Source: Adhaeretor mobilis
GTDB lineage: Bacteria > Planctomycetota > Planctomycetia > Pirellulales > Lacipirellulaceae
Reading direction: 5' to 3'
Assembly: GCF_007741515.1 (NCBI RefSeq)
Contig: NZ_CP036263.1
Coordinates: 5,505,178-5,569,177, forward strand
DNA length: 64,000 nucleotides
The notes under the pieces were generated by a model, which was not told where the DNA came from, searched no databases, and saw only the letters and a list, made by a program, of their open reading frames with translations. The position numbers and the translations under genes are program-made. This document shows, in pieces, positions 1 through 64,000 of the stretch; the stretch's first letter is position 1; each line of letters begins with the position of its first letter.

Positions 1-2758
1 CGGCTCAGCAGCGGCGACGCTCATCGCAGGGGTGGTGAGCGCGGGCACGATTGCGGGGGTGGTGAGCTCGAGCAATCAGAAGCTGGGGGAGAAGAATGTC
101 GAGCTGGCGGATGCGAATACGAAGCTTGAAGTGGCCCGTGACGATGCCTTGCAGGCGAAAACTGAGGCGGTAGAAGTTGCTGAATTTATGGTCTCCGCTT
201 TTCGGTCGCCTGATCCGGCCCTCTATGGGAAAGATATCACGGTTGCTCAGGCGCTCGAGTGGGCAGCGGTGGATATTGAGGATCGATTCGAGGACGATCC
301 ACGCACGAAAGCGGCGCTACTGGATGCTCTCGGTCGCACTTACAGAGGCTTGGGCCTCGTGCAAGAAGCGGTGCCGCTCAGCGAGGAAGCATTCCAGTTG
401 CTCTTGGAGCATCTGGGGCCCGAGGCGGCTGAAACGCTCGTCGTGAAACACAACTTCGCCCAAGCACTCGTCTATGCAGGAGAGACCGACCGTGGGACGG
501 CGTTGCTTGAAGAGGTTTTGCAATCACGCCGCCAACTGCTGGGACCCCACAGCGAACCAGCCCTCATCACGATGAACAATCTGGCGGAAGCCTATCAGAA
601 TGCAGGGCAGATTAAAAAAGCGATCGCTCTGCAAGAACAGACCCACGCCCTCAGGAAGGAAGAGAAATCTCCCGACACGCACGCATTGATTGTTTCGCTC
701 AACAATCTCGGGAATTTTTACCGCTCTGCTGGGGATTTGAAGAAGTCACTTAGTATCCACCAAGAAGCAGCCAAGTTGGCCGGCGAAACGCTCGGCCCCG
801 AGGACATCGAGACTCTGGTACTACAGGCCAATCTAGCCAACACGCTCCTCGATCTGGGCAAGAAACAGCAAGCGCTTCTGATTCAAGAGAATGCTTATAA
901 AAAGTTGCTGAAATTGCTGGGTCCCGACCACCCTAGCACCTTGATGTCTGCGAATAATTTGGCAACTACCTACAAGCTGCTCGCGCAGCAGGACGAAGCG
1001 ATCAATTTGTACGAGAAAAGTCTTGCGGCCAGCAGAGAAAAACTCGGCGAAGCTCACCCGAAAACCTTAACGCTCATGGGAAACCTTGGCGAAGCCTACG
1101 CCGGGGCGGGCCGATTGCCAGAGGCCCTCGAGATGCAGGAATCGCTGTTACAAACTGCGGAACGAACTTTCGCCGCGGACCATCCGAATCTTCTCAACAT
1201 CAAAGGCAATTTGGCGAAAACTTATCTGAGCGTGGGGCGGTTCCAGGAAGCCACAGTTCTCACTAAGCAAGCGTACGACCAACTTTGCAAGAAACTGGGC
1301 GAGGATCACCCCGATACGCTGACGAGTCTCAGCAGCTTGGCACTTGCTTATCTGGAAAGTGGCGAGATCGACAAAGCAATCACCCTAATGGAGAAAACGC
1401 TGAAGAAAGAGCGCGTCGTGCTTGGCGATGACCACCCGGAAACCTTGGGGACGTTGAACAATTTGGCTAACGCCTACCAAGACGCAGGGCGCCTGCCAGA
1501 GGCTCTAAAACTCCATGAAGAGACGTTCGCAAAGAAGCAGAAGGTCTTCGGGCCGAAACATCCCTACACACTCACCTCGATGAATAATGTCGCCCAGGCG
1601 TACCAGGAAGCAGGAGAAATAGAAAAAGCCATCGCGATGCACGAGAAGAATCTTGAGATCGATCGCGATATTCGGAAGCCGGGCCACCCGGAGACTCTCA
1701 AGACAATGACAAACTTAGCGATGGCTTATTCCTCGGCAGGGGAGTTTGAGAAGGCGTTGGCTCTCTGTGAAGAGTGTGATCGACTCTTCCTGGAAACCCT
1801 TGAGAAGGATCATCCCGACAGGCTATCTTTGCTGAGTAATTGGGCCTTCATTCTCTACAACGCAGGTCAACTCGACGAAGCGATCACTCGGTACGAAGAG
1901 AACTTAGTCGCTCGACGTGCAAAGCTCGGGCCTGCACACCATGACACTTTACAGACCATGCAAAACTTGGCTTCTTGCTACGGGAATGCCGGCAGGGCCG
2001 AAGAAGCAATTACCATGATGGAACAGGCCTACAAGCAGCTAGCAGCACAGTTTGGGCAAGCCCACCACATAACGATCAGCACCTCGGGGAATCTAGCTGA
2101 TCTCTATGAGCAAGTGGGAAGGAATGAAGAGGCCGTTGAACTCTACGAGCAATCGCTCAAAAATAGCAAAGCGACGCTTGGACACAATCATCCCGCAACG
2201 CTTGGCTATACTGATCGCTTGGCGTATCTCAATGAACGATTCGCAAGGTACGAGCAAGCACAAGCACTATACATCGCCTACGCCACCACGCTTCAACAGC
2301 AAGAACGAGCTAGCAATGGCGTGCATATCGCTTATGCGATCGAACGCAACGCTTATTGCCTTGTGAAGCGTGGCATGCACGACGACGCGGAAGAACCGCT
2401 CAAATGGATCCGAGAAATCACCAAGGAGTCACCCAACTGGTTTCTGCGACACGATGCCACGAGTTTGCTTGGGGAAATAAAGCAAACTCAGGGCAAATTT
2501 GAGGAGAGCGAGAAGTTGCTGCTGGCTGGGTATCGCGGGCTCGCAGAAACTCGTGAGAACATTCCACCCCGAAACCTATTTGTGCTTCCTGAATCGCTCA
2601 TGCGAATCGTGAATTTCTACCGAACTCGCGGCAATCTTGACGAGACAGGAAAATGGCAGAAGGAACTGGATAAAATCAATGCAAAGGGAGCTAAGCCAGA
2701 CACAAAGCCTATTACTGAGCCAGAGCCCTTTGATAATCTGAACTTCAACTTCCACTAA
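1..2758 (+). CDS. Ser/Thr kinase-linked TPR protein, C-terminal part (5' end outside window)
   Basis: The frame is open from base 2 and ends at TAA 2756-2758. Its first residues (GSAAATLIAGVVSAGTIAG) are a membrane segment that matches the corresponding segment of the next gene, where it follows a protein kinase domain; the missing N-terminus is therefore inferred to be a similar kinase. After about 40 residues of linker/coiled coil come at least fourteen TPR-like units of about 42 residues, with the kinesin-light-chain pattern LGxDHPxTLxxxxNLAxxY...AGxxxEAxxL. The TPR part should lie outside or in the periplasm/paryphoplasm and bind a partner while the kinase faces the cytoplasm. A GTG at 32 could start an ORF, but the open upstream frame and the homology argue against it. 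The kinase assignment is inference; the TPRs are seen directly. Confidence 0.85.
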   Translation, partial: GSAAATLIAGVVSAGTIAGVVSSSNQKLGEKNVELADANTKLEVARDDALQAKTEAVEVAEFMVSAFRSPDPALYGKDITVAQALEWAAVDIEDRFEDDPRTKAALLDALGRTYRGLGLVQEAVPLSEEAFQLLLEHLGPEAAETLVVKHNFAQALVYAGETDRGTALLEEVLQSRRQLLGPHSEPALITMNNLAEAYQNAGQIKKAIALQEQTHALRKEEKSPDTHALIVSLNNLGNFYRSAGDLKKSLSIHQEAAKLAGETLGPEDIETLVLQANLANTLLDLGKKQQALLIQENAYKKLLKLLGPDHPSTLMSANNLATTYKLLAQQDEAINLYEKSLAASREKLGEAHPKTLTLMGNLGEAYAGAGRLPEALEMQESLLQTAERTFAADHPNLLNIKGNLAKTYLSVGRFQEATVLTKQAYDQLCKKLGEDHPDTLTSLSSLALAYLESGEIDKAITLMEKTLKKERVVLGDDHPETLGTLNNLANAYQDAGRLPEALKLHEETFAKKQKVFGPKHPYTLTSMNNVAQAYQEAGEIEKAIAMHEKNLEIDRDIRKPGHPETLKTMTNLAMAYSSAGEFEKALALCEECDRLFLETLEKDHPDRLSLLSNWAFILYNAGQLDEAITRYEENLVARRAKLGPAHHDTLQTMQNLASCYGNAGRAEEAITMMEQAYKQLAAQFGQAHHITISTSGNLADLYEQVGRNEEAVELYEQSLKNSKATLGHNHPATLGYTDRLAYLNERFARYEQAQALYIAYATTLQQQERASNGVHIAYAIERNAYCLVKRGMHDDAEEPLKWIREITKESPNWFLRHDATSLLGEIKQTQGKFEESEKLLLAGYRGLAETRENIPPRNLFVLPESLMRIVNFYRTRGNLDETGKWQKELDKINAKGAKPDTKPITEPEPFDNLNFNFH

Positions 2759-2767
2759 CCGTAAGCC

Positions 2768-2806
2768 CCGCGCGAGGCGTAGCTCGCGGGCTAGTTTCGC
2801 GTAACA
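2768..2806. terminator. Hairpin repeat after first TPR gene (copy 1)
   Basis: The core CGCGAG-GCGTAG-CTCGCG forms a GC stem ten bases after the stop codon. It is followed by GGGCTAGTTTCGCGTAA. A nearly identical 36-base block follows the stop of the next gene at 6461-6497, so it is either a shared terminator copied with the gene or a dispersed palindrome. There is no long T-run, so termination is inferred from position and stem only. Confidence 0.55.
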
Positions 2807-2892
2807 ATTCTTACTAGCAGGAAAGAATCTCTGTTTAGAATAGCTAGAACTCTTCTCGACTTTTCAACAGCGCACCTTCTCGGCAGGAAGCG

Positions 2893-5800
2893 ATGGCTAG
2901 CGAACGCAGTGACAACGAAACGCGCAACCCTGACATTCACGGTACGGTCGGTCCATCGCCTTCTCCGGCGGACTCAGCATCTCGAGATACCAGCGAAGGC
3001 CCCCGCTTTCGGATCATCCGCCCGCATGACGAGGGCGGCCTGGGCAAGGTCTCGGTAGCGCTCGACACCGAGTTGGATCGCGAAGTCGCGCTCAAGGAGA
3101 TCAAGCCGCAGTTTGCCGATGACGAATCAAGCCGTTCGCGTTTCTTGCTCGAAGCGGAAATTACCGGCGGGTTAGAGCACCCTGGCATCGTGCCGATCTA
3201 CGGCTTGGGCGCTTCAGCCGACGGACGCCCTTACTACGCGATGCGGTTCATCCGTGGCAACAACCTGGCCACGGCCATTCGAGCGTACCATGAGGAAGGC
3301 GAGACCGAGAGTGGCCCGGATAAAGTGGTGCAACTGCGCCGACTGCTGGGCCGGTTCCTCGATGTGTGCAACGCGGTCTACTACGCACACCAACGGGGCG
3401 TGTTGCATCGCGACTTGAAGCCGGGCAACGTCATGCTTGGCGAGTACGGCGAAACACTCGTTGTTGATTGGGGATTGGCGAAGCCAATCGGTGCACCCGA
3501 GGAGTCAGTCGTTGAAGCAAACGAAAACACTATCCAATCCCCGCTGGTACCGCGCTCGGGTAGCGTGGTCGATGCAACGCAGCTCGGCTCGGCGATTGGT
3601 TCGCCCCACTACATGAGCCCCGAACAGGCTCGCGGCGAACACGACCAACTGGGCCCGGCAGCCGATGTTTATAGCTTAGGTGCCACGCTTTACACGCTGC
3701 TCACTAATCGCAGACCGATTCACGGCGATACGATCGAGACAGTCCTTGAGAAAGTTCAATTGGGCCCCACGAAAACGGCTCGGCAAGAAAACTCGCAAGT
3801 CGATGCTGCATTGAGTGCCATCTGCGCTCGCGCCATGGCCCAAGAGCCCACAGATCGTTACGCCACGGTGCGAGCGCTGGCCGAAGATGTCGAACGCTAC
3901 TTGGCTGACGAACCGGTCCGGGCCTTCCCCGAACCGCTTGCCCGACGCACCCGGCGCTGGCTGCGCAAACATCCACGGCTGGTCGGCTCTGCTGCGGCTA
4001 CGCTCATTGCGGGCATTGTGAGTGCGGGCACGATTGCGGGGGTGGTGAGTTCCAGCAATCAGAAGCTGGGGGAGAAGAATGTTGAGCTGGCCGATGCAAA
4101 TTCCCAGTTGGGAGTTGCGAAGGAGGAAGCCGAAACGGCGCGAGATGAGGCGATCGCTGCACGCGATGAGGCGGAAGTCAAACGCCGAGAAGCTGTGATG
4201 CAAAAGCAACGTGCTACGGCGGCAACAGACTTTTTGGTTCAAGCCTTCGATGCCGCAGATCCTGCCAACTTGGGCCCACAAACTCCTGTACAAGATATTC
4301 TCGAGCATGCCGCTACTAAAGCAGCTGACGGCATTACAGACCCAGAGCTCAAGGCCACCATTCTATGGGCAGTTGGTGATGCGCTCTTTAGTGCAGGCAA
4401 TTACCCCTTAGCAATTTCGACCCTAGAGCAGGCAGTATCATTGCGAGATTCGCTTGGGTTGGGAGAACCGCGTGAGGTTATTCGAGTGAAAGACAGTCTT
4501 GCGGAAGCACTACGATTTGAAGGCGATACAGAACGGTCATTGGAGCTTCACAAGGAGAATCTACGTTATGCTGAAGATCACCTTGGCGAGTCTGACACAC
4601 TAACCGACACGGTGCGTAGCCACTTAGCAATTACGCATCTTTACTTAGGCGATTATGAGAGAACTAAGGAGTTGGTCGAAGTGGTTGTCATGCGTGCTCG
4701 GGCGAACCCCCCGGAGGACCTGAACAAGTTTGTTTACCCGCTGCTGAATCTCGGAGCTGCTTATTTGAATCAGGGAGACATTCGTCAAGCGAAAACACTG
4801 ACTGAAGAGGCACTCGATGCGATTCACAATGCGAATTCCACGGACATTATCTTGTTGTCTGACTCGATGGGGCTATTGGCATTAGCGGAGGAAGCACAAG
4901 GAAATACGGAAAAAGGGTTTGAGATTCGCAAGAATGCTTACCAACTGACTAGCGAGAAGCTCTCACCTAATCACCCTAAGACCCTCGGTCAAATCAATCT
5001 ACTTTCCATCAGCTATGGCAATGCTGGCAACACACAACGTGCAATGACCTTGCTCGAAGGAGGCCTAAAGTCCGCCAAGTCCCGCTTAGGAAGTAGTCAT
5101 CCGCTAACGCTCGAATTGCAATCACATCTCGCGATTGTCTACGGACACGCAAATCGCAAACAAGATGCCCTGGACCTTATTGATTCCGCCCTGGAAACTA
5201 TCGAACAACGCTATGAACCTGATGACCGCACAAAGCTTGAGGCTATATCTTACCTATCACGGGCGCTGGCTAGCATTGGAGACCACCAGCGGGCACTAGA
5301 ATTACGCCTCCACTTACTTCAGATGATTCGCGAGACACGAGGCCCAACAGATTACCGCACCCTCGCAGTAACTCGTGATGTTGCCGAACTGCATGAAGAG
5401 CTTGGGCAGCGAAAAGAAGCTCACCGTTTATTCAAGATTGTCTACGACACCACTCGCAAAACTAAGGGAGAGTTGCATTTAGAAACGATTCGTGCGGCAC
5501 GTGACTTCGGTCTTAGTCACAGAGCCCTTGGCAATCTAGACGAAGCACTGTCATTGTTCGAAGAACAATACAAGAGTAGCCAAACTGCCCTAGGTCCCGA
5601 TCACCCCATCACCGTGGAAGCGCGACGCAGTCTGGCGAATGGATATCTCGCCGACAAGCAATTCCAGGAAGCGAGCGTCCTCTTCGGAGATCTCACGAAC
5701 CGATCCGAAGCGGGCAAAGTCTCGGAAATACAAATCATTGATCAGAGTCTGGAGGCAATTTGTCAACTGTATCTTGGCAATGGCTCCAAGGCTCAAGACT

Positions 5801-6438
5801 TACTAAGTGAGAGTTACCGAGAGGCCGCCACTCAGTTTGGAATACTCGAAGACCGTACGACCATGGTTTGGGTTCTCTATCGGAGCGTGTTACTTCTAAG
5901 TGGTGAACATGAATCACTGATTGAACTTTGCCAGCAGCGAATTTCAGATGAGGAGGCCCATGGAAGCTTTCTAGCTTTTGATCACGCAGCGATGGGCGAA
6001 GCCTACTTGGCTCTCGGTAAATATCAGGAAGCGGATGATTCTGGCGATATTGCTTTCGAAACCTTAATGAAGGCGAGTGAGTCTCTCGAACAGGGTGCCA
6101 AAGGAATGGAATTTGAAAGTAAACTTGACACAAATTCATTCTGGTGGATTTCTAGTATTCGAGGTTCCTACTACGCAAACTCGGGCGCATTGGAAATTGC
6201 TGCTGAGAACCTACAGCGAAGCTTTGATGACATGCCCAAAGATCGAGAGAAGCTTTCGCCGCTTGCCTGGCAGTTAGGGCGTCGTATCCTTGGTGACCTG
6301 TCGGAAGTCCATGATCGCTGGGAAGATTCCACGGAAAAAGAAAAGTGGCAAGACGAACTCGAAAAGTTCGAAGCCCAGCGAGAAGAGTTTGACCCTCTAG
6401 CACCTGACCAGAAAAGCCCAAGTGAGAAACAGCAATAG
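2893..6438 (+). CDS. Membrane Ser/Thr protein kinase with TPR sensor domain
   Basis: 1181 residues. A Pkn/Hanks-type kinase domain spans about 40-345: glycine loop near 47-52 (EGGLGK), ATP-binding lysine in VALKEI (Lys68), catalytic HRDLKPGNV near 172, a metal motif that reads DWGLAKP instead of DFG near 192, and MSPEQA in the activation segment near 240. The DWG variant is also found in other planctomycete kinases. A single membrane segment lies near 365-388, then a charged coiled coil (395-440, EAETARDEAIAARDEAEVK) and a long array of degenerate TPR units to the C-terminus. The protein probably phosphorylates cytoplasmic targets in response to a partner bound by the TPRs. The ATG at 2893 has AGGAAG just upstream. 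It is a paralogue of the preceding gene in the same orientation, 134 bases apart. Confidence 0.93.
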   Translation: MASERSDNETRNPDIHGTVGPSPSPADSASRDTSEGPRFRIIRPHDEGGLGKVSVALDTELDREVALKEIKPQFADDESSRSRFLLEAEITGGLEHPGIVPIYGLGASADGRPYYAMRFIRGNNLATAIRAYHEEGETESGPDKVVQLRRLLGRFLDVCNAVYYAHQRGVLHRDLKPGNVMLGEYGETLVVDWGLAKPIGAPEESVVEANENTIQSPLVPRSGSVVDATQLGSAIGSPHYMSPEQARGEHDQLGPAADVYSLGATLYTLLTNRRPIHGDTIETVLEKVQLGPTKTARQENSQVDAALSAICARAMAQEPTDRYATVRALAEDVERYLADEPVRAFPEPLARRTRRWLRKHPRLVGSAAATLIAGIVSAGTIAGVVSSSNQKLGEKNVELADANSQLGVAKEEAETARDEAIAARDEAEVKRREAVMQKQRATAATDFLVQAFDAADPANLGPQTPVQDILEHAATKAADGITDPELKATILWAVGDALFSAGNYPLAISTLEQAVSLRDSLGLGEPREVIRVKDSLAEALRFEGDTERSLELHKENLRYAEDHLGESDTLTDTVRSHLAITHLYLGDYERTKELVEVVVMRARANPPEDLNKFVYPLLNLGAAYLNQGDIRQAKTLTEEALDAIHNANSTDIILLSDSMGLLALAEEAQGNTEKGFEIRKNAYQLTSEKLSPNHPKTLGQINLLSISYGNAGNTQRAMTLLEGGLKSAKSRLGSSHPLTLELQSHLAIVYGHANRKQDALDLIDSALETIEQRYEPDDRTKLEAISYLSRALASIGDHQRALELRLHLLQMIRETRGPTDYRTLAVTRDVAELHEELGQRKEAHRLFKIVYDTTRKTKGELHLETIRAARDFGLSHRALGNLDEALSLFEEQYKSSQTALGPDHPITVEARRSLANGYLADKQFQEASVLFGDLTNRSEAGKVSEIQIIDQSLEAICQLYLGNGSKAQDLLSESYREAATQFGILEDRTTMVWVLYRSVLLLSGEHESLIELCQQRISDEEAHGSFLAFDHAAMGEAYLALGKYQEADDSGDIAFETLMKASESLEQGAKGMEFESKLDTNSFWWISSIRGSYYANSGALEIAAENLQRSFDDMPKDREKLSPLAWQLGRRILGDLSEVHDRWEDSTEKEKWQDELEKFEAQREEFDPLAPDQKSPSEKQQ

Positions 6439-6460
6439 CCCAACAACTAGGTGCTTAGCC

Positions 6461-6497
6461 ACGCGCGAGGCGTAGCTCGCGGGCTAGTTGCGCGTTA
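6461..6497. terminator. Hairpin repeat after second kinase gene (copy 2)
   Basis: Same CGCGAG-GCGTAG-CTCGCG stem and flanks as at 2768-2806, differing by a few bases, about 22 bases after the kinase stop. Its position behind each paralogue suggests it acts as a transcription terminator or was duplicated together with the genes. Confidence 0.5.
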
Positions 6498-6565
6498 AAT
6501 TAAGTTCATATCTACGTGTATTAAATCAACACTGCCGACCGCCCACCGCCAACTCCCTCCCCTCA

Positions 6566-8074
6566 ATGCGTAACATCCGCGATACCCAGCTCCTGTTCGA
6601 TCTCTCCAAGCCTGGCAGCCGTGGTGCGCGGCTGCCTGCTAGCGATGTGGGCGAGCAACCCATTGAGGACTTGCTCCCCGCGTCGGCGCTTGCTGCGACA
6701 CTGCCCGAGTTGCCTGAGGTTTCCGAGCCACAAGTCGTTCGGCATTTTACTAATCTCTCCACGCAGAACATGTCGGTCGACACGCACTTCTACCCGCTGG
6801 GTAGTTGCACCATGAAGTACAACCCGAAGCGCAACGAACGGGCAGCCGCCATGCCGGCTTTCGCAGCGTTGCATCCGTATCAGCCAGAGGAAACGCTGCA
6901 AGGCATGTTGCATGTGCTGCATGAAATGCAGGAGTACCTGCAAGAAATCTCAGGTTTGCCAGCTTGTTCCTTGCAACCGGCCGCAGGTGCGCATGGGGAG
7001 TACGCTGCATTGCTGGTCGCCGCTGCGTACTTTAAAGACCTTGGTGAGATTGAGCAGCGGAGGAAAGTCCTCGTGCCCGATAACGCACACGGCACGAATC
7101 CGGCGAGCGCGGTGATGGCTGGGTTTGAGGTCGTGACCGTGAAGACGCTCACCAACGGTAGCGTTGACATGGTGGACTTCCACGCAAAGCTCGATGACCA
7201 CATTGCTGTGCTGATGATCACCAATCCGAACACCGTGGGCATTTTCGAGCCGGCCATGGCAGAGATTGCTGATGCCATTCACAAGCGCGGCGGGCTGGTC
7301 TATCTCGATGGAGCGAACATGAATGCCATCTTGGGCGTCACTCGCCCGGGAGACTTCGGCGCCGATATGCAACACTACAATCCGCACAAGACCTTCAGTG
7401 GTCCGCACGGTGGCGGCGGACCTGGTGCGGGGCCCATTTGTGTGACAGAGAAGCTCGCTCCGTATCTGCCGGCACCGGTGGTGAAGAAAGTGGACAATCC
7501 CTCTGCGGACACCGACAAGACTGCCGACTGCCCACTGCCGACTGCCCACTACACGCTCGATTTCGATCGCCCTAAGTCGGTCGGTCGCGTCCGCGGCTTC
7601 TTCGGCAACGTGGGCGTGCTGCTGCGGGCCTACTGCTACATTCGCACCCATGGACCTGAAGGACTCCGCGCGGTGTCTGAGAATGCCGTGCTCAATGCAA
7701 ATTACTTGCTTAGCATCGTGAAGAATCTTCTCCCGATACCGCAAGGCGATCGCTGCATGCATGAGTTCGTGGCAAGTGCTTCACCGCTCAAGAAAGAAAA
7801 TGGCGTCACGGCGATGGACCTCGCGAAGCGGCTACTGGACTTTGGGTTCCATGCACCCACGGTGTACTTCCCAATGACCGTAGCGGAGTCGATCATGGTC
7901 GAGCCCACGGAATCGGAAAGCAAAGAAACGCTCGATGCATTCGCGGAAGTGCTATCGCAAATCATTGCGGAGGATGCTGACCTTCTACACGAAGCGCCAC
8001 ACACGACTGCCATTAGTCGCCCGAACGAAGTCCAAGCCGCGCGGCAGCCGGTTTTGAATTGCCCCTGTGGTTGA
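6566..8074 (+). CDS. gcvPB: Glycine dehydrogenase (decarboxylating) subunit 2
   Basis: 502 residues from ATG 6566 (MRNIRDTQLLFDLSKPG, the usual start of the family). An in-frame upstream start at 6488 would add 26 residues encoded by low-complexity repeat DNA and is rejected. This is the PLP-carrying P-protein subunit of the glycine cleavage system: it decarboxylates glycine and passes the aminomethyl group to lipoyl-H protein. The PLP lysine lies in HKTFSGPHGGGGPGAGP, and the motifs NMSVDTHFYPLGSCTMKYNP and PDNAHGTNPASA are typical. Subunit 1 and gcvH/gcvT are not in the window. An oddity is a short insertion (KTADCPLPTAH) before YTLDFDRPKS, encoded by two copies of a 14-base tandem repeat. 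The lipoylation gene downstream fits the same pathway. Confidence 0.95.
   Translation: MRNIRDTQLLFDLSKPGSRGARLPASDVGEQPIEDLLPASALAATLPELPEVSEPQVVRHFTNLSTQNMSVDTHFYPLGSCTMKYNPKRNERAAAMPAFAALHPYQPEETLQGMLHVLHEMQEYLQEISGLPACSLQPAAGAHGEYAALLVAAAYFKDLGEIEQRRKVLVPDNAHGTNPASAVMAGFEVVTVKTLTNGSVDMVDFHAKLDDHIAVLMITNPNTVGIFEPAMAEIADAIHKRGGLVYLDGANMNAILGVTRPGDFGADMQHYNPHKTFSGPHGGGGPGAGPICVTEKLAPYLPAPVVKKVDNPSADTDKTADCPLPTAHYTLDFDRPKSVGRVRGFFGNVGVLLRAYCYIRTHGPEGLRAVSENAVLNANYLLSIVKNLLPIPQGDRCMHEFVASASPLKKENGVTAMDLAKRLLDFGFHAPTVYFPMTVAESIMVEPTESESKETLDAFAEVLSQIIAEDADLLHEAPHTTAISRPNEVQAARQPVLNCPCG
7520..7550 (+). repeat. 14-base tandem repeat inside gcvPB
   Basis: ACTGCCGACTGCCC occurs twice in perfect tandem followed by ACT. 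It encodes the extra residues TADCPLPTAH in a surface region. Related strings occur upstream of this gene (6530-6560) and, on the opposite strand, at 26766-26790, so the sequence belongs to a dispersed low-complexity repeat rather than to the protein family. Confidence 0.8.
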
Positions 8075-8219
8075 ACCCGCGTTCGCGTGGTATCGGCAAC
8101 TTGTTGCCCTTTGAACCTTTTTCTACTTGCCTCGAACTAGAGGAAGGGTGCCATCTCGTCACCTTTCTCTATCGCCTATCAAGGGTAGCAAGCTACCCAT
8201 GCCACCCATTACACCGACC

Positions 8220-9014
8220 ATGCCCCTGTTATTCCCTTGTCGACTGATTATCGACCCGCCACGGACGGGCGTATGGAATATGGCGGTCGACGAGTGCCTC
8301 CTCGAAGAGGCAGCTGACGAAGGCATCGCCACGCTCAGGTTTTACCAGTGGAGCGAGCCTACTCTTTCGCTGGGGTACTTCCAGCGCTACGCCGACCGAG
8401 CGACGCATTTGGCCAGCAATGACTTGCCAGTCGTGCGCCGACTCTCCGGCGGGGGCACCCTGTTGCACGATCGTGAACTCACCTACTCGCTCTGCTTGCC
8501 ACCCGATCATCCGCTGGCGAAACGTCACCAACAGCTCTATCGCCTAGTCCATCAAAGTGCAATTGAAGCACTAGGCGAACAAGAAGTTGAACTGCTCTTT
8601 TGGGATGAGTTTGCAAAACAACAATCGGTAGCGAGCCACTCCGAGGACGCCTTCCTATGCTTCCAACGGCGAACCGATGATGACCTTGTCTTCGTTCACC
8701 AAGGCCAAGCGACAACACGAAGCCAAACAACGAAGGTAGTCGGCAGTGCCCAACGCCGTCGTCGCGGGGCCGTGTTGCAACATGGGGCGTTGCTGCTCGG
8801 AAAATCTGCATTTGCGCAGGAATTGTCCGGCCTGATCGAACTGACGGGCAAAAGCATCGATCTCGATCGGTTTCGAACCTCCTGGTCGGAACGAATTGCT
8901 ACGAAAGTCGATCTCGAATTGCGGACCTCCGAAATGTCTCGTGCAATCCAGGAAAAGTCACAAGCTCTTGCTAATGAACGACTTAAGAGCACCAATTGGC
9001 TGCGCAGGAAATAG
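8220..9014 (+). CDS. Octanoyl transferase / lipoate-protein ligase family protein (LipM-like)
   Basis: About 264 residues from ATG 8220 (MPLLFPCRLIIDPP). ATG 8199 and 8127 are also in frame but add residues without family character. The fold is the biotin/lipoate attachment (BPL/LplA/LipB) type: NMAVDECLL, RRLSGGGTLLHDRELTYSL (the RRxxGGG substrate loop) and KVVGSAQRRRRGAVLQHGALL, with the conserved lysine. A cysteine-phenylalanine pair just before that (FLCFQRRTDDDLV) matches the position of the catalytic cysteine of LipM, so octanoyl transfer from ACP is more likely than ATP-dependent lipoate ligation. The likely acceptor is glycine-cleavage H protein or an E2 subunit. It lies 145 bases after gcvPB in the same direction. 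Confidence 0.82.
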   Translation: MPLLFPCRLIIDPPRTGVWNMAVDECLLEEAADEGIATLRFYQWSEPTLSLGYFQRYADRATHLASNDLPVVRRLSGGGTLLHDRELTYSLCLPPDHPLAKRHQQLYRLVHQSAIEALGEQEVELLFWDEFAKQQSVASHSEDAFLCFQRRTDDDLVFVHQGQATTRSQTTKVVGSAQRRRRGAVLQHGALLLGKSAFAQELSGLIELTGKSIDLDRFRTSWSERIATKVDLELRTSEMSRAIQEKSQALANERLKSTNWLRRK

Positions 9015-9439
9015 CCCGATTAAGAGTCAGTAAGCCACCTGTCGATAGAATCCAATAGGCTGGAAGCAATGGGACTCAGGCATAGACACTACGGCTACCC
9101 GCCAAAGTCCACTAGCGAGGAGGGATTTTGTCTCGTCAAAAAAAATTTTTCACGCGTTAGATAGGGTCGCCGTGAGTACTGCACCAAGAGTATGATAGAA
9201 GCAGTGGCTCAGGTCACTTAAGCTTGTGTCCCCTCAGGACATGCCAATCCTGTTGTCGTGCCCGTGGGGGGTCTGACACAAGTAGCAGAGAAAATACCTC
9301 GATAGAGTTAGCCCCATTTGCAGTGCCTTGTGCGTGTTGCTGCATAAGGCCAATAGGCACGGCAGGGCGGCTCGGTTCCGGTCTTAGAGGCCCGGAATAC
9401 TCGGAGGGGAGACCACTTTCAAATGATTGGAATAGGGCA
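9015..9439. other. Intergenic region, no gene seen
   Basis: 425 bases without a credible coding frame; the open frame from 9224 has no family character before the FHA start. An A/T run around 9138-9152 (AAAAAAAATTTTT) stands out and could be part of an upstream promoter or a bent-DNA region. No hairpin with a T-run was found. Confidence 0.4.
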
Positions 9440-10144
9440 ATGGAAGTCACTCTGAAAGTTTTAGCGGGTGCAAAGAAAGGCGCAAAGGTTGTCGTTAAAA
9501 AGAGCGAGTTCACGATTGGTCGCAGCGAAGAGTGTCACCTAAGCGTCGGTAGCACCTCGATTAGTCGTCGCCACTGCACGATCTCACGCGGAGAAAATAA
9601 GGTCTCTGTGAAAGATCTTGGCAGTCGCAACGGTACGCTCGTCAATGGCAAGAAAATTGATGGCGAAGTGGAATTGGTGGCCGGCGATGAACTGGTCGTC
9701 GGGCCGCTGAAATTCCAAGTACGCATCAGCACAGGCCTCAAGAACGACAAGAAACCAAAAGTGAAGTCGGTCGCAGAAGCGGTCGAGCGGACGGCTGATT
9801 CCGGCTCGGGCGAATTTGATGTGGACGACATCTCCAGTTGGCTACTTGGTCCTGAGAAACCAGCCGCATCGACGCACGAAACCGTTCAGATGCAAATGGA
9901 CGAGACGAGCTCGATGCCGATTACCAGCGGACCCAAGCCCGCAGAGGCGAAGCCACCCGAGGAAGCACAGGCGCCCGAGGGTTCGTCCGTTATCGATGAA
10001 GAACCCGCCAAGCCAGAGAGCGGCTCTGGCTCCGGTAAGAAAAAAGCCCCTGGCAAGCTGCCGCCAGTGCCGAAAAAGGATAACACGAAGGATAGCCGCG
10101 AAGCTGCCGAGAACGCTCTGCGGGCGTGGAGTCGGCGGCGGTAA
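9440..10144 (+). CDS. FHA-domain protein
   Basis: 234 residues from ATG 9440. The frame is open back to 9224 but the upstream part has no family character. An FHA domain occupies about residues 1-95: strand MEVTLKVLAG, then FTIGRSEECHL, the SISRRHC motif and DLGSRNGTLVNGKKI, i.e. the canonical GR, SxxH-like and N-G phosphothreonine-binding residues. Residues 100-234 are low-complexity, rich in Pro, Glu, Ser and Lys, and probably disordered. FHA domains bind phosphothreonine, so this cytoplasmic adaptor may read marks set by Hanks-type kinases such as those in this window; that link is inference. No enzymatic domain is attached. Confidence 0.9.
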   Translation: MEVTLKVLAGAKKGAKVVVKKSEFTIGRSEECHLSVGSTSISRRHCTISRGENKVSVKDLGSRNGTLVNGKKIDGEVELVAGDELVVGPLKFQVRISTGLKNDKKPKVKSVAEAVERTADSGSGEFDVDDISSWLLGPEKPAASTHETVQMQMDETSSMPITSGPKPAEAKPPEEAQAPEGSSVIDEEPAKPESGSGSGKKKAPGKLPPVPKKDNTKDSREAAENALRAWSRRR

Positions 10145-10424
10145 GATGATCGCTCCCATATCAGCGGCAAGCGAGCAATGAATTTCTATATTGTCATTTC
10201 GACCGTGCGACAGCGTTTGAGACATCCCGTTCTGAGCTCTCGATTAATCTTGTTCCTTCCTCGCGTTGGGATTCGACTCCTCTCGGAATGGCATGATCGG
10301 TGCTTTGTCATTCCCCTGGATCTTCGGAAGGCCTGACTCTAGAGCAACTTGCCTTCGTGCATGTGTAAGATACGATGTAGGCAATCACCACTATCACAAG
10401 CCGACCACGGAGAAGAGACCCGAG

Positions 10425-10679
10425 ATGAGTTCACGCCTTCCAAAGCCGAAAGAACAACCCAAAGCGGCCCTGCTGGGGCTCGCCTTTGATGCGGAAGATG
10501 GCCACAAGCGTTTAACCCGCGGCAAGAACTTCCTCTTGGCGGGTGGCTCCGAAGAAACGCACGGCGTCATGCAAGAAACGGCCATTAAGGTCAACGAACA
10601 GCTTGACGCTCGCGGCAAGAAGCTGGAAGAAGTCTCCTCCCAGGAACTGCGCGACATCGTTGAAGACTCACTACCGTAA
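10425..10679 (+). CDS. Small hypothetical protein, 84 aa
   Basis: ATG 10425 (MSSRLPKPKEQPKAALLGL) is preceded by GGAGAAGAGACC as ribosome binding site; the longer open frame from 10266 lacks one. The protein is soluble and charged, with FDAEDGHKRLTRGKNFLL and a C-terminal part that looks helical (AIKVNEQLDARGKKLEEVSSQELRDIVEDSLP). It looks like a compact conserved planctomycete protein but I cannot assign a function. A strong hairpin follows it at 10702. Confidence 0.7.
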   Translation: MSSRLPKPKEQPKAALLGLAFDAEDGHKRLTRGKNFLLAGGSEETHGVMQETAIKVNEQLDARGKKLEEVSSQELRDIVEDSLP

Positions 10680-10701
10680 GTGACTTTAACGCAGAGAAAA
10701 G

Positions 10702-10734
10702 AAGAACGCCGCGGATTGCTCCACGGCGTTCTTG
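10702..10734. terminator. Bidirectional terminator hairpin
   Basis: AAGAACGCCGCGG-ATTGCT-CCACGGCGTTCTT: a 13-base-pair stem with one mismatch and a 6-base loop, between the convergent ends of the small gene (stop 10679) and the H1-like gene (stop 10759). The A-rich left side (AGAAAAGAAG) gives a U-tract for the minus-strand transcript. Confidence 0.75.
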
Positions 10735-10758
10735 TTGAGCCTAAATTTGTTTGCCCCC

Positions 10759-11310
10759 TCAGCCAACTAGCTCGGCTTCTTCAACGGAAGATTCGTCGCC
10801 GTCGCTGTCGAAACCTTCGACAACCGATTCCGCAGCAATCGGTGCCCGGCCGAGTTGGGCCAACTCAGCAGCGGAAACCTTCTCGTAACCGAGTTCGAAA
10901 ATCACTTCGAGCACTTCGCTACAAGTCGGGAACATGCGACCGCTGGTACGCTTGTATTCGTCCATGGCGTTCATGAACTCGACTTCTTTCTCTGAGTAAT
11001 CACGCTCGCAGGTGGTAGGATCAATCTGGCGGCGACGCTGCACTTTCTCACGACGCTCGCTCTTGGCAACAGGTGCCTTGTTCTCTGCAGCAACCTCCGC
11101 GTCACGACGCTCGTTGCGGCGACGATCGATAGTAACTTCCTCGTCGCCCACTTTCTTGGCAGTCTTGCCCTTGGCGACGGATGTCTTCGTAGTGGGCTTC
11201 GTGGTGGCCTTCTTGGCGGTACGCTTTTTTGCTGAAGCTGATTTTGTCTTGCTAGAGGCTGCAGATTTCTTGGTGGTCTTCTTTTGGGTAGGTGTTTTGG
11301 TCTTGGCCAC
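10759..11310 (-). CDS. Histone H1-like basic protein with C-terminal globular segment
   Basis: 183 residues from a GTG start at 11310, preceded by TAGGAG at a spacing of 8. Residues 1-55 are made of Lys/Ala/Thr/Ser repeats ([20 protein letters not shown]), the hallmark of bacterial H1-like DNA-binding tails. Residues 60-100 are Arg-rich ([16 protein letters not shown]). Residues about 105-155 form a conserved-looking helical segment ([20 protein letters not shown]...[18 protein letters not shown]), and the end is acidic. Likely a nucleoid-associated protein in the condensed planctomycete nucleoid; the C-terminal segment could be a regulatory or interaction module. Confidence 0.8.
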
Positions 11311-12125
11311 AGTTAAATCTCCTAGGCGGGACGTTAGGAAGGGTAGCCAGCGGGGAGCTTAGCTTACAAGTGACTTGGAGGGTCACACAAACATTCCCGA
11401 CTCCGGAGGAAATGCAAATCACAAGGAGATTTCAACTCGGGTATTCTGCGAAAACCTGCCTATCTCGGTAGCCCATGCCGCTTGCTCTGATTGTGCGGGC
11501 AGGATTCTCGACACACGAGTCGTAAGCACCGAGCCCCGTCTCACCCTCTGTCCCTGCCCCCCAAGAGAATTCGAGTGCTCGCGCATCACGGCTCAAGGAT
11601 ACGGCGCTCAAGAATCCCACACCGGCTTGGCTCTGCTCCGACTCTTGCACGGTGTTACTTATTGCACGGCGATACTTTTGCACGGAAGGCGTGTTTCTAG
11701 GTGCAAAAGTCGGCTCGCTCTAGGCGCTGGTTACCGTGTTAACCCTTGCCGTGGCAAGACTTACGCAACGCAAGCAAGGCTCTCCCTGGCGACTTTTGCT
11801 TTGCGATAGTCTGGCGCGTGCAAAACTCTCCGACGCCACTCCATCGGCACGCTTCAGCGTACGGGTACCCGTGGAAAGCGATTCGCAGTCGATCGCGTCG
11901 TACCGACCATTGTACGAAACGCTCTAGCCAGCTTCAGCCACAATTTTTGGCCGGCGTTGCGTTGAGTAGAGAAACGCGCCGATTCCATTCAGCCAGAGCA
12001 TCACTGCGTGGCTAGCCTACGGAAGCGTTTCGCGGAATCTGCCCACGAGACGCGTTTCCGTGCCTTGCTTTGCTTTTGAGAGACCCTACCCCGCCCTAGA
12101 ACGACGGAGAGAAGTGATGGGGAAA
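11311..12125. other. Long intergenic region, no gene seen
   Basis: About 815 bases. Several short ORFs cross it on both strands (e.g. 11375-11809) but none has a ribosome binding site, codon pattern or family motif. Scattered ATs and mixed GC suggest degraded sequence. I looked for tRNA, tmRNA and RNase P-like folds and saw none. Confidence 0.45.
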
Positions 12126-12317
12126 TCAGCCAAGCCCCACAGGCAATTTGGTTCCTGACACCTTTTTACTTTCGATATTCCAGGAGGCAACTGCGTCAAA
12201 AAAGTCAACGGCAAAATCAACGACCACTGTGGCTAGAACTCGTCGCTCCTCCAGTCGCTCGATGCGCAGATGTCGATTGTGAACGTTATATCGCGAGATA
12301 TAGTGCTTGTTTAACAT
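12126..12317 (-). pseudogene. Truncated LEPR-XLL-type exoprotein leader
   Basis: From ATG 12317 the frame reads an N-terminal leader ending in RHLRIERLEERRVLA, the motif (LE.RR/LEPR...LLA) that opens many giant planctomycete surface proteins. After only about 25 further residues the frame enters the REP sequence at 12150-12167, which encodes KKVSGTKLP, and stops. Full proteins of this kind are hundreds to thousands of residues long, so this is the stub of a gene cut by a repeat insertion or deletion. Confidence 0.6.
12150..12167. repeat. Solo REP sequence
   Basis: GGTTCCTGACACCTTTTT is identical to the core of the REP next to the transposase at 14091 and the inverse of the one at 13361. Here only one arm of the AAAAAGGT/ACCTTTTT stem is present. 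It marks the 3' end of the broken leader gene. Confidence 0.8.
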
Positions 12318-12381
12318 TGCCGTTTCTCCATGAATAAAGCACACGGACCAAGTAACGCGTGAAATTATTGAAAGCTGGCCA

Positions 12382-13080
12382 TTAGATTTTTGGCGAGATC
12401 GAAGCTTGATTACATTGCCGACTTCTAGCAACTACCGTCGAACAAAGTGAGGCGAGAAGAAGTAGTAATGAAGATGGTTCTGGTATGGTTTGATCGTTGA
12501 GTTCGAACCACATCCCACCGGTCTCAAAAGTGTTCCAAGGACCGGAGGCGACACTGCCTGATGTTGCAGCGGTCAGTTGATCTAATTCGCTATCTGCCCG
12601 CGCCCAGACCCAACCCAGATTGGGTTGCGGAGTATTGGTAATAGATAGCCAGTAAATCGTGCCAGGGCTTAAAACGAGTCCGCCAGGCACGTTGACTATA
12701 TATTCGTGCGGAGTTGTAACCCCATTGAGCAATGGCCCACCCGTCGGCTCACGACTATACGGCGAGCCGATATCAAAATCGCCCCCTACAAGAGGTGCAC
12801 CAGGTAACCCACCTGCGTCTTCCAGGAACACAACTCGGAAGACATCAGGTGTCGGTGTCACTACGCCGGTACTGCCGATAAAACGTAAGGAGCGGACTGT
12901 CACCGGTTCCGCTGCATCGATCAGAAAATTGTCTGCTGATTTTTGAGAGATCGGGAAGTCAGCGGACGAAAATGCTGCAAACGGCTCCGAGGGCGTGGTT
13001 TGGCTGTAGATCGTCGCGGCTGATGCATTGAACGCTGAACTGAGCCCAATTGCTAAACAAATACTGAAAATACTCTTCAT
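12382..13080 (-). CDS. PEP-CTERM sorted secreted protein
   Basis: 232 residues from ATG 13080 (MKSIFSICLAIGLSSAFNASA, a signal peptide cleaved after ASA). The longer start at 13113 would spoil the signal peptide. The body is a beta-rich domain with YSQTTPSEP, ADNFLI, VRSLRFIG and IYWLSI, a pattern common in planctomycete PEP-CTERM proteins of unknown role. The C-terminus carries the tripartite tail IPEPSSLLLLLASL, then basic ARSRQ, which is recognised by exosortase. The sorting enzyme is not in the window. The final residues CNQASISPKI extend beyond the usual end. Confidence 0.88.
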   Translation of the reverse strand: MKSIFSICLAIGLSSAFNASAATIYSQTTPSEPFAAFSSADFPISQKSADNFLIDAAEPVTVRSLRFIGSTGVVTPTPDVFRVVFLEDAGGLPGAPLVGGDFDIGSPYSREPTGGPLLNGVTTPHEYIVNVPGGLVLSPGTIYWLSITNTPQPNLGWVWARADSELDQLTAATSGSVASGPWNTFETGGMWFELNDQTIPEPSSLLLLLASLCSTVVARSRQCNQASISPKI

Positions 13081-13360
13081 TGGTCTGCCACTCTCTCTCG
13101 CGGTTAACCCCACTGATGCTTAGTGTAGCGGGGCATGACCGGTTCAGCAGATAATTCTCTTATTACAGAGGAATCTCTGAGTCATTACCCAAAAGTTCGA
13201 AGGATAATACCAGCTGGGGTACACCCAAAATGAGCCCCTCGGCAACCGCATCAAAAGCCTAGTTTTGAGCTGTCCACAATCCCGATTTCCAGGGGGACCC
13301 TATTTGAGCCCTTTTCAGGTCGCGAGCAAAAGAAAAGCCGCCCGTTGCCAGGCGGGCCAT

Positions 13361-13384
13361 AAAAAGGTGTCAGGAACCTTTTTT
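13361..13384. repeat. REP hairpin, left of transposase
   Basis: AAAAAGGT-GTCAGGA-ACCTTTTT is a perfect 8-bp stem with a 7-base loop, 37 bases before the transposase start. Its inverse copy is at 14091-14113. REP-associated transposases recognise such hairpins. Confidence 0.85.
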
Positions 13385-13420
13385 CTTGACTCTCCAGCGT
13401 TTCCTGACTAATCTGGCCTC

Positions 13421-14104
13421 ATGGGAAGATCACACCGAGCCGCCCGCGGGGGCCTCGTTTATCACGTCCTGAACCGCGCTAACGCGCGTATGACCATTTT
13501 CGAGAAGGACGAGGACTACGCGGCTTTTGAGCAAGTGCTCGAAGAGGCCGTCGAGCGCACCGGCATGCGACTGCTGGCTTACTGCCTGATGCCCAATCAT
13601 TGGCATCTGGTAGTCTGGCCGGAGCAGGACGACGATTTGTCGCGTTTCACGGGGTGGCTGACGCTCACCCACACCCAACGCTGGCACGCTCATCGGCACT
13701 CTACCGGTAGCGGCCACGTCTATCAGGGGCGATTCAAGTCGTTCCCGCTGGAGGATGATGAGCATTATTTGACGGTCTGTCGTTATGTTGAGCGGAATGC
13801 ATTGCGAGCGAACCTGGTTGCCCACGCAGAGGCGTGGCGGTGGAGTAGTCTTTGGCGATGGAGTCAGGGAGACGCCTCGCAGAAGCAACTTCTGGCCAAG
13901 TGGCCCGTGCGTCGTAGTCCCAACTGGGTGGAGCACGTCAACCAGTGCCTTAGCGAAGCTGAGCTTAAAGCCATTCGCCGGAGCGTCGAACGGGGCCGTC
14001 CCTACGGTTCTGCCAAGTGGAGCGATCGCACGGTGAAGCAACTGGGCCTGGAAAGCACACTTCGCCCACGAGGCAGACCGAGAAACAAGCAAAAAGGTTC
14101 CTGA
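13421..14104 (+). CDS. REP-associated tyrosine transposase (Y1/HUH family)
   Basis: 227 residues, a typical length. The start MGRSHRAARGGLVYHVLNRA is the family's N-terminal signature. The HUH metal motif is NHWHLVVWP near residue 64, and the candidate catalytic tyrosine is in CRYVERNAL near 124. The C-terminus ends GLESTLRPRGRPRNKQKGS. The enzyme nicks and joins single-stranded DNA at REP hairpins. It sits between inverted REPs at 13361 and 14091, and its own stop codon lies inside the right REP. The same C-terminal motif is found in the mini-elements at 20618, 22033 and 23708, which derive from a related transposase. Confidence 0.93.
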   Translation: MGRSHRAARGGLVYHVLNRANARMTIFEKDEDYAAFEQVLEEAVERTGMRLLAYCLMPNHWHLVVWPEQDDDLSRFTGWLTLTHTQRWHAHRHSTGSGHVYQGRFKSFPLEDDEHYLTVCRYVERNALRANLVAHAEAWRWSSLWRWSQGDASQKQLLAKWPVRRSPNWVEHVNQCLSEAELKAIRRSVERGRPYGSAKWSDRTVKQLGLESTLRPRGRPRNKQKGS

Positions 14105-14113
14105 CACCTTTTT
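14091..14113. repeat. REP hairpin, right of transposase, containing its stop codon
   Basis: AAAAAGGT-TCCTGAC-ACCTTTTT, the inverse of the left REP. The TGA at 14102-14104 within the loop ends the transposase frame, so the last residues (KGS) are REP-encoded. Confidence 0.85.
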
Positions 14114-14261
14114 CGAGGCCCAGGATTGGTCCTCCCCTCTTTGTTTTTCCCCTTCGCTTCTCCGCAAAAGTCTCGCGGGACGACTGCCAATCGTCGCAAT
14201 CCGCTCTACAATGTTGGCTGCTTCCTACCAACCAAGAAAAGTTAGCAAAGCGAGTTCTCCC

Positions 14262-15851
14262 ATGCCTTTTCGATTTTCCATCGCCGTTGCCTTTTTGCTC
14301 GCTTGCTCCCTCTTCCCAACTGCGTTGGCTGCTGAAAACACCGATCAACCTATCAGCGCCGACTTCGTACTCCAGGATGGCACGATCGTGGATGGCACCG
14401 GCGGGGAGCCCTACCAAGGCAGTGTCGCAGTGCGCGATGACAAGATCATCGCGGTCGGGAAGTTTACTCCCGGAGAGGTCAAGCGGACCATCGATTGTCG
14501 CGGGCTCGTGATCTGCCCGGGGTTCATCGACCTGCACAACCACAGCGACAGCACGATCCTCACTCCCGAGACAAGAGATTCGCGTTGTTATTTAACGCAG
14601 GGCTGCACCACACTGGTGACCGGCAATTGCGGTGGCGGCCCGATCGAAGTGGGCAAGTATTACGATGAGCTTGCCGCGCAAGGTATCGGCGTCAACGTCG
14701 CGCACCTGCTGCCGCAGGGGAGCCTGCGGGGCGAAGTGATCGGACAAACTCGCCGTGCACCAAACGACACCGAACTGCAAAAAATGCAGTCGCTCGCCGA
14801 CACCGCCATGCAGGAAGGCGCGTGGGGCATGTCGACCGGGTTGCAGTACGTGCCCGGTTCGTATGCCGACACTGCCGAACTCGTGGCGATCGCCAGTCGG
14901 ATCGCCAAGCAGGGGGGTTTTTACGCTAGTCACATGCGCGACGAAAGCGATGAATTGCTGGAAGCCGTCGAGGAAACGATCGAGATCGGCAGGCAGGCAA
15001 ATCTGCCAGTGCATGTCTCGCATTTCAAATCGAGCAAGCGTCGCAACTGGGGCAAGGTCCGCGCGGCAGCCCATGTCATTGAAGAGGCCCGCAAGAATGG
15101 CGTGCGTGTGACGGCCGACCAGTATCCGTACACCGCGTCATCCACCTCGATCATGGCGATGCTGCTCTCAGACAAAGAACGCGAAGGGGGTAACCAAGCC
15201 ACCGCCGAGCGGCTCAAGAACCCGACGGAAGCGGCACGGCTCCGCCCGTACGTCGCCGAAGCGCTGGCCGCCCGCGATCGGGTGATGATCGCTTCCTCGA
15301 AACAGCAGCCTGACTGGGTTGGCATGCTGATCCGCGAGGTCGCCGCGGCAGAGAAGCGCGAACCGATCGACATCGCGATGGAAATCCTGCTCGACGCGAG
15401 TGCCCAAGGGGTCAACTTCAGCATGGACGAAGGGGACGTACGATACGTGATGATGCTCCCCTGGGTCGCCACCGCATCGGACGGCAGCGTGAAAATCGAC
15501 GACGGCTCCCGGCCCCACCCGCGCAGTTTTGGCACCTTCCCTCGCAAGATCGGCCGCTACGCCATCCAGGATAAGGTGCTGCCACTGGCCGCCGCCATCC
15601 GCAGCGCCAGTGGCCTCCCTGCCGACATCCTCGGCATGACCGATCGCGGCTACGTGCGCACCGACCAAGTCGCCGACTTAGTGGTTTTTGACCCAGTGGA
15701 GTTGCAGGACAATGCCACGTATCAAGAACCGTTCCAACCCTCGCAAGGCGTCCGCTGGGTGCTAGTCAACGGCAAGCTGGCCATCGACAACGGCGAGTTG
15801 CTGGAGACCTTAGCAGGCAAACCGTTGCGGCGCGACTCCGGTGGCGAGTGA
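14262..15851 (+). CDS. N-acyl-D-amino-acid deacylase (amidohydrolase), secreted
   Basis: 529 residues from ATG 14262; residues 1-26 (MPFRFSIAVAFLLACSLFPT...) form a signal peptide. The frame is open to 14211, but that start buries the signal. The family is D-aminoacylase/metal-dependent amidohydrolase: GFIDLHNHSDSTI supplies the first metal-binding His pair, TTLVTGNCGGG the conserved cysteine loop, ASHMRDES the metal-bridging region, VHVSHFKSS and ADQYPYTASST further ligands, and HPRSFGTFPR the C-terminal signature. It should remove acyl groups from N-acyl-D-amino acids in the periplasm. It is monocistronic, with a hairpin terminator 105 bases downstream. Confidence 0.92.
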   Translation: MPFRFSIAVAFLLACSLFPTALAAENTDQPISADFVLQDGTIVDGTGGEPYQGSVAVRDDKIIAVGKFTPGEVKRTIDCRGLVICPGFIDLHNHSDSTILTPETRDSRCYLTQGCTTLVTGNCGGGPIEVGKYYDELAAQGIGVNVAHLLPQGSLRGEVIGQTRRAPNDTELQKMQSLADTAMQEGAWGMSTGLQYVPGSYADTAELVAIASRIAKQGGFYASHMRDESDELLEAVEETIEIGRQANLPVHVSHFKSSKRRNWGKVRAAAHVIEEARKNGVRVTADQYPYTASSTSIMAMLLSDKEREGGNQATAERLKNPTEAARLRPYVAEALAARDRVMIASSKQQPDWVGMLIREVAAAEKREPIDIAMEILLDASAQGVNFSMDEGDVRYVMMLPWVATASDGSVKIDDGSRPHPRSFGTFPRKIGRYAIQDKVLPLAAAIRSASGLPADILGMTDRGYVRTDQVADLVVFDPVELQDNATYQEPFQPSQGVRWVLVNGKLAIDNGELLETLAGKPLRRDSGGE

Positions 15852-15956
15852 CCGAGCGGGAACTACCCTAATGCACACACCTTATGGGCTTAGAACTTTT
15901 CCCAAAACTGCCTGCCATCACCAGCTGCGAAAACCCTCCCCGGCCCCGAGAGGCCG

Positions 15957-15981
15957 ACCCTCCCAAGGGGAGGGTGTTTTT
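15957..15981 (+). terminator. Rho-independent terminator
   Basis: ACCCTCCC-CAA-GGGGAGGGT stem followed by GTTTTT, downstream of the deacylase gene. A second hairpin of the same sequence type lies at 16007-16025. Confidence 0.7.
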
Positions 15982-16006
15982 CAGAGGCAGGTTAGGATTG
16001 AGTGCC

Positions 16007-16025
16007 ACCCTCCCTCTGGGAGGGT
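16007..16025. repeat. Second GGGAGGGT hairpin
   Basis: ACCCTCCCTCTGGGAGGGT, an 8-bp stem with a 3-base loop, followed by CGACG-TCTCAG-CGTCG. It repeats the stem of the preceding terminator and lies between the convergent deacylase and desaturase genes. Confidence 0.6.
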
Positions 16026-16146
16026 CGACGTCTCAGCGTCGGGGAGGGTTGCACCTGAGAACGGTTGGCCTTCGGCTGTTAAGTCAGCAAGCTGGGGATG
16101 GCAAGCTGTTTGATCGTTAGCAGCGAATGCGGCTCAAGCAACGCAT

Positions 16147-17262
16147 TCAGTCTTTCCGTCCCAAGGTGCGCAGGGCGACGGCATGCTGCCGAAGCGCTTC
16201 GCGGAAGGTCGGGTATTCTACGTACGCCACGCCATGGTCTTGGCACGTTGTGCGCACATAATCGGAAACCAGTGGATAGCACGTATGCGGTAGCCGCGGG
16301 AAGAGGTGGTGCTCAATTTGAAAGTTCAATCCGCCAACGAGCCACCCGATCGATCGGCTCTGCGTAGCAAAGTTGGCGGTTGTTGCTAACTGATGCTCAG
16401 ACCAAGTGTTTGTCGGTCCGGCCCGGCAGAACTCAGGGGGCGTCAAAGCGTCCGGCACAATGTGCGCTAACTGAAACACGGTAGCCAGCGTGAGATTGAA
16501 GACTACGGCAATGACTGCCAAACCGGCCAGCGCCGTCGTCCACCCGCACACTACCGCCGGTAACGCCCAGAGCATGAGGAAGCACAACAGTTTGCCAAGA
16601 CAAAACGCGACCCTATCTCCTGCGGTCATGTGGGGCAATTGCGTGTGCTGATCAACGCGCCCTGTTACGAACATTCGTATGTCGCGCAGGTTGTGGGCAC
16701 TGAAGTTCAGCAAATAGACCAACGGAAAGTATAAGTGTTGATACCGATGCCACCACCGTCGCGGATGGTCGTACGAGAGTCTCAGCACGCCTCCACTGTC
16801 GATGTCGTGGTCGGCGCCCTCGATGTTGGGATACGTATGGTGCCGCGAGTTGTGGACGTAACGCCACACATGGCTGCTGATGCCGATGACGTCTGTCAGA
16901 AAACCGACCGCGCGATTTGCCCGACGAGCGACGAACATGGCGCTGTGATTAGCGTCATGCGTCACATTCATGGCCACCAGAGCATCGGCCCAGGCAAACA
17001 GTGCGCACGCCGCCAGATAGGCGACGGATAAACCGTCGCGCCCGATGGCCAGCATGAGTCCATACAAACCGATCCACAGAGTGCAAATCGTGACTGCCTT
17101 GACGAGCAACCGTTGCCGCGCTGACTGGACCACCGTGGGGGTGCAGATCTGATGGACCCCCGCCTTGAGATCCACAAAGAGCGCATCGGTGCTTGGGAAC
17201 GGGCGGACCACGGGCAACTGCCCGCGCGCGATGCGTGATTGTATCGGCGTATGGCTCGGCAT
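16147..17262 (-). CDS. Membrane fatty-acid desaturase
   Basis: 371 residues. The three histidine boxes of membrane di-iron desaturases are present: HDANH near 102, HNSRHH near 137 and QIEHH near 316. The QxxHH form is that of front-end/acyl-lipid desaturases. Hydrophobic stretches near 55-95 and 205-255 give the usual two pairs of membrane helices. No cytochrome b5 domain is fused, so an external ferredoxin or cytochrome must supply electrons. It should introduce a double bond into membrane lipid acyl chains; the position cannot be told from sequence. Start ATG 17262. No partner gene is adjacent. Confidence 0.92.
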   Translation of the reverse strand: MPSHTPIQSRIARGQLPVVRPFPSTDALFVDLKAGVHQICTPTVVQSARQRLLVKAVTICTLWIGLYGLMLAIGRDGLSVAYLAACALFAWADALVAMNVTHDANHSAMFVARRANRAVGFLTDVIGISSHVWRYVHNSRHHTYPNIEGADHDIDSGGVLRLSYDHPRRWWHRYQHLYFPLVYLLNFSAHNLRDIRMFVTGRVDQHTQLPHMTAGDRVAFCLGKLLCFLMLWALPAVVCGWTTALAGLAVIAVVFNLTLATVFQLAHIVPDALTPPEFCRAGPTNTWSEHQLATTANFATQSRSIGWLVGGLNFQIEHHLFPRLPHTCYPLVSDYVRTTCQDHGVAYVEYPTFREALRQHAVALRTLGRKD

Positions 17263-17378
17263 TCAGTCCTCAGCTCGATCTTTATCGAATGGGTTGAACC
17301 CGAGACTACCTCAAGCTCGCAGCACTTGCCATGTTAACTTCGCTCGCCCGCTTGGGTCAAACTTGGGGTGAAACATTT

Positions 17379-18624
17379 CAGGACTACGCAAAGAATGAAC
17401 CTGTGCAGATCAGGTTGCGTACGTGTTTTAGAGCAACTAACGTTTCGTCCTTAATTTCAGGAGGTTTTACTGTGAATGCCGCTCACGCGGAGAGTCTGCT
17501 AGCTCACTTGCAGCAGATTCCCGACCCGCGTGGGGCTAAAGGAAGGCGCCACTCATTGCAGGCCATGCTGGCCACCGTTGCCTGTGCCGTATTGTGCGGT
17601 GCGCGAGGCTATGAAGCCATTGCCCAGTGGATTCACGCTCAAGAGAAGAGCGTTTGGTATCTGCTGGGGTACTTTCGCACGCCGCCCAAAGAAGGCGCGT
17701 TTCGTTACTTACTGAACATGATGGACCCGGAGCAACTCGAACAAGCCTTGCGTGCTTGGATCACTCCTCACGCAGAAGTCGACCCCCAAGCAATGGCCTG
17801 CCTAGCCATTGATGGAAAGACGCTTTGTAAGACCCTGGATCGGTACGGCAAGTCGGTCCATCTCTTGAGCCTGTTTGATCAGCAGACCGGCTGCGTACTC
17901 AGCCAAATGCCTGTCTCGGGAAAGACGAACGAGATTAAGACCGCCCCCGAAATTCTCCAGACGCTTGTCTTGGAAGGACGTGTGGTGACCGGAGACGCGA
18001 TGTTCGCACAGACCGAGATTTGTAGGACCATTACCGATTCGGGCGGTGACTTCCTGATTGTCGTAAAAGGCAATCAGGGAAACTTAGAAGAAGACATCGC
18101 CGGTGATTTCTTACCGGCCTTTTCCCCCCGCCAGTCAGCATAAAAAAGAGGCGTTCCAAACCGAGGTCCGGACGCACACCAAAGAGCATGGTCGCGTTAT
18201 CACGCGGCATCTTCAGGCCAGCACGCGGATCGTTCCGCACCTCTCTCGCTGGCCCGGACTTCGGCAGGTGATTCGCTTAGAGCGTACGAGTCGTCGCAAC
18301 AACGAGACGATCACCGAGGTCCAGTATGCCATCACCAGTCTCTCTCCGCAGCGTGCCGATGCGGAGAAGCTGCTTGAGATCTGGCGTAGCCATTGGGGCA
18401 TTGAAAACCGTTTGCACTGGGTTCGTGATGTCCTCTGGCAAGAAGACCGTTGTGGGGTCCGTCATCACCGTGGAAGCCAAAACTTAGCCTGCTTCCGCAA
18501 TGCGGCTATCAATCTGCTCCGTTTAGCCAAAGTCCCCAGCCTCATCGGTGCTATCAGAGAAAACGCTTACCGAGTCGATAAGCTATTCGCCAAGCTGGGT
18601 ATCATGAAACTTTGAATCGCCCTG
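17379..18624 (+). mobile_element. ISAs1-family insertion sequence
   Basis: 1246 bases. The left end reads inward CAGGACTACGC and the right end CAGGGCGATTC, weak inverted repeats starting CAGG. The sequence GAAACATTT lies directly outside both ends (17370-17378 and 18626-18634), a 9-base target duplication, one base displaced on the right. The single gene inside is a frameshifted transposase. Confidence 0.7.
17472..18615 (+). pseudogene. ISAs1-family transposase, frameshifted
   Basis: Starts at GTG 17472 behind a strong ribosome binding site (CAGGAGGTTTTACT). The N-terminal part (SLLAHLQQIPDPRGAKGRRHSL) is the DDE_Tnp_1-associated domain. Catalytic residues are seen as Asp in LAIDGKTL and Asp in TGDAMFAQ. 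The frame stops at 18143; the rest (HTKEHGRVITRH..., SHWGIENRLHWVRDV with the catalytic Glu) continues in the +1 frame to 18615. The switch falls near the run TTTTCCCCCC at 18120-18129, so one base was lost or gained there. Other ISAs1 transposases are a single frame, so it is probably inactive unless the shift is a sequencing error. Confidence 0.85.
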
Positions 18625-18750
18625 GGAAACATTTCAGAACCAGTCACCCATTCCCATTCCCTAGCGATCTTTTAGGAATGCTCAAATCAGGTTCGATTCT
18701 TGCGCCTTTATCTCGCGGCGAACTCGCTACGGTGCGTCGAACAATGAATC

Positions 18751-18963
18751 GAATGGCACGTAGATTTCTGGAAGCGTTTACGCCGAACTGACCTAGGCAA
18801 AAAAGGCCTCACTTGCACAGATGGTGTTCTCTAACACCACCATTACTAGCAAGCAAGGCTTTTTTTGACGACGTTCGTTCAGCAAGGACTAAAGAAAGTA
18901 CTGCTGCGATAGCGATGCTTAGGAGTTGGGGTGATAGGACTTAAAGAAAAGTAAGTGCCATTC
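18751..18963. mobile_element. Chimeric MITE made from two IS4-type element ends
   Basis: 213 bases without a gene, bounded by GAATGGCAC...GTGCCATTC. The first half (18751 to about 18856) matches the transposase-upstream end of the deleted element at 41419-42277 in inverse orientation (GAATGGCACGTAGATTTC, GGTGTTxTCTAACACxACC). The second half (TTTTTTTGACGACGT... AAGTAAGTGCCATTC) matches the transposase-upstream end of the intact element at 43456-45048. It could be moved in trans by the intact transposase. Confidence 0.78.
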
Positions 18964-18982
18964 GCGTACCGAGCTGACGCTC

Positions 18983-19031
18983 GTTGCTAACTCCCCTCGG
19001 ACTGGTAGGCCGACGCGAATTGGCAAGTTGC
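18983..19031 (+). repeat. 49-base inverted repeat, left copy
   Basis: Begins GTTGCTAACTCCCCTCGGAC; the inverse copy is at 20567-20615 with a few differences. The pair flanks the hypothetical gene at 19239-20285. Confidence 0.75.
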
Positions 19032-19238
19032 TATCGTGCCCTCCGAGGGGGCGTCCTCGCAATCGCAGCGTCGAATACCCCTTCGGTTAGTAAGCAAAGA
19101 ATCTCTGCAATTGAAATAGAATCGCATGCTATCAGTGGACTCTTTTAGCTAAGGTAATGACCTTAACACGATTCAAACTTAGGTGGATAATCAACTTACG
19201 TGCAGTCGGCAGGTTTGACAAAAAAACAGGAAATAGAC

Positions 19239-20285
19239 ATGGCATCCCAATGTTTACATTTAGTTAAGCTTCTCAGGGATACCCTAATTGCGCTTCTGCT
19301 TGCAATTCCGTTGTGTTCGATTCAAACTTCCGCTCAAGATTCACCCACCGGAAATCAGGACAGCAATTACAGCTGTACTTTCAACTTGCAAAGCGAGGTT
19401 TTAGCTACCCCTGCAACAATCCCTCTAATTTCAGATGGACGGCCAGTGAATCTAATTCGCATCTTTGGAGAGTTAGATTCATCTGGAATTGGAAGTGGCT
19501 TTCTTGTTTGCGAAGAAGGTGAATGGCAATTCAATAGTTTTGGTGATGCCAGCCTCTCTCAATTAAAGCGAAAGAAGAAAATCCCTGTCCAATTTCACTT
19601 GGAAGGTGTGAATGCACAGCGTGAAAAACTAATTCGAGTTACCTTTGAACCGACTAGGTCGGAGCAGGATCTATACCTATTGCTAACGGATAAAGCGAGT
19701 CTGGCCAGATCCAGCCAGCTGATGCTTGGTGTGCACCAGAGATATTTAGTAGGGAATGCGAAACCGCCCCGACGCACTGATACACTGTCACCAACGCAAG
19801 TAATACAACTTTTTGATCGTGTTCCGATTGCTGAGAAAACGGACGATAGCCAGGCTGGTGTAAAGCAAACATTACCTCCAAAGACCTCCTTAGCAAGCGG
19901 CTATGTGACAGGAGTAGCCGAGAATCCGAGTGATTTAGGTTTATTGGAGGTTCCCTTGCGTAACCGTAGATTGAGTAAATTAATATGTCTCGACCAGAAT
20001 AAATGCTCTTATGAATGGTCAGGTAAACATTTCCACAGCGCGGTTACTATGGTGGCTTATCCGGGGTACTTGATTAAGCTAGAAGCATTGCGACTCAAAG
20101 ACCCACTCAATAGAGGACGGAGCCTATATCACGTGGAATTTCTAGAAGAGAATCGTATTGAGGAACTCCAAGGCAAGGAGCTCTATCTAGTTGCTGATTC
20201 AAGTGAGTCTGAACCGTACCGGCTCTTAGTACGTCAAGGTGAAGATTTACAATACGTGTACCGGATGACTTCAATCAAACGCTAA
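19239..20285 (+). CDS. Hypothetical secreted protein
   Basis: 348 residues from ATG 19239, behind ACAGGAAATAGAC; a GTG at 19200 is in frame but has no ribosome binding site. Residues 12-34 (LRDTLIALLLAIPLCSIQTS) look like a signal peptide or anchor. The rest is beta-rich and without recognisable motif; two segments resemble each other loosely (VNLIRIFGELDSS... with KLIRVTFEPTRSEQDLYLLLTD, and LIKLEALRLKDPLNRGRSLYHVEFLEENRIEELQGKELYLVAD), which suggests an internal duplication of a strand-rich domain. Base composition is AT-richer than the neighbouring core genes. It lies alone between 49-base inverted repeats and may be acquired. Confidence 0.72.
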   Translation: MASQCLHLVKLLRDTLIALLLAIPLCSIQTSAQDSPTGNQDSNYSCTFNLQSEVLATPATIPLISDGRPVNLIRIFGELDSSGIGSGFLVCEEGEWQFNSFGDASLSQLKRKKKIPVQFHLEGVNAQREKLIRVTFEPTRSEQDLYLLLTDKASLARSSQLMLGVHQRYLVGNAKPPRRTDTLSPTQVIQLFDRVPIAEKTDDSQAGVKQTLPPKTSLASGYVTGVAENPSDLGLLEVPLRNRRLSKLICLDQNKCSYEWSGKHFHSAVTMVAYPGYLIKLEALRLKDPLNRGRSLYHVEFLEENRIEELQGKELYLVADSSESEPYRLLVRQGEDLQYVYRMTSIKR

Positions 20286-20566
20286 CCACTGAGCGTATAA
20301 AGGAAGCCGTCGAAATCCATTCGAACCTGTTACGTTAGCAGAAATCCTATACGTCACGGCGAATTGTTGCACTGCTGGTAGTGAAAGCAGACTTCCATGA
20401 GCCGTCACTGGAACGCAGCACCTCCAGGTCTCGCCCCGCAAGACCTACTTCCGATTCTTAACCTACCGTAGCTTACAGGTGATCATTTTGGCGGGCCGGT
20501 CGCCCTCGAAGCAGGAAACTGCCGGTTGCTAAAGTGTGCCGTTGACGCCCACCTATGAGTCAAAAC
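20286..20566. other. Intergenic, no gene seen
   Basis: No coding frame with a ribosome binding site or family pattern. The stretch leads into the inverted repeat at 20567 and the mini-element at 20618. Confidence 0.4.
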
Positions 20567-20615
20567 GCAACATGCTAACGTGCGTCGGAGTACCAGTCCG
20601 AGGGGAGTTAGCAAC
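20567..20615 (-). repeat. 49-base inverted repeat, right copy
   Basis: Inverse of 18983-19031; ends CCGAGGGGAGTTAGCAAC. Mismatches are concentrated in the distal third. Confidence 0.75.
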
Positions 20616-20617
20616 TA

Positions 20618-20837
20618 GGGAAACAACGGTTTCAGGTCTATTTTAGGGTCGGGGCCGATCCGCTAGACTGCGGGCATGCCTCGCACGAAACGTCATTGTC
20701 CGACCGGTCACGTTTTTTTGACGTCCTCAATCGAGCCGGAAGCAGAGCGCCTGGGCCTGGGCCTGGGCCTGGGCCTGGAAAGCACCCTACGCAAGCCGGG
20801 CAGGCCTAAACAAGAGACCTGACCCTTTTGTTTCTCC
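20618..20837 (+). mobile_element. RAYT-derived mini-element 1
   Basis: Bounded by GGGAAACAACGGTTTCAGG and the inverse-type end CTGACCCTTTTGTTTCTCC. Inside, ATGCCTCGCACGAAACGTCA begins the N-terminus of a REP-associated transposase (MPRTKRHCP.GHVF...DVLNRA), and the end (GLESTLRKPGRPKQET then TGA) is its C-terminus; the catalytic middle is deleted. At the junction CTGGGC is repeated four times (20751-20774). Close relatives lie at 22033 and 23708. Confidence 0.75.
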
Positions 20838-20862
20838 ACAAGGCAAGATCAATGGGGAACTG

Positions 20863-22032
20863 ATGCCTTTTGAATTCTTAAACCGTGTGTTTCGTTCTCA
20901 ACACGCTTCTAGCTTACTAGTAGCGTGTTTACTCTGCCTGACCTCCACGGGTTTAGCGATGGGAGGAGAACGTTGGTCCAAGGAACGAGCCACCCAGTGG
21001 TACGCCAATCAACCGTGGCTAGTTGGTTGTAACTTCTTACCGAGTTCTGCCATCAACCAACTAGCCATGTGGCAGGCCGACACATTTGATCCAGAAACCA
21101 TTGATCGTGAGCTAGGTTGGGCCGAGTCGATCGGTTTCAACACCGTTCGCGTGTATCTCCACGACCTGCCTTGGAGCGAAGACCGAGACGGCTATTTTAA
21201 GCGGATCGACGAATTCCTCTCGATTGCCGAGAAGCACAAAATCAGTACGCTGATGGTGATTTTTGACGGCGTCTGGGATCCAGATCCCCAGTCGGGACTG
21301 CAAAGACCTCCACGCGCGGGAGTTCACAACAGTGGCTGGGTGCAAAGTCCCGGGCGAGTTCTCCTGGCCGATCCGAAAAAACAGGATCAGCTCAAACCGT
21401 ATGTCACCGATCTCGTCACCCACTTTGCCAACGATGAGCGCATCGTCATTTGGGACCTCTTCAACGAGCCTGACAATCCAAACACAAGTAGCTATGGGCC
21501 ACTAGAACTCGACAATAAGGATGAGGTTGCTGCTCAATTGACAAGAAAGGCGTTTGGCTGGGCACGCTCGGTCAACCCATCGCAGCCTCTGACGGTAGGA
21601 GTGTGGCGAGGGCCCGCTTGGGATAATCTCAAAGATCTCAATCTTGTGCACCAAGCTGCCCTGGAACTGAGCGACGTCATCTCCTACCACGATTACGGCA
21701 CTCCGGAAGCTATGCAGGCTCGTATCGACGAGCTTCGCAAGTACGGTCGTCCGCTGATCTGCACTGAATACATGGCCCGTGGTCATGGGAGCACATTTGA
21801 GACGATCCTGCCGATTCTCAAGAATGAGAAAGTCGGCGCGTATTGTTGGGGATTGGTCGATGGCAAGTCTCAAACGAAGTACCCGTGGTCGACTTGGCAA
21901 ACACCGATTCTCGGTGAGCCAGAACTCTGGCACCATGATATTTTTAACACCGATGGTAGTCCTTATCGTCAGAAAGAAGTGTCCCTAATCAAAGAACTGA
22001 CAAGCAGTGAAAGCAACGGGGATGAGAAGTAA
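20863..22032 (+). CDS. Glycoside hydrolase family 5-like secreted enzyme
   Basis: 389 residues; a signal peptide of about 33 residues (ASSLLVACLLCLTSTGLAMG). The (beta/alpha)8 cellulase-type fold is indicated by WLVGCNFLPSSAINQLAMWQ, NTVRVYLHDLPW, the acid/base glutamate in WDLFNEPDN near 203 and the nucleophile glutamate in PLICTEYMAR near 303, with an aromatic WGLVDGK at the active-site end. It should hydrolyse beta-linked polysaccharide outside the cytoplasm; the substrate is not readable from sequence. The gene lies exactly between two RAYT-derived mini-elements: the left ends 25 bases before its start and the right begins at the base after its stop. Confidence 0.88.
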   Translation: MPFEFLNRVFRSQHASSLLVACLLCLTSTGLAMGGERWSKERATQWYANQPWLVGCNFLPSSAINQLAMWQADTFDPETIDRELGWAESIGFNTVRVYLHDLPWSEDRDGYFKRIDEFLSIAEKHKISTLMVIFDGVWDPDPQSGLQRPPRAGVHNSGWVQSPGRVLLADPKKQDQLKPYVTDLVTHFANDERIVIWDLFNEPDNPNTSSYGPLELDNKDEVAAQLTRKAFGWARSVNPSQPLTVGVWRGPAWDNLKDLNLVHQAALELSDVISYHDYGTPEAMQARIDELRKYGRPLICTEYMARGHGSTFETILPILKNEKVGAYCWGLVDGKSQTKYPWSTWQTPILGEPELWHHDIFNTDGSPYRQKEVSLIKELTSSESNGDEK

Positions 22033-22154
22033 GGGGAAACAAAGGGGGCATGCCTCGCACCAAACGTCATTGTCCGGCCGGTCACGTTTCTTGACGTCCT
22101 CAATCGAGCTGGAAGCAGAGCGCCGCGCGCCTGGGCCTGACCTTTTGTTTCTCC
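22033..22154 (+). mobile_element. RAYT-derived mini-element 2
   Basis: Begins GGGGAAACAAAGGGGGCATG directly after the glycosidase stop codon, carries the MPRTKRHCPAGHVF leader region, is deleted further than copies 1 and 3 (the GLEST tail is missing) and ends CTGACCTTTTGTTTCTCC, 6 bases before the stop of the convergent protease gene. 122 bases. Confidence 0.72.
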
Positions 22155-22160
22155 AAATAA

Positions 22161-23120
22161 TTAGCCTCGGCTTCTGCTTCTACGTGTTAAGAAACCTAAG
22201 CTAGCACCAGCCAGTAGAACTAGACTTGAAGGTTCAGGCATAGCGGTTTTCGATGCAATCGTGTCATTAATCCAAGCTGACGCAAGGTTCACTTCGTAGG
22301 CGGAGCTTGCTGCGCCATAGCGTGAAACTCCTTCGCCGCCAGATGTGATTCCAGCTAAATAGAAGTCTTCATCGGACTGAATGAACCATCCTCCGCCTGA
22401 ATCTCCGGGCATGGCTTGGCCGCCGAGAGCAGAGAAGTTGGAGAATCCCGGTTGAGTGAAAAAATACTCTAAATATCCAGTTGTAGGCGAATCTGCGAAT
22501 TGGACAAAATTCTGTGAAGCGCGCTTAACACCGTCAAGGGTAGGCGCCGCGCCAGTTGCAGGGGTTCCAGTTTGTCCGTATCCAACAATGCTAGCGACGT
22601 CACCAACCTGTACGGAACCCTGGTAAAGCTCCGCTGGCGCAGCCGTAGTAAACCCATCTTCAAAGTAAAGCAAAGCCAGATCCACTCCTTGCTCGACACC
22701 GTCGTAGCCAGGATGCAAGAACACTTCGGTAGGTGTCTTAAACTCCTGAGCACCTGTAGAGGTGTTCGATCCGATGACGAATAGAAACTCTTCTGGTAGG
22801 AGTAGTGAGTTCGGATTGTTTACGTCAGCAACAGTGGCGTGTCCCGCCGTAAAGGCCCAATTAAATCCACCAAATTGGTTCATAGGGCCCACACCGACAC
22901 CGGAGGCAAAGCCGGTGTCGCCAACAAAGAGGCCGCCGACGCTTGGAAACAAAGCCGCGTATTCAGTATACGCAGAGGCTGGTGTAATGTTCACATTGTG
23001 AACACCAACCGCATGCGCATTCGAGACGACGCCACAAATGACCGGCACCGCCAACATAGCGACGCCTAACATCAGCATCACAAACGGATCTCTAGCAGCG
23101 CATTCTATTGTAGGTTTCAT
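22161..23120 (-). CDS. PEP-CTERM sorted trypsin-like serine protease
   Basis: 319 residues with an N-terminal hydrophobic signal (FVMLMLGVAMLAVPVICGVV). The chymotrypsin-fold triad is visible: His in FTAGHATVA near 92, Asp in GVDLALLYF near 147 and Ser in MPGDSGGGWF near 241, with VGYGQTGTP between. The tail TAMPEPSSLVLLAGASLGFLTRR is a PEP-CTERM sorting signal, so the protease should be released or anchored at the surface by exosortase. The gene converges with the glycosidase. Confidence 0.9.
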   Translation of the reverse strand: MKPTIECAARDPFVMLMLGVAMLAVPVICGVVSNAHAVGVHNVNITPASAYTEYAALFPSVGGLFVGDTGFASGVGVGPMNQFGGFNWAFTAGHATVADVNNPNSLLLPEEFLFVIGSNTSTGAQEFKTPTEVFLHPGYDGVEQGVDLALLYFEDGFTTAAPAELYQGSVQVGDVASIVGYGQTGTPATGAAPTLDGVKRASQNFVQFADSPTTGYLEYFFTQPGFSNFSALGGQAMPGDSGGGWFIQSDEDFYLAGITSGGEGVSRYGAASSAYEVNLASAWINDTIASKTAMPEPSSLVLLAGASLGFLTRRSRSRG

Positions 23121-23707
23121 TGTACTACTTTCCTTGTCTATCCAAACGAACGGCTTCCAGAATCCAACGCCGAGTCAGACTCCAACAAAAATTTCTCGTA
23201 ACCTGTCCCTATAAGAACAAGACCAAAAATCTTGAGGCTATAACATGAGAGAAAACCATTCTCTCGCCTCAAGTTCGTGCGCACGCACGCCTAAGCGCAG
23301 CACTGCTCACGAACTTAAGAACAATAATGTCTACTCGAAAGAAGTTACCTAGAAAAGGAACGGCGGGAAAAAACCCCTAGTTCTTAAGTCTCGACCACCC
23401 AACCACTACATCTCACTCGCCCTCACAATGCCTAAGCCCTGCAAGCCGACCTAATACATCTGCTTAAGGTACTGCCTCGGAATTTCGTGCCATGGAAGCT
23501 TTCTGATATTTGTAATCCCTCCTCATTCAATCTGGTTAAGTGTTCAAACTCGTTCGTCTTTTCCTGCGGATCAGCCAATCCTCGCAGTGCCTTATATCTT
23601 GGTAGGTGGCCCGCTTGGTTTTTCCTGTCGTCATCGTTTGACAGCGTCACCAGACTATTGTAATTGCTGGCATTGCCCCAATCTACAATAGGAGAAGAGA
23701 CGCGATG
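23121..23707. other. Intergenic region upstream of protease gene
   Basis: About 590 bases. It should hold the protease promoter (minus strand). An open frame of 72 codons on the minus strand (23432-23650) has no ribosome binding site or known motif. The palindromic AAGTTCGTGCGCACGCACG region near 23271 and its inverse-like TCACGAACTTAAG near 23308 form a possible hairpin. Confidence 0.35.
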
Positions 23708-23908
23708 GGGGAAACAAAGGGGTCAGATGGCCGGGGCCGATCCGCTAGACTGCGAGCATGCCTCGCACGAAACGTCATTGTCCGGCCGGTCACGTTTTTT
23801 TGACGTCCTCAATCGAGCCGGAAGCAGAGCGCCGCGCGCCTGGGCCTGGAAAGCACCCTACGCAAGCGGGGCAGGCCTAAAAAAGAGACCTGACTCTTTT
23901 GCTTCTCC
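23708..23908 (+). mobile_element. RAYT-derived mini-element 3
   Basis: 201 bases between GGGGAAACAAAGGGGTCAG and the inverse-type end CTGACTCTTTTGCTTCTCC. It contains the MPRTKRHCPAGHVF leader, DVLNRAGSRA in a shifted frame and the GLESTLRKRGRPKKET tail before TGA. It is the least damaged of the three copies and shows best that they derive from a transposase gene by internal deletion. Confidence 0.78.
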
Positions 23909-24045
23909 GCCGCTGACGCTCGCGATAGTTGGAGTAGTGCTAGCACACCGGCAGAGGCGAACTTGCGTCCTACGACCCACGCCGCTACTCTCCGCCACGG
24001 AACTATTTGCCAAACTGAGGAGAACGCCGCTGCGCGTTGCCCGTG

Positions 24046-24777
24046 ATGTCGACTATCGCTACCCGTCTACTGCTTGCCGCCCTGCCCTGCTTGTTGGCTG
24101 TGGGCTGCAAACAGATGAATACGCAGGCCCTGAATTCAGAGGGAGTGCGTCTTTATCAGTCTGGCAATTATGCTCAGGCGGCCGATCAGTTTCAGCGTGC
24201 CGTGGCAACCGATCCCAAGAACGCCACCAGCTACTACAATCTGGCCGCGGCACTTCACAAGAGTGCCAAGTTGCAGAACAACACGGCCGAATTTGCTCAG
24301 GCAGAGCAACTCTACAATCAGTGCCTGGAGTACGATCCCAATCATACCGAGTGTTATCGCGGGCTGGCCGTGCTACTCACCGAAACCAATCGCCGCGACG
24401 CCTCCTTTCGCTTGCTCGAAGGCTGGGCTCAACGTAGTCCCAAGTTGGCCGACCCGCGTATCGAGTTGGCCCGCTTGCTGGAGGAAAATAACAACCTACC
24501 CCAAGCGACCACACGTTTGGTTGAGGCCATCTCGATTGAGCCGCAGAACAGCCGCGCGCTCACAGCACTGGGCCGCTTGCGAGAGATGTCCGGCGATCGT
24601 GCCCAAGCGCTCGCCAACTACCAGCGTTCGCTCACAATCAACCGCTTCCAACCAGAGATATCCACTCGCGTAGCGTCGCTGCAAGCCGCCGGCGTTTCGC
24701 CCGCCGCACCGCCAATTGTCACGCCGCAAGGCGACACACGAACGGCAACACAATGGCAGCCTGTTGTGCGCTACTAG
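24046..24777 (+). CDS. TPR-repeat lipoprotein
   Basis: About 243 residues from ATG 24046; TTG 24037 and GTG 24043 are alternatives. The signal is a lipoprotein type with lipobox LLAVGC, so the protein is anchored in a membrane by a lipidated cysteine. Five or more TPR units follow (EGVRLYQSGNYAQAADQFQRAV, ATSYYNLAAALHKS, FAQAEQLYNQCLEYDP, ALGRLREMSGDRAQALANYQRSL). The C-terminal 30 residues are Pro/Thr-rich. It resembles PilF/BamD-like scaffolds in form only; the partner is unknown. It converges with the J-domain gene and overlaps its stop by four bases. Confidence 0.85.
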   Translation: MSTIATRLLLAALPCLLAVGCKQMNTQALNSEGVRLYQSGNYAQAADQFQRAVATDPKNATSYYNLAAALHKSAKLQNNTAEFAQAEQLYNQCLEYDPNHTECYRGLAVLLTETNRRDASFRLLEGWAQRSPKLADPRIELARLLEENNNLPQATTRLVEAISIEPQNSRALTALGRLREMSGDRAQALANYQRSLTINRFQPEISTRVASLQAAGVSPAAPPIVTPQGDTRTATQWQPVVRY

Positions 24778-25478
24778 ATCGCGTTTGTCAAAAGGGAATC
24801 GCTGAGGCTCAGCACACTGCGCCCGCCTAACTTCCTCTTGCTCCACCAGCCGATCTTCGTGCCACTCACGACCACCTCTTGCAACGCAGGGAGCGATGCA
24901 AGCACGCTGGCAGCCTGTTTGCCGACGGGATTGTTGCTGAGATCAATCTGCTGAAGTCGCTCGAACCCAGCCAAGCGCGACACCCCCTCGTCAGTCACTT
25001 CGCAGTTGGAGAGATCAAGCCTGCGTAGGTCTTGGAAACTCTTCGCGTTCTCCTCCAAGCATTCCAATAAAGCATCACCACGCGGCGAATCCGCCAGCTT
25101 GATGCCAATAGTCTTCTCCGTCAGCTCAGCGAAGTCGCCGAAGGATTTCCTCAGCCAGTCGATCACCTCGTACTCGATTTCTGCCCCTAGCTCTCTCACT
25201 AATTCGACGGCCGCCGTCTGTCGGACATAGCGTTTCACTTGTGCGGCGATCCACGAATGACGATCGGTGCGGTGCTCCAGATAGTGCATGGCGCTTTCGA
25301 ACGCCTCGTGCAGTTGATGGAACTCGCTTGCACTGCCGCCGTGATCTGGGTGCGCTTGCTTCGCCCGCTCGAAATACGCCTTGTGCACGTCCGTCTCCGC
25401 ATAAGGCGGTAGCAGGCCTAACACAACCATATACTCGGGGCGCTGAAACTCTGAATCAGACGAATCGGCGGTGCTCAT
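24774..25478 (-). CDS. J-domain protein with leucine-rich repeats
   Basis: 234 residues. The N-terminal part (residues 14-70) is a DnaJ-type J-domain: YMVVLGLLPPYAETDVHKAYFERAKQ, AHPDHGG and a third helix FHQLHEAFESAMHYL; the HPD triad is intact although the usual following Lys is His. The C-terminal part (140-215) has leucine-rich repeats (LRRLDLSNCEVTDEGVSRL, LQQIDLSNNPVGKQAASVL). It could recruit Hsp70 to a target bound by the LRRs; this is inference. It overlaps the upstream glycosyltransferase by 4 bases (ATGA), so the two are translationally coupled. Confidence 0.82.
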   Translation of the reverse strand: MSTADSSDSEFQRPEYMVVLGLLPPYAETDVHKAYFERAKQAHPDHGGSASEFHQLHEAFESAMHYLEHRTDRHSWIAAQVKRYVRQTAAVELVRELGAEIEYEVIDWLRKSFGDFAELTEKTIGIKLADSPRGDALLECLEENAKSFQDLRRLDLSNCEVTDEGVSRLAGFERLQQIDLSNNPVGKQAASVLASLPALQEVVVSGTKIGWWSKRKLGGRSVLSLSDSLLTNAI

Positions 25479-26755
25479 CTTTTGCCTTTCTCTGTGTCAT
25501 TGAACAGGCGTTCGAAATTCTCGCAAGCACCCCGAATAGCGACTGCTCCGTCGCAGCGCTTCGCGAGTTGCTGGCAACTCTCGTGAATGCTGGGTTGCTG
25601 AAACAGCTCGGCCAGGCGTTGGGCAACTTTGTGCGTCTTGAATTGTTTGGGCATGACGAGATCGCCTGTGCCTAGGCGTTTCAGGCGTGTGGCGTTGTCC
25701 AGCTGATCGTAGGACATCGGCATCACCAACTGCGGCACACCTGCGGAGAGCGCCTGGGCGCAGCTGCCGATGCCGCCATGATGCACCAGCGCCGCCACGC
25801 GAGGTAGCAGTTTGCTGAATGGCACAAAAGCGAAGTGCTGCACCGACGGCGGCAGGTCATCCGGAATTTGCTGTGGGTATTTCGTGAGTAGCACGCCTCG
25901 ACGATCGAGCTTCTCACAAACGCCGACCGCCGTTTGGAAGAACTTAGCTGCTTGCGTGTTTGCAGAACCCGGGGCAAATGCGATAGGCGGTTCGCCTGCA
26001 TTGAGAAAGGTTTCGACATCTTCGGACAACTCCGCAGCGGGGTCGGAATCATAGAGCGGAAAGCCAACCAGCTCAGCTGAGTGTGGCCAGTCGGGCTGTT
26101 TAGGGCCAAACCACTCCGGCCAGAAGCAGAGGGTCAGCTCAGGTGAGTTGTGCCACTGGCGATAAATCCGGCTCACAGGTGGCAAGCCAAGTTCGGCTCG
26201 CAAGCCATTCACTTCTTTGCCGAGAATGCGATCAATCACTAGCTTGTCACCCAACCAGAATTGCAGTCGCTTCAGCCAGCGTGGGGTGGGCGGCTGCGTG
26301 AAGGCCCCGATGAAGTTGGGCGTGTCGTGCATCGTCCGTAGAGCGAGCGGCGCGTAGTGGATTGTCGCTTGCGGTGCACGATTTCCCTGCTGGATCTGCT
26401 TCTCACTAAAAGTGCGACCGGCCAGATCGAGCCCATGGGATCCGAGCACCGTTTCGCCTACACGATAGTGATCAGAGATGGTGTCGTACAGTTCGCGTGC
26501 GAAAGTAGCGACCAGCTCCATCATGATCTTCGGCCCTCGTATGGGCCGCCAAAGGTCAGGGTGGCTTGTGAGCTCCTCGTACTCTTCGATCGTTCCCAGG
26601 GGTACAAGATCCAATCCGGCACTTTCAGTCTCCTCTCGAAAGTGCGGATTCGTAATCACCGAAACCTCGTGTCCACGCTCGCGCATCGCAGCGCCAAGCC
26701 CTACCATCGGTAAGACATCGCCATAGCTGCCGAGCGCGGTGAGAAGGAGATGCAT
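25475..26755 (-). CDS. UGT-like glycosyltransferase (GT1 family)
   Basis: 426 residues, two Rossmann domains. The N-terminus MHLLLTALGSYGDVLPMVGLG and the C-terminal nucleotide-sugar motif ALVHHGGIGSCAQALSAGVPQLVMPMSYDQLDNA are those of macrolide/sterol glucosyltransferases (MGT/UGT, GT-B fold). It should move a sugar from a nucleotide donor to a lipid or secondary-metabolite acceptor at the cytoplasmic face. It is the first gene of a two-gene unit with the J-domain protein. Start ATG 26755; the divergent neighbour starts at 26865. Confidence 0.9.
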   Translation of the reverse strand: MHLLLTALGSYGDVLPMVGLGAAMRERGHEVSVITNPHFREETESAGLDLVPLGTIEEYEELTSHPDLWRPIRGPKIMMELVATFARELYDTISDHYRVGETVLGSHGLDLAGRTFSEKQIQQGNRAPQATIHYAPLALRTMHDTPNFIGAFTQPPTPRWLKRLQFWLGDKLVIDRILGKEVNGLRAELGLPPVSRIYRQWHNSPELTLCFWPEWFGPKQPDWPHSAELVGFPLYDSDPAAELSEDVETFLNAGEPPIAFAPGSANTQAAKFFQTAVGVCEKLDRRGVLLTKYPQQIPDDLPPSVQHFAFVPFSKLLPRVAALVHHGGIGSCAQALSAGVPQLVMPMSYDQLDNATRLKRLGTGDLVMPKQFKTHKVAQRLAELFQQPSIHESCQQLAKRCDGAVAIRGACENFERLFNDTEKGKR

Positions 26756-26765
26756 GGGGAACTAG

Positions 26766-26790
26766 TGGGCAGTAGGCAGGGAGCAGTCAC
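26766..26790 (-). repeat. GCAGT-type low-complexity repeat
   Basis: AGTGGGCAGTAGGCAGGGAG followed by CAGTC, an inverse relative of the ACTGCCGACTGCCC repeats near gcvPB, in the divergent promoter region between the glycosyltransferase and the membrane protein. Confidence 0.5.
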
Positions 26791-26864
26791 TTCCATGAAT
26801 ATATCCTAGCAAGTTGTTCCGAGACTAGGTTGCACTACCCTAATGCGAAAGCGACAATAGGACG

Positions 26865-27602
26865 ATGGCCGACGACTTATCCGACGACGACGACCTTGAA
26901 CTGGAGCTGGAGCCTGTCGATCCAGCCATTGTTGCTCACGAGAAACAACGGGCCGAGCAGCGCATCAAGCGTGCTGGGCAGACGGTTGCTATCGACAACG
27001 TTTATGAAGAAGACGAGGAAATCGGGTTAGATTTTGAGACTGACTGGATCAAACAGTTCCGTTTCTCTACACGGCACCTGCTCATTCTCACTGCCGTGTT
27101 GGCCATCGTGCTTACTCTGCATCGCCAAGTTGGCGGTTGTAACTTGCTATTCTGGGGCTTTCTCACGGTCGTAGCCGCGGGCTGGTACTTTGTGCTTCGG
27201 CAAGAGCGGCAACTCATCGCCCGTCGCCAGGCGAAGCGGGCTGAGCTGGAAGCGTTGTTTGCGCAGGACGAGGACGCGTTCGAAGATACCGGCAGCTTTG
27301 CTCGCGACTTAGAAGCGATGCGCGCCGAAAGCATGGACGCAGAGCGACCGCGATTTCAGTGGCAGTTTTCCATGCAACAACTGCTGATGGCAATGACCGC
27401 GGCCGCCTTGATGCTTGGCTTCTCGCGACTGTTCGGTCGCGATACCATGGGCATTCTGCTCGGCTTCACGGCGCTCGCCGGTCTGGTCGTGTACGCCACC
27501 GGTTACGAAGCACCGCGGATCGTCGTGCTCGGTTGGTGGCTGCTGCTGGTGATGTACCTGATGCTCGGACTGGTGATGATGTTCGTACCGGAAGGTGCGT
27601 AG
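26865..27602 (+). CDS. Hypothetical multi-pass membrane protein
   Basis: 245 residues. The first 65 are very acidic (DDLSDDDDLELELEPVD, DNVYEEDEEIGLD). Two membrane segments follow (about 72-87 LLILTAVLAIVLTL and 94-112 LLFWGFLTVVAAGWYFV), then a charged cytoplasmic loop (115-165), then three more (170-185, 190-207, 214-238). The phrases RFSTRHLLILTAVLAIVL and WQFSMQQLLMAMTAAALML are repeats of one motif, found at the start of many planctomycete membrane proteins; this gene has it twice, which suggests an internal duplication. No enzymatic motif was seen. Confidence 0.75.
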   Translation: MADDLSDDDDLELELEPVDPAIVAHEKQRAEQRIKRAGQTVAIDNVYEEDEEIGLDFETDWIKQFRFSTRHLLILTAVLAIVLTLHRQVGGCNLLFWGFLTVVAAGWYFVLRQERQLIARRQAKRAELEALFAQDEDAFEDTGSFARDLEAMRAESMDAERPRFQWQFSMQQLLMAMTAAALMLGFSRLFGRDTMGILLGFTALAGLVVYATGYEAPRIVVLGWWLLLVMYLMLGLVMMFVPEGA

Positions 27603-27651
27603 TTTGCGAGTAGTCCTCGAGTACGTTAGCCCGCACCGTCCCGGTGGCGAT

Positions 27652-29415
27652 CTACTTGCTTTGCTTCTCGATCCACGCTTGGACGTTCGCCTCTAGCACA
27701 TCCAAGGGAATCGCGCCGCTGGCGAGCACCATGTCGTGAAAGCTGCGGATGTCGAACTTCTCTCCGAGGGCTTCCTCCGCTTGGGCGCGCAACGCGCGTA
27801 TCTTCAGTTCGCCCGTCTTATATCCCAATGCTTGCCCAGGCCAGCCGATATAGCGATCGATCTCTGCGGTGATGTTGTGCAAACTCATGGCGGAATTCTC
27901 GTGCAAGTAATCAATCGCTTGCTTACGCGTCCAACCCATGTAGTGAATACCCGTATCGACTACCAGCCGACTCGCACGCCAGATTTCCATAGTGAGCCGG
28001 CCAAAATCGCTGTAGGGGTCTTTGTAGAAGCCGATCTCACGCCCAAGGCGCTCGGAGTACAGCGCCCAGCCTTCGATGTAGGCGGTAAAGTCCGCGAAGC
28101 GGCGGAACTTTGGCATGCCTTCGATCTCTTGTTGCAACGCGAGTTGCAAATGATGCCCAGGCACCGCTTCGTGCAGCGCAAGCGCTTCGAGCGTGTACAA
28201 CGGGCGGCTCTTGATGTTGAATGTATTCAGGTAGAAAAACCCGGCCTTGGTGCCATCGCCCGCGGGACGTTGGTAGTAGGCTGCTGTAGTGCGCGGAGCG
28301 TTGTACTCGGGCACCTCGCGCAATCCGTAGGGCGTGCGCGGCAGCTTGCCAAACAGCTTGGGCAACTCGCCGTCGGCCTTCTTCAATATCGCGGCCGCCT
28401 CCTTCATGAGTTGCTCGGCTGAGGGTGCATAGAATTGTGGGTCGGTTCGTAGATACGTAGTGAACGCCGCGAAATCGCCGTCGAAGCCCACCTGCTGGAT
28501 GATTCCATCCATCTCGCTACGTATCCGCTTCACCTCTGCGAGACCAATTTGGTGAACCTCCTCGGGAGTTTGATCCAAAGTCGTGAAGCGGCGCACGCGA
28601 TGGCGATAAAAGTCGCGCCCGTCGGGCAATGCCGACGCGCCGATGGAGCCTCGCGCCGCGGGCACGTACTCGTTTTTCATGAACTTGGCAAAACGTCTGT
28701 ACCCAGGCACAACACTTTCGGCAATGGCTTCCTTCGCAGCAGTGCGAAGTCGCTCGTGCTCGCTCTCGGGCACAGCCGCTGCGATTGCTTCGAGTGGCTC
28801 GTAGAGCAAGCTCTTCTCCGGGTCATCGACGATGTGTGTATCGATAGTTGGTTCGTAACCTTGGAGAATAACCGCAGGAACAGTCTTTTCTGTATCAATG
28901 CCGACCCGCATAAGTTCCATATACCCGTTGGCATACTCACCAAACGCCTGCAATCGGGCAACGTAGTTCTCGTAGTCTCGCGTACTCTCCAGGGGTACAT
29001 CGCGCCGCAACTCAGGAAAACTAACATGAAACCCCGAGCGGTTTGTGATCGGCAGCAAGTGATTGCCGAATTTGAACTCGGCGAGCGATTCTCTCAACTG
29101 GCGGGCGAAAATATCGTAGTTCACTTGCTCCGTTGCGGCGAGTTGGGACCTATCGAGTGCTTCCAACCGTTTGAGAAATTTGGCCGTGCTCTCATTTCTA
29201 CGCCGCGCATCCGCCAAGGAAATGGCTTCCAGCTTATCGTTATATCGATGATCTCCCGCACTGGTTGCCCACTGCGGAAACTCCTGCATGTCGTACTCCC
29301 AGGAGTCCTCCAATAGCTGCGCAAAGTCGGCCGAAGTGTCAGCACGAACTGAAGTAGCACATGACAGAAGGAGAGTGAAACAAAGCGAAAGTGAGCGAAT
29401 GGCTGCAGGGGACAT
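27652..29415 (-). CDS. DUF885 family secreted zinc-peptidase-like protein
   Basis: 587 residues from ATG 29415, which begins a signal peptide (MSPAAIRSLSLCFTLLLSCA). A longer frame to 29484 runs into repeat DNA and is not used. DUF885 proteins have an M32/M3-like helical fold; the metal motif is ALHEAVPGHHLQLALQ near 408 with a downstream glutamate in AYIEGWALYSERLG near 441. PAARGSIGASALPDGRDFY and YNAPRTTAAYYQRPAGDG are family signatures. It is likely a periplasmic carboxypeptidase-like enzyme; substrates are not known from sequence. Confidence 0.9.
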   Translation of the reverse strand: MSPAAIRSLSLCFTLLLSCATSVRADTSADFAQLLEDSWEYDMQEFPQWATSAGDHRYNDKLEAISLADARRRNESTAKFLKRLEALDRSQLAATEQVNYDIFARQLRESLAEFKFGNHLLPITNRSGFHVSFPELRRDVPLESTRDYENYVARLQAFGEYANGYMELMRVGIDTEKTVPAVILQGYEPTIDTHIVDDPEKSLLYEPLEAIAAAVPESEHERLRTAAKEAIAESVVPGYRRFAKFMKNEYVPAARGSIGASALPDGRDFYRHRVRRFTTLDQTPEEVHQIGLAEVKRIRSEMDGIIQQVGFDGDFAAFTTYLRTDPQFYAPSAEQLMKEAAAILKKADGELPKLFGKLPRTPYGLREVPEYNAPRTTAAYYQRPAGDGTKAGFFYLNTFNIKSRPLYTLEALALHEAVPGHHLQLALQQEIEGMPKFRRFADFTAYIEGWALYSERLGREIGFYKDPYSDFGRLTMEIWRASRLVVDTGIHYMGWTRKQAIDYLHENSAMSLHNITAEIDRYIGWPGQALGYKTGELKIRALRAQAEEALGEKFDIRSFHDMVLASGAIPLDVLEANVQAWIEKQSK

Positions 29416-29464
29416 TAAGCGTCCTTGAATATGAAAGGCGGGGGAATTGAGTCCATCTATTTTT

Positions 29465-29532
29465 AACAGGAGGTAGCAGAGCAAACAGAGGTGAATTTTA
29501 GTTTGATTCTGTTCTCTCCGTTACCTCCTGTT
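29465..29532. repeat. AACAGGAGGT inverted repeat
   Basis: AACAGGAGGTAGCAGAG and CTCTCCGTTACCTCCTGTT are arms of an imperfect hairpin upstream of the DUF885 gene. The same arm sequences occur at 34590-34790 and 52530-52595. Confidence 0.7.
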
Positions 29533-29821
29533 CAATTCTCGATAGAGCAGATTCTGACGCACGAGCTAGGAGAGGTCGAGCGTCTAAGCGTGACCTTCGC
29601 GACAAAACGTGTGTTCGGAATGACGACGCCAAAGGACTTCCTCGGGCGACTCATCTGGAGCAGAACATCAACATTCGCGGCCAAACTGCCTGCATTTTGG
29701 CTCTGAGGCTGCATTGACTAACCGTATTGGCACGGGCGTTGCACTCTTAGGCTCTTGTCGGCGTTTTCTGAATGGCGCATTGCCGAATGCCGCATTGATA
29801 ATGAACTCAACTGAGGTCGTC

Positions 29822-32047
29822 ATGACTCACCGCATTACCGACTCCTTAATCGTCTCGCTCCTATCCCTAGCGCTCGCTTTCCTTGCGCAGTCAGCCCATG
29901 CTCAGCAACCCGGGCTACCTGCTGGTCCGGGGTTGGCACTTCCAGCCGCTGATGCAGCAGACATGAATGTATTGGAGCGTGGCCCGATTCACGAAGCGTT
30001 TGCTGAACCGTTTGCTTTGGATGTGAACGACGCGGCTTCGCCAGTGATCGATCTCGAGCCCCCTGCGCCCATCGAAGAGCTTCCGCCGGAAGTGCGTCCC
30101 GAAGGAAACAACGTACAGTGGCTCGGCGGTTACTGGATGTTCTCTGAGGAACAGAACGACTTTATCTGGATCAGCGGCGTGTGGCGCGAGATTCCACCCG
30201 GGCGACAATGGATGCCCGGACATTGGTCGACCGTCAAACAGGCAAACGGCATTGGTTTCCAATGGGTAAGCGGTTTCTGGGCCGCCGAAGGCGTGCAAGA
30301 GGTGCAGTTCTTGCCGCAGCCTCCGCAAACGCTTGAACTGGGTCCCAATTTGGCTGCCCCCAGTGATCAACATTTCTGGATTCCCGGCTGTTGGACATTT
30401 CATCAAACGCGTTACGCGTGGCGTCCCGGTTATTGGTATCAGGGACATGCCAACTGGATTTGGACGCCCGATCACTACGTGGCCACGCCACGCGGTTATG
30501 TGTATGTCGCCGGCTATTGGGACTACCCGCTGGCCAATCGCGGCTTGCTGTTCGCACCCGTCTATTGGCCCGGACGCCACAACTTCCACAACGTCAGCTA
30601 TCGGCCGCATCACGTGGTGAATTCCTCGCTGCTGCTTACCAGCCTGTTCGTGAACACGCCCTACCGCCATTACTACTTCGGCTACCACAACAACTACGCT
30701 CGCTTCGGGCTGAACCCGTGGTACGACGTACGCCATCGTAGCCGCGGCGCTCACAAAGGCCACGGACGACATCACTACGATCCGCTCTTCGCGTATCACA
30801 AATGGCACGACGGTCATCGCGACTCGCACTGGTTGGACCGCTATCGAGGCGATCACTCCGCACGTGACCACAACAACCGCGGCCGTGATGGTAGAAGCGA
30901 TCGCGGAAATGATCGTGGCAACAACCGTGATCGTGGCACTCCCGATGAGATTGTGCTTAACAACTCACGAGGCAAACCGGGCAACAAACAGTTGAAGCCA
31001 GAGACTGCCAAGCTCACGAATTTGGTCACGCCGCTGGGGCAGTTCTCGCAGCATGCCAGCACGGGCAAGAACTCGCCAAACCAACGCCTCCAGCGTGTGA
31101 ACAAACAACAAGAACAGGAAGCTCTGCGCGGCTCTAGCCGCATGCGTGAATTAGCTCGCCTCCGCGCAAAGCAAGAAGTCGTCTCACAAGCGACGCCCAA
31201 CAAGGGCAGCCTTCGCAACGGTGGCCAAACTCATGCTGCAACACGGCGCAACACACTTACGTTGCCTAAGCATGTGCAGACCGGTAAACCTATCACCACC
31301 AATCCGCTAACTTCCACCACTCGTCCCTTAGGGCAAGGCCGACCGGATGTGCAACAGAAGCAAGTCACGTCGCAAGACACACAATTGCGCCGACAGCTCG
31401 ATCTGCAACAGCGTGAACAGAGCGGACAACTCCGCAAGCAACAAGAGCCGATTCGCGAGCAGCAACAAACTTCGCGCAATCGCGTGCAAGAACAACAACA
31501 GGCGATCAATCGATTCTTGCAAGGTCAGCAGAATCGCGTTCGCGACCAGCGGGGAACTCCGCGCGACCAGCAGGTGAAGCCTCGCGCTCAACAATCGTTG
31601 CCGCGCGTGCAAACTCCTAGTACGCAGCCCAACACGTTGCGTCCGCAAGTCTCCCCCCTCGGCACACGCACCTACAATCTGAATCAAACCCCGAACGTAC
31701 AAGACAACCAGCGGACACAGGGCAATCGGAGGCAAATTCAGAATCGCCAGCAGCAACCGACGAAGGCACAACCCTCAACCAACTTGCCTCGCGTGCTGCG
31801 TACCCCAAGCAACAGTCCCTCAACGACTCGTTCCACAACAAATCGCCCCACGATCAAGCGTTCAACCACAAACCGCTCGACCTACCGCTCGATATCTCCG
31901 GGCCGCAGTTCAGCTCCCCGGCAGCAATCGAACGTACAACGTCGTAGCCAGCCTCAGCAACAGATGCGCAGGTCCAGCGGCAGTTCGTCCAGTAGCTCGC
32001 AAAAGTCTCAGGGCAATCGCAAGAGTTTCAGTAAACGCAGCAAGTAG
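29822..32047 (+). CDS. Secreted Trp-rich repeat (YxWxxGHW-type) protein with Gln/Arg-rich tail
   Basis: 741 residues from ATG 29822, behind GAGGTCGTC; a start at 29714 is possible but lengthens the leader. A signal peptide spans 1-28 (SLLSLALAFLAQSAHAQ). Residues about 95-260 hold six or more copies of a Trp/Gly/Pro unit: VQWLGGYW, FIWISGVWREIPPGRQWMPG, FQWVSGFW, HFWIPGCW, YAWRPGYWY and YVYVAGYWDYP. A His/Arg-rich stretch follows, and residues 400-741 are low-complexity Gln/Arg/Ser/Asn (many QQQ and TNR units) and presumably disordered. It may be a cell-envelope structural protein; no enzymatic residues were seen. Confidence 0.8.
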   Translation: MTHRITDSLIVSLLSLALAFLAQSAHAQQPGLPAGPGLALPAADAADMNVLERGPIHEAFAEPFALDVNDAASPVIDLEPPAPIEELPPEVRPEGNNVQWLGGYWMFSEEQNDFIWISGVWREIPPGRQWMPGHWSTVKQANGIGFQWVSGFWAAEGVQEVQFLPQPPQTLELGPNLAAPSDQHFWIPGCWTFHQTRYAWRPGYWYQGHANWIWTPDHYVATPRGYVYVAGYWDYPLANRGLLFAPVYWPGRHNFHNVSYRPHHVVNSSLLLTSLFVNTPYRHYYFGYHNNYARFGLNPWYDVRHRSRGAHKGHGRHHYDPLFAYHKWHDGHRDSHWLDRYRGDHSARDHNNRGRDGRSDRGNDRGNNRDRGTPDEIVLNNSRGKPGNKQLKPETAKLTNLVTPLGQFSQHASTGKNSPNQRLQRVNKQQEQEALRGSSRMRELARLRAKQEVVSQATPNKGSLRNGGQTHAATRRNTLTLPKHVQTGKPITTNPLTSTTRPLGQGRPDVQQKQVTSQDTQLRRQLDLQQREQSGQLRKQQEPIREQQQTSRNRVQEQQQAINRFLQGQQNRVRDQRGTPRDQQVKPRAQQSLPRVQTPSTQPNTLRPQVSPLGTRTYNLNQTPNVQDNQRTQGNRRQIQNRQQQPTKAQPSTNLPRVLRTPSNSPSTTRSTTNRPTIKRSTTNRSTYRSISPGRSSAPRQQSNVQRRSQPQQQMRRSSGSSSSSSQKSQGNRKSFSKRSK

Positions 32048-32148
32048 ACGCTCGGCGAGGCAATTCCATCGCGCCAGGAACACCGCGGCGATAGGTTCCA
32101 TGCCATCGCGACACGAATTTCGAGAACGCTTGATCTGATTCACGACGT

Positions 32149-32910
32149 TCAAACGACATTGCTGGTGGAACGCTTTTGAACATCTGCTTCATGCTCAATC
32201 TGCCCTCGAACTTGTAACCAGCCCGCGACGTACCAACACACCAGCGCCCATGCGGCCCCCACCGCCCAACCGGCCAGGACATCTGTCGGCCAGTGAACGC
32301 CCAGGTACACGCGGCTTACTCCTACACCAATCGTAAGGAGAGCAGCCAAGCTGACCACGAGAATTTGCAACCGCCGTCTGGCGAGTTGTCGAGCAAGCAG
32401 CATGCCAAGCGTCAGGTAAACGGCTGCCGCCATCATGGAGTGGCCACTGGGGAAGCTTGATGTGAAAGCATGCGAACCGTGCGAGACCAAGTCGGGGCGA
32501 TCTCTGGCAAACGCAGCTTTCAATCCGAGACTCATCGCGATCGCACCCGCTGTAGCAATCGTTACATAAATGGCTGCCCTTGGCATGGGCATAAGGAACA
32601 GGAACAGCACGGTCGAAGCGGTGAGCAGCCCGAGCACCGCGATGCCACCCAACGCGGTCAAGTCGCGTCCGATCTCTTCCACAATCTCCGGGCCAAGCGG
32701 ATCGCTCGAATCGGCCGGGTTTCGCATCGACAGCAAAATCCTTTCATCGATCGACGCGGTTGAACCTTCGCCCACCTCGTCCGCCAGCTCGATGAAGCCC
32801 CAAGTCAACGCTGCCGCCAGCAGAAGCGCCAGCAGCGGCGCCCACTCTAAGTGCGAAAAGCTGCGAGCGTATCGCTCCAACTCCTGAACAGGTTTCGGTA
32901 GAGAGGGCAT
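32149..32910 (-). CDS. PAP2-family membrane phosphatase
   Basis: 253 residues from ATG 32910 (MPSLPKPVQELERYARS); the frame is open to 33009. The three PAP2 phosphatase motifs are present: KAAFARDRPDL, SSFPSGHSM and SRVYLGVHWPTDVLAG, with catalytic histidines in the second and third. Six membrane helices are evident (e.g. WAPLLALLLAAALTWGFIEL, GIAVLGLLTASTVLFLFL, ILVVSLAALLTIGVGV). It should dephosphorylate a lipid such as phosphatidate or undecaprenyl diphosphate at the outer face of the membrane. It converges with the Trp-rich gene. Confidence 0.9.
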   Translation of the reverse strand: MPSLPKPVQELERYARSFSHLEWAPLLALLLAAALTWGFIELADEVGEGSTASIDERILLSMRNPADSSDPLGPEIVEEIGRDLTALGGIAVLGLLTASTVLFLFLMPMPRAAIYVTIATAGAIAMSLGLKAAFARDRPDLVSHGSHAFTSSFPSGHSMMAAAVYLTLGMLLARQLARRRLQILVVSLAALLTIGVGVSRVYLGVHWPTDVLAGWAVGAAWALVCWYVAGWLQVRGQIEHEADVQKRSTSNVV

Positions 32911-33173
32911 CTGAAATGGTCGTTCGGATAGTGATCTCGAAAGTGGCTTTTTGGTCTGTACAGCGCTGACACGCCCTATTTCGCCGCGGTGCTTGCACCG
33001 CGATATCATTAATTCGCTAAACCAATCGGAAAACGCTCTCTGGATGACCGGAGAAAATGAGAACCGTTGCCGAGACCATCACTGCCCGTCATATTAAACA
33101 GCAGTAGCGATTACCGATAGTAACGCAAAAGTGCACTTCTCGACAGCCACAACAATCCTTTCATCGACAAGCA

Positions 33174-34586
33174 ATGATACAAATCGACGAACAACTCACG
33201 CCAAAACTCCTTCAACCTGCCTGCAAGTCGCTATGGCAATTGGCCGAACAGAAGCTCCCGCGCATCGCCGCTGCCTTCCCCCCCGGAGAGCCGACTCCCG
33301 TCATCACGCGCGCTGGCAAGTACACCGCGCAGGGTTGGACGGAATGGACGCAAGGCTTTCAGTACGGCGGATGCATTCTCACGTTCGAGGCCACTGGCAA
33401 TGAAGAACTGCTCGGCATGGCGTATCGTGGCGTGTGGGAAGCCATGCCCGCGCACGTGACGCACTTCGGCGTTCACGATCACGGCTTCAACAACGTAAGC
33501 ACCTACGGCAACCTGCGACGCTTGATGCTCGAAGGAAAGATCCCCCGCGATCAAGCCCAGCTGCACGCTTACGAAATCGCGTTGAAAGCCTCCGCTGCCG
33601 TGCAGGCGATGCGCTGGAGTCCCACGCACCAGCACAATCAAGCTGGTGGCGGCTTTATCTATTCCTTCAATGGCCCGCATTCGTTGTTTTCAGACACCAT
33701 TCGCTCGTTGCGCGTGCTATCCCTTGGTCACCAACTGGGCCATCGTGTGTTGAGCGAGAACGACGAGGCGGTCGATTTACTTGGCCGATTGATCGCGCAC
33801 GCACGCGCCACCGCCGAGTGGAATGTGTACTATGGAGGCGATTCTGAAAATCAAAAACGCGACGCCTACGACCTACGCGGGCGAGTCGTCCACGAGAGCA
33901 TCATCAACCCCAACGACGGGCGCTATCGCTGCCCCAGCACACAGCAGGGCTACTCCCCGTTCACTACCTGGACGCGCGGTCTCGCGTGGGTAATGCTCGG
34001 CTTTGCAGAGCAGTTGGAATTCCTCGATACGCTCACCGATGAGGTGCTCACGCAGCACGGCGGACGAGAAACGATCGTCGACATGATGCGTACTGCGGCT
34101 GAGGCGACTTGCGACTTCTACATCGAGCAAACCCCCACCGATGGTATTCCCTATTGGGATACCGGCGCCCCTGGCTTAGTGAAGCTGGGCGACTACAGAG
34201 ACCGCCCCGCAGAGCCCGTGAACGAGCACGAACCGGTCGACAGCTCAGCAGCGGCGATTGCTTGCCAAGGGCTGATGCGCTTGGGGCGCTGGCTCAGTGG
34301 GCAAGGGGAAACCGCCAGCGGGGCGCGATACTACCAAGCGGGGCTAAGCGTGTTGCGCACGCTATTGGGTGAGCCCTACCTAGCGACTGATGAAGCGCAC
34401 GATGGTTTGCTGCTGCACTCGATCTATCATCGGCCTCGCGATTGGGACTACATCCCTGAGGGCTCGGCAATCCCTTATGGAGAATCCAGCATGTGGGGCG
34501 ACTACCATTTGTTGGAAGCAGCTCTGTATGTCGAGCGCTTGGCAGAAGGTGAGCAGTACTACACTTTCTTCAATGGCAAAGCATGA
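33174..34586 (+). CDS. GH88-like unsaturated glucuronyl hydrolase family protein
   Basis: 470 residues, no signal peptide, so probably cytoplasmic. The (alpha/alpha)6 barrel of GH88/GH105 is suggested by GWTEWTQGFQYGGCI, HDHGFNNVSTYGNL, the hallmark RWSPTHQHNQAGGGFIYSF, PFTTWTRGLAWVMLGFAE and VDSSAAAIACQGLM, ending GESSMWGDYHLLEAALYV. Aspartates in HDHGF and in VDSSA are candidates for the hydration chemistry used by these enzymes. The likely substrate is an unsaturated uronyl oligosaccharide from polysaccharide lyase action. No lyase is adjacent. Confidence 0.85.
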   Translation: MIQIDEQLTPKLLQPACKSLWQLAEQKLPRIAAAFPPGEPTPVITRAGKYTAQGWTEWTQGFQYGGCILTFEATGNEELLGMAYRGVWEAMPAHVTHFGVHDHGFNNVSTYGNLRRLMLEGKIPRDQAQLHAYEIALKASAAVQAMRWSPTHQHNQAGGGFIYSFNGPHSLFSDTIRSLRVLSLGHQLGHRVLSENDEAVDLLGRLIAHARATAEWNVYYGGDSENQKRDAYDLRGRVVHESIINPNDGRYRCPSTQQGYSPFTTWTRGLAWVMLGFAEQLEFLDTLTDEVLTQHGGRETIVDMMRTAAEATCDFYIEQTPTDGIPYWDTGAPGLVKLGDYRDRPAEPVNEHEPVDSSAAAIACQGLMRLGRWLSGQGETASGARYYQAGLSVLRTLLGEPYLATDEAHDGLLLHSIYHRPRDWDYIPEGSAIPYGESSMWGDYHLLEAALYVERLAEGEQYYTFFNGKA

Positions 34587-34589
34587 GAG

Positions 34590-34790
34590 TGAGCCACGGA
34601 TGACACGGAACTCACGGGCGGTTCGAACAGGAGGTAACAGAGGGAACGGAGACAGAACGGACTCTAAATCTTCAAATCCACCTGCAGCCAGCCATCTTCA
34701 AGTAGTCCATTGAGCTTGAACCTTACTCACAAGCTGTTCTCTCTAGTTCCTCCTGTTCAAGAATCATCAGTGTCATCCGTGGCTAATTTG
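34590..34790. repeat. Large imperfect inverted repeat (GCCACGGATGACAC type)
   Basis: Left arm: GCCACGGATGACACGGA ... GAACAGGAGGTAACAGAGG. Right arm, inverse: CTAGTTCCTCCTGTTCAAG ... CAGTGTCATCCGTGGC. The arms are about 60 bases each, around a 70-base middle, between the GH88-like gene and the HTH gene. Single arms also occur at 29465 and 52530. Confidence 0.75.
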
Positions 34791-34799
34791 CTGCGCCCA

Positions 34800-35096
34800 T
34801 CAAGCAACACGTCGTGCTAACTTCTGCAATCTCGCCTCTCGCTCGCGGTATTCTCTCGCGCGACACAAGAGACACGGCGCGTAAACGTAGCCCCCGCACT
34901 TGCAGCAGCGCGAGGGGCGCGTGGCGAAGAGCTGCAGTTGGCGCTCGGGCTCGCGCCCATGCAGACCGCGACGATTGTTGGCGATCGCGTTCACCGAACC
35001 TCGACTGACTTTCAGCAAGCTGGCGATCTGCCGTTGGGAGTGCTTGTCTTCATCGAGTAGGCGCTTCACTTCAAGAACGATCTCACGCGACAACAT
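34800..35096 (-). CDS. Small HTH protein with zinc ribbon
   Basis: 98 residues from ATG 35096 (MLSREIVLEVKRLLDE). Residues 1-40 are a resolvase/Hin-type helix-turn-helix (HSQRQIASLLKVSRGSVNAI), and residues 63-77 hold CCKCGGYVYAPCLLC, a zinc-binding CxxC...CxxC pair. The two modules together suggest a DNA-binding regulator, perhaps of mobile DNA since the helix-turn-helix is of the recombinase sort. The frame is open to 35156, but that start crosses the stop of the upstream tiny gene. It follows that gene by 59 bases in the same direction. Confidence 0.78.
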   Translation of the reverse strand: MLSREIVLEVKRLLDEDKHSQRQIASLLKVSRGSVNAIANNRRGLHGREPERQLQLFATRPSRCCKCGGYVYAPCLLCRAREYREREARLQKLARRVA

Positions 35097-35155
35097 CAGC
35101 CGAGCCCTTCGGTGCAGGTTTGAGTATTCAGAAAAGGAGAGTGTCGCTTTGATCA

Positions 35156-35296
35156 CTACGCGGCGGCACGAAACTCGTCCGGGTCGTCCTCTTCGCTAGG
35201 CTCCTGGTGCCAGAAATCGCCCGGCTCGGGCAGCGGCTCAAGCTCCTGTTCACTACTCAGGAACACATCGAAATCGTCATGCTGGGCTCGGTTCAT
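35156..35296 (-). CDS. Tiny acidic protein, 46 aa
   Basis: ATG 35296 with a good ribosome binding site (CAGGAGCTTCTGCG). The product starts MNRAQHDDFDVFLSSEQELE and ends DDPDEFRAAA. It is strongly acidic, without membrane segment. Its position just ahead of the HTH/zinc-ribbon gene suggests a two-gene unit, possibly an acidic partner of a basic regulator; that is inference. Confidence 0.6.
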   Translation of the reverse strand: MNRAQHDDFDVFLSSEQELEPLPEPGDFWHQEPSEEDDPDEFRAAA

Positions 35297-36170
35297 CGCA
35301 GAAGCTCCTGTTTGCTAGTTTTTGGCTGTAAAGGCGAGATATTAAGCAGGTAACCAGTGATGGCACCTGCCCTCTCACAGACATAAAACTAGCAAAAAGC
35401 GCGGCCAAATAATATACAAATGTTCAGTATTTATTCAGGTATTCCTGCGAGGCTGTTCTCGGGCGATTTTGGCGTTCGCGCAGCCCAGAAAGAGCGACTC
35501 GGGGTACCGATTCCATCAGAGAGACCACGGCCAAGAGGGACTTCGATAAGGACTTACGTAGAAAACCGAGCCCACCATTTTCGCCCCTGTTTTCGGGAGC
35601 AGTTTGTAGCCCAGGTGGGTCACTCAGGGTTTAGATAAATTGGTGCCCAAACTGACAGCGGTTTGGACAACCTTTGTCACTTAGCGGGTGATTTCTAATG
35701 TCTCCAATCTGCCTCGGCGTTTCTCGCCGAACGCACATAGCCATATATCCCTAAGGTGCACAGGAATGGTACGCCGACGCGAGTTTGTTGTCTCGCGAGT
35801 TCAAGCGGTGGGAAACTTGCAAGAATTACCAGTACCCCTTATTCCCTGGTGGCTTCTTTCTGTGTCGTACGCGAGCAATCGACTATTCCTGGCTCAAGAA
35901 TTGCTATTCGCCAATGATTTGTGCAAGGCTGCCATCCTGCGGCTATACTGGATCGACCGACTCGCTATGCCGCCCCATGATGGGGGGACGTGTCTCGTCG
36001 AATTTGTGGAATTTGGTTCGCAGTACTTAAACGATTGTCTTTGCTAGAATTGCTAAGCCCTCTATGGCTTGTGTAGACTCGTGTGTCGCAGGGTAACTGA
36101 GAAGCCGTAAGTCAGCTAACATATACTCACCTAAATTTCTCGCCAGCCTCAAACCGAAATTGGCAGACGC
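35297..36170. other. Intergenic region with degenerate dispersed repeats
   Basis: About 870 bases without a supported gene. From about 35520 to 35673 it contains a repeat with relatives at 42290-42350, 45430-45560 and 47338-47396 (see separate entries). ORFs at 35420 and 35688 have no ribosome binding site or family pattern. The promoter of the PEP-CTERM gene should lie just before 36171. Confidence 0.45.
35615..35673 (+). repeat. 59-base dispersed repeat, copy 1
   Basis: Starts GTGGGTCACTCAGGGTTTAG and ends GCGGTTTGGACAACCT. The copy at 47338-47396 differs at three positions. Degenerate forms of the first 25 bases are at 42323 and 45525. Confidence 0.85.
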
Positions 36171-37856
36171 ATGATGAACTATAAACAGAGTTTAGTCAGT
36201 GTCCCCGTTTTATACTTCTTATTGACCGCCTCATTGGGTTCGCCCGCCCAAGCTCAGCTCATCACCACGCGGCAGGTGAGCACGGGCGACATCTCGCCGA
36301 CGCTGTATGCCCAGGTCAACAACGGCGGCCCGTTCGAGCCGCCGGCCGGGGTCGTGTTCCGCAACGTTCAGTTGTTCACGCCGGCGGTCGACGGCACCAC
36401 GCTGGCCTTCATCAGTTCAAGCTTCGAGGCGAACTTCTTCAATCCGGTTGCGTACTTCGAAGCGGGCCTGTTTCTGATCGACGGCCTGACCCCGCAGTTG
36501 CACAGCGATGGCACCACGAACCTGAACGTCAAGCCCATCGTGCACGGCGTCACCGACCCTGGCGTGGGTGCGTTCGCCAACGGACCGAGCTCGGGCGGCG
36601 CCGCTGTCGGTTTTGATTTCGCGCCCAACTCGATCTCTCTGTCCAATGGCAGCGTGTCGGTTTTCACCCTTCAGAACGGGCCAGGAAACCGTTATGGACT
36701 CTACGAAGGAACGACCACCACGGTCACCACGGCGCCGGTGCCGTCGGTGGAGGTGATCGCTGATCAGAACCACACGGTTCTGGCCGGCGCCGAGGTCGCG
36801 GTGGCAGGCACAAGTGCCAACGGTCACCACGACAGCTTTTCATTCGCGCGCGATGGCGATCGCACGGTCGCTGCCGTCCTACTGACCAACGACCGCTGGG
36901 TGCTGACGTCCTACGAGAACGGCGTCCGTGAGAACCTGTTGATTTCCGGCGGCGGGGCCGAGGCGATCGACCTTCCCGACGGCCCGTTTTTAAATACCAA
37001 GTACGTCGATGCCGATGGCGGACAGATCGCCCTGATCTCGAGCGATAAGGTTTACAAGTTTGACACGGCCAACAACGCATCGCTGCTGGTGGACGCCGGC
37101 GGGCCGTTGAACTACCTCACGCTCGACGGCGACGACGTGGTGGTCGGCCGCGGCGGACCCACCTCAGGGGGGTTCAACCCCGTGGTCACGACCCGTGGCC
37201 GAGGCGGTTCAATCAGACCTGACCTGCACTTCCTCGGCGCCGCGGTGGGGAGCATCGCGCAGGTCCAGGACAGCGCGTTGGTTGATCTGGTCGACTCAAG
37301 CACACCGATCCCCGGCACGGCCGAGACGTTCGCCGCCTTCGGGCCGTATTCGTACAGCGAGGGCAACCTCGCCTTCGTGGGAAGCGGTCCGTCCGCCAGC
37401 GGCATCGGCGGGTTGTTTGTGCAGTACCTCGGCGAGGTGTTTGAGGTGCTCTCGATCGGTGACACGTTTGACGGCAAAATGGTCACCGGGGTCGACATCA
37501 ACCGCCGCGGCCTGGACGGCGACCTGCTGGCATTCGTGGTGAGCTTCGAGAGCATCGATCTTCCCAACAACGACATCATGTACGACCAGAGCATCTACAC
37601 ACTTTCGCTGTCGGAGAACTTCGCGGCCGCCGGTGACTTCGACATCGACGGCGATGTCGATGGCGCCGACTTTCTTGAATGGCAACGCATCGACGGAACG
37701 CCAACCGGACTGTCTGAATGGCAAACCAATTACGGTACTCCACCCGGCCCACTGTCCCTATTAACGGCCGTGCCAGAGCCGTCAGGTACTATGTTGTTAG
37801 GACTTTCAGCCTTCGGGATTCTTTGTCGAAGTAAACGACAGCCCCTTGAGCAATAG
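36171..37856 (+). CDS. PEP-CTERM protein with dockerin-like repeat, mosaic composition
   Basis: 561 residues with a signal peptide (VPVLYFLLTASLGSPAQA). Residues about 30-480 form a large beta-rich repeat domain (units such as DGTTLAFISSSF, DGDRTVAAVLLTND, DADGGQIALISSDKVY, GDDVVVG, YSEGNLAFVGSG), likely a beta-propeller. A dockerin-type Ca-binding unit follows (DFDIDGDVDGADFLEWQR near 500), then the sorting tail AVPEPSGTMLLGLSAFGIL and basic RSKRQ. The propeller-coding part is visibly GC-richer, with mostly G/C third bases, than the signal and tail regions, which match the surroundings. It may have been assembled from a foreign central module. Function unknown. Confidence 0.87.
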   Translation: MMNYKQSLVSVPVLYFLLTASLGSPAQAQLITTRQVSTGDISPTLYAQVNNGGPFEPPAGVVFRNVQLFTPAVDGTTLAFISSSFEANFFNPVAYFEAGLFLIDGLTPQLHSDGTTNLNVKPIVHGVTDPGVGAFANGPSSGGAAVGFDFAPNSISLSNGSVSVFTLQNGPGNRYGLYEGTTTTVTTAPVPSVEVIADQNHTVLAGAEVAVAGTSANGHHDSFSFARDGDRTVAAVLLTNDRWVLTSYENGVRENLLISGGGAEAIDLPDGPFLNTKYVDADGGQIALISSDKVYKFDTANNASLLVDAGGPLNYLTLDGDDVVVGRGGPTSGGFNPVVTTRGRGGSIRPDLHFLGAAVGSIAQVQDSALVDLVDSSTPIPGTAETFAAFGPYSYSEGNLAFVGSGPSASGIGGLFVQYLGEVFEVLSIGDTFDGKMVTGVDINRRGLDGDLLAFVVSFESIDLPNNDIMYDQSIYTLSLSENFAAAGDFDIDGDVDGADFLEWQRIDGTPTGLSEWQTNYGTPPGPLSLLTAVPEPSGTMLLGLSAFGILCRSKRQPLEQ

Positions 37857-37887
37857 CCTTGTCTTTCTCCCATGGCAGTCTCCGACG

Positions 37888-39273
37888 CTAGTTAGCGGGA
37901 ACGTCCATTCCGTCCTTTGGGATAGCGAGTTCGGTAGCCTTCCAGTCAGCAATGATTCTTAAGAGGTCAGAAACTTTTCGAGGCATGGGCTTTTGTTGCT
38001 CAAGCAGCCTCCATTCGCCGAACCGACGCCAAAATGCGACATTAATTGACCCAGCCACAAGCATTCGCGTGCCCGTGTGGTCAATATCGACAGAAGGAAG
38101 CGACCATGGACCCGAGTAGAATTTGTGTTCGACGGTGCCCGTGGCGTTGTCAATAACAATGATTTCAGGGTCGCGGATATATTTACCAGAGTTGCCGAAT
38201 GTTGGCAGTAGGACTGTACGGCTACCGTCTGGTGAAAAGTGACCAGAGTAACCTAACTCGTATTCCCCAAACGATTTTAATTCTTCGCCAGACTCCGCAT
38301 CGTAGAGAGCATAATTCGACTTGAGGAAGCGAGCTGCAATGTCCGAAGGATCGTCACTCGCTTTGATATAACGAGCATAAAGAAACTTCTTCCCGTCAGG
38401 GCTGAGCGCCATCATACGACCATCCACACCCGTTAGTTCACCTGATGGCATCTCGAACCGGTCTACTTCCTTTTGTTCGAAGTTGAAAACGCGAACAACG
38501 TTGTAAGGACGGGAAGGCCCTCCCTCAAAGACACGCTCCGTCGCACCAGAGACATAGTACCAGCCACTATTGCTGGGACATCTACCAATCTCATTGCCCG
38601 TGCTGGCATCAAGAATCACACGTGTATTTGACGTTTCAAAGTTGTAGATTAGGTTACCGGAAGCGTCACGTCGAACTTCATTGGAAATATGTGCGTTGAG
38701 TCGTGTCGAGTGACTTTTAAAAATACCTATCGAGGGTAGCTGAACAGTTTCAATTAGTTCTCCGCTTTCGACGTCAAAGCGGCGAGCACGCCAACTGTCG
38801 TAAATCAATAGGCTAGAACCATCTGGCGAGAACTGGGCGATTCCTCCATGCTTAAATTCTCGAATTACTTCGCCCGTATCGGTGTCCCATAAGACACTGA
38901 AATCGAAAAAGCTGAGCAAAGCATGGCCGCTCTTGGGCGAGAATTTCACATGTCGTAGATGGCTCTTATGTCTTCGGTGAGTCCGCACCATTTGACCAGT
39001 TTTGAGGTCAAATAGCATTGCTTCACCCACTTTCAAATCGAAACTGAAGAGCGGAAGTAGAGTCGCAAGCTTCCTTAGCTTGCCTTCGACATCCGGTTGA
39101 CCCGCAACTAACGCACTCGGCTTTTTACGATGCGCGGCGCTTGAGCCTCGACTGTTGTTTTCGATACTTCCTTGCGTCGTAGTAGCCGAGCCGTCCTCAG
39201 CCATTGAGTGATGATAGGAGACCACCCAAACGGTTAAGAGAGCTACGGTAAATCGTTGTGTCGAGGTCGACAT
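37888..39273 (-). CDS. WD40-like beta-propeller protein, secreted
   Basis: 461 residues from ATG 39273 (MSTSTQRFTVALLTVWVVSY), which gives a short signal or anchor; the longer frame to 39315 lacks support. At least six blade-like units follow with the SPDG signature: HLRHVKFSPKSGHALLSF, IAQFSPDGSSLLIYD, MALSPDGKKFLYARY, YSGHFSPDGSRTVLL and VDIDHTGTRMLVAGS, separated by D-x-x-TGE/SGE turns. It is likely a protein-interaction scaffold. It is preceded by a small membrane protein gene 19 bases upstream, possibly one transcript. Confidence 0.82.
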   Translation of the reverse strand: MSTSTQRFTVALLTVWVVSYHHSMAEDGSATTTQGSIENNSRGSSAAHRKKPSALVAGQPDVEGKLRKLATLLPLFSFDLKVGEAMLFDLKTGQMVRTHRRHKSHLRHVKFSPKSGHALLSFFDFSVLWDTDTGEVIREFKHGGIAQFSPDGSSLLIYDSWRARRFDVESGELIETVQLPSIGIFKSHSTRLNAHISNEVRRDASGNLIYNFETSNTRVILDASTGNEIGRCPSNSGWYYVSGATERVFEGGPSRPYNVVRVFNFEQKEVDRFEMPSGELTGVDGRMMALSPDGKKFLYARYIKASDDPSDIAARFLKSNYALYDAESGEELKSFGEYELGYSGHFSPDGSRTVLLPTFGNSGKYIRDPEIIVIDNATGTVEHKFYSGPWSLPSVDIDHTGTRMLVAGSINVAFWRRFGEWRLLEQQKPMPRKVSDLLRIIADWKATELAIPKDGMDVPAN

Positions 39274-39292
39274 AAAGTAAGGATTACCGCGA

Positions 39293-39526
39293 TTACTTCT
39301 CGACCTGCACTGCACTACTGCCTAACCATACAGATTTCAACACCTGATAAGTGGGGACTGCCGCCAGAAACAGTGCGAGCCACGTGACAACGGAATGGGC
39401 CGCAGGCTTGACGCTCGCCGGTACAAGTAGTGTCGTGATACTAAGCGACATTACTATCAAGAGATGGAACGCAAAAAACACAAACGGAGCAACTAGGAAA
39501 ACCGAGAGTAGCCGAGTCGTATACAT
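39293..39526 (-). CDS. Small membrane protein, 77 aa
   Basis: ATG 39526 (MYTTRLLSVFLVAPFVFFAF). Two membrane segments (LLSVFLVAPFVFFAFHLLIV and SVVTWLALFLAAVPTYQVL) separated by a short loop. No known motif. The 19-base gap to the WD40-like gene suggests co-transcription. Confidence 0.6.
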   Translation of the reverse strand: MYTTRLLSVFLVAPFVFFAFHLLIVMSLSITTLLVPASVKPAAHSVVTWLALFLAAVPTYQVLKSVWLGSSAVQVEK

Positions 39527-39757
39527 GACCAACCTTGCTCCGAATTGAGTTGATATAAAAATGCTTCGTCGATGGGTATTATACTATTATTTGCGATTGA
39601 ACCGAAGTGAAGACAGTGGAGCCCTAAAATAGCTGCTTTTGCCAAATTGCTGACTTAGATGCCGGCTCCCGAGAGTGGCCGGCTTCATCGTTTGACGCAG
39701 TTTAACCAGCCGCGGCGTTTCACGCTGACGCTCCAGGTTACCAGCCCGGTCGAAAAA

Positions 39758-40348
39758 CTAGAGAATAGTTTTACTGACGTACCAGAAACCTTGAATCGCT
39801 ACATAGCTAAAGCAACCGTAGCTGATGAGAAAGGACACAAGGCAGAATTGCCTTAGTCGATAGCTGTTTTCCTCGAAGTGGGCGTGAACGTACCAAAACG
39901 CTTCGCCCTTTTTTTCAGGCAGCACTGTGAGCTCCCGTATATCAAGCACATTACTTTCGCTGCGTCGATTTGCGTCCATATGTTCAAACGACCAATCTGC
40001 AAAATCGGGCGGTGCCTTAGGCCAATCGTCCGGGTGGACGAAATCTCGTACGTATGAATAGGAGAGCATGAGCATGTTAACTTCGTGGTCCCTGATTCGC
40101 TCACTAAACGTCTTGTCCGGATCGCTTGCTCCCCCGTCATATTCCGCCCAAATCAAATCTGGGATGTAGCGAAACCCTCGACCTGAGCGTTCAAAACCTT
40201 CGAATGAATCAAAGTCTCTGATGAGTGTCGGGCAAAAAAACCAATAGGCCATTCCAGCGATTGAGAATGTCACAGCACCAAAATAGAAAAGAGTCCAACT
40301 GAATGGAAGCATCAAAGGGATTACCAGGTTTGCCTGCGGTATCACCAT
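39758..40348 (-). CDS. Hypothetical membrane protein
   Basis: 196 residues. Membrane segments lie at about 13-40 (MLPFSWTLFYFGAVTFSIAGMAYWFF) and 168-188 (FCLVSFLISYGCFSYVAIQG). The middle is soluble, rich in aromatic and acidic residues (DDWPKAPPDFADWSFEHMD). No known motif. It lies in an AT-richer stretch of orphan genes, likely acquired. Confidence 0.62.
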   Translation of the reverse strand: MVIPQANLVIPLMLPFSWTLFYFGAVTFSIAGMAYWFFCPTLIRDFDSFEGFERSGRGFRYIPDLIWAEYDGGASDPDKTFSERIRDHEVNMLMLSYSYVRDFVHPDDWPKAPPDFADWSFEHMDANRRSESNVLDIRELTVLPEKKGEAFWYVHAHFEENSYRLRQFCLVSFLISYGCFSYVAIQGFWYVSKTIL

Positions 40349-40504
40349 GCGTCAGAGAGGATCCTCACGGGACCGGTTCAAGAATCGATTCCTCTGGTAT
40401 TTAAAAAACCACTGCAAACGTGGAACGTAGAAGGTACGCACTAACAAACTTTTTTAGTCAGGACTTGAAATCCCCATGGCAGTCTCCGATGCAGGTTGGC
40501 AATA

Positions 40505-41314
40505 CTAACAGCTCTGTGAGAAAGCCGGTGTAATGTCGAAGAACTTGAGGAACGGTGGATGGCCAAGAACGTAAGACCAAGTCTTGACAACCCACCACCA
40601 AACTCTGCTTCCAACGAGTACCAACCTAGTCTCCTCAGTTGGGACCCCAAAGTTAAGCATGCGGCTATTAGCACCCCAGTTGTGAACATAAGCTAGCGTT
40701 CTCTGGCCGACTTTACCTAGTGCATCAATGCGGATGCTCGATTTACTCTTGAGTATTTCCCGGTAGAACTCTCGGCTTGGCGAACAACTTTCAAGCTCCT
40801 CGGGTCTGAAAATCCAAACCGTTCTCTTATGTCCGGTGACTCGCTCACGAGTTAACCATAGCAAGTCGGAACTCCACCCTTGCGACACAAGGAACGACTT
40901 AAAATTCTCTAAGGCATCTTCAAAAGGTACACGAGCATCACCGCCACAGACGCTAACCTTAAGTCCCATCGTCTCCAAACAGTCTACTAAGGGCTGCACT
41001 TCAGAATTCGTAAAATCTCGTTCCGCAGACAATGAAAAGAAAGACTCCTTTAGTCTGCCTGATAACGAAAGACTGTCGCTGAGAGGTATAATGAAACAGG
41101 GCTGAGGGCCCAGACGCCGTGCAGCGTCGCGGGTCGACTCGATTGGGGCAGCATCCAGCGGCATACCCACCTTAGATGCAAGCTCCTCTTCCAGAGCGAT
41201 TCGGTTTTCAAAGTATTCCCCAGTTGCTTTCGTGCCGGGGAATGATTTTGAAAGCTCTTTAATGACTAGCTCAAGTGTCAGCACATCGTCTGATTGACAA
41301 TAGATATACCCCAT
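40505..41314 (-). CDS. Hypothetical protein
   Basis: About 269 residues from ATG 41314, behind AGGATGACTTCG; the frame is open to 41350. The protein is soluble at its N-terminal part (MGYIYCQSDDVLTLELVIKE) and ends with an aromatic segment (WWWVVKTWSYVLGHPPFLKFF) that may touch a membrane. No recognisable domain. It stands alone between convergent or repeat-rich DNA; codon use is AT-richer than the core genes. Confidence 0.6.
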   Translation of the reverse strand: MGYIYCQSDDVLTLELVIKELSKSFPGTKATGEYFENRIALEEELASKVGMPLDAAPIESTRDAARRLGPQPCFIIPLSDSLSLSGRLKESFFSLSAERDFTNSEVQPLVDCLETMGLKVSVCGGDARVPFEDALENFKSFLVSQGWSSDLLWLTRERVTGHKRTVWIFRPEELESCSPSREFYREILKSKSSIRIDALGKVGQRTLAYVHNWGANSRMLNFGVPTEETRLVLVGSRVWWWVVKTWSYVLGHPPFLKFFDITPAFSQSC

Positions 41315-41418
41315 CGAAGTCATCCTAGGTTTATTGTTGCGTCCCGGCAATTCATTGTACTTATTCCCGAAGTGTGCTTTTAGCCCTCCACACGCGAAGC
41401 TGCGTCAGATTCATCGTC

Positions 41419-42277
41419 GAATGGCACGTAGATTTACCTAACTCCTTTCACCATTTCGCTTTTGATCACGTGACGTGGTTTTCTTAGAAACGCAAAGTGC
41501 TTGGGCCTTCGTTTCAATAGGCGTGGCTCGAATCGGTCGGGTCGATCGGCAACACGATGGCTGGCGACGCAATCCAGCAACTGTTGATAAAGGATCATTC
41601 GGTGCGCACCCCCTCGACACGCTTGGTAATCAATCAGCCGTTGAAACTCTTCAAGGAATTGCAGAGCTCCTTTGAAGCTAACCGTGTTGGGGGTAAGCAT
41701 TCTGATTCTCAGGCGTATCGGGCATCGTTACCGTAGAGCCATCGAACAAATACACGCGACGGTTTTTCCAAAGCCAGTCCGATTGAGCACTCTTATCAAG
41801 GGCTTGTCCTGTCTCTTGTGCGACATCGGAGAAAAACTCCTCCGGCAAACGTTTTCTCGCTTGGCAGTACGCGCCAGTTTCTGGCGAGCATTCACTTTGG
41901 CCTTGGGATAGGCGATGCGTAAGTAAGCGCGCGACGGCTGTCCGACAGGAATGATCGGCACTCAAAACTTGGCTCAAAAAAACCCACAGCGTTACTAGTG
42001 GTGGGTAGATGCTATCGTTCCAAACGACCTTGGACGCTGTCAGTGCTTGCGAAACAATCTGCTCGGAAAGAACACCGGTGAAAGGCAAGTCGCCGTCTTG
42101 AAGAAACTGGCGTCGCAGAAAACTGACCTGTTGTCGAAAACGATCTGGGTTAAAATTGCCCATCAGAAGGCCTCCTTGCTAGCGATGGTTGTGTTAGACA
42201 ACACCATCTGTGCAAGTGAGGCCTTTTTTGCCTAGGTCAGTTCGGCGTAAACACTTACAGAAATCTACGTGCCATTC
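41419..42277 (-). mobile_element. Internally deleted IS4-family element
   Basis: 859 bases between GAATGGCACGTAGATTT (41419) and its exact inverse ending at 42277. The inverted identity continues 11 bases further on both sides (GATTCATCGTC, 41408 and 42288). It contains the two ends of a transposase gene and lacks the middle. It shares the GAATGGCAC tip with the intact element at 43456 and the chimeric MITE at 18751. Confidence 0.82.
41434..42163 (-). pseudogene. IS4-family transposase, middle deleted
   Basis: The N-terminal part (42163 to 41678, FRQQVSFLRRQFLQDGDLPF ... RVYLFDGSTVTMPDTPENQNAYPQ) is homologous to the intact transposase at 43465-44886 and retains the first catalytic Asp. It then jumps to the C-terminal part (NTVSFKGALQFLEEFQ ... 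SHRVADRPDRFEPR) in another frame; about 240 codons including the second Asp and the YREK signature are missing. It cannot be active. Confidence 0.88.
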
Positions 42278-42402
42278 GACGATGAATCCGACGCGTTTTC
42301 GGGACTTCAGTTTCTGACCAATGTGGGTCACTCATGTGCTAGATAGCCAAGTGCCCTTCGAACCGGAACTAGACGAGCCCGCGGGCGTTATCGGCACGGC
42401 AC

Positions 42403-43191
42403 CTAGCGACCAATTGAACAGTCTGGGAGTGATTCCTGGATGATTCGATAGCCCTCAGCGGTAACTTTGGTTTCTTCTATATTAATAAGCTCTAGTGTAT
42501 CCATGCCTTGCAAGTGCTGAGCGATACTATCGTCCACTAGAGTGTGTTTTACATTGAGCCATTTCAAGGTATCACGGGAGCTTTTGAGGACCTGAATAAC
42601 CCCCTCAGCTGTTACGGAAGTATAAGATAGATGAATGGTCTGTAGTTTGCTGAGCTTCTTCAAGTGTAATAACCCTGAATCCGTTACAGGTGTGTCTGCA
42701 AGACCTAATGTGTTGAGGCTAGAGCATCGGCCTATGGATGCCATCCCGTCGTCGCCGATTTCCGTACTTGAGAGCCTTAGTTCTTCAAGATTCGTTAGTT
42801 TCCATAACTGCCCTATTCCTTTGTTAGATATATTCGTCTCCCTGAGATTGATATACCGAACCTTATGCAACAGCGAAGAAAGCTGGATAACTTCCTCATC
42901 GCTAATCTCAGAACCAGCCAGATTCAATCCAACTATAGTTCTGAAATAATCAGCTCCAATGAGTGAATGAAGCCAAACCGGTCCCCATGGGCCAACATCA
43001 ACAATTCTGCCCTTCTTGACCTTACGGAAAAACTCATAATCGTAGATGGGAGAAACACCAGCCTTTTCAAGGATAGCTAGAGCCGCTTGCTGCTTAGCGA
43101 CTCGATTTGCTTCAATTCCAAAGTAAACCGCAACTACGGTGAAGACGATTAAGAGTGATTTGAGGCTATATCGAATTGTTCGACGACGCAT
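42403..43191 (-). CDS. Membrane-anchored leucine-rich-repeat protein
   Basis: 262 residues from ATG 43191, with AAGGAG four bases upstream; an earlier ATG at 43212 contains that site inside its frame. One membrane segment near 10-28 (LKSLLIVFTVVAVYFGIEAN), then a linker and about six leucine-rich repeats of the GALA/ribonuclease-inhibitor-like sort (LVGLNLAGSEISDEEVIQL-like, LEELRLSSTEIGDDGMASI, LNTLGLADTPVTDSGLLHL, LQTIHLSYTSVTAEGVIQVL). Such anchored LRR proteins are numerous in planctomycetes; the binding partner is unknown. Located between the two IS4-type elements. Confidence 0.8.
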   Translation of the reverse strand: MRRRTIRYSLKSLLIVFTVVAVYFGIEANRVAKQQAALAILEKAGVSPIYDYEFFRKVKKGRIVDVGPWGPVWLHSLIGADYFRTIVGLNLAGSEISDEEVIQLSSLLHKVRYINLRETNISNKGIGQLWKLTNLEELRLSSTEIGDDGMASIGRCSSLNTLGLADTPVTDSGLLHLKKLSKLQTIHLSYTSVTAEGVIQVLKSSRDTLKWLNVKHTLVDDSIAQHLQGMDTLELINIEETKVTAEGYRIIQESLPDCSIGR

Positions 43192-43455
43192 AGAACTCCT
43201 TAGCTCGTTCAAGGATAGTCTTCCACACTATGTGACAAAACGGCTGGAACAGCAGAGTGTACTGTTACCCAGCAAATCCCCTGGTAGATTATACCTTTCC
43301 TGCGTTCTATCGCCAAAATTGTGGTTTTCAAAAAGCAGTTTTCAAGGCAGCGGAGGCACCCATCAATCGCTGATGCCGCACTTCCGTAAGTGACAAAGGA
43401 GGCGTCGTCCTGGGGCTGGAATGGCAGACGGCTACGACGCGTCGGAGTGAAACGC

Positions 43456-45048
43456 GAATGGCACTTACTTTTCTTTAACTCCTTTGAGCATATCGAGTTT
43501 GGCCTCGTTCCTTGGTTTGTCGAGGAAGTCGTAGAGCTTGAATCGCCGTTTTCTTTTTCGGGGTTCGAATCGATCGGGTCGATCAGCAACTCGATGGCTG
43601 GCAATGCACTTCAGTAGCTGGTCGTAGAGTTCCTGGCGCAATTCTGCATTGCGTCCAACCATGAATTCAATGACCGGTTGAAACGCCTCCAGAGTCTGCA
43701 TGGCTCCTTTGAAGCTGATTGTTCTCGGCTGAATGTCGTGCTCACTTGCCGCTTGAGCCATGACTGTCCGGATGAGATTGTAGGCCAGCACATGCGTCCA
43801 GATCTCTTTACGAACAAGTTCCGGAGTTTTGCAACGCAAGTCGTGCATTTGCATCGTCGATTTGATAGACCTCAGATCGAGTTCATTATTCCATCTCTGG
43901 CGATAAATGAATGCCAGATCCTCTTTGGTGGTTTGCTCGGGGTCAAGTAAAGTTGTGACGACGATAATGCTCTTCGTCCTAAAGCCTCGTGTTAGAACGT
44001 GAATGCGCGTCTCTCGCACGGTGATGAAGTCAGGAAGCGACTGATAGGTCGCCCGATCCACCGCTCGAATGGAAGAAGGCTTTTTCCAGCGAACGATATG
44101 ATCGTCTTTGCCCAGTCGTTCTCCTTTGCGAAAGTCGGCTTTACGGTTGGCTTTGTTGAGCCGGCTAACGAGATCGAGACCACGTTGTTGGAGCATCGCG
44201 ATGTTGGCCCAATTGGCCATCAGCCGATCACCTAGCAGAATGTCTCCGGGCGACAGGATATCCCAGAGCTTGCGGAGTAAACTGACTTCGCCCTGTCCCT
44301 TGCCGGCGTAACAGCATACCCCCAGACCAACAATCGATCCACAAGAAAGAGAAAGGATTGCTCCAACCCGGGCGATCGGAGATCCTAACCCTGGCCGCTG
44401 CGTCGGAATTTGCGGATAGGCCTGTTGGTTCGCTGGCGTATCAGCCATGGTGACCGTCGTCCCATCGAACATATAAACGCGGCGTCCCTTCCAAAGCCAC
44501 TTCGGATCCACCTGAGAATCTAATACGCGGCCAACCTGGCAAGCCACCGCTGAGAAGAACCTTTCAGGCAAACGCCTTCGGGCTCGGCAGTAGCTGCCGG
44601 TAAGAGCCGAGCATTCGCTCTCTCCGTGAGCAAGTCGATGAGCGATGAGTCGAGCAACGGCCCCTCGGCACGAATGGTCTTGGCTGAGCACTTGGCTCAG
44701 GAAGACCCACAGCGTTACCAGGGGCGGGTAGACGCGGTCTTTCCAGGTCACTTCCGCGTCTGTCAGTGCCTGTGAAATGTGCTCCATCGACAAAATATTC
44801 GTGAAAGGTAAACCGCCTTCTTGCAGAAACTGTCGCTGCAGAAATCGGACTTGTCGACGAATGCGTACTGGATTAGAAAGACACATCGTAAGGCCTCCTT
44901 GCTGGTGATGGGTTCTTTGACAAAACCATCTGAGCAAGCGAGGCTTTTTTTGACGACGTCAGTTCAGCAAGGACTAAAGAAAGCACTGCTGCGATAGCGA
45001 TGCTTAGGAGTTGGGGTGAAAGGACTTAAAGAAAAGTAAGTGCCATTC
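43456..45048 (-). mobile_element. Intact IS4-family insertion sequence
   Basis: 1593 bases. The ends are GAATGGCACTTACTTTTCTT (left) and the inverse on the right (AAAGAAAAGTAAGTGCCATTC region). GAGTGAAAC(G/T)C lies directly outside on both sides (43445-43455 and 45049-45059), an 11-base target duplication with one mismatch, a length typical of IS4. The good duplication and intact gene indicate a fairly recent insertion. Confidence 0.85.
43465..44886 (-). CDS. IS4-family transposase
   Basis: 473 residues from ATG 44886, behind AAGGAGGCCTTACG. The DDE residues are visible: Asp in VYMFDGTTVTM, Asp in ILLGDRLMANW and Glu in the IS4 signature YRQRWNNELDLRSIK, i.e. Y-(2)-R-(3)-E-(6)-K. The N-terminus RRQVRFLQRQFLQEGGLPF aligns with the deleted copy at 41434. 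It could act on the deleted element and the MITE at 18751, whose terminal GAATGGCAC is shared. Confidence 0.93.
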   Translation of the reverse strand: MCLSNPVRIRRQVRFLQRQFLQEGGLPFTNILSMEHISQALTDAEVTWKDRVYPPLVTLWVFLSQVLSQDHSCRGAVARLIAHRLAHGESECSALTGSYCRARRRLPERFFSAVACQVGRVLDSQVDPKWLWKGRRVYMFDGTTVTMADTPANQQAYPQIPTQRPGLGSPIARVGAILSLSCGSIVGLGVCCYAGKGQGEVSLLRKLWDILSPGDILLGDRLMANWANIAMLQQRGLDLVSRLNKANRKADFRKGERLGKDDHIVRWKKPSSIRAVDRATYQSLPDFITVRETRIHVLTRGFRTKSIIVVTTLLDPEQTTKEDLAFIYRQRWNNELDLRSIKSTMQMHDLRCKTPELVRKEIWTHVLAYNLIRTVMAQAASEHDIQPRTISFKGAMQTLEAFQPVIEFMVGRNAELRQELYDQLLKCIASHRVADRPDRFEPRKRKRRFKLYDFLDKPRNEAKLDMLKGVKEK

Positions 45049-45711
45049 GAGTGAAACTCCGACGCTGATTAGCTACCTCAGAAACTCCAGTTAGCTGCCG
45101 GCGGTGTCGATGACCTCTGTCTCGAACGGCATCCCCAAGATCGGTCAAATTCATCACCCAAGGTCCCAATCTGGCCACTCGCTAAACGACACATGGGGCA
45201 TCGTCCTGGGGTACTTGGCGACTAGCTCAATGATCGTGAAGCGAGAGTTACGACGACACCCCCCTTCGGTGGAAGGCACTGTCATCTGAGCAAGAATTCT
45301 CATCGGAGGAGGCTTTCGTCTATTTCGCCCCGAGCCGACAAGCAGCTACTGACCCAGCTGCTTGCGCGTCGCGTCGAGAAGCTCGTATAAATCCGGCCAA
45401 AGGTGCAGAATCCGCGACCGCAATCACAGCCAATAGGGGCTTCGACAAGGACGACCGGCGGAAAACGTACTCCCAGTATCAGGCAATTGTATTGCCCCTG
45501 TTTTTGGGAGGAGTTCCTAGCTCCGTTGGGTCACTCTCTGGCTAGCTAATCAATCGCCGTTTCGAGCCTGAGGTCGATACGAGCTCATGATTTTCCGATG
45601 GTTGACACCGCGTCCCAACGGTTTGCATTGCGGTCGCCACCATGGATTGTTGGCGGTCACGGCTATTGGCGTAATAGAAAATCAGGCTCGCTGCATTCCG
45701 CAAGTCGCGTG
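45049..45711. other. Intergenic, mosaic of repeats
   Basis: 660 bases without a supported gene. It holds TCTGGCCACTCGCTAAACGA near 45172 (repeated near 47271), the 109-base duplicate of a kinase gene end at 45273-45381 and a degenerate relative of the 35520-35673 repeat at about 45430-45560. Confidence 0.55.
45273..45381 (+). repeat. 109-base direct repeat containing a kinase 3' end, copy 1
   Basis: Matches 50791-50899 at 106 of 109 positions in the same orientation. In the other copy the last 36 bases are the 3' end of the Ser/Thr kinase gene (encoding ELLDATRKQLGQ on the minus strand). Here no kinase follows, so this is the duplicate or the remote end of an inserted segment. Confidence 0.9.
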
Positions 45712-46980
45712 CTAATGCAACCTGTGTTTCATGTCGGAAATGACGGACTCACATACTCGAAGTCGGCCTTTCCCAATGACCCAACTCACCAGTGCGCTAA
45801 GCATCAGCAGTTGGCAAGTAGGCTCGGGAACTGCGATCGCAGAAACGGCCTCGGGCATACGGACCCCGAAATTGTACTGCCATATCTTATGGTCAACTCC
45901 GTTCACGACTAAGTTACTGTCACCGTCTGCCGCAAGGCTCGCTCCGGTGAGACCGAAATCTCTTTGCCACTGAAGAAAGTCGAGGCCGTCGACGTCACTG
46001 TCACCATCGTAGTCGCCGTTCGGAAGTTGCAGCGTGGCAGTAACGGGGTAATGGTCTGACGGGTAGCGACCGCTGAAGTTTGTGCGAATGATCTGGGCAT
46101 TCGTTGCGGTGAAATCATAGCTATGCAGGATATGGTCAATTCGAGAGCCGATCGATGCTCCGACGAAACCATGCTGCGTTTTTTCATAAGGCGTTTGCAC
46201 CGGCTCAACCTCACGATAGCTGTCTAGTAGTTGAAAACTACTTGGGTCGTTTTCGCCGACAAGATCGAGAAACGCAGTATTGTTTTCTAGAACATTTAGA
46301 TCGCCCATCACAATAAGAGGACGATCACCAGCGAGTAAATCGATCTGTTGTCGAATGAGATTGGCGGAGTGAACCCTCGCCGGTTGGCTAACATGGTCCC
46401 AATGAGTATTGAGCACGAAGTACTCCTGATTGCCAGCCTGGTTGTCCTCTAGCATTGCCCATGATGCGATCCGAAAAGTGGCGGCACCTGGAAAGACGCT
46501 AGGTATCGAGGGCGCGTTGCTCAGCCAAAAAGTGCCCTCGTTGGTGCGTGTGAACCGATCGTTGCGGTAAAAAATCCCGGTGTGCTCACCAGAATGAAAC
46601 CCGTTGTTGCGACCGATTCCATACGATCCGTAGCTAGGCAGTGCGGTTCGCAGGTCGTTCATTTGGTTTTCAAAGGCCTCTTGCACACCCAAAATGTCGG
46701 GCCCGTAGTCGTTGATCACCGTGGTAGCCAAGTCGCGCCGGTGATTGCCGGTCGTCGAAATCCAGGCGTTGTTACCACTGGTTGGCGAACCGTAGTCGAA
46801 ATCGGCCTTAATATTAAAGGACATCGTCTTAATGGCCGGTGTCTGAGCGAAAAGCGTCCCAGGCAGCACTGCCACCCAGAGCCACACCCATCGGAACACC
46901 CTGAGACAGGCCGAACGGGAAAGCTCCGATCGATGCCAGTTTCTCTGCCTGCTGACTGCTGTACGAATGTGGGGACGCAT
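45712..46980 (-). CDS. PEP-CTERM endonuclease/exonuclease/phosphatase-family protein
   Basis: 422 residues from ATG 46980 (MRPHIRTAVSRQRNW); the signal sequence is FRWVWLWVAVLPGTLFAQ. The DNase I-like fold shows all motifs: TMSFNIKADFDYG, the metal glutamate in ILGVQEAFENQ, VLNTHWDH, IVMGDLNVLENN, SRIDHILHS and the final SDHYPVTATL. A dockerin-like unit (DYDGDSDVDGLDFLQWQRDFG) and the tail AVPEPTCQLLMLSALVSWVIG follow. It is probably an extracellular phosphodiesterase or nuclease; the substrate is not readable. Confidence 0.9.
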   Translation of the reverse strand: MRPHIRTAVSRQRNWHRSELSRSACLRVFRWVWLWVAVLPGTLFAQTPAIKTMSFNIKADFDYGSPTSGNNAWISTTGNHRRDLATTVINDYGPDILGVQEAFENQMNDLRTALPSYGSYGIGRNNGFHSGEHTGIFYRNDRFTRTNEGTFWLSNAPSIPSVFPGAATFRIASWAMLEDNQAGNQEYFVLNTHWDHVSQPARVHSANLIRQQIDLLAGDRPLIVMGDLNVLENNTAFLDLVGENDPSSFQLLDSYREVEPVQTPYEKTQHGFVGASIGSRIDHILHSYDFTATNAQIIRTNFSGRYPSDHYPVTATLQLPNGDYDGDSDVDGLDFLQWQRDFGLTGASLAADGDSNLVVNGVDHKIWQYNFGVRMPEAVSAIAVPEPTCQLLMLSALVSWVIGKGRLRVCESVISDMKHRLH

Positions 46981-47498
46981 GGGAATCCTTGTCGCTGACA
47001 CTTCGAACTGAACTTGAGCCTGGAGCCAATCCCGGCGAGCAATGATCCCTATTCTAGCCACTCACGGCTCGCGTGTGGGCGATGGGTTAGCGCAAATCAC
47101 GCTGGTGGCTTCGAGAAAACTCAAAGCACTTGCAGCGATTCACCCTAGTGCGGCAGGAAAATCTGCACACCGGATAAGACGGATTTCAATTGCGTGGGAT
47201 ATTGAACAAACTCAGGCTCGAAGCGCAGCTCTAAAATCGGCTAATTTGATCCATTTGAAGCTCAGGTCTGGCCACTCGCTAAACGACTCATGTGGCATCG
47301 ACATGGGTCGCGAAAGGAGTGCTGCTGAGCAGCCCATGTGGGTCACTCAGGGGTTAGATAAATTGGTGCCCAAACTGATAGCGGTTTGGATAACCTCAGC
47401 GAGTTCGGGGGGATATTCCTGCGGTCGGTCAGGAACGACCAGGATGACCGAACCGAAAGACTCGGTGTGATTTACAAGTGATTAGCCGGAATTATAGG
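46981..47498. other. Intergenic with dispersed repeats
   Basis: No supported gene; an ORF at 47042-47470 has no ribosome binding site and crosses repeats. It holds a second TCTGGCCACTCGCTAAACGA near 47271 and the 59-base repeat at 47338. Confidence 0.45.
47338..47396 (+). repeat. 59-base dispersed repeat, copy 2
   Basis: Matches 35615-35673 except at three positions (GGGGTTAG, CTGATAGC, GGATAACC here). It lies about 100 bases outside the terminal attC of the cassette array. Confidence 0.85.
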
Positions 47499-47499
47499 A

Positions 47500-47534
47500 A
47501 GCTGTGACGGCTTCGGTCCATCCGTTTGTTATGC
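47500..47534 (-). other. Partial attC-like site (array end)
   Basis: On the minus strand it opens GCATAAC (an RYYYAAC-like core) and continues AAACGGATGGACCGAAGCCG, the left half of an attC of the same sort as the sites at 47889 and 49027. No clear GTTRRRY partner follows, so the right half is lost or degenerate. It lies after the last cassette gene. Confidence 0.55.
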
Positions 47535-47598
47535 ACCAATTCAGTGGCGGTCCAGTTTCAGAAAATGCATTCGTTCGAATCGATCATTCCGGCTCGTC

Positions 47599-47871
47599 TT
47601 AGGCCGCGTTCTGATGGCTGCTCATGGCATCGTCGACTTTGGCGTTCAGCCGGTTGATAAGATATATGACTGGAAGGGCAAGCAGCACTAACACCCCGGT
47701 CACCGGCCAGATCAGGTCATCCCGTCCTTTCGCCAGGTGCGGCAGCGCAAGCCAAATAATGCCAATGTAAATTGGCGCAAAGACAATTGCGACTGCTTGG
47801 GCTACGGCGATTTTTACCAATTGAGCCAAGATTAACTTACAAATACTCGCCACGGACTCAAGGATCTTCAT
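47599..47871 (-). CDS. Cassette 5: small membrane protein, 90 aa
   Basis: ATG 47871 (MKILESVASICKLILAQLVK), 18 bases after the GTT core of the preceding attC; the frame is open to 47994 but upstream residues are attC-encoded. Two membrane segments (KIAVAQAVAIVFAPIYIGIIWLAL... and LIWPVTGVLVLLALPVIYLI) and a hydrophilic tail ending SSHQNAA. No known family. It could be a membrane-type immunity or toxin component by context; that is inference. Confidence 0.65.
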   Translation of the reverse strand: MKILESVASICKLILAQLVKIAVAQAVAIVFAPIYIGIIWLALPHLAKGRDDLIWPVTGVLVLLALPVIYLINRLNAKVDDAMSSHQNAA

Positions 47872-47888
47872 GGTTCGGATCGTCCCGA

Positions 47889-47979
47889 AACGAACGTCCG
47901 CGATAACCGAGTCGCGGGAGTTGATTTTCCATTGCAAAGCCGCCCGATTCCGCGACTTCGGTTCATCGCATTGTTCTGC
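47889..47979 (-). other. attC-like site after cassette 4
   Basis: Minus strand: GCAGAAC ... GATGAACCGAAGTCGCGG ... CCGCGACTCGGTTATC ... GTTCGTT. The arms AACCGAAGTCGCGG and CCGCGACTCGGTT pair with one extra base (A) on one arm, and GAT(G)/ATC extends the stem with an extrahelical G, the asymmetry that defines the bottom strand of attC sites. 91 bases. Confidence 0.75.
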
Positions 47980-47999
47980 CACGTTGTATTGCAAAAAAA

Positions 48000-48401
48000 C
48001 TACGCGTCAGGTTCGACGATTGGAGTTCCGGCGAGCAATGTGTCCGCGAATTCCGCAAATGATGACGCCAATTGCCGAAAGTCCTCCCATTGAAGGGAGG
48101 TTGCCGGTATGTCGCCAACACCACCCGACGAACCGTCGCGAACATCTATCGCGTAGAGTTCTCCACCTCCATCCGATCCAATGCCCAATAGACCCGGCGC
48201 AAATTCGTCGAATCCGTATTCACGACTGTATTGCAGAACGTCCCTTATCGGCCACAGCCACACGAGTCCCGATCCAACTGATTCAATATCCATTTTGACA
48301 GCACCGTGTCGTATGTGGAATGCGATAAACTCAGGCGGAGTATTCGCCGGGCATGCAATTCGGAAGCGCTCAATGTCATCGGATGTAGGAATGTCGCGCA
48401 T
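48000..48401 (-). CDS. Cassette 4: SMI1/KNR4 (SUKH)-like immunity protein
   Basis: 133 residues from ATG 48401 (MRDIPTSDDIERFRIACPAN). The pattern is SUKH-like: a helical start, then PPEFIAFHIRHGAVKMD, the central LLGIGSDGGGELYAIDVRD (the conserved G-x-D-G-G/E-y turn) and a final helix SFAEFADTLLAG. SUKH proteins neutralise polymorphic toxins by direct binding in the cytoplasm. No cognate toxin gene is adjacent. It begins about 16 bases after the attC core at 48417. Confidence 0.72.
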   Translation of the reverse strand: MRDIPTSDDIERFRIACPANTPPEFIAFHIRHGAVKMDIESVGSGLVWLWPIRDVLQYSREYGFDEFAPGLLGIGSDGGGELYAIDVRDGSSGGVGDIPATSLQWEDFRQLASSFAEFADTLLAGTPIVEPDA

Positions 48402-48416
48402 CGAAAATCTTGATTG

Positions 48417-48524
48417 GCAGAACGTAAAAGGCTCAGTTGCCGGCCGCCCGCGGAAAGCAGGCTGCAAACCGACAACAACATCATATCGCGGGCGCAGCCG
48501 GTCAACTGCAGCCGGTGGTTAGGC
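48417..48524 (-). other. attC-like site after cassette 3
   Basis: Minus strand: GCCTAAC (containing the stop TAA of the Imm53-like gene) ... GGCTGCAGTTGACCGG ... CCGGCAACTGAGCC ... GTTCTGC. Paired arms: GGCT/AGCC, CAGTTG/CAACTG with an unpaired C on one side, CCGG/CCGG and CGCCCGCG/CGCGGGCG. 108 bases. Nearly the same ends occur in the site at 49990. Confidence 0.82.
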
Positions 48525-49016
48525 GGCACCTTCCGGCAAACGACGCTTCAAGACTTTTTCCCAATGATGGATGCGGCAGAAAACCGAATGTCGAATCCTC
48601 CAATCCTGACAGTCATCGAGACGACACTTCTCCTCGCCGCGACTTTTGCCAAGCAACTCCCAAAGCTCAAGGTCGTCACGTTGCTTTAGGTCCGCCTCGT
48701 CAGGAACCGCAAGCCAATCGTCACGATCTTTGGCCCACTCTAAAAATCGCTTAAGGATTTCTTCAAGACGATTCGGATCACCCATCCCGTGCCACTGCAT
48801 TCGGTCACGTTTGCACTGAATCCATGAGGCATCGTCGTCGCCATCACCGATCGAATAATCGGCGTAAGGCGCGGCTTCGAGAATGGTGTCACGTAGGTCG
48901 ATCTTGACCCACCAACCGGGATTGTCGAGGGTTTCAATGACAACGCCGTAGGAATGTTCCCAGTCGCCATCGCATTGGGCAGAGTACCAGTCGTTTATGT
49001 CGGCAAACACGGACAT
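48519..49016 (-). CDS. Cassette 3: Imm53-like immunity protein
   Basis: 165 residues from ATG 49016. The N-terminus WYSAQCDGDWEHSYGVVIET followed by LDNPGWWVKIDLRDT is the pattern of the Imm53 family. Residues 95-165 (LAVPDEADLKQRDDLELWEL...CRLDDCQDWRIRHSVFCRIHH) form an appended Cys/His-containing segment, perhaps metal binding. The role would be neutralising a contact-dependent or secreted toxin. The stop codon TAA is part of the attC core GCCTAAC, as in many integron cassettes. Confidence 0.75.
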   Translation of the reverse strand: MSVFADINDWYSAQCDGDWEHSYGVVIETLDNPGWWVKIDLRDTILEAAPYADYSIGDGDDDASWIQCKRDRMQWHGMGDPNRLEEILKRFLEWAKDRDDWLAVPDEADLKQRDDLELWELLGKSRGEEKCRLDDCQDWRIRHSVFCRIHHWEKVLKRRLPEGAA

Positions 49017-49026
49017 TAGTCTTGCC

Positions 49027-49118
49027 GCCTAACGGTTGAGATCACCGAGCCGGGACAGTTGATCTTCCATTTCAAAAACACGCGCAAGCCCGGCTTCGCG
49101 TGCATCGTTTTGTTATCT
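49027..49118 (-). other. attC-like site after cassette 2
   Basis: Minus strand: AGATAAC ... CGATGCACGCGAAGCCGGG ... CCCGGCTCGGTGATC ... GTTAGGC. AGCCGGG/CCCGGCT and GAT(G)CAC/GTGATC pair with an extrahelical G. The 3' core GTTAGGC is the consensus GTTRRRY. 92 bases, of the same design as the site at 47889. Confidence 0.82.
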
Positions 49119-49136
49119 GGCTATTCTCACGTATCG

Positions 49137-49943
49137 TCAAACTTGGTTTTCAATTTTTCGAAGGAAATTGTTAATTGGTCTGCTGAAATCCAATTTTGGT
49201 CGTTTCATTTCGGTCTTCGTCAATTCCCGGGGCCTAAGTTCATACGCACTAGCAACACGTTCCATTTTTAGCACCTTAGTGCCGATTTCAGTCCCAATCC
49301 GATAAATATGTTGGCATTGGATTTCTGATGTATTCATTCCCAAGAAGATGGTGGTCACGACGCCTGGCGCAGAAATTGGCTTGTTGCCTTCTTGAGTTAC
49401 GATTCGATATTCCTTTTCGTAACTCCAATCCTCGTGTTTCATGAACAAAGCCTTCATGCCTCGAATTACGAAACCGTTCTCGTATTTTTCCTGCGTTGGC
49501 GGACCAGTGTTATATTTCTTCAACTCACTGTTGAATTCATCTAAGCTCTGAGGAAGCTGCTTAAGTTGGTCGTTTAACCCTGCTGTTGACAGATATTCGA
49601 TTGGGCTCGCGTTGCGAATGATGGGTAGCTCGTCGTATTCTTCGTCGTAGGGATTGATATTGGATTTGAGCGGCAGTTCGCTTAACTGGTCGTCCGTGTA
49701 GTCGGTGTATTCAATGCACACACCTTTGTGTGAGTCAGCATAATGCGACCACATCATAATGTTCGCGCTTATTGCAGACAATGAAAGGACGCCCCACTGA
49801 TTGTTACTTCCCATAAGGCTCTGCGACAGTCCACAGTCGAAGGGGTCATTTAACGATGATGGTTTCGGATACCACGCATATCCCTCGATCAAGGCACTCG
49901 ACGTGTTGTTGTTGATTCGAGTGTATTTGTATAGTTGCTTCAT
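49137..49943 (-). CDS. Cassette 2: DUF2971 protein
   Basis: 268 residues from ATG 49943 (MKQLYKYTRINNNTSSALIE). The family motif MMWSHYADSHKGVCIEY is present, as are the N-terminal YKYTRI, the WYPKPSSLNDPFDC segment and KHEDWSYEKEYRIVTQEG. DUF2971 proteins are found in defence islands and as cassette cargo; some are related to abortive-infection genes, but the biochemical activity is not established. AT-richer than its neighbours, a sign of separate origin. Confidence 0.85.
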   Translation of the reverse strand: MKQLYKYTRINNNTSSALIEGYAWYPKPSSLNDPFDCGLSQSLMGSNNQWGVLSLSAISANIMMWSHYADSHKGVCIEYTDYTDDQLSELPLKSNINPYDEEYDELPIIRNASPIEYLSTAGLNDQLKQLPQSLDEFNSELKKYNTGPPTQEKYENGFVIRGMKALFMKHEDWSYEKEYRIVTQEGNKPISAPGVVTTIFLGMNTSEIQCQHIYRIGTEIGTKVLKMERVASAYELRPRELTKTEMKRPKLDFSRPINNFLRKIENQV

Positions 49944-49989
49944 CGGCTTCCATTGTTTGGCAGCGTGTCGCGATTAAACCTGAAGTGCC

Positions 49990-50097
49990 ACATAACGTAA
50001 AAGGCTCAGTTGCCGGCCGCCCGCGGGAGGGGGCGTACCACCGACAACTTCATTCTACTCGCGGGCGTCGCCGGTCAACTGCAGCCGGTGGTTAGGG
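49990..50097 (-). other. attC-like site after cassette 1
   Basis: Minus strand: CCCTAAC ... GGCTGCAGTTGACCGG ... CGGCCGGCAACTGAGCC ... GTTATGT. It shares both arms with the site at 48417 almost base for base while the loop differs, showing that the two belong to one attC family. 108 bases. Confidence 0.82.
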
Positions 50098-50099
50098 CA

Positions 50100-50597
50100 C
50101 TACCAGAAACGCCACCACGGTTTCTTCTGTTCGGCTTCGGCAACTGTCACTTGATTGATCTTGGTGCCGGGCGGCAGGTCTTTCACTTGCTGGTGAATCT
50201 GGCCCGAGACCGAAAAGTGGACCGCGATGTCCGTCACTTCAATGTTGTCTGGATCAAGTTGACCGCCGAGGACCGGTGGTTGCTTGAAACTCAAGCATTC
50301 ATTCTGGCCGGGGTCCATGCCGAGCAGGGCCTGCCCTTGCACGATGTCCGGCATGAACCACGCTTCGATGTGTTGCTCCTCGGTAATCGCCGCTTGGAAT
50401 TCGTCCAGCGATGCGGACACTTGATCGGCGGACCCTTCAACAACGTTAAGCCACAGAATGGCACCGTCACTTAAACGACGCACGAACGCATCGCCTGCCT
50501 TCGTAATAACGACCAACTCGACATCGTCTGGGAGAAGCCATCTCCAATCGTCGAGCAGTTGCTCGATTGGGTATGTCGTCTTCGTGGCGAGTTGCAT
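50100..50597 (-). CDS. Cassette 1: DUF1851 / T6SS Tdi1-type immunity protein
   Basis: 165 residues from ATG 50597, eleven bases after the cassette core GTTAGGGC. C-terminal signature PPVLGGQLDPDNIEVTDIAV, then HFSVSGQIHQQVKDLPPGTKI, is that of DUF1851/Tdi1-like proteins, which protect against type VI secretion DNase effectors such as Tde1. The N-terminal half (YPIEQLLDDWRWLLPDDVEL...DGAILWLNVVEGS) fits the GAD-like partner region. No effector or T6SS gene is visible here. It is the first gene of the array, counted from the attI-like end. Confidence 0.82.
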   Translation of the reverse strand: MQLATKTTYPIEQLLDDWRWLLPDDVELVVITKAGDAFVRRLSDGAILWLNVVEGSADQVSASLDEFQAAITEEQHIEAWFMPDIVQGQALLGMDPGQNECLSFKQPPVLGGQLDPDNIEVTDIAVHFSVSGQIHQQVKDLPPGTKINQVTVAEAEQKKPWWRFW

Positions 50598-50607
50598 GCC
50601 CGAAAGT

Positions 50608-50680
50608 GCCCTAACTTGTTATTAGACACAAAAATGTAGATAACACCTGCTTATCTACAAAAAGTGTGGATAAGCAGACT
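50608..50680 (-). promoter_or_regulatory. Array entry region with attI-like core and hairpins
   Basis: The core GTTAGGGC (minus strand, 50615-50608) precedes the first cassette. Upstream on that strand lie CTGCTTATC-CACACTTTTTGTA-GATAAGCAG and GTAGATAA-GCAGGTG-TTATCTAC, overlapping inverted repeats in AT-rich DNA. This could be a former attI, a promoter for the array, or the remains of another attC. No integrase gene is nearby. Confidence 0.5.
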
Positions 50681-50790
50681 CCGTAATTGTATCAAAATCG
50701 TCCACTTCTGGCATGCTGCCGGGATGATGGCAAAGTGTAGAGAGGTAAATGCCTACCCTACCTCAGCTTCATCGTCCGAACGCAGTTCCT

Positions 50791-50899
50791 AAGGCACTGT
50801 CATCTGAGCAAGAATTCTCATCTGATGAGGCTTTCGTCTATTTCGCCCCGAGCCGACAAGCGGCTACTGACCCAGCTGCTTGCGCGTCGCGTCGAGAAG
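50791..50899 (+). repeat. 109-base direct repeat at the kinase 3' end, copy 2
   Basis: Matches 45273-45381 with three differences. The part 50864-50899 is coding (the last 12 codons of the kinase gene, minus strand), the rest is downstream DNA. Together the two copies bracket 5.4 kb with the phosphodiesterase gene and the cassette array. Confidence 0.9.
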
Positions 50900-52402
50900 T
50901 TCAAACAGCCGGCTGTCGCTGCGTCGTAGCGAGTCGCTCATCTCGGTAGTGAGTCGGCCCAATTCAGTTCGCGCGCGTACGTCGTTGCCTAGGCGGGCTT
51001 CGGTAATGACTAAAGCGGCAATCGTGAAAGCGTTGGTCGCGTCAGGCGCGTCGCCCTGTTGCGTATTCCGATCGAGCTCTCGCAGCTTGGCGAGCGCCTT
51101 CTTGTTCTCCTCAGAGAGCAGCAAGTAGTAACGCACGAGACCCTGCTCGGCCAATTGCTTCTCGTAGGCATCGGCCTCAGGGAAGTACTTCTCGACGGCC
51201 TGCCAGGCAGCTTCGCTCGGGGCCAGATTGGCTTGGTAAATCTGCTCCCAAGCCGTCTCGCGTTTCACAACCTCGGGACGTTCGTTTCCGCGCAGGTAGT
51301 TCTTCGGTCGCGTCACCAGACTCAGCAAGCCACCCGCAAGCAGCGCACAACCTACTAAGACAAAGCGTCGTATTCTGCTGCTCTTGCTCGGCTGAAGCGA
51401 AGTGAGCGTTTGCATCGCCTGGCTTAGCTTGCGAGTGGTCGAGGAACTTGAACTCGCCATTCCATTCGCTGAGTTCCCTTTTCCTGAGCTATTGGCACCT
51501 GAAATCCACTCCGCCAGTGGCCAGCTTTCGGGACCGTCCCCCCAGCCTTCCTCTTTCGCTTGAGAGGCCAACTCCCGCAGTTCCGTGAGCAACTCTGCGG
51601 GCGAGTCGTAGCGATCCGCAGGCTGCTTGGCCATGAGCCGCTTGATGACTCGCACCATTCCCGCAGGCACATCTTCGCGCACTTCACGCAAGGGCTTCGG
51701 CTGTACGTTCAAATGTTGCACCGCGATGGCGAGCGCCGTCTCGCCCGTGTGCGGCGGCTCACCAGCGAGCAAGTGGTAGGCGGTTACGCCGAGTGAATAC
51801 AAGTCGCTACGAAAATCGACATCGCGACTTTCGATTTGCTCCGGGCTCATATAGAGCGGCGTTCCCATAGCAACGCCCACCTGGGTGAGCGCCGGACTGC
51901 TGAGTGCCTGGGCATCGACATTCAAGACCCTTGCGAGACCAAAGTCGGCAACTTTCACCTCGCCACTGGAGCTGAGCAATAGGTTCTCTGGCTTAATATC
52001 GCGGTGGACGATGCCCTGCTCAGACGCCTTGTGCAGTGCCGCGGCCACTTGTCGTAGTACATCTAGCACCAGTCGCGGCGGCAATGAGCCTTGCTTACGG
52101 AGCACTTCGCTGAGGTTCTTCCCGGGCACGTATTCTTGGGCAATGAAGTGAATGCCCTCAGCACGCCCCACTTCGTAGATCTGCACGATATTCGCATGGA
52201 CCAGCGAAGCGGCCGCCCGCGCTTCGTTAGTAAAACGCTGCACGTAGCTGGCATCGCTGGCGAGTGCAGGCTGCAAGACTTTCAGTGCCACTTGCCGACT
52301 GAGCGATTCCTGATTCGCCAAATAAACCTCAGCCATCCCCCCAGCACCCAGCTGACGTAGCACGCAATAGTCGCCAAGCGTTTTGCCGGTAAGGTCAGTC
52401 AT
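50864..52402 (-). CDS. Ser/Thr protein kinase with membrane anchor
   Basis: 512 residues. A complete Hanks-type kinase domain spans 10-275: loop LGAGGMAEVYLA, ATP lysine in VALKVLQ (Lys41), HRDIKPENLLL near 136, DFGLARV near 155, GTPLYMSPEQIESR and SDLYSLGVTAYHLLAG. A Ser/Gly-rich linker follows, then a single membrane helix near 345-362 (FVLVGCALLAGGLLSLV) and an extracytoplasmic helical region of 150 residues with TPR-like character. It probably senses an envelope signal. Its 3' end is duplicated at 45273. Confidence 0.93.
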   Translation of the reverse strand: MTDLTGKTLGDYCVLRQLGAGGMAEVYLANQESLSRQVALKVLQPALASDASYVQRFTNEARAAASLVHANIVQIYEVGRAEGIHFIAQEYVPGKNLSEVLRKQGSLPPRLVLDVLRQVAAALHKASEQGIVHRDIKPENLLLSSSGEVKVADFGLARVLNVDAQALSSPALTQVGVAMGTPLYMSPEQIESRDVDFRSDLYSLGVTAYHLLAGEPPHTGETALAIAVQHLNVQPKPLREVREDVPAGMVRVIKRLMAKQPADRYDSPAELLTELRELASQAKEEGWGDGPESWPLAEWISGANSSGKGNSANGMASSSSSTTRKLSQAMQTLTSLQPSKSSRIRRFVLVGCALLAGGLLSLVTRPKNYLRGNERPEVVKRETAWEQIYQANLAPSEAAWQAVEKYFPEADAYEKQLAEQGLVRYYLLLSEENKKALAKLRELDRNTQQGDAPDATNAFTIAALVITEARLGNDVRARTELGRLTTEMSDSLRRSDSRLFELLDATRKQLGQ

Positions 52403-52429
52403 ATTATTTGGCGATGGGACGCTGAGAAT

Positions 52430-52600
52430 CCTGGAATGTTCTTGTTAGTCACTGATGACACTGATTGCACGGATACTTTGGAACAGCCGCCTCGCTGTAA
52501 CTCGCTCCACTCGTTACGGCCTACATCTCTGTTCCCTCTGTTGTCTCCTGTAAAATCAGCGGTGCTATCCGTGTCATCCGTGGCTAAATTCTTTGCTCGT
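52430..52600. repeat. CCACGGATGACACGGAT-type repeat
   Basis: Contains CTCTGTTCCCTCTGTTGTCT and GTGTCATCCGTGGCTAA, the right arm of the repeat at 34590-34790; the left arm is reduced to CACTGATGACACTG. It lies between the kinase and metF. Confidence 0.65.
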
Positions 52601-52603
52601 TAC

Positions 52604-53503
52604 TCACGAAGGCGTGCCCACGGGAACTTCAACCGCTTCGAGTACGCGCTTCGTCGCTTCGGATTTATTCAACACATAATAGTGAATACCGGGCACGCCT
52701 GCTTCGAGCAGTTCGGCGGACTGTTTGGTGGCGAAATCCACACCAACTTCAAACTGTCCTGCCGGATCGTCTTCGTACTTCTCCAAGGCAGCAATGAAGT
52801 CGCTTGGCAGTTTAGCCCCACACAGACTGGCGATGCGCTGAATCTGTGCGCCGTTGGTTACCGGTAGCAGACCTGGAATGATCGGCGCAGTGATGCCTAG
52901 CTCTTCACACTTTTCGCGGAATCGGAAAAAGTCGGCATTGTCGTAGAACAGCTGCGTGATGATGGCATCGCCGCCCGCATCGACCTTGCGTTTGAGGTTT
53001 TCCAAGTCGGCGTCGGCGCTGGGCGCTTCTTGGTGTGTTTCCGGATAGCCGGCCACCAGGACTCCCATCTCGGGGAATTCGCCGCGAATGAATGCGACCA
53101 ACTCATTGGCGTACGAAAACCCATCAGCCACCGGCGTAAACTTGGTTTCGCCTTGGGGAGGATCGCCTCGCAGTGCCACGACATTCTCAATTCCCAAGCC
53201 TTGCGCGCGTTGCAGATAATCACGCAACTGGTCGCGGGTGCTGCCCACACAGGTCAAATGGGTAGCGACGGCTACGCCATGCTGTTTACGCACATCGCCG
53301 ATGATTTCCAGCGTGCGATTTTGTGTGGAACCACCAGCTCCATAGGTGCAGGTCACGTAGCTGGGCTTGAACTTCATGAGCTCCCTCACGTGGCCAGCTA
53401 GCGCGCGAACGCCACCGTCGGTTTTCGGAGGAAATAGTTCAAAGGAAAGCGCGAACCGACCGGGGCCGTAGGTATTGGACAGTGACATGTGGGAAGGTTG
53501 CAT
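52604..53503 (-). CDS. metF: Methylenetetrahydrofolate reductase
   Basis: 299 residues, the normal length. Motifs: FALSFELFPPKTDGG (the catalytic glutamate region), YVTCTYGAGGST, VATHLTCVGSTRDQL, VVALRGDPPQGE, FYDNADFFRFRE and GLLPVTN. The enzyme reduces methylenetetrahydrofolate to methyltetrahydrofolate for methionine synthesis, with FAD in a TIM barrel. An alternative start at 53488 (MSLSNTYGPG) is possible; neither has a strong ribosome binding site. No SAM or cobalamin riboswitch fold was recognised upstream. Supplies one-carbon units linked to the glycine cleavage system. Confidence 0.95.
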   Translation of the reverse strand: MQPSHMSLSNTYGPGRFALSFELFPPKTDGGVRALAGHVRELMKFKPSYVTCTYGAGGSTQNRTLEIIGDVRKQHGVAVATHLTCVGSTRDQLRDYLQRAQGLGIENVVALRGDPPQGETKFTPVADGFSYANELVAFIRGEFPEMGVLVAGYPETHQEAPSADADLENLKRKVDAGGDAIITQLFYDNADFFRFREKCEELGITAPIIPGLLPVTNGAQIQRIASLCGAKLPSDFIAALEKYEDDPAGQFEVGVDFATKQSAELLEAGVPGIHYYVLNKSEATKRVLEAVEVPVGTPS

Positions 53504-53678
53504 CGGGAACGGGGGAATGGGGAATACTGCACTTTAAGCCTACGGGCGATGGTCCGCAATCGCGTAGGCCGCTCAACAGGAGAACTGCCTAGGCGAATTT
53601 TGCACGCTCGCCGAATTACTGTAGAATGAAACTCCCACCTGCGTCCTAGGTATCCCCCTCCCCCCGACGCTCTTTGCC

Positions 53679-56015
53679 GTGCATATTCGCTGCTTCATTC
53701 TGTTTATTGCTTTTTCCGTGCCGCTTGTTGCGGAAGCACAGGAGAATCATCCGGCGCTAGAACCTCGTGCGGCGCGCGAGCATGTGCTGACTCCGCTGTT
53801 GGAAAGCCATTGCTACGACTGTCACTCCGGTGAAGAAGCCGAGGCCGGCGTGGCGCTCGATCAACTGAATGATGCGGGCCCTTTGCTCGGGGAGCGACGC
53901 ACTTGGCTGCGTGTGTTGAATCGCCTGCGTGACGGCTCGATGCCGCCCGAGGAGTACGACCAGCCCGCGGCCGACGAGCGGCAACAAGTTTCCGACTGGC
54001 TCGATGCGGAATTGCATTCACTCGATTGTAGCCAACCGCAAAGCCCTGGGCGTGTAACGTTGCGTAGGCTCAATCGTGCGGAGTATGCGAACACGGTCCG
54101 CGACTTGACCGGTGTGACCATTGATGTGCAAGAGATCTTCCCACGCGATGAACTGGGCTACGGGTTTGATAACAATGGCGATGTGCTATCACTCTCGCCA
54201 CTACTCCTTGAAAAGTACCTCGTCGCCGCAGAGCAAATCTCAGCCGAGGCGATTTCAGCTCCAGAGTCGATCCTCAAACCAAGTCGTCAGTACATGGCAG
54301 GACAATTGCGCGGCGGGCAATTGATCGCGGACAACACACGGCTGCTCAGTACCAACGGAGCCATCCAAGCCAAGGTCAACTTCCCGAAGCAAGGGCGTTA
54401 CTTCCTGCGCGTGCGCTGCTACGCCACGCAGGCTGGCGATACGAATGAACTGGCAGAGATGCGCGTTGAACTGGGTGGCCAAGCGCTGAGCGTGTTGGGA
54501 GTAGCCGCAGCTCAGGATGATCCGCACACGTACGTGATTCCTCTCGATGCGCAAAAGGGAAAGCAAACGGTATCGGTTAAATTCACTAACGACTTTTATC
54601 ATCCTGATGCAGTCGATGAATCGCGCCGCGATCGCAATCTATTCGTACTATCGCTGACCGTCGTGGGTCCCGTAGAAAAACAGAAAGTCGCCGCAGGCGA
54701 TACGCTGCTCACCTCAGCTCCAACTCCCGAGCAATGGAGGTCTCCTGATGCTTGGCAACCGGTGGTGCGAACGGAACTTTACGAACTCGTCTCAAAAGCC
54801 TTCCGCCGCCCAGCTACCGATGACGAAGTCAATCGCTACTTGAAACTTGTAGGCACCTCGCACGAACGCGGCGATTCCTACGGACGCGCGATGCAGACGG
54901 CACTGCAAGGAGTGCTCGTTTCCCCGAAGTTCCTCTTTCGTGACGAATCTCCGACGGATGGTGGCGTCGACAAAGATAAAAAATATCGACTCAACGACCA
55001 CCAACTGGCTACCCGGCTCAGTTACTTCCTTACGCTCAGTATGCCCGATCAGGAGATGCGACGACTTGCTGATCAAGGCAAGCTGTACGAACAGTTGCAT
55101 CAACAAGTCAATCGACTCTTGGAAGGTGATCGTAGCGATGCCTTCTTGCGCCACTTTGGAGAACAGTGGCTAGAAACGCGCCGGCTAGAGAATTTAGAGC
55201 GAGACAAGCAGGCATTTCCCGACTACGATCCGGCACTCGCCCAATCGATGCGCGACGAGACGTTCCTGTTTCTCCGCGATATGTTGAGTACCAACAAGCC
55301 GTTGAGCAGCTTGCTCTCTTCAGATGAGAGCTATCTCGACGCGCGCCTTGCCAAGCATTATGGCGTCGTGTGGCCCGTAGACGCGGCACCTGATTCCTTC
55401 CAACGGCTGCGCCTGCCAGAAGAGCGCCGCGGCGGGCTGCTCACGCAAGGGAGCGTGCTGTCAGTAGTTTCACTGGTGGATCGCACTTCACCCGTGCTGC
55501 GCGGCAAGTGGATTCTCGATCACTTACTCAACGATCCGCCGGCTGACCCTCCACCGGGGGTTTCCGATCTGGCTAAGCAGCCAGCGGGAGAAAAACCGCA
55601 GTCACTGCGCGCCCAACTGGAGCTTCACCGGGCGGATCCTGGCTGCGCAACCTGTCACATACGTATGGATCCGCTAGGGTTCGCCCTGGAGAACTTCGAT
55701 GCCCTGGGGGCCTACCGAGAACTTGAGAACAACCAGCCAATCGACGTCAGCGGCAAACTGCCCGACGGGCGTGAGCTTACCGGTGCACTAGGGCTGCAGG
55801 AGGTGTTGCTGGAAGACTTCGACGTCGTGCGCCGTGCTTTGGCCGCACAACTGCTGACCTACGCCCTGGGCCGCGGCTTAGAGTACCATGATGAGTGTGC
55901 CGTCAATGAGATTGCCGAGGCGACTAAGCAAAACGACGACAACCTAGCAGCGATGATTCACGCAGTGGTGGATAGCGCGCCATTCCAGCAACGTGAAGAT
56001 GTTGTGAGAGAATAA
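53679..56015 (+). CDS. DUF1592-family cytochrome-c-like secreted protein
   Basis: 778 residues from GTG 53679; a signal peptide (MHIRCFILFIAFSVPLVAEA). The domain order is typical: planctomycete cytochrome c-like heme motif CYDCH near 47, then DUF1587 (LRRLNRAEYANTVRDLTGV near 130), DUF1595 (ELVSKAFRRPATDDEVNRYL near 370), DUF1592 (DHQLATRLSYFLTLSMPDQE), DUF1588 (RGGLLTQGSVLSVVSLVDRTSP) with a second C-x-x-C-H (CATCH near 660), and DUF1585 at the end. It is presumably a periplasmic redox or heme protein; the biochemical role is unknown. It is followed by its usual DUF1552 partner after 48 bases, one operon. Confidence 0.92.
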   Translation: MHIRCFILFIAFSVPLVAEAQENHPALEPRAAREHVLTPLLESHCYDCHSGEEAEAGVALDQLNDAGPLLGERRTWLRVLNRLRDGSMPPEEYDQPAADERQQVSDWLDAELHSLDCSQPQSPGRVTLRRLNRAEYANTVRDLTGVTIDVQEIFPRDELGYGFDNNGDVLSLSPLLLEKYLVAAEQISAEAISAPESILKPSRQYMAGQLRGGQLIADNTRLLSTNGAIQAKVNFPKQGRYFLRVRCYATQAGDTNELAEMRVELGGQALSVLGVAAAQDDPHTYVIPLDAQKGKQTVSVKFTNDFYHPDAVDESRRDRNLFVLSLTVVGPVEKQKVAAGDTLLTSAPTPEQWRSPDAWQPVVRTELYELVSKAFRRPATDDEVNRYLKLVGTSHERGDSYGRAMQTALQGVLVSPKFLFRDESPTDGGVDKDKKYRLNDHQLATRLSYFLTLSMPDQEMRRLADQGKLYEQLHQQVNRLLEGDRSDAFLRHFGEQWLETRRLENLERDKQAFPDYDPALAQSMRDETFLFLRDMLSTNKPLSSLLSSDESYLDARLAKHYGVVWPVDAAPDSFQRLRLPEERRGGLLTQGSVLSVVSLVDRTSPVLRGKWILDHLLNDPPADPPPGVSDLAKQPAGEKPQSLRAQLELHRADPGCATCHIRMDPLGFALENFDALGAYRELENNQPIDVSGKLPDGRELTGALGLQEVLLEDFDVVRRALAAQLLTYALGRGLEYHDECAVNEIAEATKQNDDNLAAMIHAVVDSAPFQQREDVVRE

Positions 56016-56063
56016 ACCCAGCGAGATCCCCGCCCCGAGCCGAACACAACCAAGTGAATTGCT

Positions 56064-57449
56064 ATGAACAACCCACCGCAATACGACCAAGCAACCCGGC
56101 GCAGCTTTCTTAAGGGACTCAGCCTGCGCGGGCTTGGCACGGCGCTCGCTTTGCCGTTCTTGCCAAGCACGTTGCCTCGCAACCTGTGGGCAGCTACCAG
56201 TGCAGCGAAGGCGCCTGTGCGCATGGCTTTCATGTTCATTCCCAACGGTGCGAACATGGCAGCGTGGACGCCCGAGAGTGAAGGCGCAGACTTTCGCTGG
56301 TCGGAAACGCTCAAACCGCTCGCTCCGTTACGCAGCAAAGTGCAGGTGATTTCAGGCCTCGCCAACGACGCCGGTTGGGCTCATGGGGATGGGGCCGGCG
56401 ATCATGCCCGCAACGCTTCAACGTTTCTCACAGGAATGCACCCAGAGAAAACTGACGGCAAGGGAATTCGTGTGGGCGTGTCAGTCGATCAACTTGCCGC
56501 TCAGCACTTTGCGGAAAGCACACGGTTTGCCTCGCTCGAACTGGGCGTCGAGAAGGGTCGCAATACCGGGCGTTGCGACAGCGGCTATAGCTGTGCGTAC
56601 TCAAATAATATTTCCTGGCGAACGCCCAACACGCCAACGATGCAGGAAACCAACCCCCAGTTGGTGTTCGATCGCTTATTCAGCTCCGGCAAACCGGCTG
56701 AACAGGCGCAGTCGCGGCATATCCGCCAAGCGCAACGCCGCAGCGTTCTCGACTTGGTTCAAGAAGATGCTAGAGCGCTACAGCGAAACCTCAGCGGTGC
56801 CGATCGACACAAGCTGGCAGAGTATCTCGACGGCGTGCGCGAGGTAGAGACTCGCGTTCGCTCGGCCCAAGTCTTGCGAAAAGGCGACTGGACCGGCGAC
56901 GGCTTCGAACGCCCCGCCGGGGTACCGGAAGATTACGCGGAGCACTTGCGATTAATGACCGACATGCTCGTGCTCGCATTTCAAACGGACATGACCCGCG
57001 TCGGCACGCTTATGTTCGGCCGCGCGGGGAGCAATATCAATTACGAACCTATCGGCGTGCGGCAAGGGCACCACATCCTATCGCACCACAAGAACGATGC
57101 GGCCAACCTCAAGCAGATTGCGCAGATTAACAAGTATCACGTCGAACAACTCGCCTACTTCTTGAAGCGCCTCGATTCGATTGCCGACGGCGCTGGCACG
57201 CTGCTCGACCAGTCGCTAGTCGTTTATGGCAGTGGCATTAGCGACGGCAATCGCCACAATCACGACGACTTGCCGATCGTCGTGGCAGGTGGCGGAGGGG
57301 CGACTGATGGCAGCATCGTGCGCGGCGGAACGCATCGCCGCTTCAAGCCGAAAACGCCGCTTATGAACTTGCACTTGAGCCTGCTGCAGAAAGCCGGCGT
57401 GCCGGCTACGCAGGTGGCCGACAGCACAGGTGCGTTGCCGTTGGTGTGA
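56064..57449 (+). CDS. DUF1552-family protein with Tat-like signal
   Basis: 461 residues. The N-terminus ATRRSFLKGLSLRGLGTALA is a twin-arginine signal (RRSFLK). DUF1552 proteins resemble DUF1501/sulfatase-like alkaline-phosphatase-fold proteins; visible signatures are RMAFMFIPNGANM, GDHARNASTFLTG, NISWRTPNTPT, LMFGRAGSNINY and VYGSGISDGNRHNHDDLPIV. It is secreted folded and presumably works with the DUF1592 protein encoded upstream; function unknown. Confidence 0.92.
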   Translation: MNNPPQYDQATRRSFLKGLSLRGLGTALALPFLPSTLPRNLWAATSAAKAPVRMAFMFIPNGANMAAWTPESEGADFRWSETLKPLAPLRSKVQVISGLANDAGWAHGDGAGDHARNASTFLTGMHPEKTDGKGIRVGVSVDQLAAQHFAESTRFASLELGVEKGRNTGRCDSGYSCAYSNNISWRTPNTPTMQETNPQLVFDRLFSSGKPAEQAQSRHIRQAQRRSVLDLVQEDARALQRNLSGADRHKLAEYLDGVREVETRVRSAQVLRKGDWTGDGFERPAGVPEDYAEHLRLMTDMLVLAFQTDMTRVGTLMFGRAGSNINYEPIGVRQGHHILSHHKNDAANLKQIAQINKYHVEQLAYFLKRLDSIADGAGTLLDQSLVVYGSGISDGNRHNHDDLPIVVAGGGGATDGSIVRGGTHRRFKPKTPLMNLHLSLLQKAGVPATQVADSTGALPLV

Positions 57450-57668
57450 TGTGGCGATCCTCCAAAACACCACACAACTCTTCCCAGATTGCCATCGCCG
57501 CCGCCCGAAGAAACTTGTTTCCCGGTGGTTTGGGCGTCGCGGAATACGCCAATTCCGCTATAATCGCCGGTTCTTGGATTGGCAAGGATGTCGCTCCGCG
57601 ATTCCGATGCTAGTCGAATTCAAACAGTAGCCACCCAACTCGAAGTCTCCCCCCTCGGAAGCCTCGCC

Positions 57669-59876
57669 ATGAGCCAAACGCAACTCCCCTCCACCACCGC
57701 ATCGAATCTTGAACGCACGAACTGGACCGAAATCACTCCGCAGGCCTTGTACGACAAGTGCATGACCCTCGCCCGCAACTTGTGGTGGAGTTGGCACCCC
57801 GAGGTGATCAATCTGTTCCGCGATCTCGATCCCGTGCGCTGGCGTCAACTCGATCACAGCCCCATCGCGTTGCTTTCGGAAATGACCCCCGATCAGGTAT
57901 CTCAACGGGCCAACGAAATGGTGCTCTACACACGCATCAATCAGGCCCATCGCCGATTGAAAGATTATCTGGCAGATGAACGAAGCACTTGGGGCGCTCG
58001 CAATGCAGGCGTGCTTGGTTCACACCCGGTCGCTTATTTCTCTGCCGAGTTTGGCATTCACGAGTCGGCACCCATCTACAGTGGTGGTTTGGGCGTGCTC
58101 TCGGGCGATCACATCAAGAGCGCCAGCGGACTGGGCGTGCCGCTCGTTGCAATTGGCCTGTTCTACGACCAAGGATACTTCAAGCAGCATCTCAACTCGG
58201 AAGGCCTGCAAGAGGAAGAGTATCTCGACACCAAGGTCGAAAACTTGCCCATGGAGCAAGCGCGCTGTCCTGAGGGCAAGCCGATCACCGTCGAAGTGAA
58301 AACTCGCGGGGAATCAATCTTCGCGAAGCTTTGGAAAATGAATGTCGGCCGCATCTCGCTTTACTTGTTGGATTGCGACGTGGAAGGCAACAGCCCGGAA
58401 GATCGCGAACTCACGTCCCGCTTGTACGGTGGCGACACACGTACACGCATTCGCCAGGAACTGGTCCTCGGCGTGGGCGGCGTTCGGGCACTTCGTGAGT
58501 TGGGCATCAAGCCGGGCGTCTATCACCTCAACGAAGGCCACAGCGGCTTCGCTCCGCTGGAAGTCATTCGCGAACGCATGGTAGACGACGGCCTCGTCTT
58601 CGACGAAGCACTCCGCGAAGTCGCCTCGCACACCGTGTTCACAACGCACACACCTGTGCCGGCCGGTCACGATCGTTTCGACGGCAAGCTCATCGAAGAG
58701 CATCTCGGCCCACTCCGCGAGAAGCTGGGTATCTCTTACGATCAACTCATGGGCCTGGGGCGTGTCGAACCCCAGAACGAAGGGGAAACCTTCTGCATGA
58801 CGGTCATCGGCTTGAAACTTTCTCGCCGCGCCAACGCCGTCAGCTCCCTCCATGGGCAAGTCTCCCGGCGCATGTGGGCCCACCTCTGGCCATGGCGCGT
58901 GGAAGAGGAAGTTCCCATCGGGCACATCACCAACGGCGTGCATATCCCCAGTTGGTTGGCCTACCCCATGCACATGTTGTACGACAAATACTTCGAGAAC
59001 GACTGGGTCAAGAACATGGGCAACCCAGACACCTGGCAGCCCATTTTTGATGTCGATCCGGGTGAGCTTTGGGAAACGCACAACGCCCTGAAGGCTCGCT
59101 GTATAGAGTTCGTGCGCCGCCGCGTAAGCCGTCAGTGCCGGCGCCGCAACGAGGACGAATCCATCGTCGAAGCCTCGCGCAACATCCTCGACCCCAACGC
59201 GCTGACAATCGGTTTCGCGCGTCGGTTTGCCACGTACAAACGGGCCGACCTCTTCATGCAAGACTTGGATCGCTTGGCGAAGATCGTGAACGACGAGAAT
59301 CGCCCCGTGCAGTTCATCTTCGCCGGCAAGGCCCACCCGGCCGACGAGCCTGGCAAGAAGCTCATCCAGGGAATTGCCAACCTCCGGCACGATCCTCGCT
59401 TTGCTGGCCGTGTCGTATTCGTCGAAGACTACGATATCAACGTAGGTCGGCACTTGGTGCAGGGCGTCGATGTGTGGTTGAACAACCCGCGTCGCCCGCT
59501 GGAAGCCTCCGGCACCAGTGGAGAGAAAGTCGTCCTCAACGGCGGATTGAACTTCTCCGTCTTAGACGGTTGGTGGGCGGAAGCCTACAACGGCAAGAAC
59601 GGTTTCGCCATCGGCCACGGCACTTCCCACGCCAACGTAGAGACGGGCGACGAGCGCGACGGCGAGCACTTAATGCAGGTGCTGGAGAACGAAGTCATCC
59701 CGCTCTTCTACGACCGCGATGCCGACGGCCTGCCCCTTGGCTGGATCGAGCACATGGCCAACAGCATCGCCACCCTCGCAGCCCGCTTTAGCGCGCATCG
59801 CATGGTGACTGACTACGTTGAGAAAGCGTACCTAGTTGCCGCCGGCGGCGTGAGCTCGGATATGAGCGTGCGGTAA
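57669..59876 (+). CDS. glgP: Alpha-glucan (glycogen) phosphorylase
   Basis: 735 residues from ATG 57669 (MSQTQLPSTTASNLERTNWT); the frame is open to 57579. It belongs to the shorter, bacterial/archaeal-type alpha-glucan phosphorylases (DUF3417 N-terminus: ALYDKCMTLARNLWWSWHPE). YFSAEFGIHESAPIYSGGLG marks the substrate site, VYHLNEGHSGF and TTHTPVPAGHDRF the central domain, ITNGVHIPSWL and IGFARRFATYKRADL the second GT35 domain, and EASGTSGEKVVLNGGLNFSV the PLP-lysine region. It releases glucose-1-phosphate from glycogen. Monocistronic. Confidence 0.94.
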   Translation: MSQTQLPSTTASNLERTNWTEITPQALYDKCMTLARNLWWSWHPEVINLFRDLDPVRWRQLDHSPIALLSEMTPDQVSQRANEMVLYTRINQAHRRLKDYLADERSTWGARNAGVLGSHPVAYFSAEFGIHESAPIYSGGLGVLSGDHIKSASGLGVPLVAIGLFYDQGYFKQHLNSEGLQEEEYLDTKVENLPMEQARCPEGKPITVEVKTRGESIFAKLWKMNVGRISLYLLDCDVEGNSPEDRELTSRLYGGDTRTRIRQELVLGVGGVRALRELGIKPGVYHLNEGHSGFAPLEVIRERMVDDGLVFDEALREVASHTVFTTHTPVPAGHDRFDGKLIEEHLGPLREKLGISYDQLMGLGRVEPQNEGETFCMTVIGLKLSRRANAVSSLHGQVSRRMWAHLWPWRVEEEVPIGHITNGVHIPSWLAYPMHMLYDKYFENDWVKNMGNPDTWQPIFDVDPGELWETHNALKARCIEFVRRRVSRQCRRRNEDESIVEASRNILDPNALTIGFARRFATYKRADLFMQDLDRLAKIVNDENRPVQFIFAGKAHPADEPGKKLIQGIANLRHDPRFAGRVVFVEDYDINVGRHLVQGVDVWLNNPRRPLEASGTSGEKVVLNGGLNFSVLDGWWAEAYNGKNGFAIGHGTSHANVETGDERDGEHLMQVLENEVIPLFYDRDADGLPLGWIEHMANSIATLAARFSAHRMVTDYVEKAYLVAAGGVSSDMSVR

Positions 59877-60299
59877 CGACTTGCTCAGTGAAGCTCTCCC
59901 GAGCCGACAGCCGCAGGACGTCGTGTAGACTCCAGATGGGGTAGACTCCAGACAACGCACCCGACTGCCAACGCTCCTCGGCTCGGGTTCGCTGCTGCCT
60001 ACTATTGGGTAGTGCTTCGCTGTGTCGCCGCCACCCGGATTCTCGAGTGTGGGAAATCTTAAGGGCCCAAGGTTTAGAACCACAAAGAACACGAAGATCA
60101 CAAAAACTCTGCTCGCCAGAATCACCTATCCACGCTAGAGATGCCTAGATTTTCGGAATCGCGTGAAACTCATTTTTTTGCGATCTTCGTGTTCTTTGTG
60201 TTCTTAGTGGTTAAGAAATAGTCTTGCCAGAAAGTATTGCCAGACACGCATTCTCAAGCAGCTTGACTTCTTAGCCTAAATAGTGTACACACGTACATT
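59877..60299. other. Intergenic region
   Basis: 420 bases without a supported gene. It holds the inverted repeat at 60078-60212; the promoter of the XRE-type gene should lie in 60213-60299, where ATAGTGTACACACGTACATT at 60280 contains GTGTACAC, a dyad that could be an operator for the regulator. Confidence 0.45.
60078..60212. repeat. AACCACAAAGAACACGAAG inverted repeat
   Basis: AACCACAAAGAACACGAAGA at the left pairs with TCTTCGTGTTCTTTGTGTTC...GTGGTT at the right, about 30 bases per arm and 65 bases apart. This sequence type is a widespread intergenic hairpin in unrelated bacteria. Confidence 0.8.
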
Positions 60300-60896
60300 A
60301 TGGCGATCCCTGCTCACTCTTCCCCGCCGCCCGCGATCTACGACTCCCCACGCGGCACGCTCGATTCCCCTCGCGGCACGCTCTACGGGGCGAATGTGCG
60401 GCGCTTGATGGCCCGCTTCAACATGACCTTGGCCGAGGTGGTCGAGGCTACTGGGCTGGATGAACGCACGCTGCGCAGCATCCTCCGCGAGAAAACCCGC
60501 CCGCATGCGCGCACGCTCCACAAGCTGGCCACCGGCCTGGGCGTCACGACCGACGAGCTCTTTCGCGAGCCATCCCGCGCTGCTCAGCAGTCAATTCAAA
60601 AAGGCCAATTGCAGCGCGCAGCATTCAATCGGGCCACCAACCCCACAGCCGTCGCTACCGTCGAGCGCCACCCGGAAATCTTCGCCGATTGGAACGAGCA
60701 AGACCTCGCCGAGCTGTGCAGCCACCGAGGCGTCGGCGGCGAACTCACCGAAGCGGGCACGCTCGCCACCGCCCAAGCAATGAACGAGCGCCGCGAGCTC
60801 CTCAACCGCGCAGCCCTGCTCCTAGAAACCGACCAAGCGGACTTGCTGCGCGAATTCATCGCGATGCTCTACAAACGGGCGAGCGTGGAGAGTTAA
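60300..60896 (+). CDS. XRE-family HTH regulator
   Basis: 198 residues. The start has a short duplication (YDSPRGTLDSPRGTLYGANV, DSPRGTL twice). An XRE/Cro-type helix-turn-helix spans about 30-90 (VRRLMARFNMTLAEVVEATG, LDERTLRSIL, LHKLATGLGVTTDELF). The rest is helical with no ligand domain. It resembles phage or accessory-module repressors; the dyad GTGTACAC in its promoter may be its operator. It converges on a capsid-like operon, which suggests it regulates that module, but this is inference. Confidence 0.85.
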   Translation: MAIPAHSSPPPAIYDSPRGTLDSPRGTLYGANVRRLMARFNMTLAEVVEATGLDERTLRSILREKTRPHARTLHKLATGLGVTTDELFREPSRAAQQSIQKGQLQRAAFNRATNPTAVATVERHPEIFADWNEQDLAELCSHRGVGGELTEAGTLATAQAMNERRELLNRAALLLETDQADLLREFIAMLYKRASVES

Positions 60897-60905
60897 GGAT
60901 GTTAA

Positions 60906-60937
60906 CCTCGTTCCCACGCAGGAGCGTGGGAACGAGG
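60906..60937. terminator. Perfect hairpin CCTCGTTCCCACGC, copy 1
   Basis: CCTCGTTCCCACGC-AGGA-GCGTGGGAACGAGG: 14 base pairs, 4-base loop, ten bases after the XRE stop. A second copy with another loop is at 63713. Probably a terminator or dispersed palindrome. Confidence 0.75.
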
Positions 60938-60998
60938 ATCGACTGGATAAGAAACACTCATCTCGTAAATCCAGTCGATCCAGTAATCCGGTCCAACC

Positions 60999-61643
60999 TC
61001 ACCCCTCTTCCCGCACCACCGTTGCCACAGGCAGCACGTCGATCCGCTCCGCCTGCTCCAGCTTCTCCAACCAGTAGACCGTGCCGTCTTCGCCCACGAG
61101 CCGATCTTCGGGCTCCAGTTCGATCGCGCCGCCGAAGAGTATTTCCAAGCGCGTCGTGCTTGTCGGCGGTGTGGCCGTGCGATCGACGAGGGTTTCCACC
61201 GGCTGAATTCTCACCGGCACAGCCGTTGCGATGTACGTCCAGCTTTCGATCTCCAGCTCGCCTTCGTTGTCGACCCACACGGCCCGCTCTACGTCGACGC
61301 GGTCGCTCAGCCCGTAGGCGATGCGCAGCTCGCGCGTTTCGCATTCCCACAGGCCAACCGCCTCCAGTTGCTTGCTCGCAAGAATCGTCCAGCGATGCCC
61401 GAGCCCATCCACCAGCACGTCGCCCAGTGTCGGCTTGGCATCGCCCGCGGGGAAGACAAATCGCCAGAGCGCATCAGCAGCGGTCGCAGCACCGGCACTG
61501 GGCGCGGCTTCAGTCGTTGTGAATGTGTAGCGCCGCGCCGCAGCAATGGCCGTCGTGCTGGGAGAATCGTTTCGCGCGAGCGTCAACGGCTCCAGAAAAT
61601 CGACAACCGTTGCAAAATCATCGGTCAGATCGAGGTCAATCAT
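60999..61643 (-). CDS. Hypothetical virion-type protein, last gene of capsid-like operon
   Basis: 214 residues. No signal peptide or membrane segment; beta-rich with GDVLVDGLGHRWTILASKQ and RLVGEDGTVYWLEKLEQAER, a pattern like head-tail joining/connector proteins, but this is a weak analogy. It overlaps the upstream gene by 4 bases (ATGA), typical of packed phage operons. Confidence 0.6.
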   Translation of the reverse strand: MIDLDLTDDFATVVDFLEPLTLARNDSPSTTAIAAARRYTFTTTEAAPSAGAATAADALWRFVFPAGDAKPTLGDVLVDGLGHRWTILASKQLEAVGLWECETRELRIAYGLSDRVDVERAVWVDNEGELEIESWTYIATAVPVRIQPVETLVDRTATPPTSTTRLEILFGGAIELEPEDRLVGEDGTVYWLEKLEQAERIDVLPVATVVREEG

Positions 61644-61867
61644 CCGGTCGTTCCTTCCGTGCGAATCTCAAAAGGCTGGCACTCGACGAGTTTGCGATCG
61701 CACCAGTCCACAGTGCGTTCGAGCGTTTCGATATACTCGCTCCACAGCACGCGCTGCCCGTCAAGCCAATACGTCGGCTTCGGGTTGGCGCGCAACTCGA
61801 TGAGCTGGGCGAGCGTTTGCGTGCGAATAGTTGCCAGCTGTTCTTGGGTGGTCGTTTCGTCAGCCAT
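61640..61867 (-). CDS. Small hypothetical protein, 75 aa
   Basis: ATG 61867 (MADETTTQEQLATIRTQTLA). A helical protein; YWLDGQRVLWSEYIETLERT is the only distinct segment. Its start overlaps the stop of the upstream gene (TAATG) and its end overlaps the next start, so it is translated as part of the operon. Confidence 0.68.
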   Translation of the reverse strand: MADETTTQEQLATIRTQTLAQLIELRANPKPTYWLDGQRVLWSEYIETLERTVDWCDRKLVECQPFEIRTEGTTG

Positions 61868-62265
61868 TAGAGGCACCTCAGTTCAAAGCGAAAGACAATG
61901 GGCTGCCCAGTCACCGGGGTCAGTTCGTAACGCACCTGGTAGACAGCGCCTGCCGCGGGGAAAGCCGAATCGGTAGAAATATCGATCTCATGTCGGAAGT
62001 TGTAGCCTGTTTCATCGATACTCCAGGGCGCACCGGTTTGCAACGTGTCGAAAATCACGTCCGCGATCACGAGCGCCTGCCCATCGTGCCCCGTCACCAC
62101 CGACTGCGTTGCCGGATCGCGCGGGTCGATTTGAAAGATGGAATACTCGGCTGCCGTTAGCGAGCTCTGCGTGACCGGCGAGTCGTCCGCATCGACGATC
62201 CGCGCCAGCAGCGTTGCCGTACCGTCGCGAAAGACCGCTCCGGGAATATCTCGTGCGTTGGACAT
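61867..62265 (-). CDS. Hypothetical virion-type protein, 132 aa
   Basis: ATG 62265. Beta-rich: GTATLLARIVDADDSPVTQS, then YSIFQIDPRD and YQVRYELTPVTGQPIVFRFE, like an Ig-like or baseplate domain. Its start overlaps the upstream stop (TAATG). No family recognised with certainty. Confidence 0.65.
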   Translation of the reverse strand: MSNARDIPGAVFRDGTATLLARIVDADDSPVTQSSLTAAEYSIFQIDPRDPATQSVVTGHDGQALVIADVIFDTLQTGAPWSIDETGYNFRHEIDISTDSAFPAAGAVYQVRYELTPVTGQPIVFRFELRCL

Positions 62266-62390
62266 TAAACAATTACCTCGCCTGCGAGTTTGGATTGGGA
62301 TTCATCCGCCAGTTCCGCCCACGTCGCACCGGTAGTGGCAACTTCGCCTGCACTCGCTCCTGCGACGACCACCTCATAGGCTGCTGACAT
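62265..62390 (-). CDS. Tiny protein in capsid-like operon, 41 aa
   Basis: ATG 62390 behind CAGGAGCAAACATC. The product begins MSAAYEVVVAGASAGEVATT and ends LAGEVIV. Translationally linked to the next gene (TAATG). No known family; a small virion or decoration protein is possible. Confidence 0.6.
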   Translation of the reverse strand: MSAAYEVVVAGASAGEVATTGATWAELADESQSKLAGEVIV

Positions 62391-62421
62391 GATGTTTGCT
62401 CCTGAGTTGTGGAAGGGAAAA

Positions 62422-62478
62422 CTGTAAGGAACGCCTTCGGTGGCATTTAAACCCACTGGCCCGGGGCGTTCCCTACAG
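62422..62478. repeat. CTGTAxGGAACGCC inverted repeat
   Basis: CTGTAAGGAACGCC and GGGGCGTTCCCTACAG face each other around a 27-base loop, between the capsid-like gene and the next operon gene. It may attenuate transcription after the capsid gene. Confidence 0.7.
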
Positions 62479-62505
62479 ATGTCATGCACTTTAAGAAAAC
62501 GCCGC

Positions 62506-63663
62506 CTACCCCGTACACTTCACCACAAAGCGCGGGTTCATCACCGCGGCGGCGCCTCGTTCGCTCGCTTTGAAGCGCAGCACCACGTCGTTGTTGAAGT
62601 CTGCCTCGCTACCCAGGGGAGCTTGTGTCACGGTGATCGGCCAATTCTCCATGTAGGCAAACGCCTTGCGGAAGTCGCCCAGGAACCACCACTTCTTCGC
62701 GTCGTCGGCAGCTTCCTCAGTCGCCAACACACGCCGATACGCTAGCCGGCTCTCCCGCACGCGGTAACTGCCCAGCGGGTTGGTGGCGGTCGTCGTGGTT
62801 TCCGAACCGGCTGCCGCGTAGGTAATTTCTGCCGCGTTGAACACCCGATTCGCAGCGTGGCGATAGGCAGGCATCACCAGCACCGTCGTACCACTCACCA
62901 ACACAGGCTCGTCGGTGTCCGGGTCGAGAATCTCTGCAAACAGTTGCTCGGCCGCATCCACGCTAGTCCAATCGACCAACTCATTCGAAGCCAGCTCGTT
63001 CTTCCACGGCCCGCTGGTTTGATACGTATCCAACGCAGTGCCGTTAGGCTTGTAGTTGTTGGTCGCGCCGATCACCACGTCCAGCAATCGCTTCTCTTTG
63101 CTCAGCCCAAGCGCTTCACCCACCTCGGCCGCACGACTCAGTACCAAGTGCGTGCGGTCGAAGAAAATCGCCTCCTTGGTCACCGGCACAATGAAGCCCC
63201 GTTTGGAAGTCGACGGGGTTTCGATGTAGTCCTCGCCGAAACCAAAGTGCGGGTACGGCATCCCCGGGGCGACTTCCTCAGCAACGTCGCCCAGCTTGGT
63301 AGCACCGGGGATTTTCTCGCCGTCGAGTCGCGTCGGAATCGTTTCGACCAGCTTGCTCGCCACGAACGCTTCCTGCGTGTAGGCGTCGAGAATTTTCGAG
63401 TAGATCACCTGCCCGGCGACATTCAAGAAAGCCGTCACATCGACACCGTCCGCTTCAGTGACGCTCACCGCGCCGCCGGCACGCGGGTCCAACAGCCGCA
63501 CCCAATGGCGGCCGTCTGGCACCAGCGCTTCGGCCAAGTCGCGCAGGCTAAAGTCTTCCGCCTGCAGATCGCCCGAAGTAAGCGCCTCGCTCAGATGTTG
63601 CACCGTGCGATCAGCACCATCCGCTTCGTAGCGCCGCCGCAATTCTCGATAGTTCAGAGACAT
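62506..63663 (-). CDS. Phage major-capsid-like protein
   Basis: 385 residues from ATG 63663 (MSLNYRELRRRYEADGADRT) behind AAAAGGATCAAC. The sequence is beta-rich without a signal peptide. GFIVPVTKEAIFFDRTHLVL, LLDVVIGATNNYKPNGTALD, VLVMPAYRHAANRVFN, LGDFRKAFAYMENWPITVTQ and the ending VVLRFKASERGAAAVMNPRF follow the arrangement of phage coat proteins of the HK97 fold (long E-loop-like region, P-domain helix, late strand DVVLRFKASERGA). The assignment rests on pattern and on the small packed neighbours. Confidence 0.7.
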   Translation of the reverse strand: MSLNYRELRRRYEADGADRTVQHLSEALTSGDLQAEDFSLRDLAEALVPDGRHWVRLLDPRAGGAVSVTEADGVDVTAFLNVAGQVIYSKILDAYTQEAFVASKLVETIPTRLDGEKIPGATKLGDVAEEVAPGMPYPHFGFGEDYIETPSTSKRGFIVPVTKEAIFFDRTHLVLSRAAEVGEALGLSKEKRLLDVVIGATNNYKPNGTALDTYQTSGPWKNELASNELVDWTSVDAAEQLFAEILDPDTDEPVLVSGTTVLVMPAYRHAANRVFNAAEITYAAAGSETTTTATNPLGSYRVRESRLAYRRVLATEEAADDAKKWWFLGDFRKAFAYMENWPITVTQAPLGSEADFNNDVVLRFKASERGAAAVMNPRFVVKCTG

Positions 63664-63712
63664 GTTGATCCTTTTGGTAGAAGTTTTGTTTTCCGCTTTT
63701 CGTACCACCCAA

Positions 63713-63744
63713 CCTCGTTCCCACGCTCCCGCGTGGGAACGAGG
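63713..63744. repeat. Perfect hairpin CCTCGTTCCCACGC, copy 2
   Basis: CCTCGTTCCCACGC-TCCC-GCGTGGGAACGAGG, the same stem as at 60906, here between the capsid-like gene and the gene that enters from the window end. Confidence 0.8.
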
Positions 63745-63755
63745 ACATAGAGGAT

Positions 63756-64000
63756 TTACGCCGCCCCTTGCACTCCGCCGCGCATAATCGTGCTCACGAT
63801 GTCCATCAACACACGTTCGCCGGCCGGGTTCACCTGGCGAGCGCAGCGACCGATTGCCAAGTTCGTCGTGGCCACCGCCTCGACTTCTTGGGAGAGTAGC
63901 TCCGTGCCCAGACCGTCTTCCGCCACGCCGATCAGCTCACCCAGCTCGACGGTCGCGCTGAGCATCGGGTACTCAAACACTCCGCTGGTGGCGATTCGCA
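63756..64000 (-). CDS. Partial protein of the capsid-like module (5' end outside window)
   Basis: The minus-strand frame is open to the window edge (RIATSGVFEYPMLSATVELG), so the true start is outside. The visible 80 residues end STIMRGGVQGAA. The VELGELIGVAEDG part with small beta strands is like capsid decoration or DUF2190-type proteins, but that is only suggestive. It lies upstream of the capsid-like gene in the same direction. Confidence 0.6.
   Translation of the reverse strand, partial: RIATSGVFEYPMLSATVELGELIGVAEDGLGTELLSQEVEAVATTNLAIGRCARQVNPAGERVLMDIVSTIMRGGVQGAA

Follow-up and report, generated by a model that had tools for sequence, protein, structure and literature searches.

A GH5-like glycosidase gene between internally deleted TIRtron derivatives in a Lacipirellulaceae genome

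In a Lacipirellulaceae genome of 6.0 Mb (one contig), a gene for a GH5-like glycosidase stands so tightly between two short repeats that the locus raises the question of whether the repeats carried the gene to its present place or came to lie at its two ends in some other way. We examined the locus within a window of 64,000 nt, the whole stretch of DNA analysed, and give coordinates as positions in that window unless another reference is named (Table 1). The exact bracketing described in the first-pass annotation is reproduced to the base. Specifically, mini-element 1 (ME1) is separated from the ATG at 20863 by a spacer of 25 bp (20838–20862), and mini-element 2 (ME2) begins at 22033, immediately after the stop codon at 22030–22032. 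The right edge of ME2 is 6 bp from the stop of a convergent protease gene. Both of the mini-elements reported at first are there, but a third copy (ME3) had been overlooked. All three have the same orientation and fall within 3.3 kb, ME3 being 3.1 kb from ME1, and the layout is element–gene–element–gene–element, in which ME3 brackets the protease gene too. With ME3 counted, the direct copies form a run of three with two neighbouring intervals, and the ME1/ME2 'pair' is one of these intervals.

Table 1. Coordinates of the features discussed, as positions in the 64,000-nt window.
Feature	Position	Strand	Description
Lineage-specific block	~11480–23955		Four relatives lack it at the corresponding place; boundaries are approximate
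TIRtron	13361–14113	+	Apparently intact; different terminal repeats (AAAAAGGTGTCAGGAACC); Y1/HUH transposase CDS 13421–14104
Hypothetical gene	19200–20285	+	361 aa; between 52-nt inverted repeats 18980–19031 / 20567–20618
Mini-element 1 (ME1)	20618–20837	+	TIRtron derivative with an internal deletion; the left terminal repeat (GGGAAACAACGGTTTCAG) is degenerate, the right one intact
GH5-like glycosidase gene	20863–22032	+	Intact, 389 aa; N-terminus signal-peptide-like
Mini-element 2 (ME2)	22033–22154	+	Same derivative as ME1, plus two more deletions
Trypsin-family protease gene	22161–23120	-	PEP-CTERM-like tail; convergent with the GH5 gene
Mini-element 3 (ME3)	23708–23908	+	Left terminus best preserved of the three (GGGGTCAG); lacks 9 internal bp that ME1 has

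The resemblance among the copies is not due to chance, since identical aligned bases number 186/200 between ME1 and ME3, 111/121 between ME1 and ME2, and 114/122 between ME2 and ME3, and a genome search with ME1 as the query retrieved ME3 with E = 7e-70 and ME2 with E = 2e-30. Every copy (3/3) opens with MPRTKRHCP, and the start of the transposase reaches only NRAGSRA before a T-rich tract shifts the frame and the tail follows. The leader and the frame-shifting tract are common to all three copies; the junction to the C-terminal tail is identical in ME1 and ME3, and ME2 retains the junction region up to its own later deletion. Because these parts are shared, the deletion of the core is older than the copying. 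Other lesions differ from copy to copy: ME1 has its degenerate left end and a tandem expansion of GGGCCT, ME2 has deletions of the left subterminal region and of most of the GLESTLRK tail, and ME3 has its 9-bp loss. Of the MPRTKRHCP–GLESTLRKxGRP fusion described in the first-pass annotation, the leader is found in all three copies, but the fusion is in frame in ME1 only (49 aa); in ME3 it is out of frame and runs into another stop, and in ME2 the reading frame stops after 14 aa and the tail DNA is lost. With the leader–tail frame open in ME1 only, there is therefore no conserved mini-protein, and such a product was rejected because the reading frame differs between copies. The three mini-elements are non-coding, MITE-like fossils.

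The mini-elements are too short for an HUH/Y catalytic core, which is missing. The MPRTKRHCP leader and the GLESTLRKxGRPK tail have counterparts in full-length proteins from the order (three examples were compared), which are ~225–235 aa long, most of them starting with MPR and having a LGLESTLRPRGRPKK-like tail. The full-length elements of the order measure ~730–820 bp, with ends matching the mini-element termini. TIRYT genes encode RAYT-like Y1 transposases and are flanked by long terminal inverted repeats with the motif GGGGWSAS, not by REPs (PMC3733652); TIRYT/TIRtron elements probably correspond to subclass 2.1 of TnpA-Y1 (PMC6006769). The termini of ME3 are GGGGAAACAAAGGGGTCAG...CTGACTCTTTTGCTTCTCC, and the inner GGGGTCAG at its left end fits GGGGWSAS; the remaining mini-element ends are degenerate variants, and the GGGG core is gone from the outer (left) end of ME1. 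The termini quoted at first are present in the DNA, but the left one is intact in ME3 only, as ME1 has GGGAAACAACGGTTTCAG in its place and the left side of ME2 ends at GGGGAAACAAAGGGG. By sequence, the mini-elements descend from a TIR-flanked (TIRYT/TIRtron) Y1/HUH transposase and are not true REPs. An origin from REP-associated transposases, as first proposed, is borne out insofar as these are RAYT-like deletion derivatives, but the REP part is not, since GGGGWSAS terminal inverted repeats are what the ends match; 'TIR-associated' is the better reading. With GGGGWSAS terminal repeats, a Y1/HUH derivation without the core, and more than one copy of one derivative, they have the features of non-autonomous TIRtrons.

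A genome-wide search for copies found just ME1, ME2, and ME3, plus one separate remnant near genome position 4210482 (4.21 Mb; locus L004, 1501–1625), in which the leader shared with the mini-elements (MPRTKRHCPAGQVFHVLNRAVARVHIFEK) is joined to AGAGACCTG at a junction of its own, marking a separate deletion derivative. Neither the genome's 14 Y1_Tnp matches nor a terminus search yielded an autonomous parent with the mini-element ends; the cognate parent could have been lost, or the mini-elements imported. Among 396 genomes of the order, the congener included, no more copies were found: the search returned partial matches only, several of them to full-length transposases. Related short elements in the order include one of 409 bp and one of 112 bp. 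Neither plasmids nor viral contigs (the latter searched with an exact 28-base pattern) gave a match, on which ground phage or plasmid import was rejected. The TIRtron in the window has a transposase that matches PF01797 (E = 3.6e-15) and scores 66.8 bits with NF047646, under that model's cut-off of 80. A second AAAAAGGTGTCAGGAACC-type element lies at genome position 4.72 Mb, and there are solo ends too (e.g. at 12150 in the window).

The gene between ME1 and ME2 has a weak match to the GH5 domain (PF00150; E = 2e-8, 34.5 bits, cut-off 23.5), and it carries the motifs WDLFNEPD and LICTEY (acid/base NEP and nucleophile Glu), which are kept in its closest orthologues; by domain and catalytic motifs, it is a predicted glycosidase. 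Its C-terminus aligns with the orthologues through LIKELT, followed by a short tail. Truncation by ME2 was rejected, because the protein is full length and ends a few residues beyond its closest orthologues. In the GH5 tree, it is placed with homologues from Lacipirellulaceae (support 0.97; up to 71 per cent identity). The orthologues of relatives are at unrelated loci, no homologue was found in the congener, and there is no second copy in its own genome. A conserved gene cluster was rejected, as none of the patch's other genes turned up close to the GH5 orthologues of relatives. The gene is best read as an ordinary gene of the family that came to stand between two mini-elements.

The comparison of orthologous loci suggested in the first-pass annotation found the GH5 gene not to be syntenic in relatives; synteny without the mini-elements, named there as part of what would refute the proposal, was thus not observed. 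In the congener and three further members of the same family, homologues of the genes at 6488–11310 directly precede the homologue of a TPR gene at 24037, so that the homologues of genes 10759–11310 and 24037–24777 adjoin; nucleotide similarity to the congener, read by eye, ends near 11480 and is back by ~23955. The gene adjacency in four relatives and the break in similarity therefore define a lineage-specific block of ~12.5 kb. It is this whole block that differs between genomes, and not the 1.5-kb bracketed unit; relatives are without the entire block, and a site lacking just the 1537-bp ME1–GH5–ME2 unit did not turn up.

These observations bear directly on the proposal that the pair carried the gene, in which the left end of ME1 and the right end of ME2 would have moved GH5 as cargo (1537 bp) by single-strand transposition. 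Such a composite would account for the direct orientation and the exact bracketing, and it would suit relatives that have no GH5 gene at this place, with none at all in the congener and orthologues at unrelated loci. Yet the presence/absence unit has the wrong size, ME3 brackets the next gene as well, the outer end of ME1, on which a composite would depend, has no GGGG core as it stands now, a transposase for these ends is absent, and GH5 is single-copy in the genome. We regard the composite as very improbable, and we would give hardly any credence to the general proposition that crippled direct-orientation TIRtron derivatives can act as ends for the single-strand mobilization of whole host genes as cassettes. 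Carriage of GH5 by ME1 and ME2 is unlikely; beyond the geometry, we found no positive support for it.

The block is a repeat-rich patchwork in which accessory genes (GH5 and the protease) lie between two conserved neighbours. It contains the TIRtron, an amidohydrolase, a fatty-acid desaturase, a broken ISAs1 transposase, the hypothetical gene, the three mini-elements, GH5, and the protease; the last is sporadic in relatives and has three paralogues in its own genome. The ISAs1-family transposase (17331–18615) is in two overlapping frames and is probably a dead copy. The hypothetical gene is nearly without relatives (two weak matches, both in 1/147 genomes), and the 52-nt arms around it are 85 per cent complementary, with a 22-nt core that occurs nowhere else in the genome. 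Two further repeat pairs lie outside the block. At 43439–45065, 47-nt inverted repeats related to a repeat at 18848–18980 are 1533 bp apart, nearly the spacing of the 18980/20567 arms (1535 bp), and two similar 35-nt palindromic repeats (AACCTCGTTCCCACGC...GCGTGGGAACGAGGA) are found at 60904–60938 and 63711–63745.

Such a patch might have grown by recombination between repeats, in which case the mini-elements would be joints between segments and not insertions into an older gene order. All copies are clustered in direct orientation, the gap at ME2 is only 6 bp, and the right inverted-repeat arm ends where ME1 begins, each of which is consistent with joints, as is a GC3 below that of most neighbouring genes (0.58–0.74) in the hypothetical gene (0.40), GH5 (0.56), and the protease (0.46). 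However, neither a donor nor a second arrangement was found in the sampled genomes of the order, plasmids, or viral contigs, and GH5 groups within the same family. We consider this origin unlikely.

It is probable, in our assessment, that the mini-elements are MITE-like TIRtron deletion derivatives that were mobilized in trans and went into extragenic DNA of a lineage-specific patch of mobile elements, with GH5 between two of them. One MITE-like non-autonomous element would have arisen when a TIR-flanked Y1 (HUH) transposase element (TIRYT/TIRtron, RAYT superfamily) lost its internal part; a transposase that the genome no longer encodes would have copied it in trans to three nearby sites in extragenic gaps of the patch, where the copies would then have decayed. 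We saw no site from which one mini-element alone was missing, so transposition itself is what we infer, and the copies may have hopped locally or arrived as a block. For dispersed transposition, it is odd that a 6-Mb genome has all three copies inside 3.3 kb, a clustering that would also fit block import or duplication.

None of the three insertions is inside a gene, which is the expected pattern if those in genes are lost; tolerance of extragenic insertions may be the cause of their placement. REPs of a related class are likewise reported to be extragenic, mainly downstream of genes, between convergent or unidirectional ORFs (PMC3733652). Without the mini-elements, the gaps would measure ~357, 6, and 715 bp (by coordinate arithmetic). 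The distance of ME1 from a start codon is not remarkable. The odd case, and a point against extragenic insertion at random, is ME2, for which 6 bp between two stops is an unlikely target; the elements may prefer convergent gene ends, or the two genes may have been joined at the element.

The elements might instead target or persist at gene ends and act there, for instance with ME2 forming a transcribed hairpin and ME1 supplying the 5' leader of GH5. ME2 takes up almost the whole gap between the two convergent stops, the reported placement of REPs is in line with such a role, and the RNA folds of the mini-elements are more stable than those of mononucleotide shuffles (z = -2.2, -2.9, and -3.1), but terminal repeats alone would predict stable folds. 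Moreover, three copies at one place are no sample, each has decayed in its own way, and a promoter or terminator was rejected, as a consensus scan found no such site in ME1 or ME2. A role at gene ends therefore seems to us distinctly improbable. Most likely, the neat bracketing of GH5 is a by-product of TIRtron derivatives landing between genes and not a gene-carrying device.

What the locus puts on record is a small family of TIR-type Y1 elements with internal deletions, private to a Lacipirellulaceae genome. Had the elements carried GH5, this would be a new way for genes to move, but carriage is not what the evidence favours; the kind of element is already known, and the bracketing likely has an ordinary explanation. 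Like TIRYT/TIRtron elements, the mini-elements have GGGGWSAS terminal repeats, the N-leader and C-tail of the transposase, and the layout of full-length relatives; unlike them, they are without the catalytic core, their termini are partly decayed, and no parent with the same ends is present in the genome. They resemble MITEs in their length (122–220 bp), ~19-bp terminal inverted repeats, several copies, and lack of conserved coding capacity, but they number three, are clustered, and have no visible target-site duplication. For Y1 elements, such a duplication is not expected. An identity as REPs or REPINs was rejected, given three copies only and termini that are long inverted repeats. With REP/REPIN/BIME sequences mobilized by RAYTs, the mini-elements share an extragenic position and a related transposase superfamily, but they have no GTAG-tagged short palindromes, are low in copy number, and retain internal remnants of the transposase.
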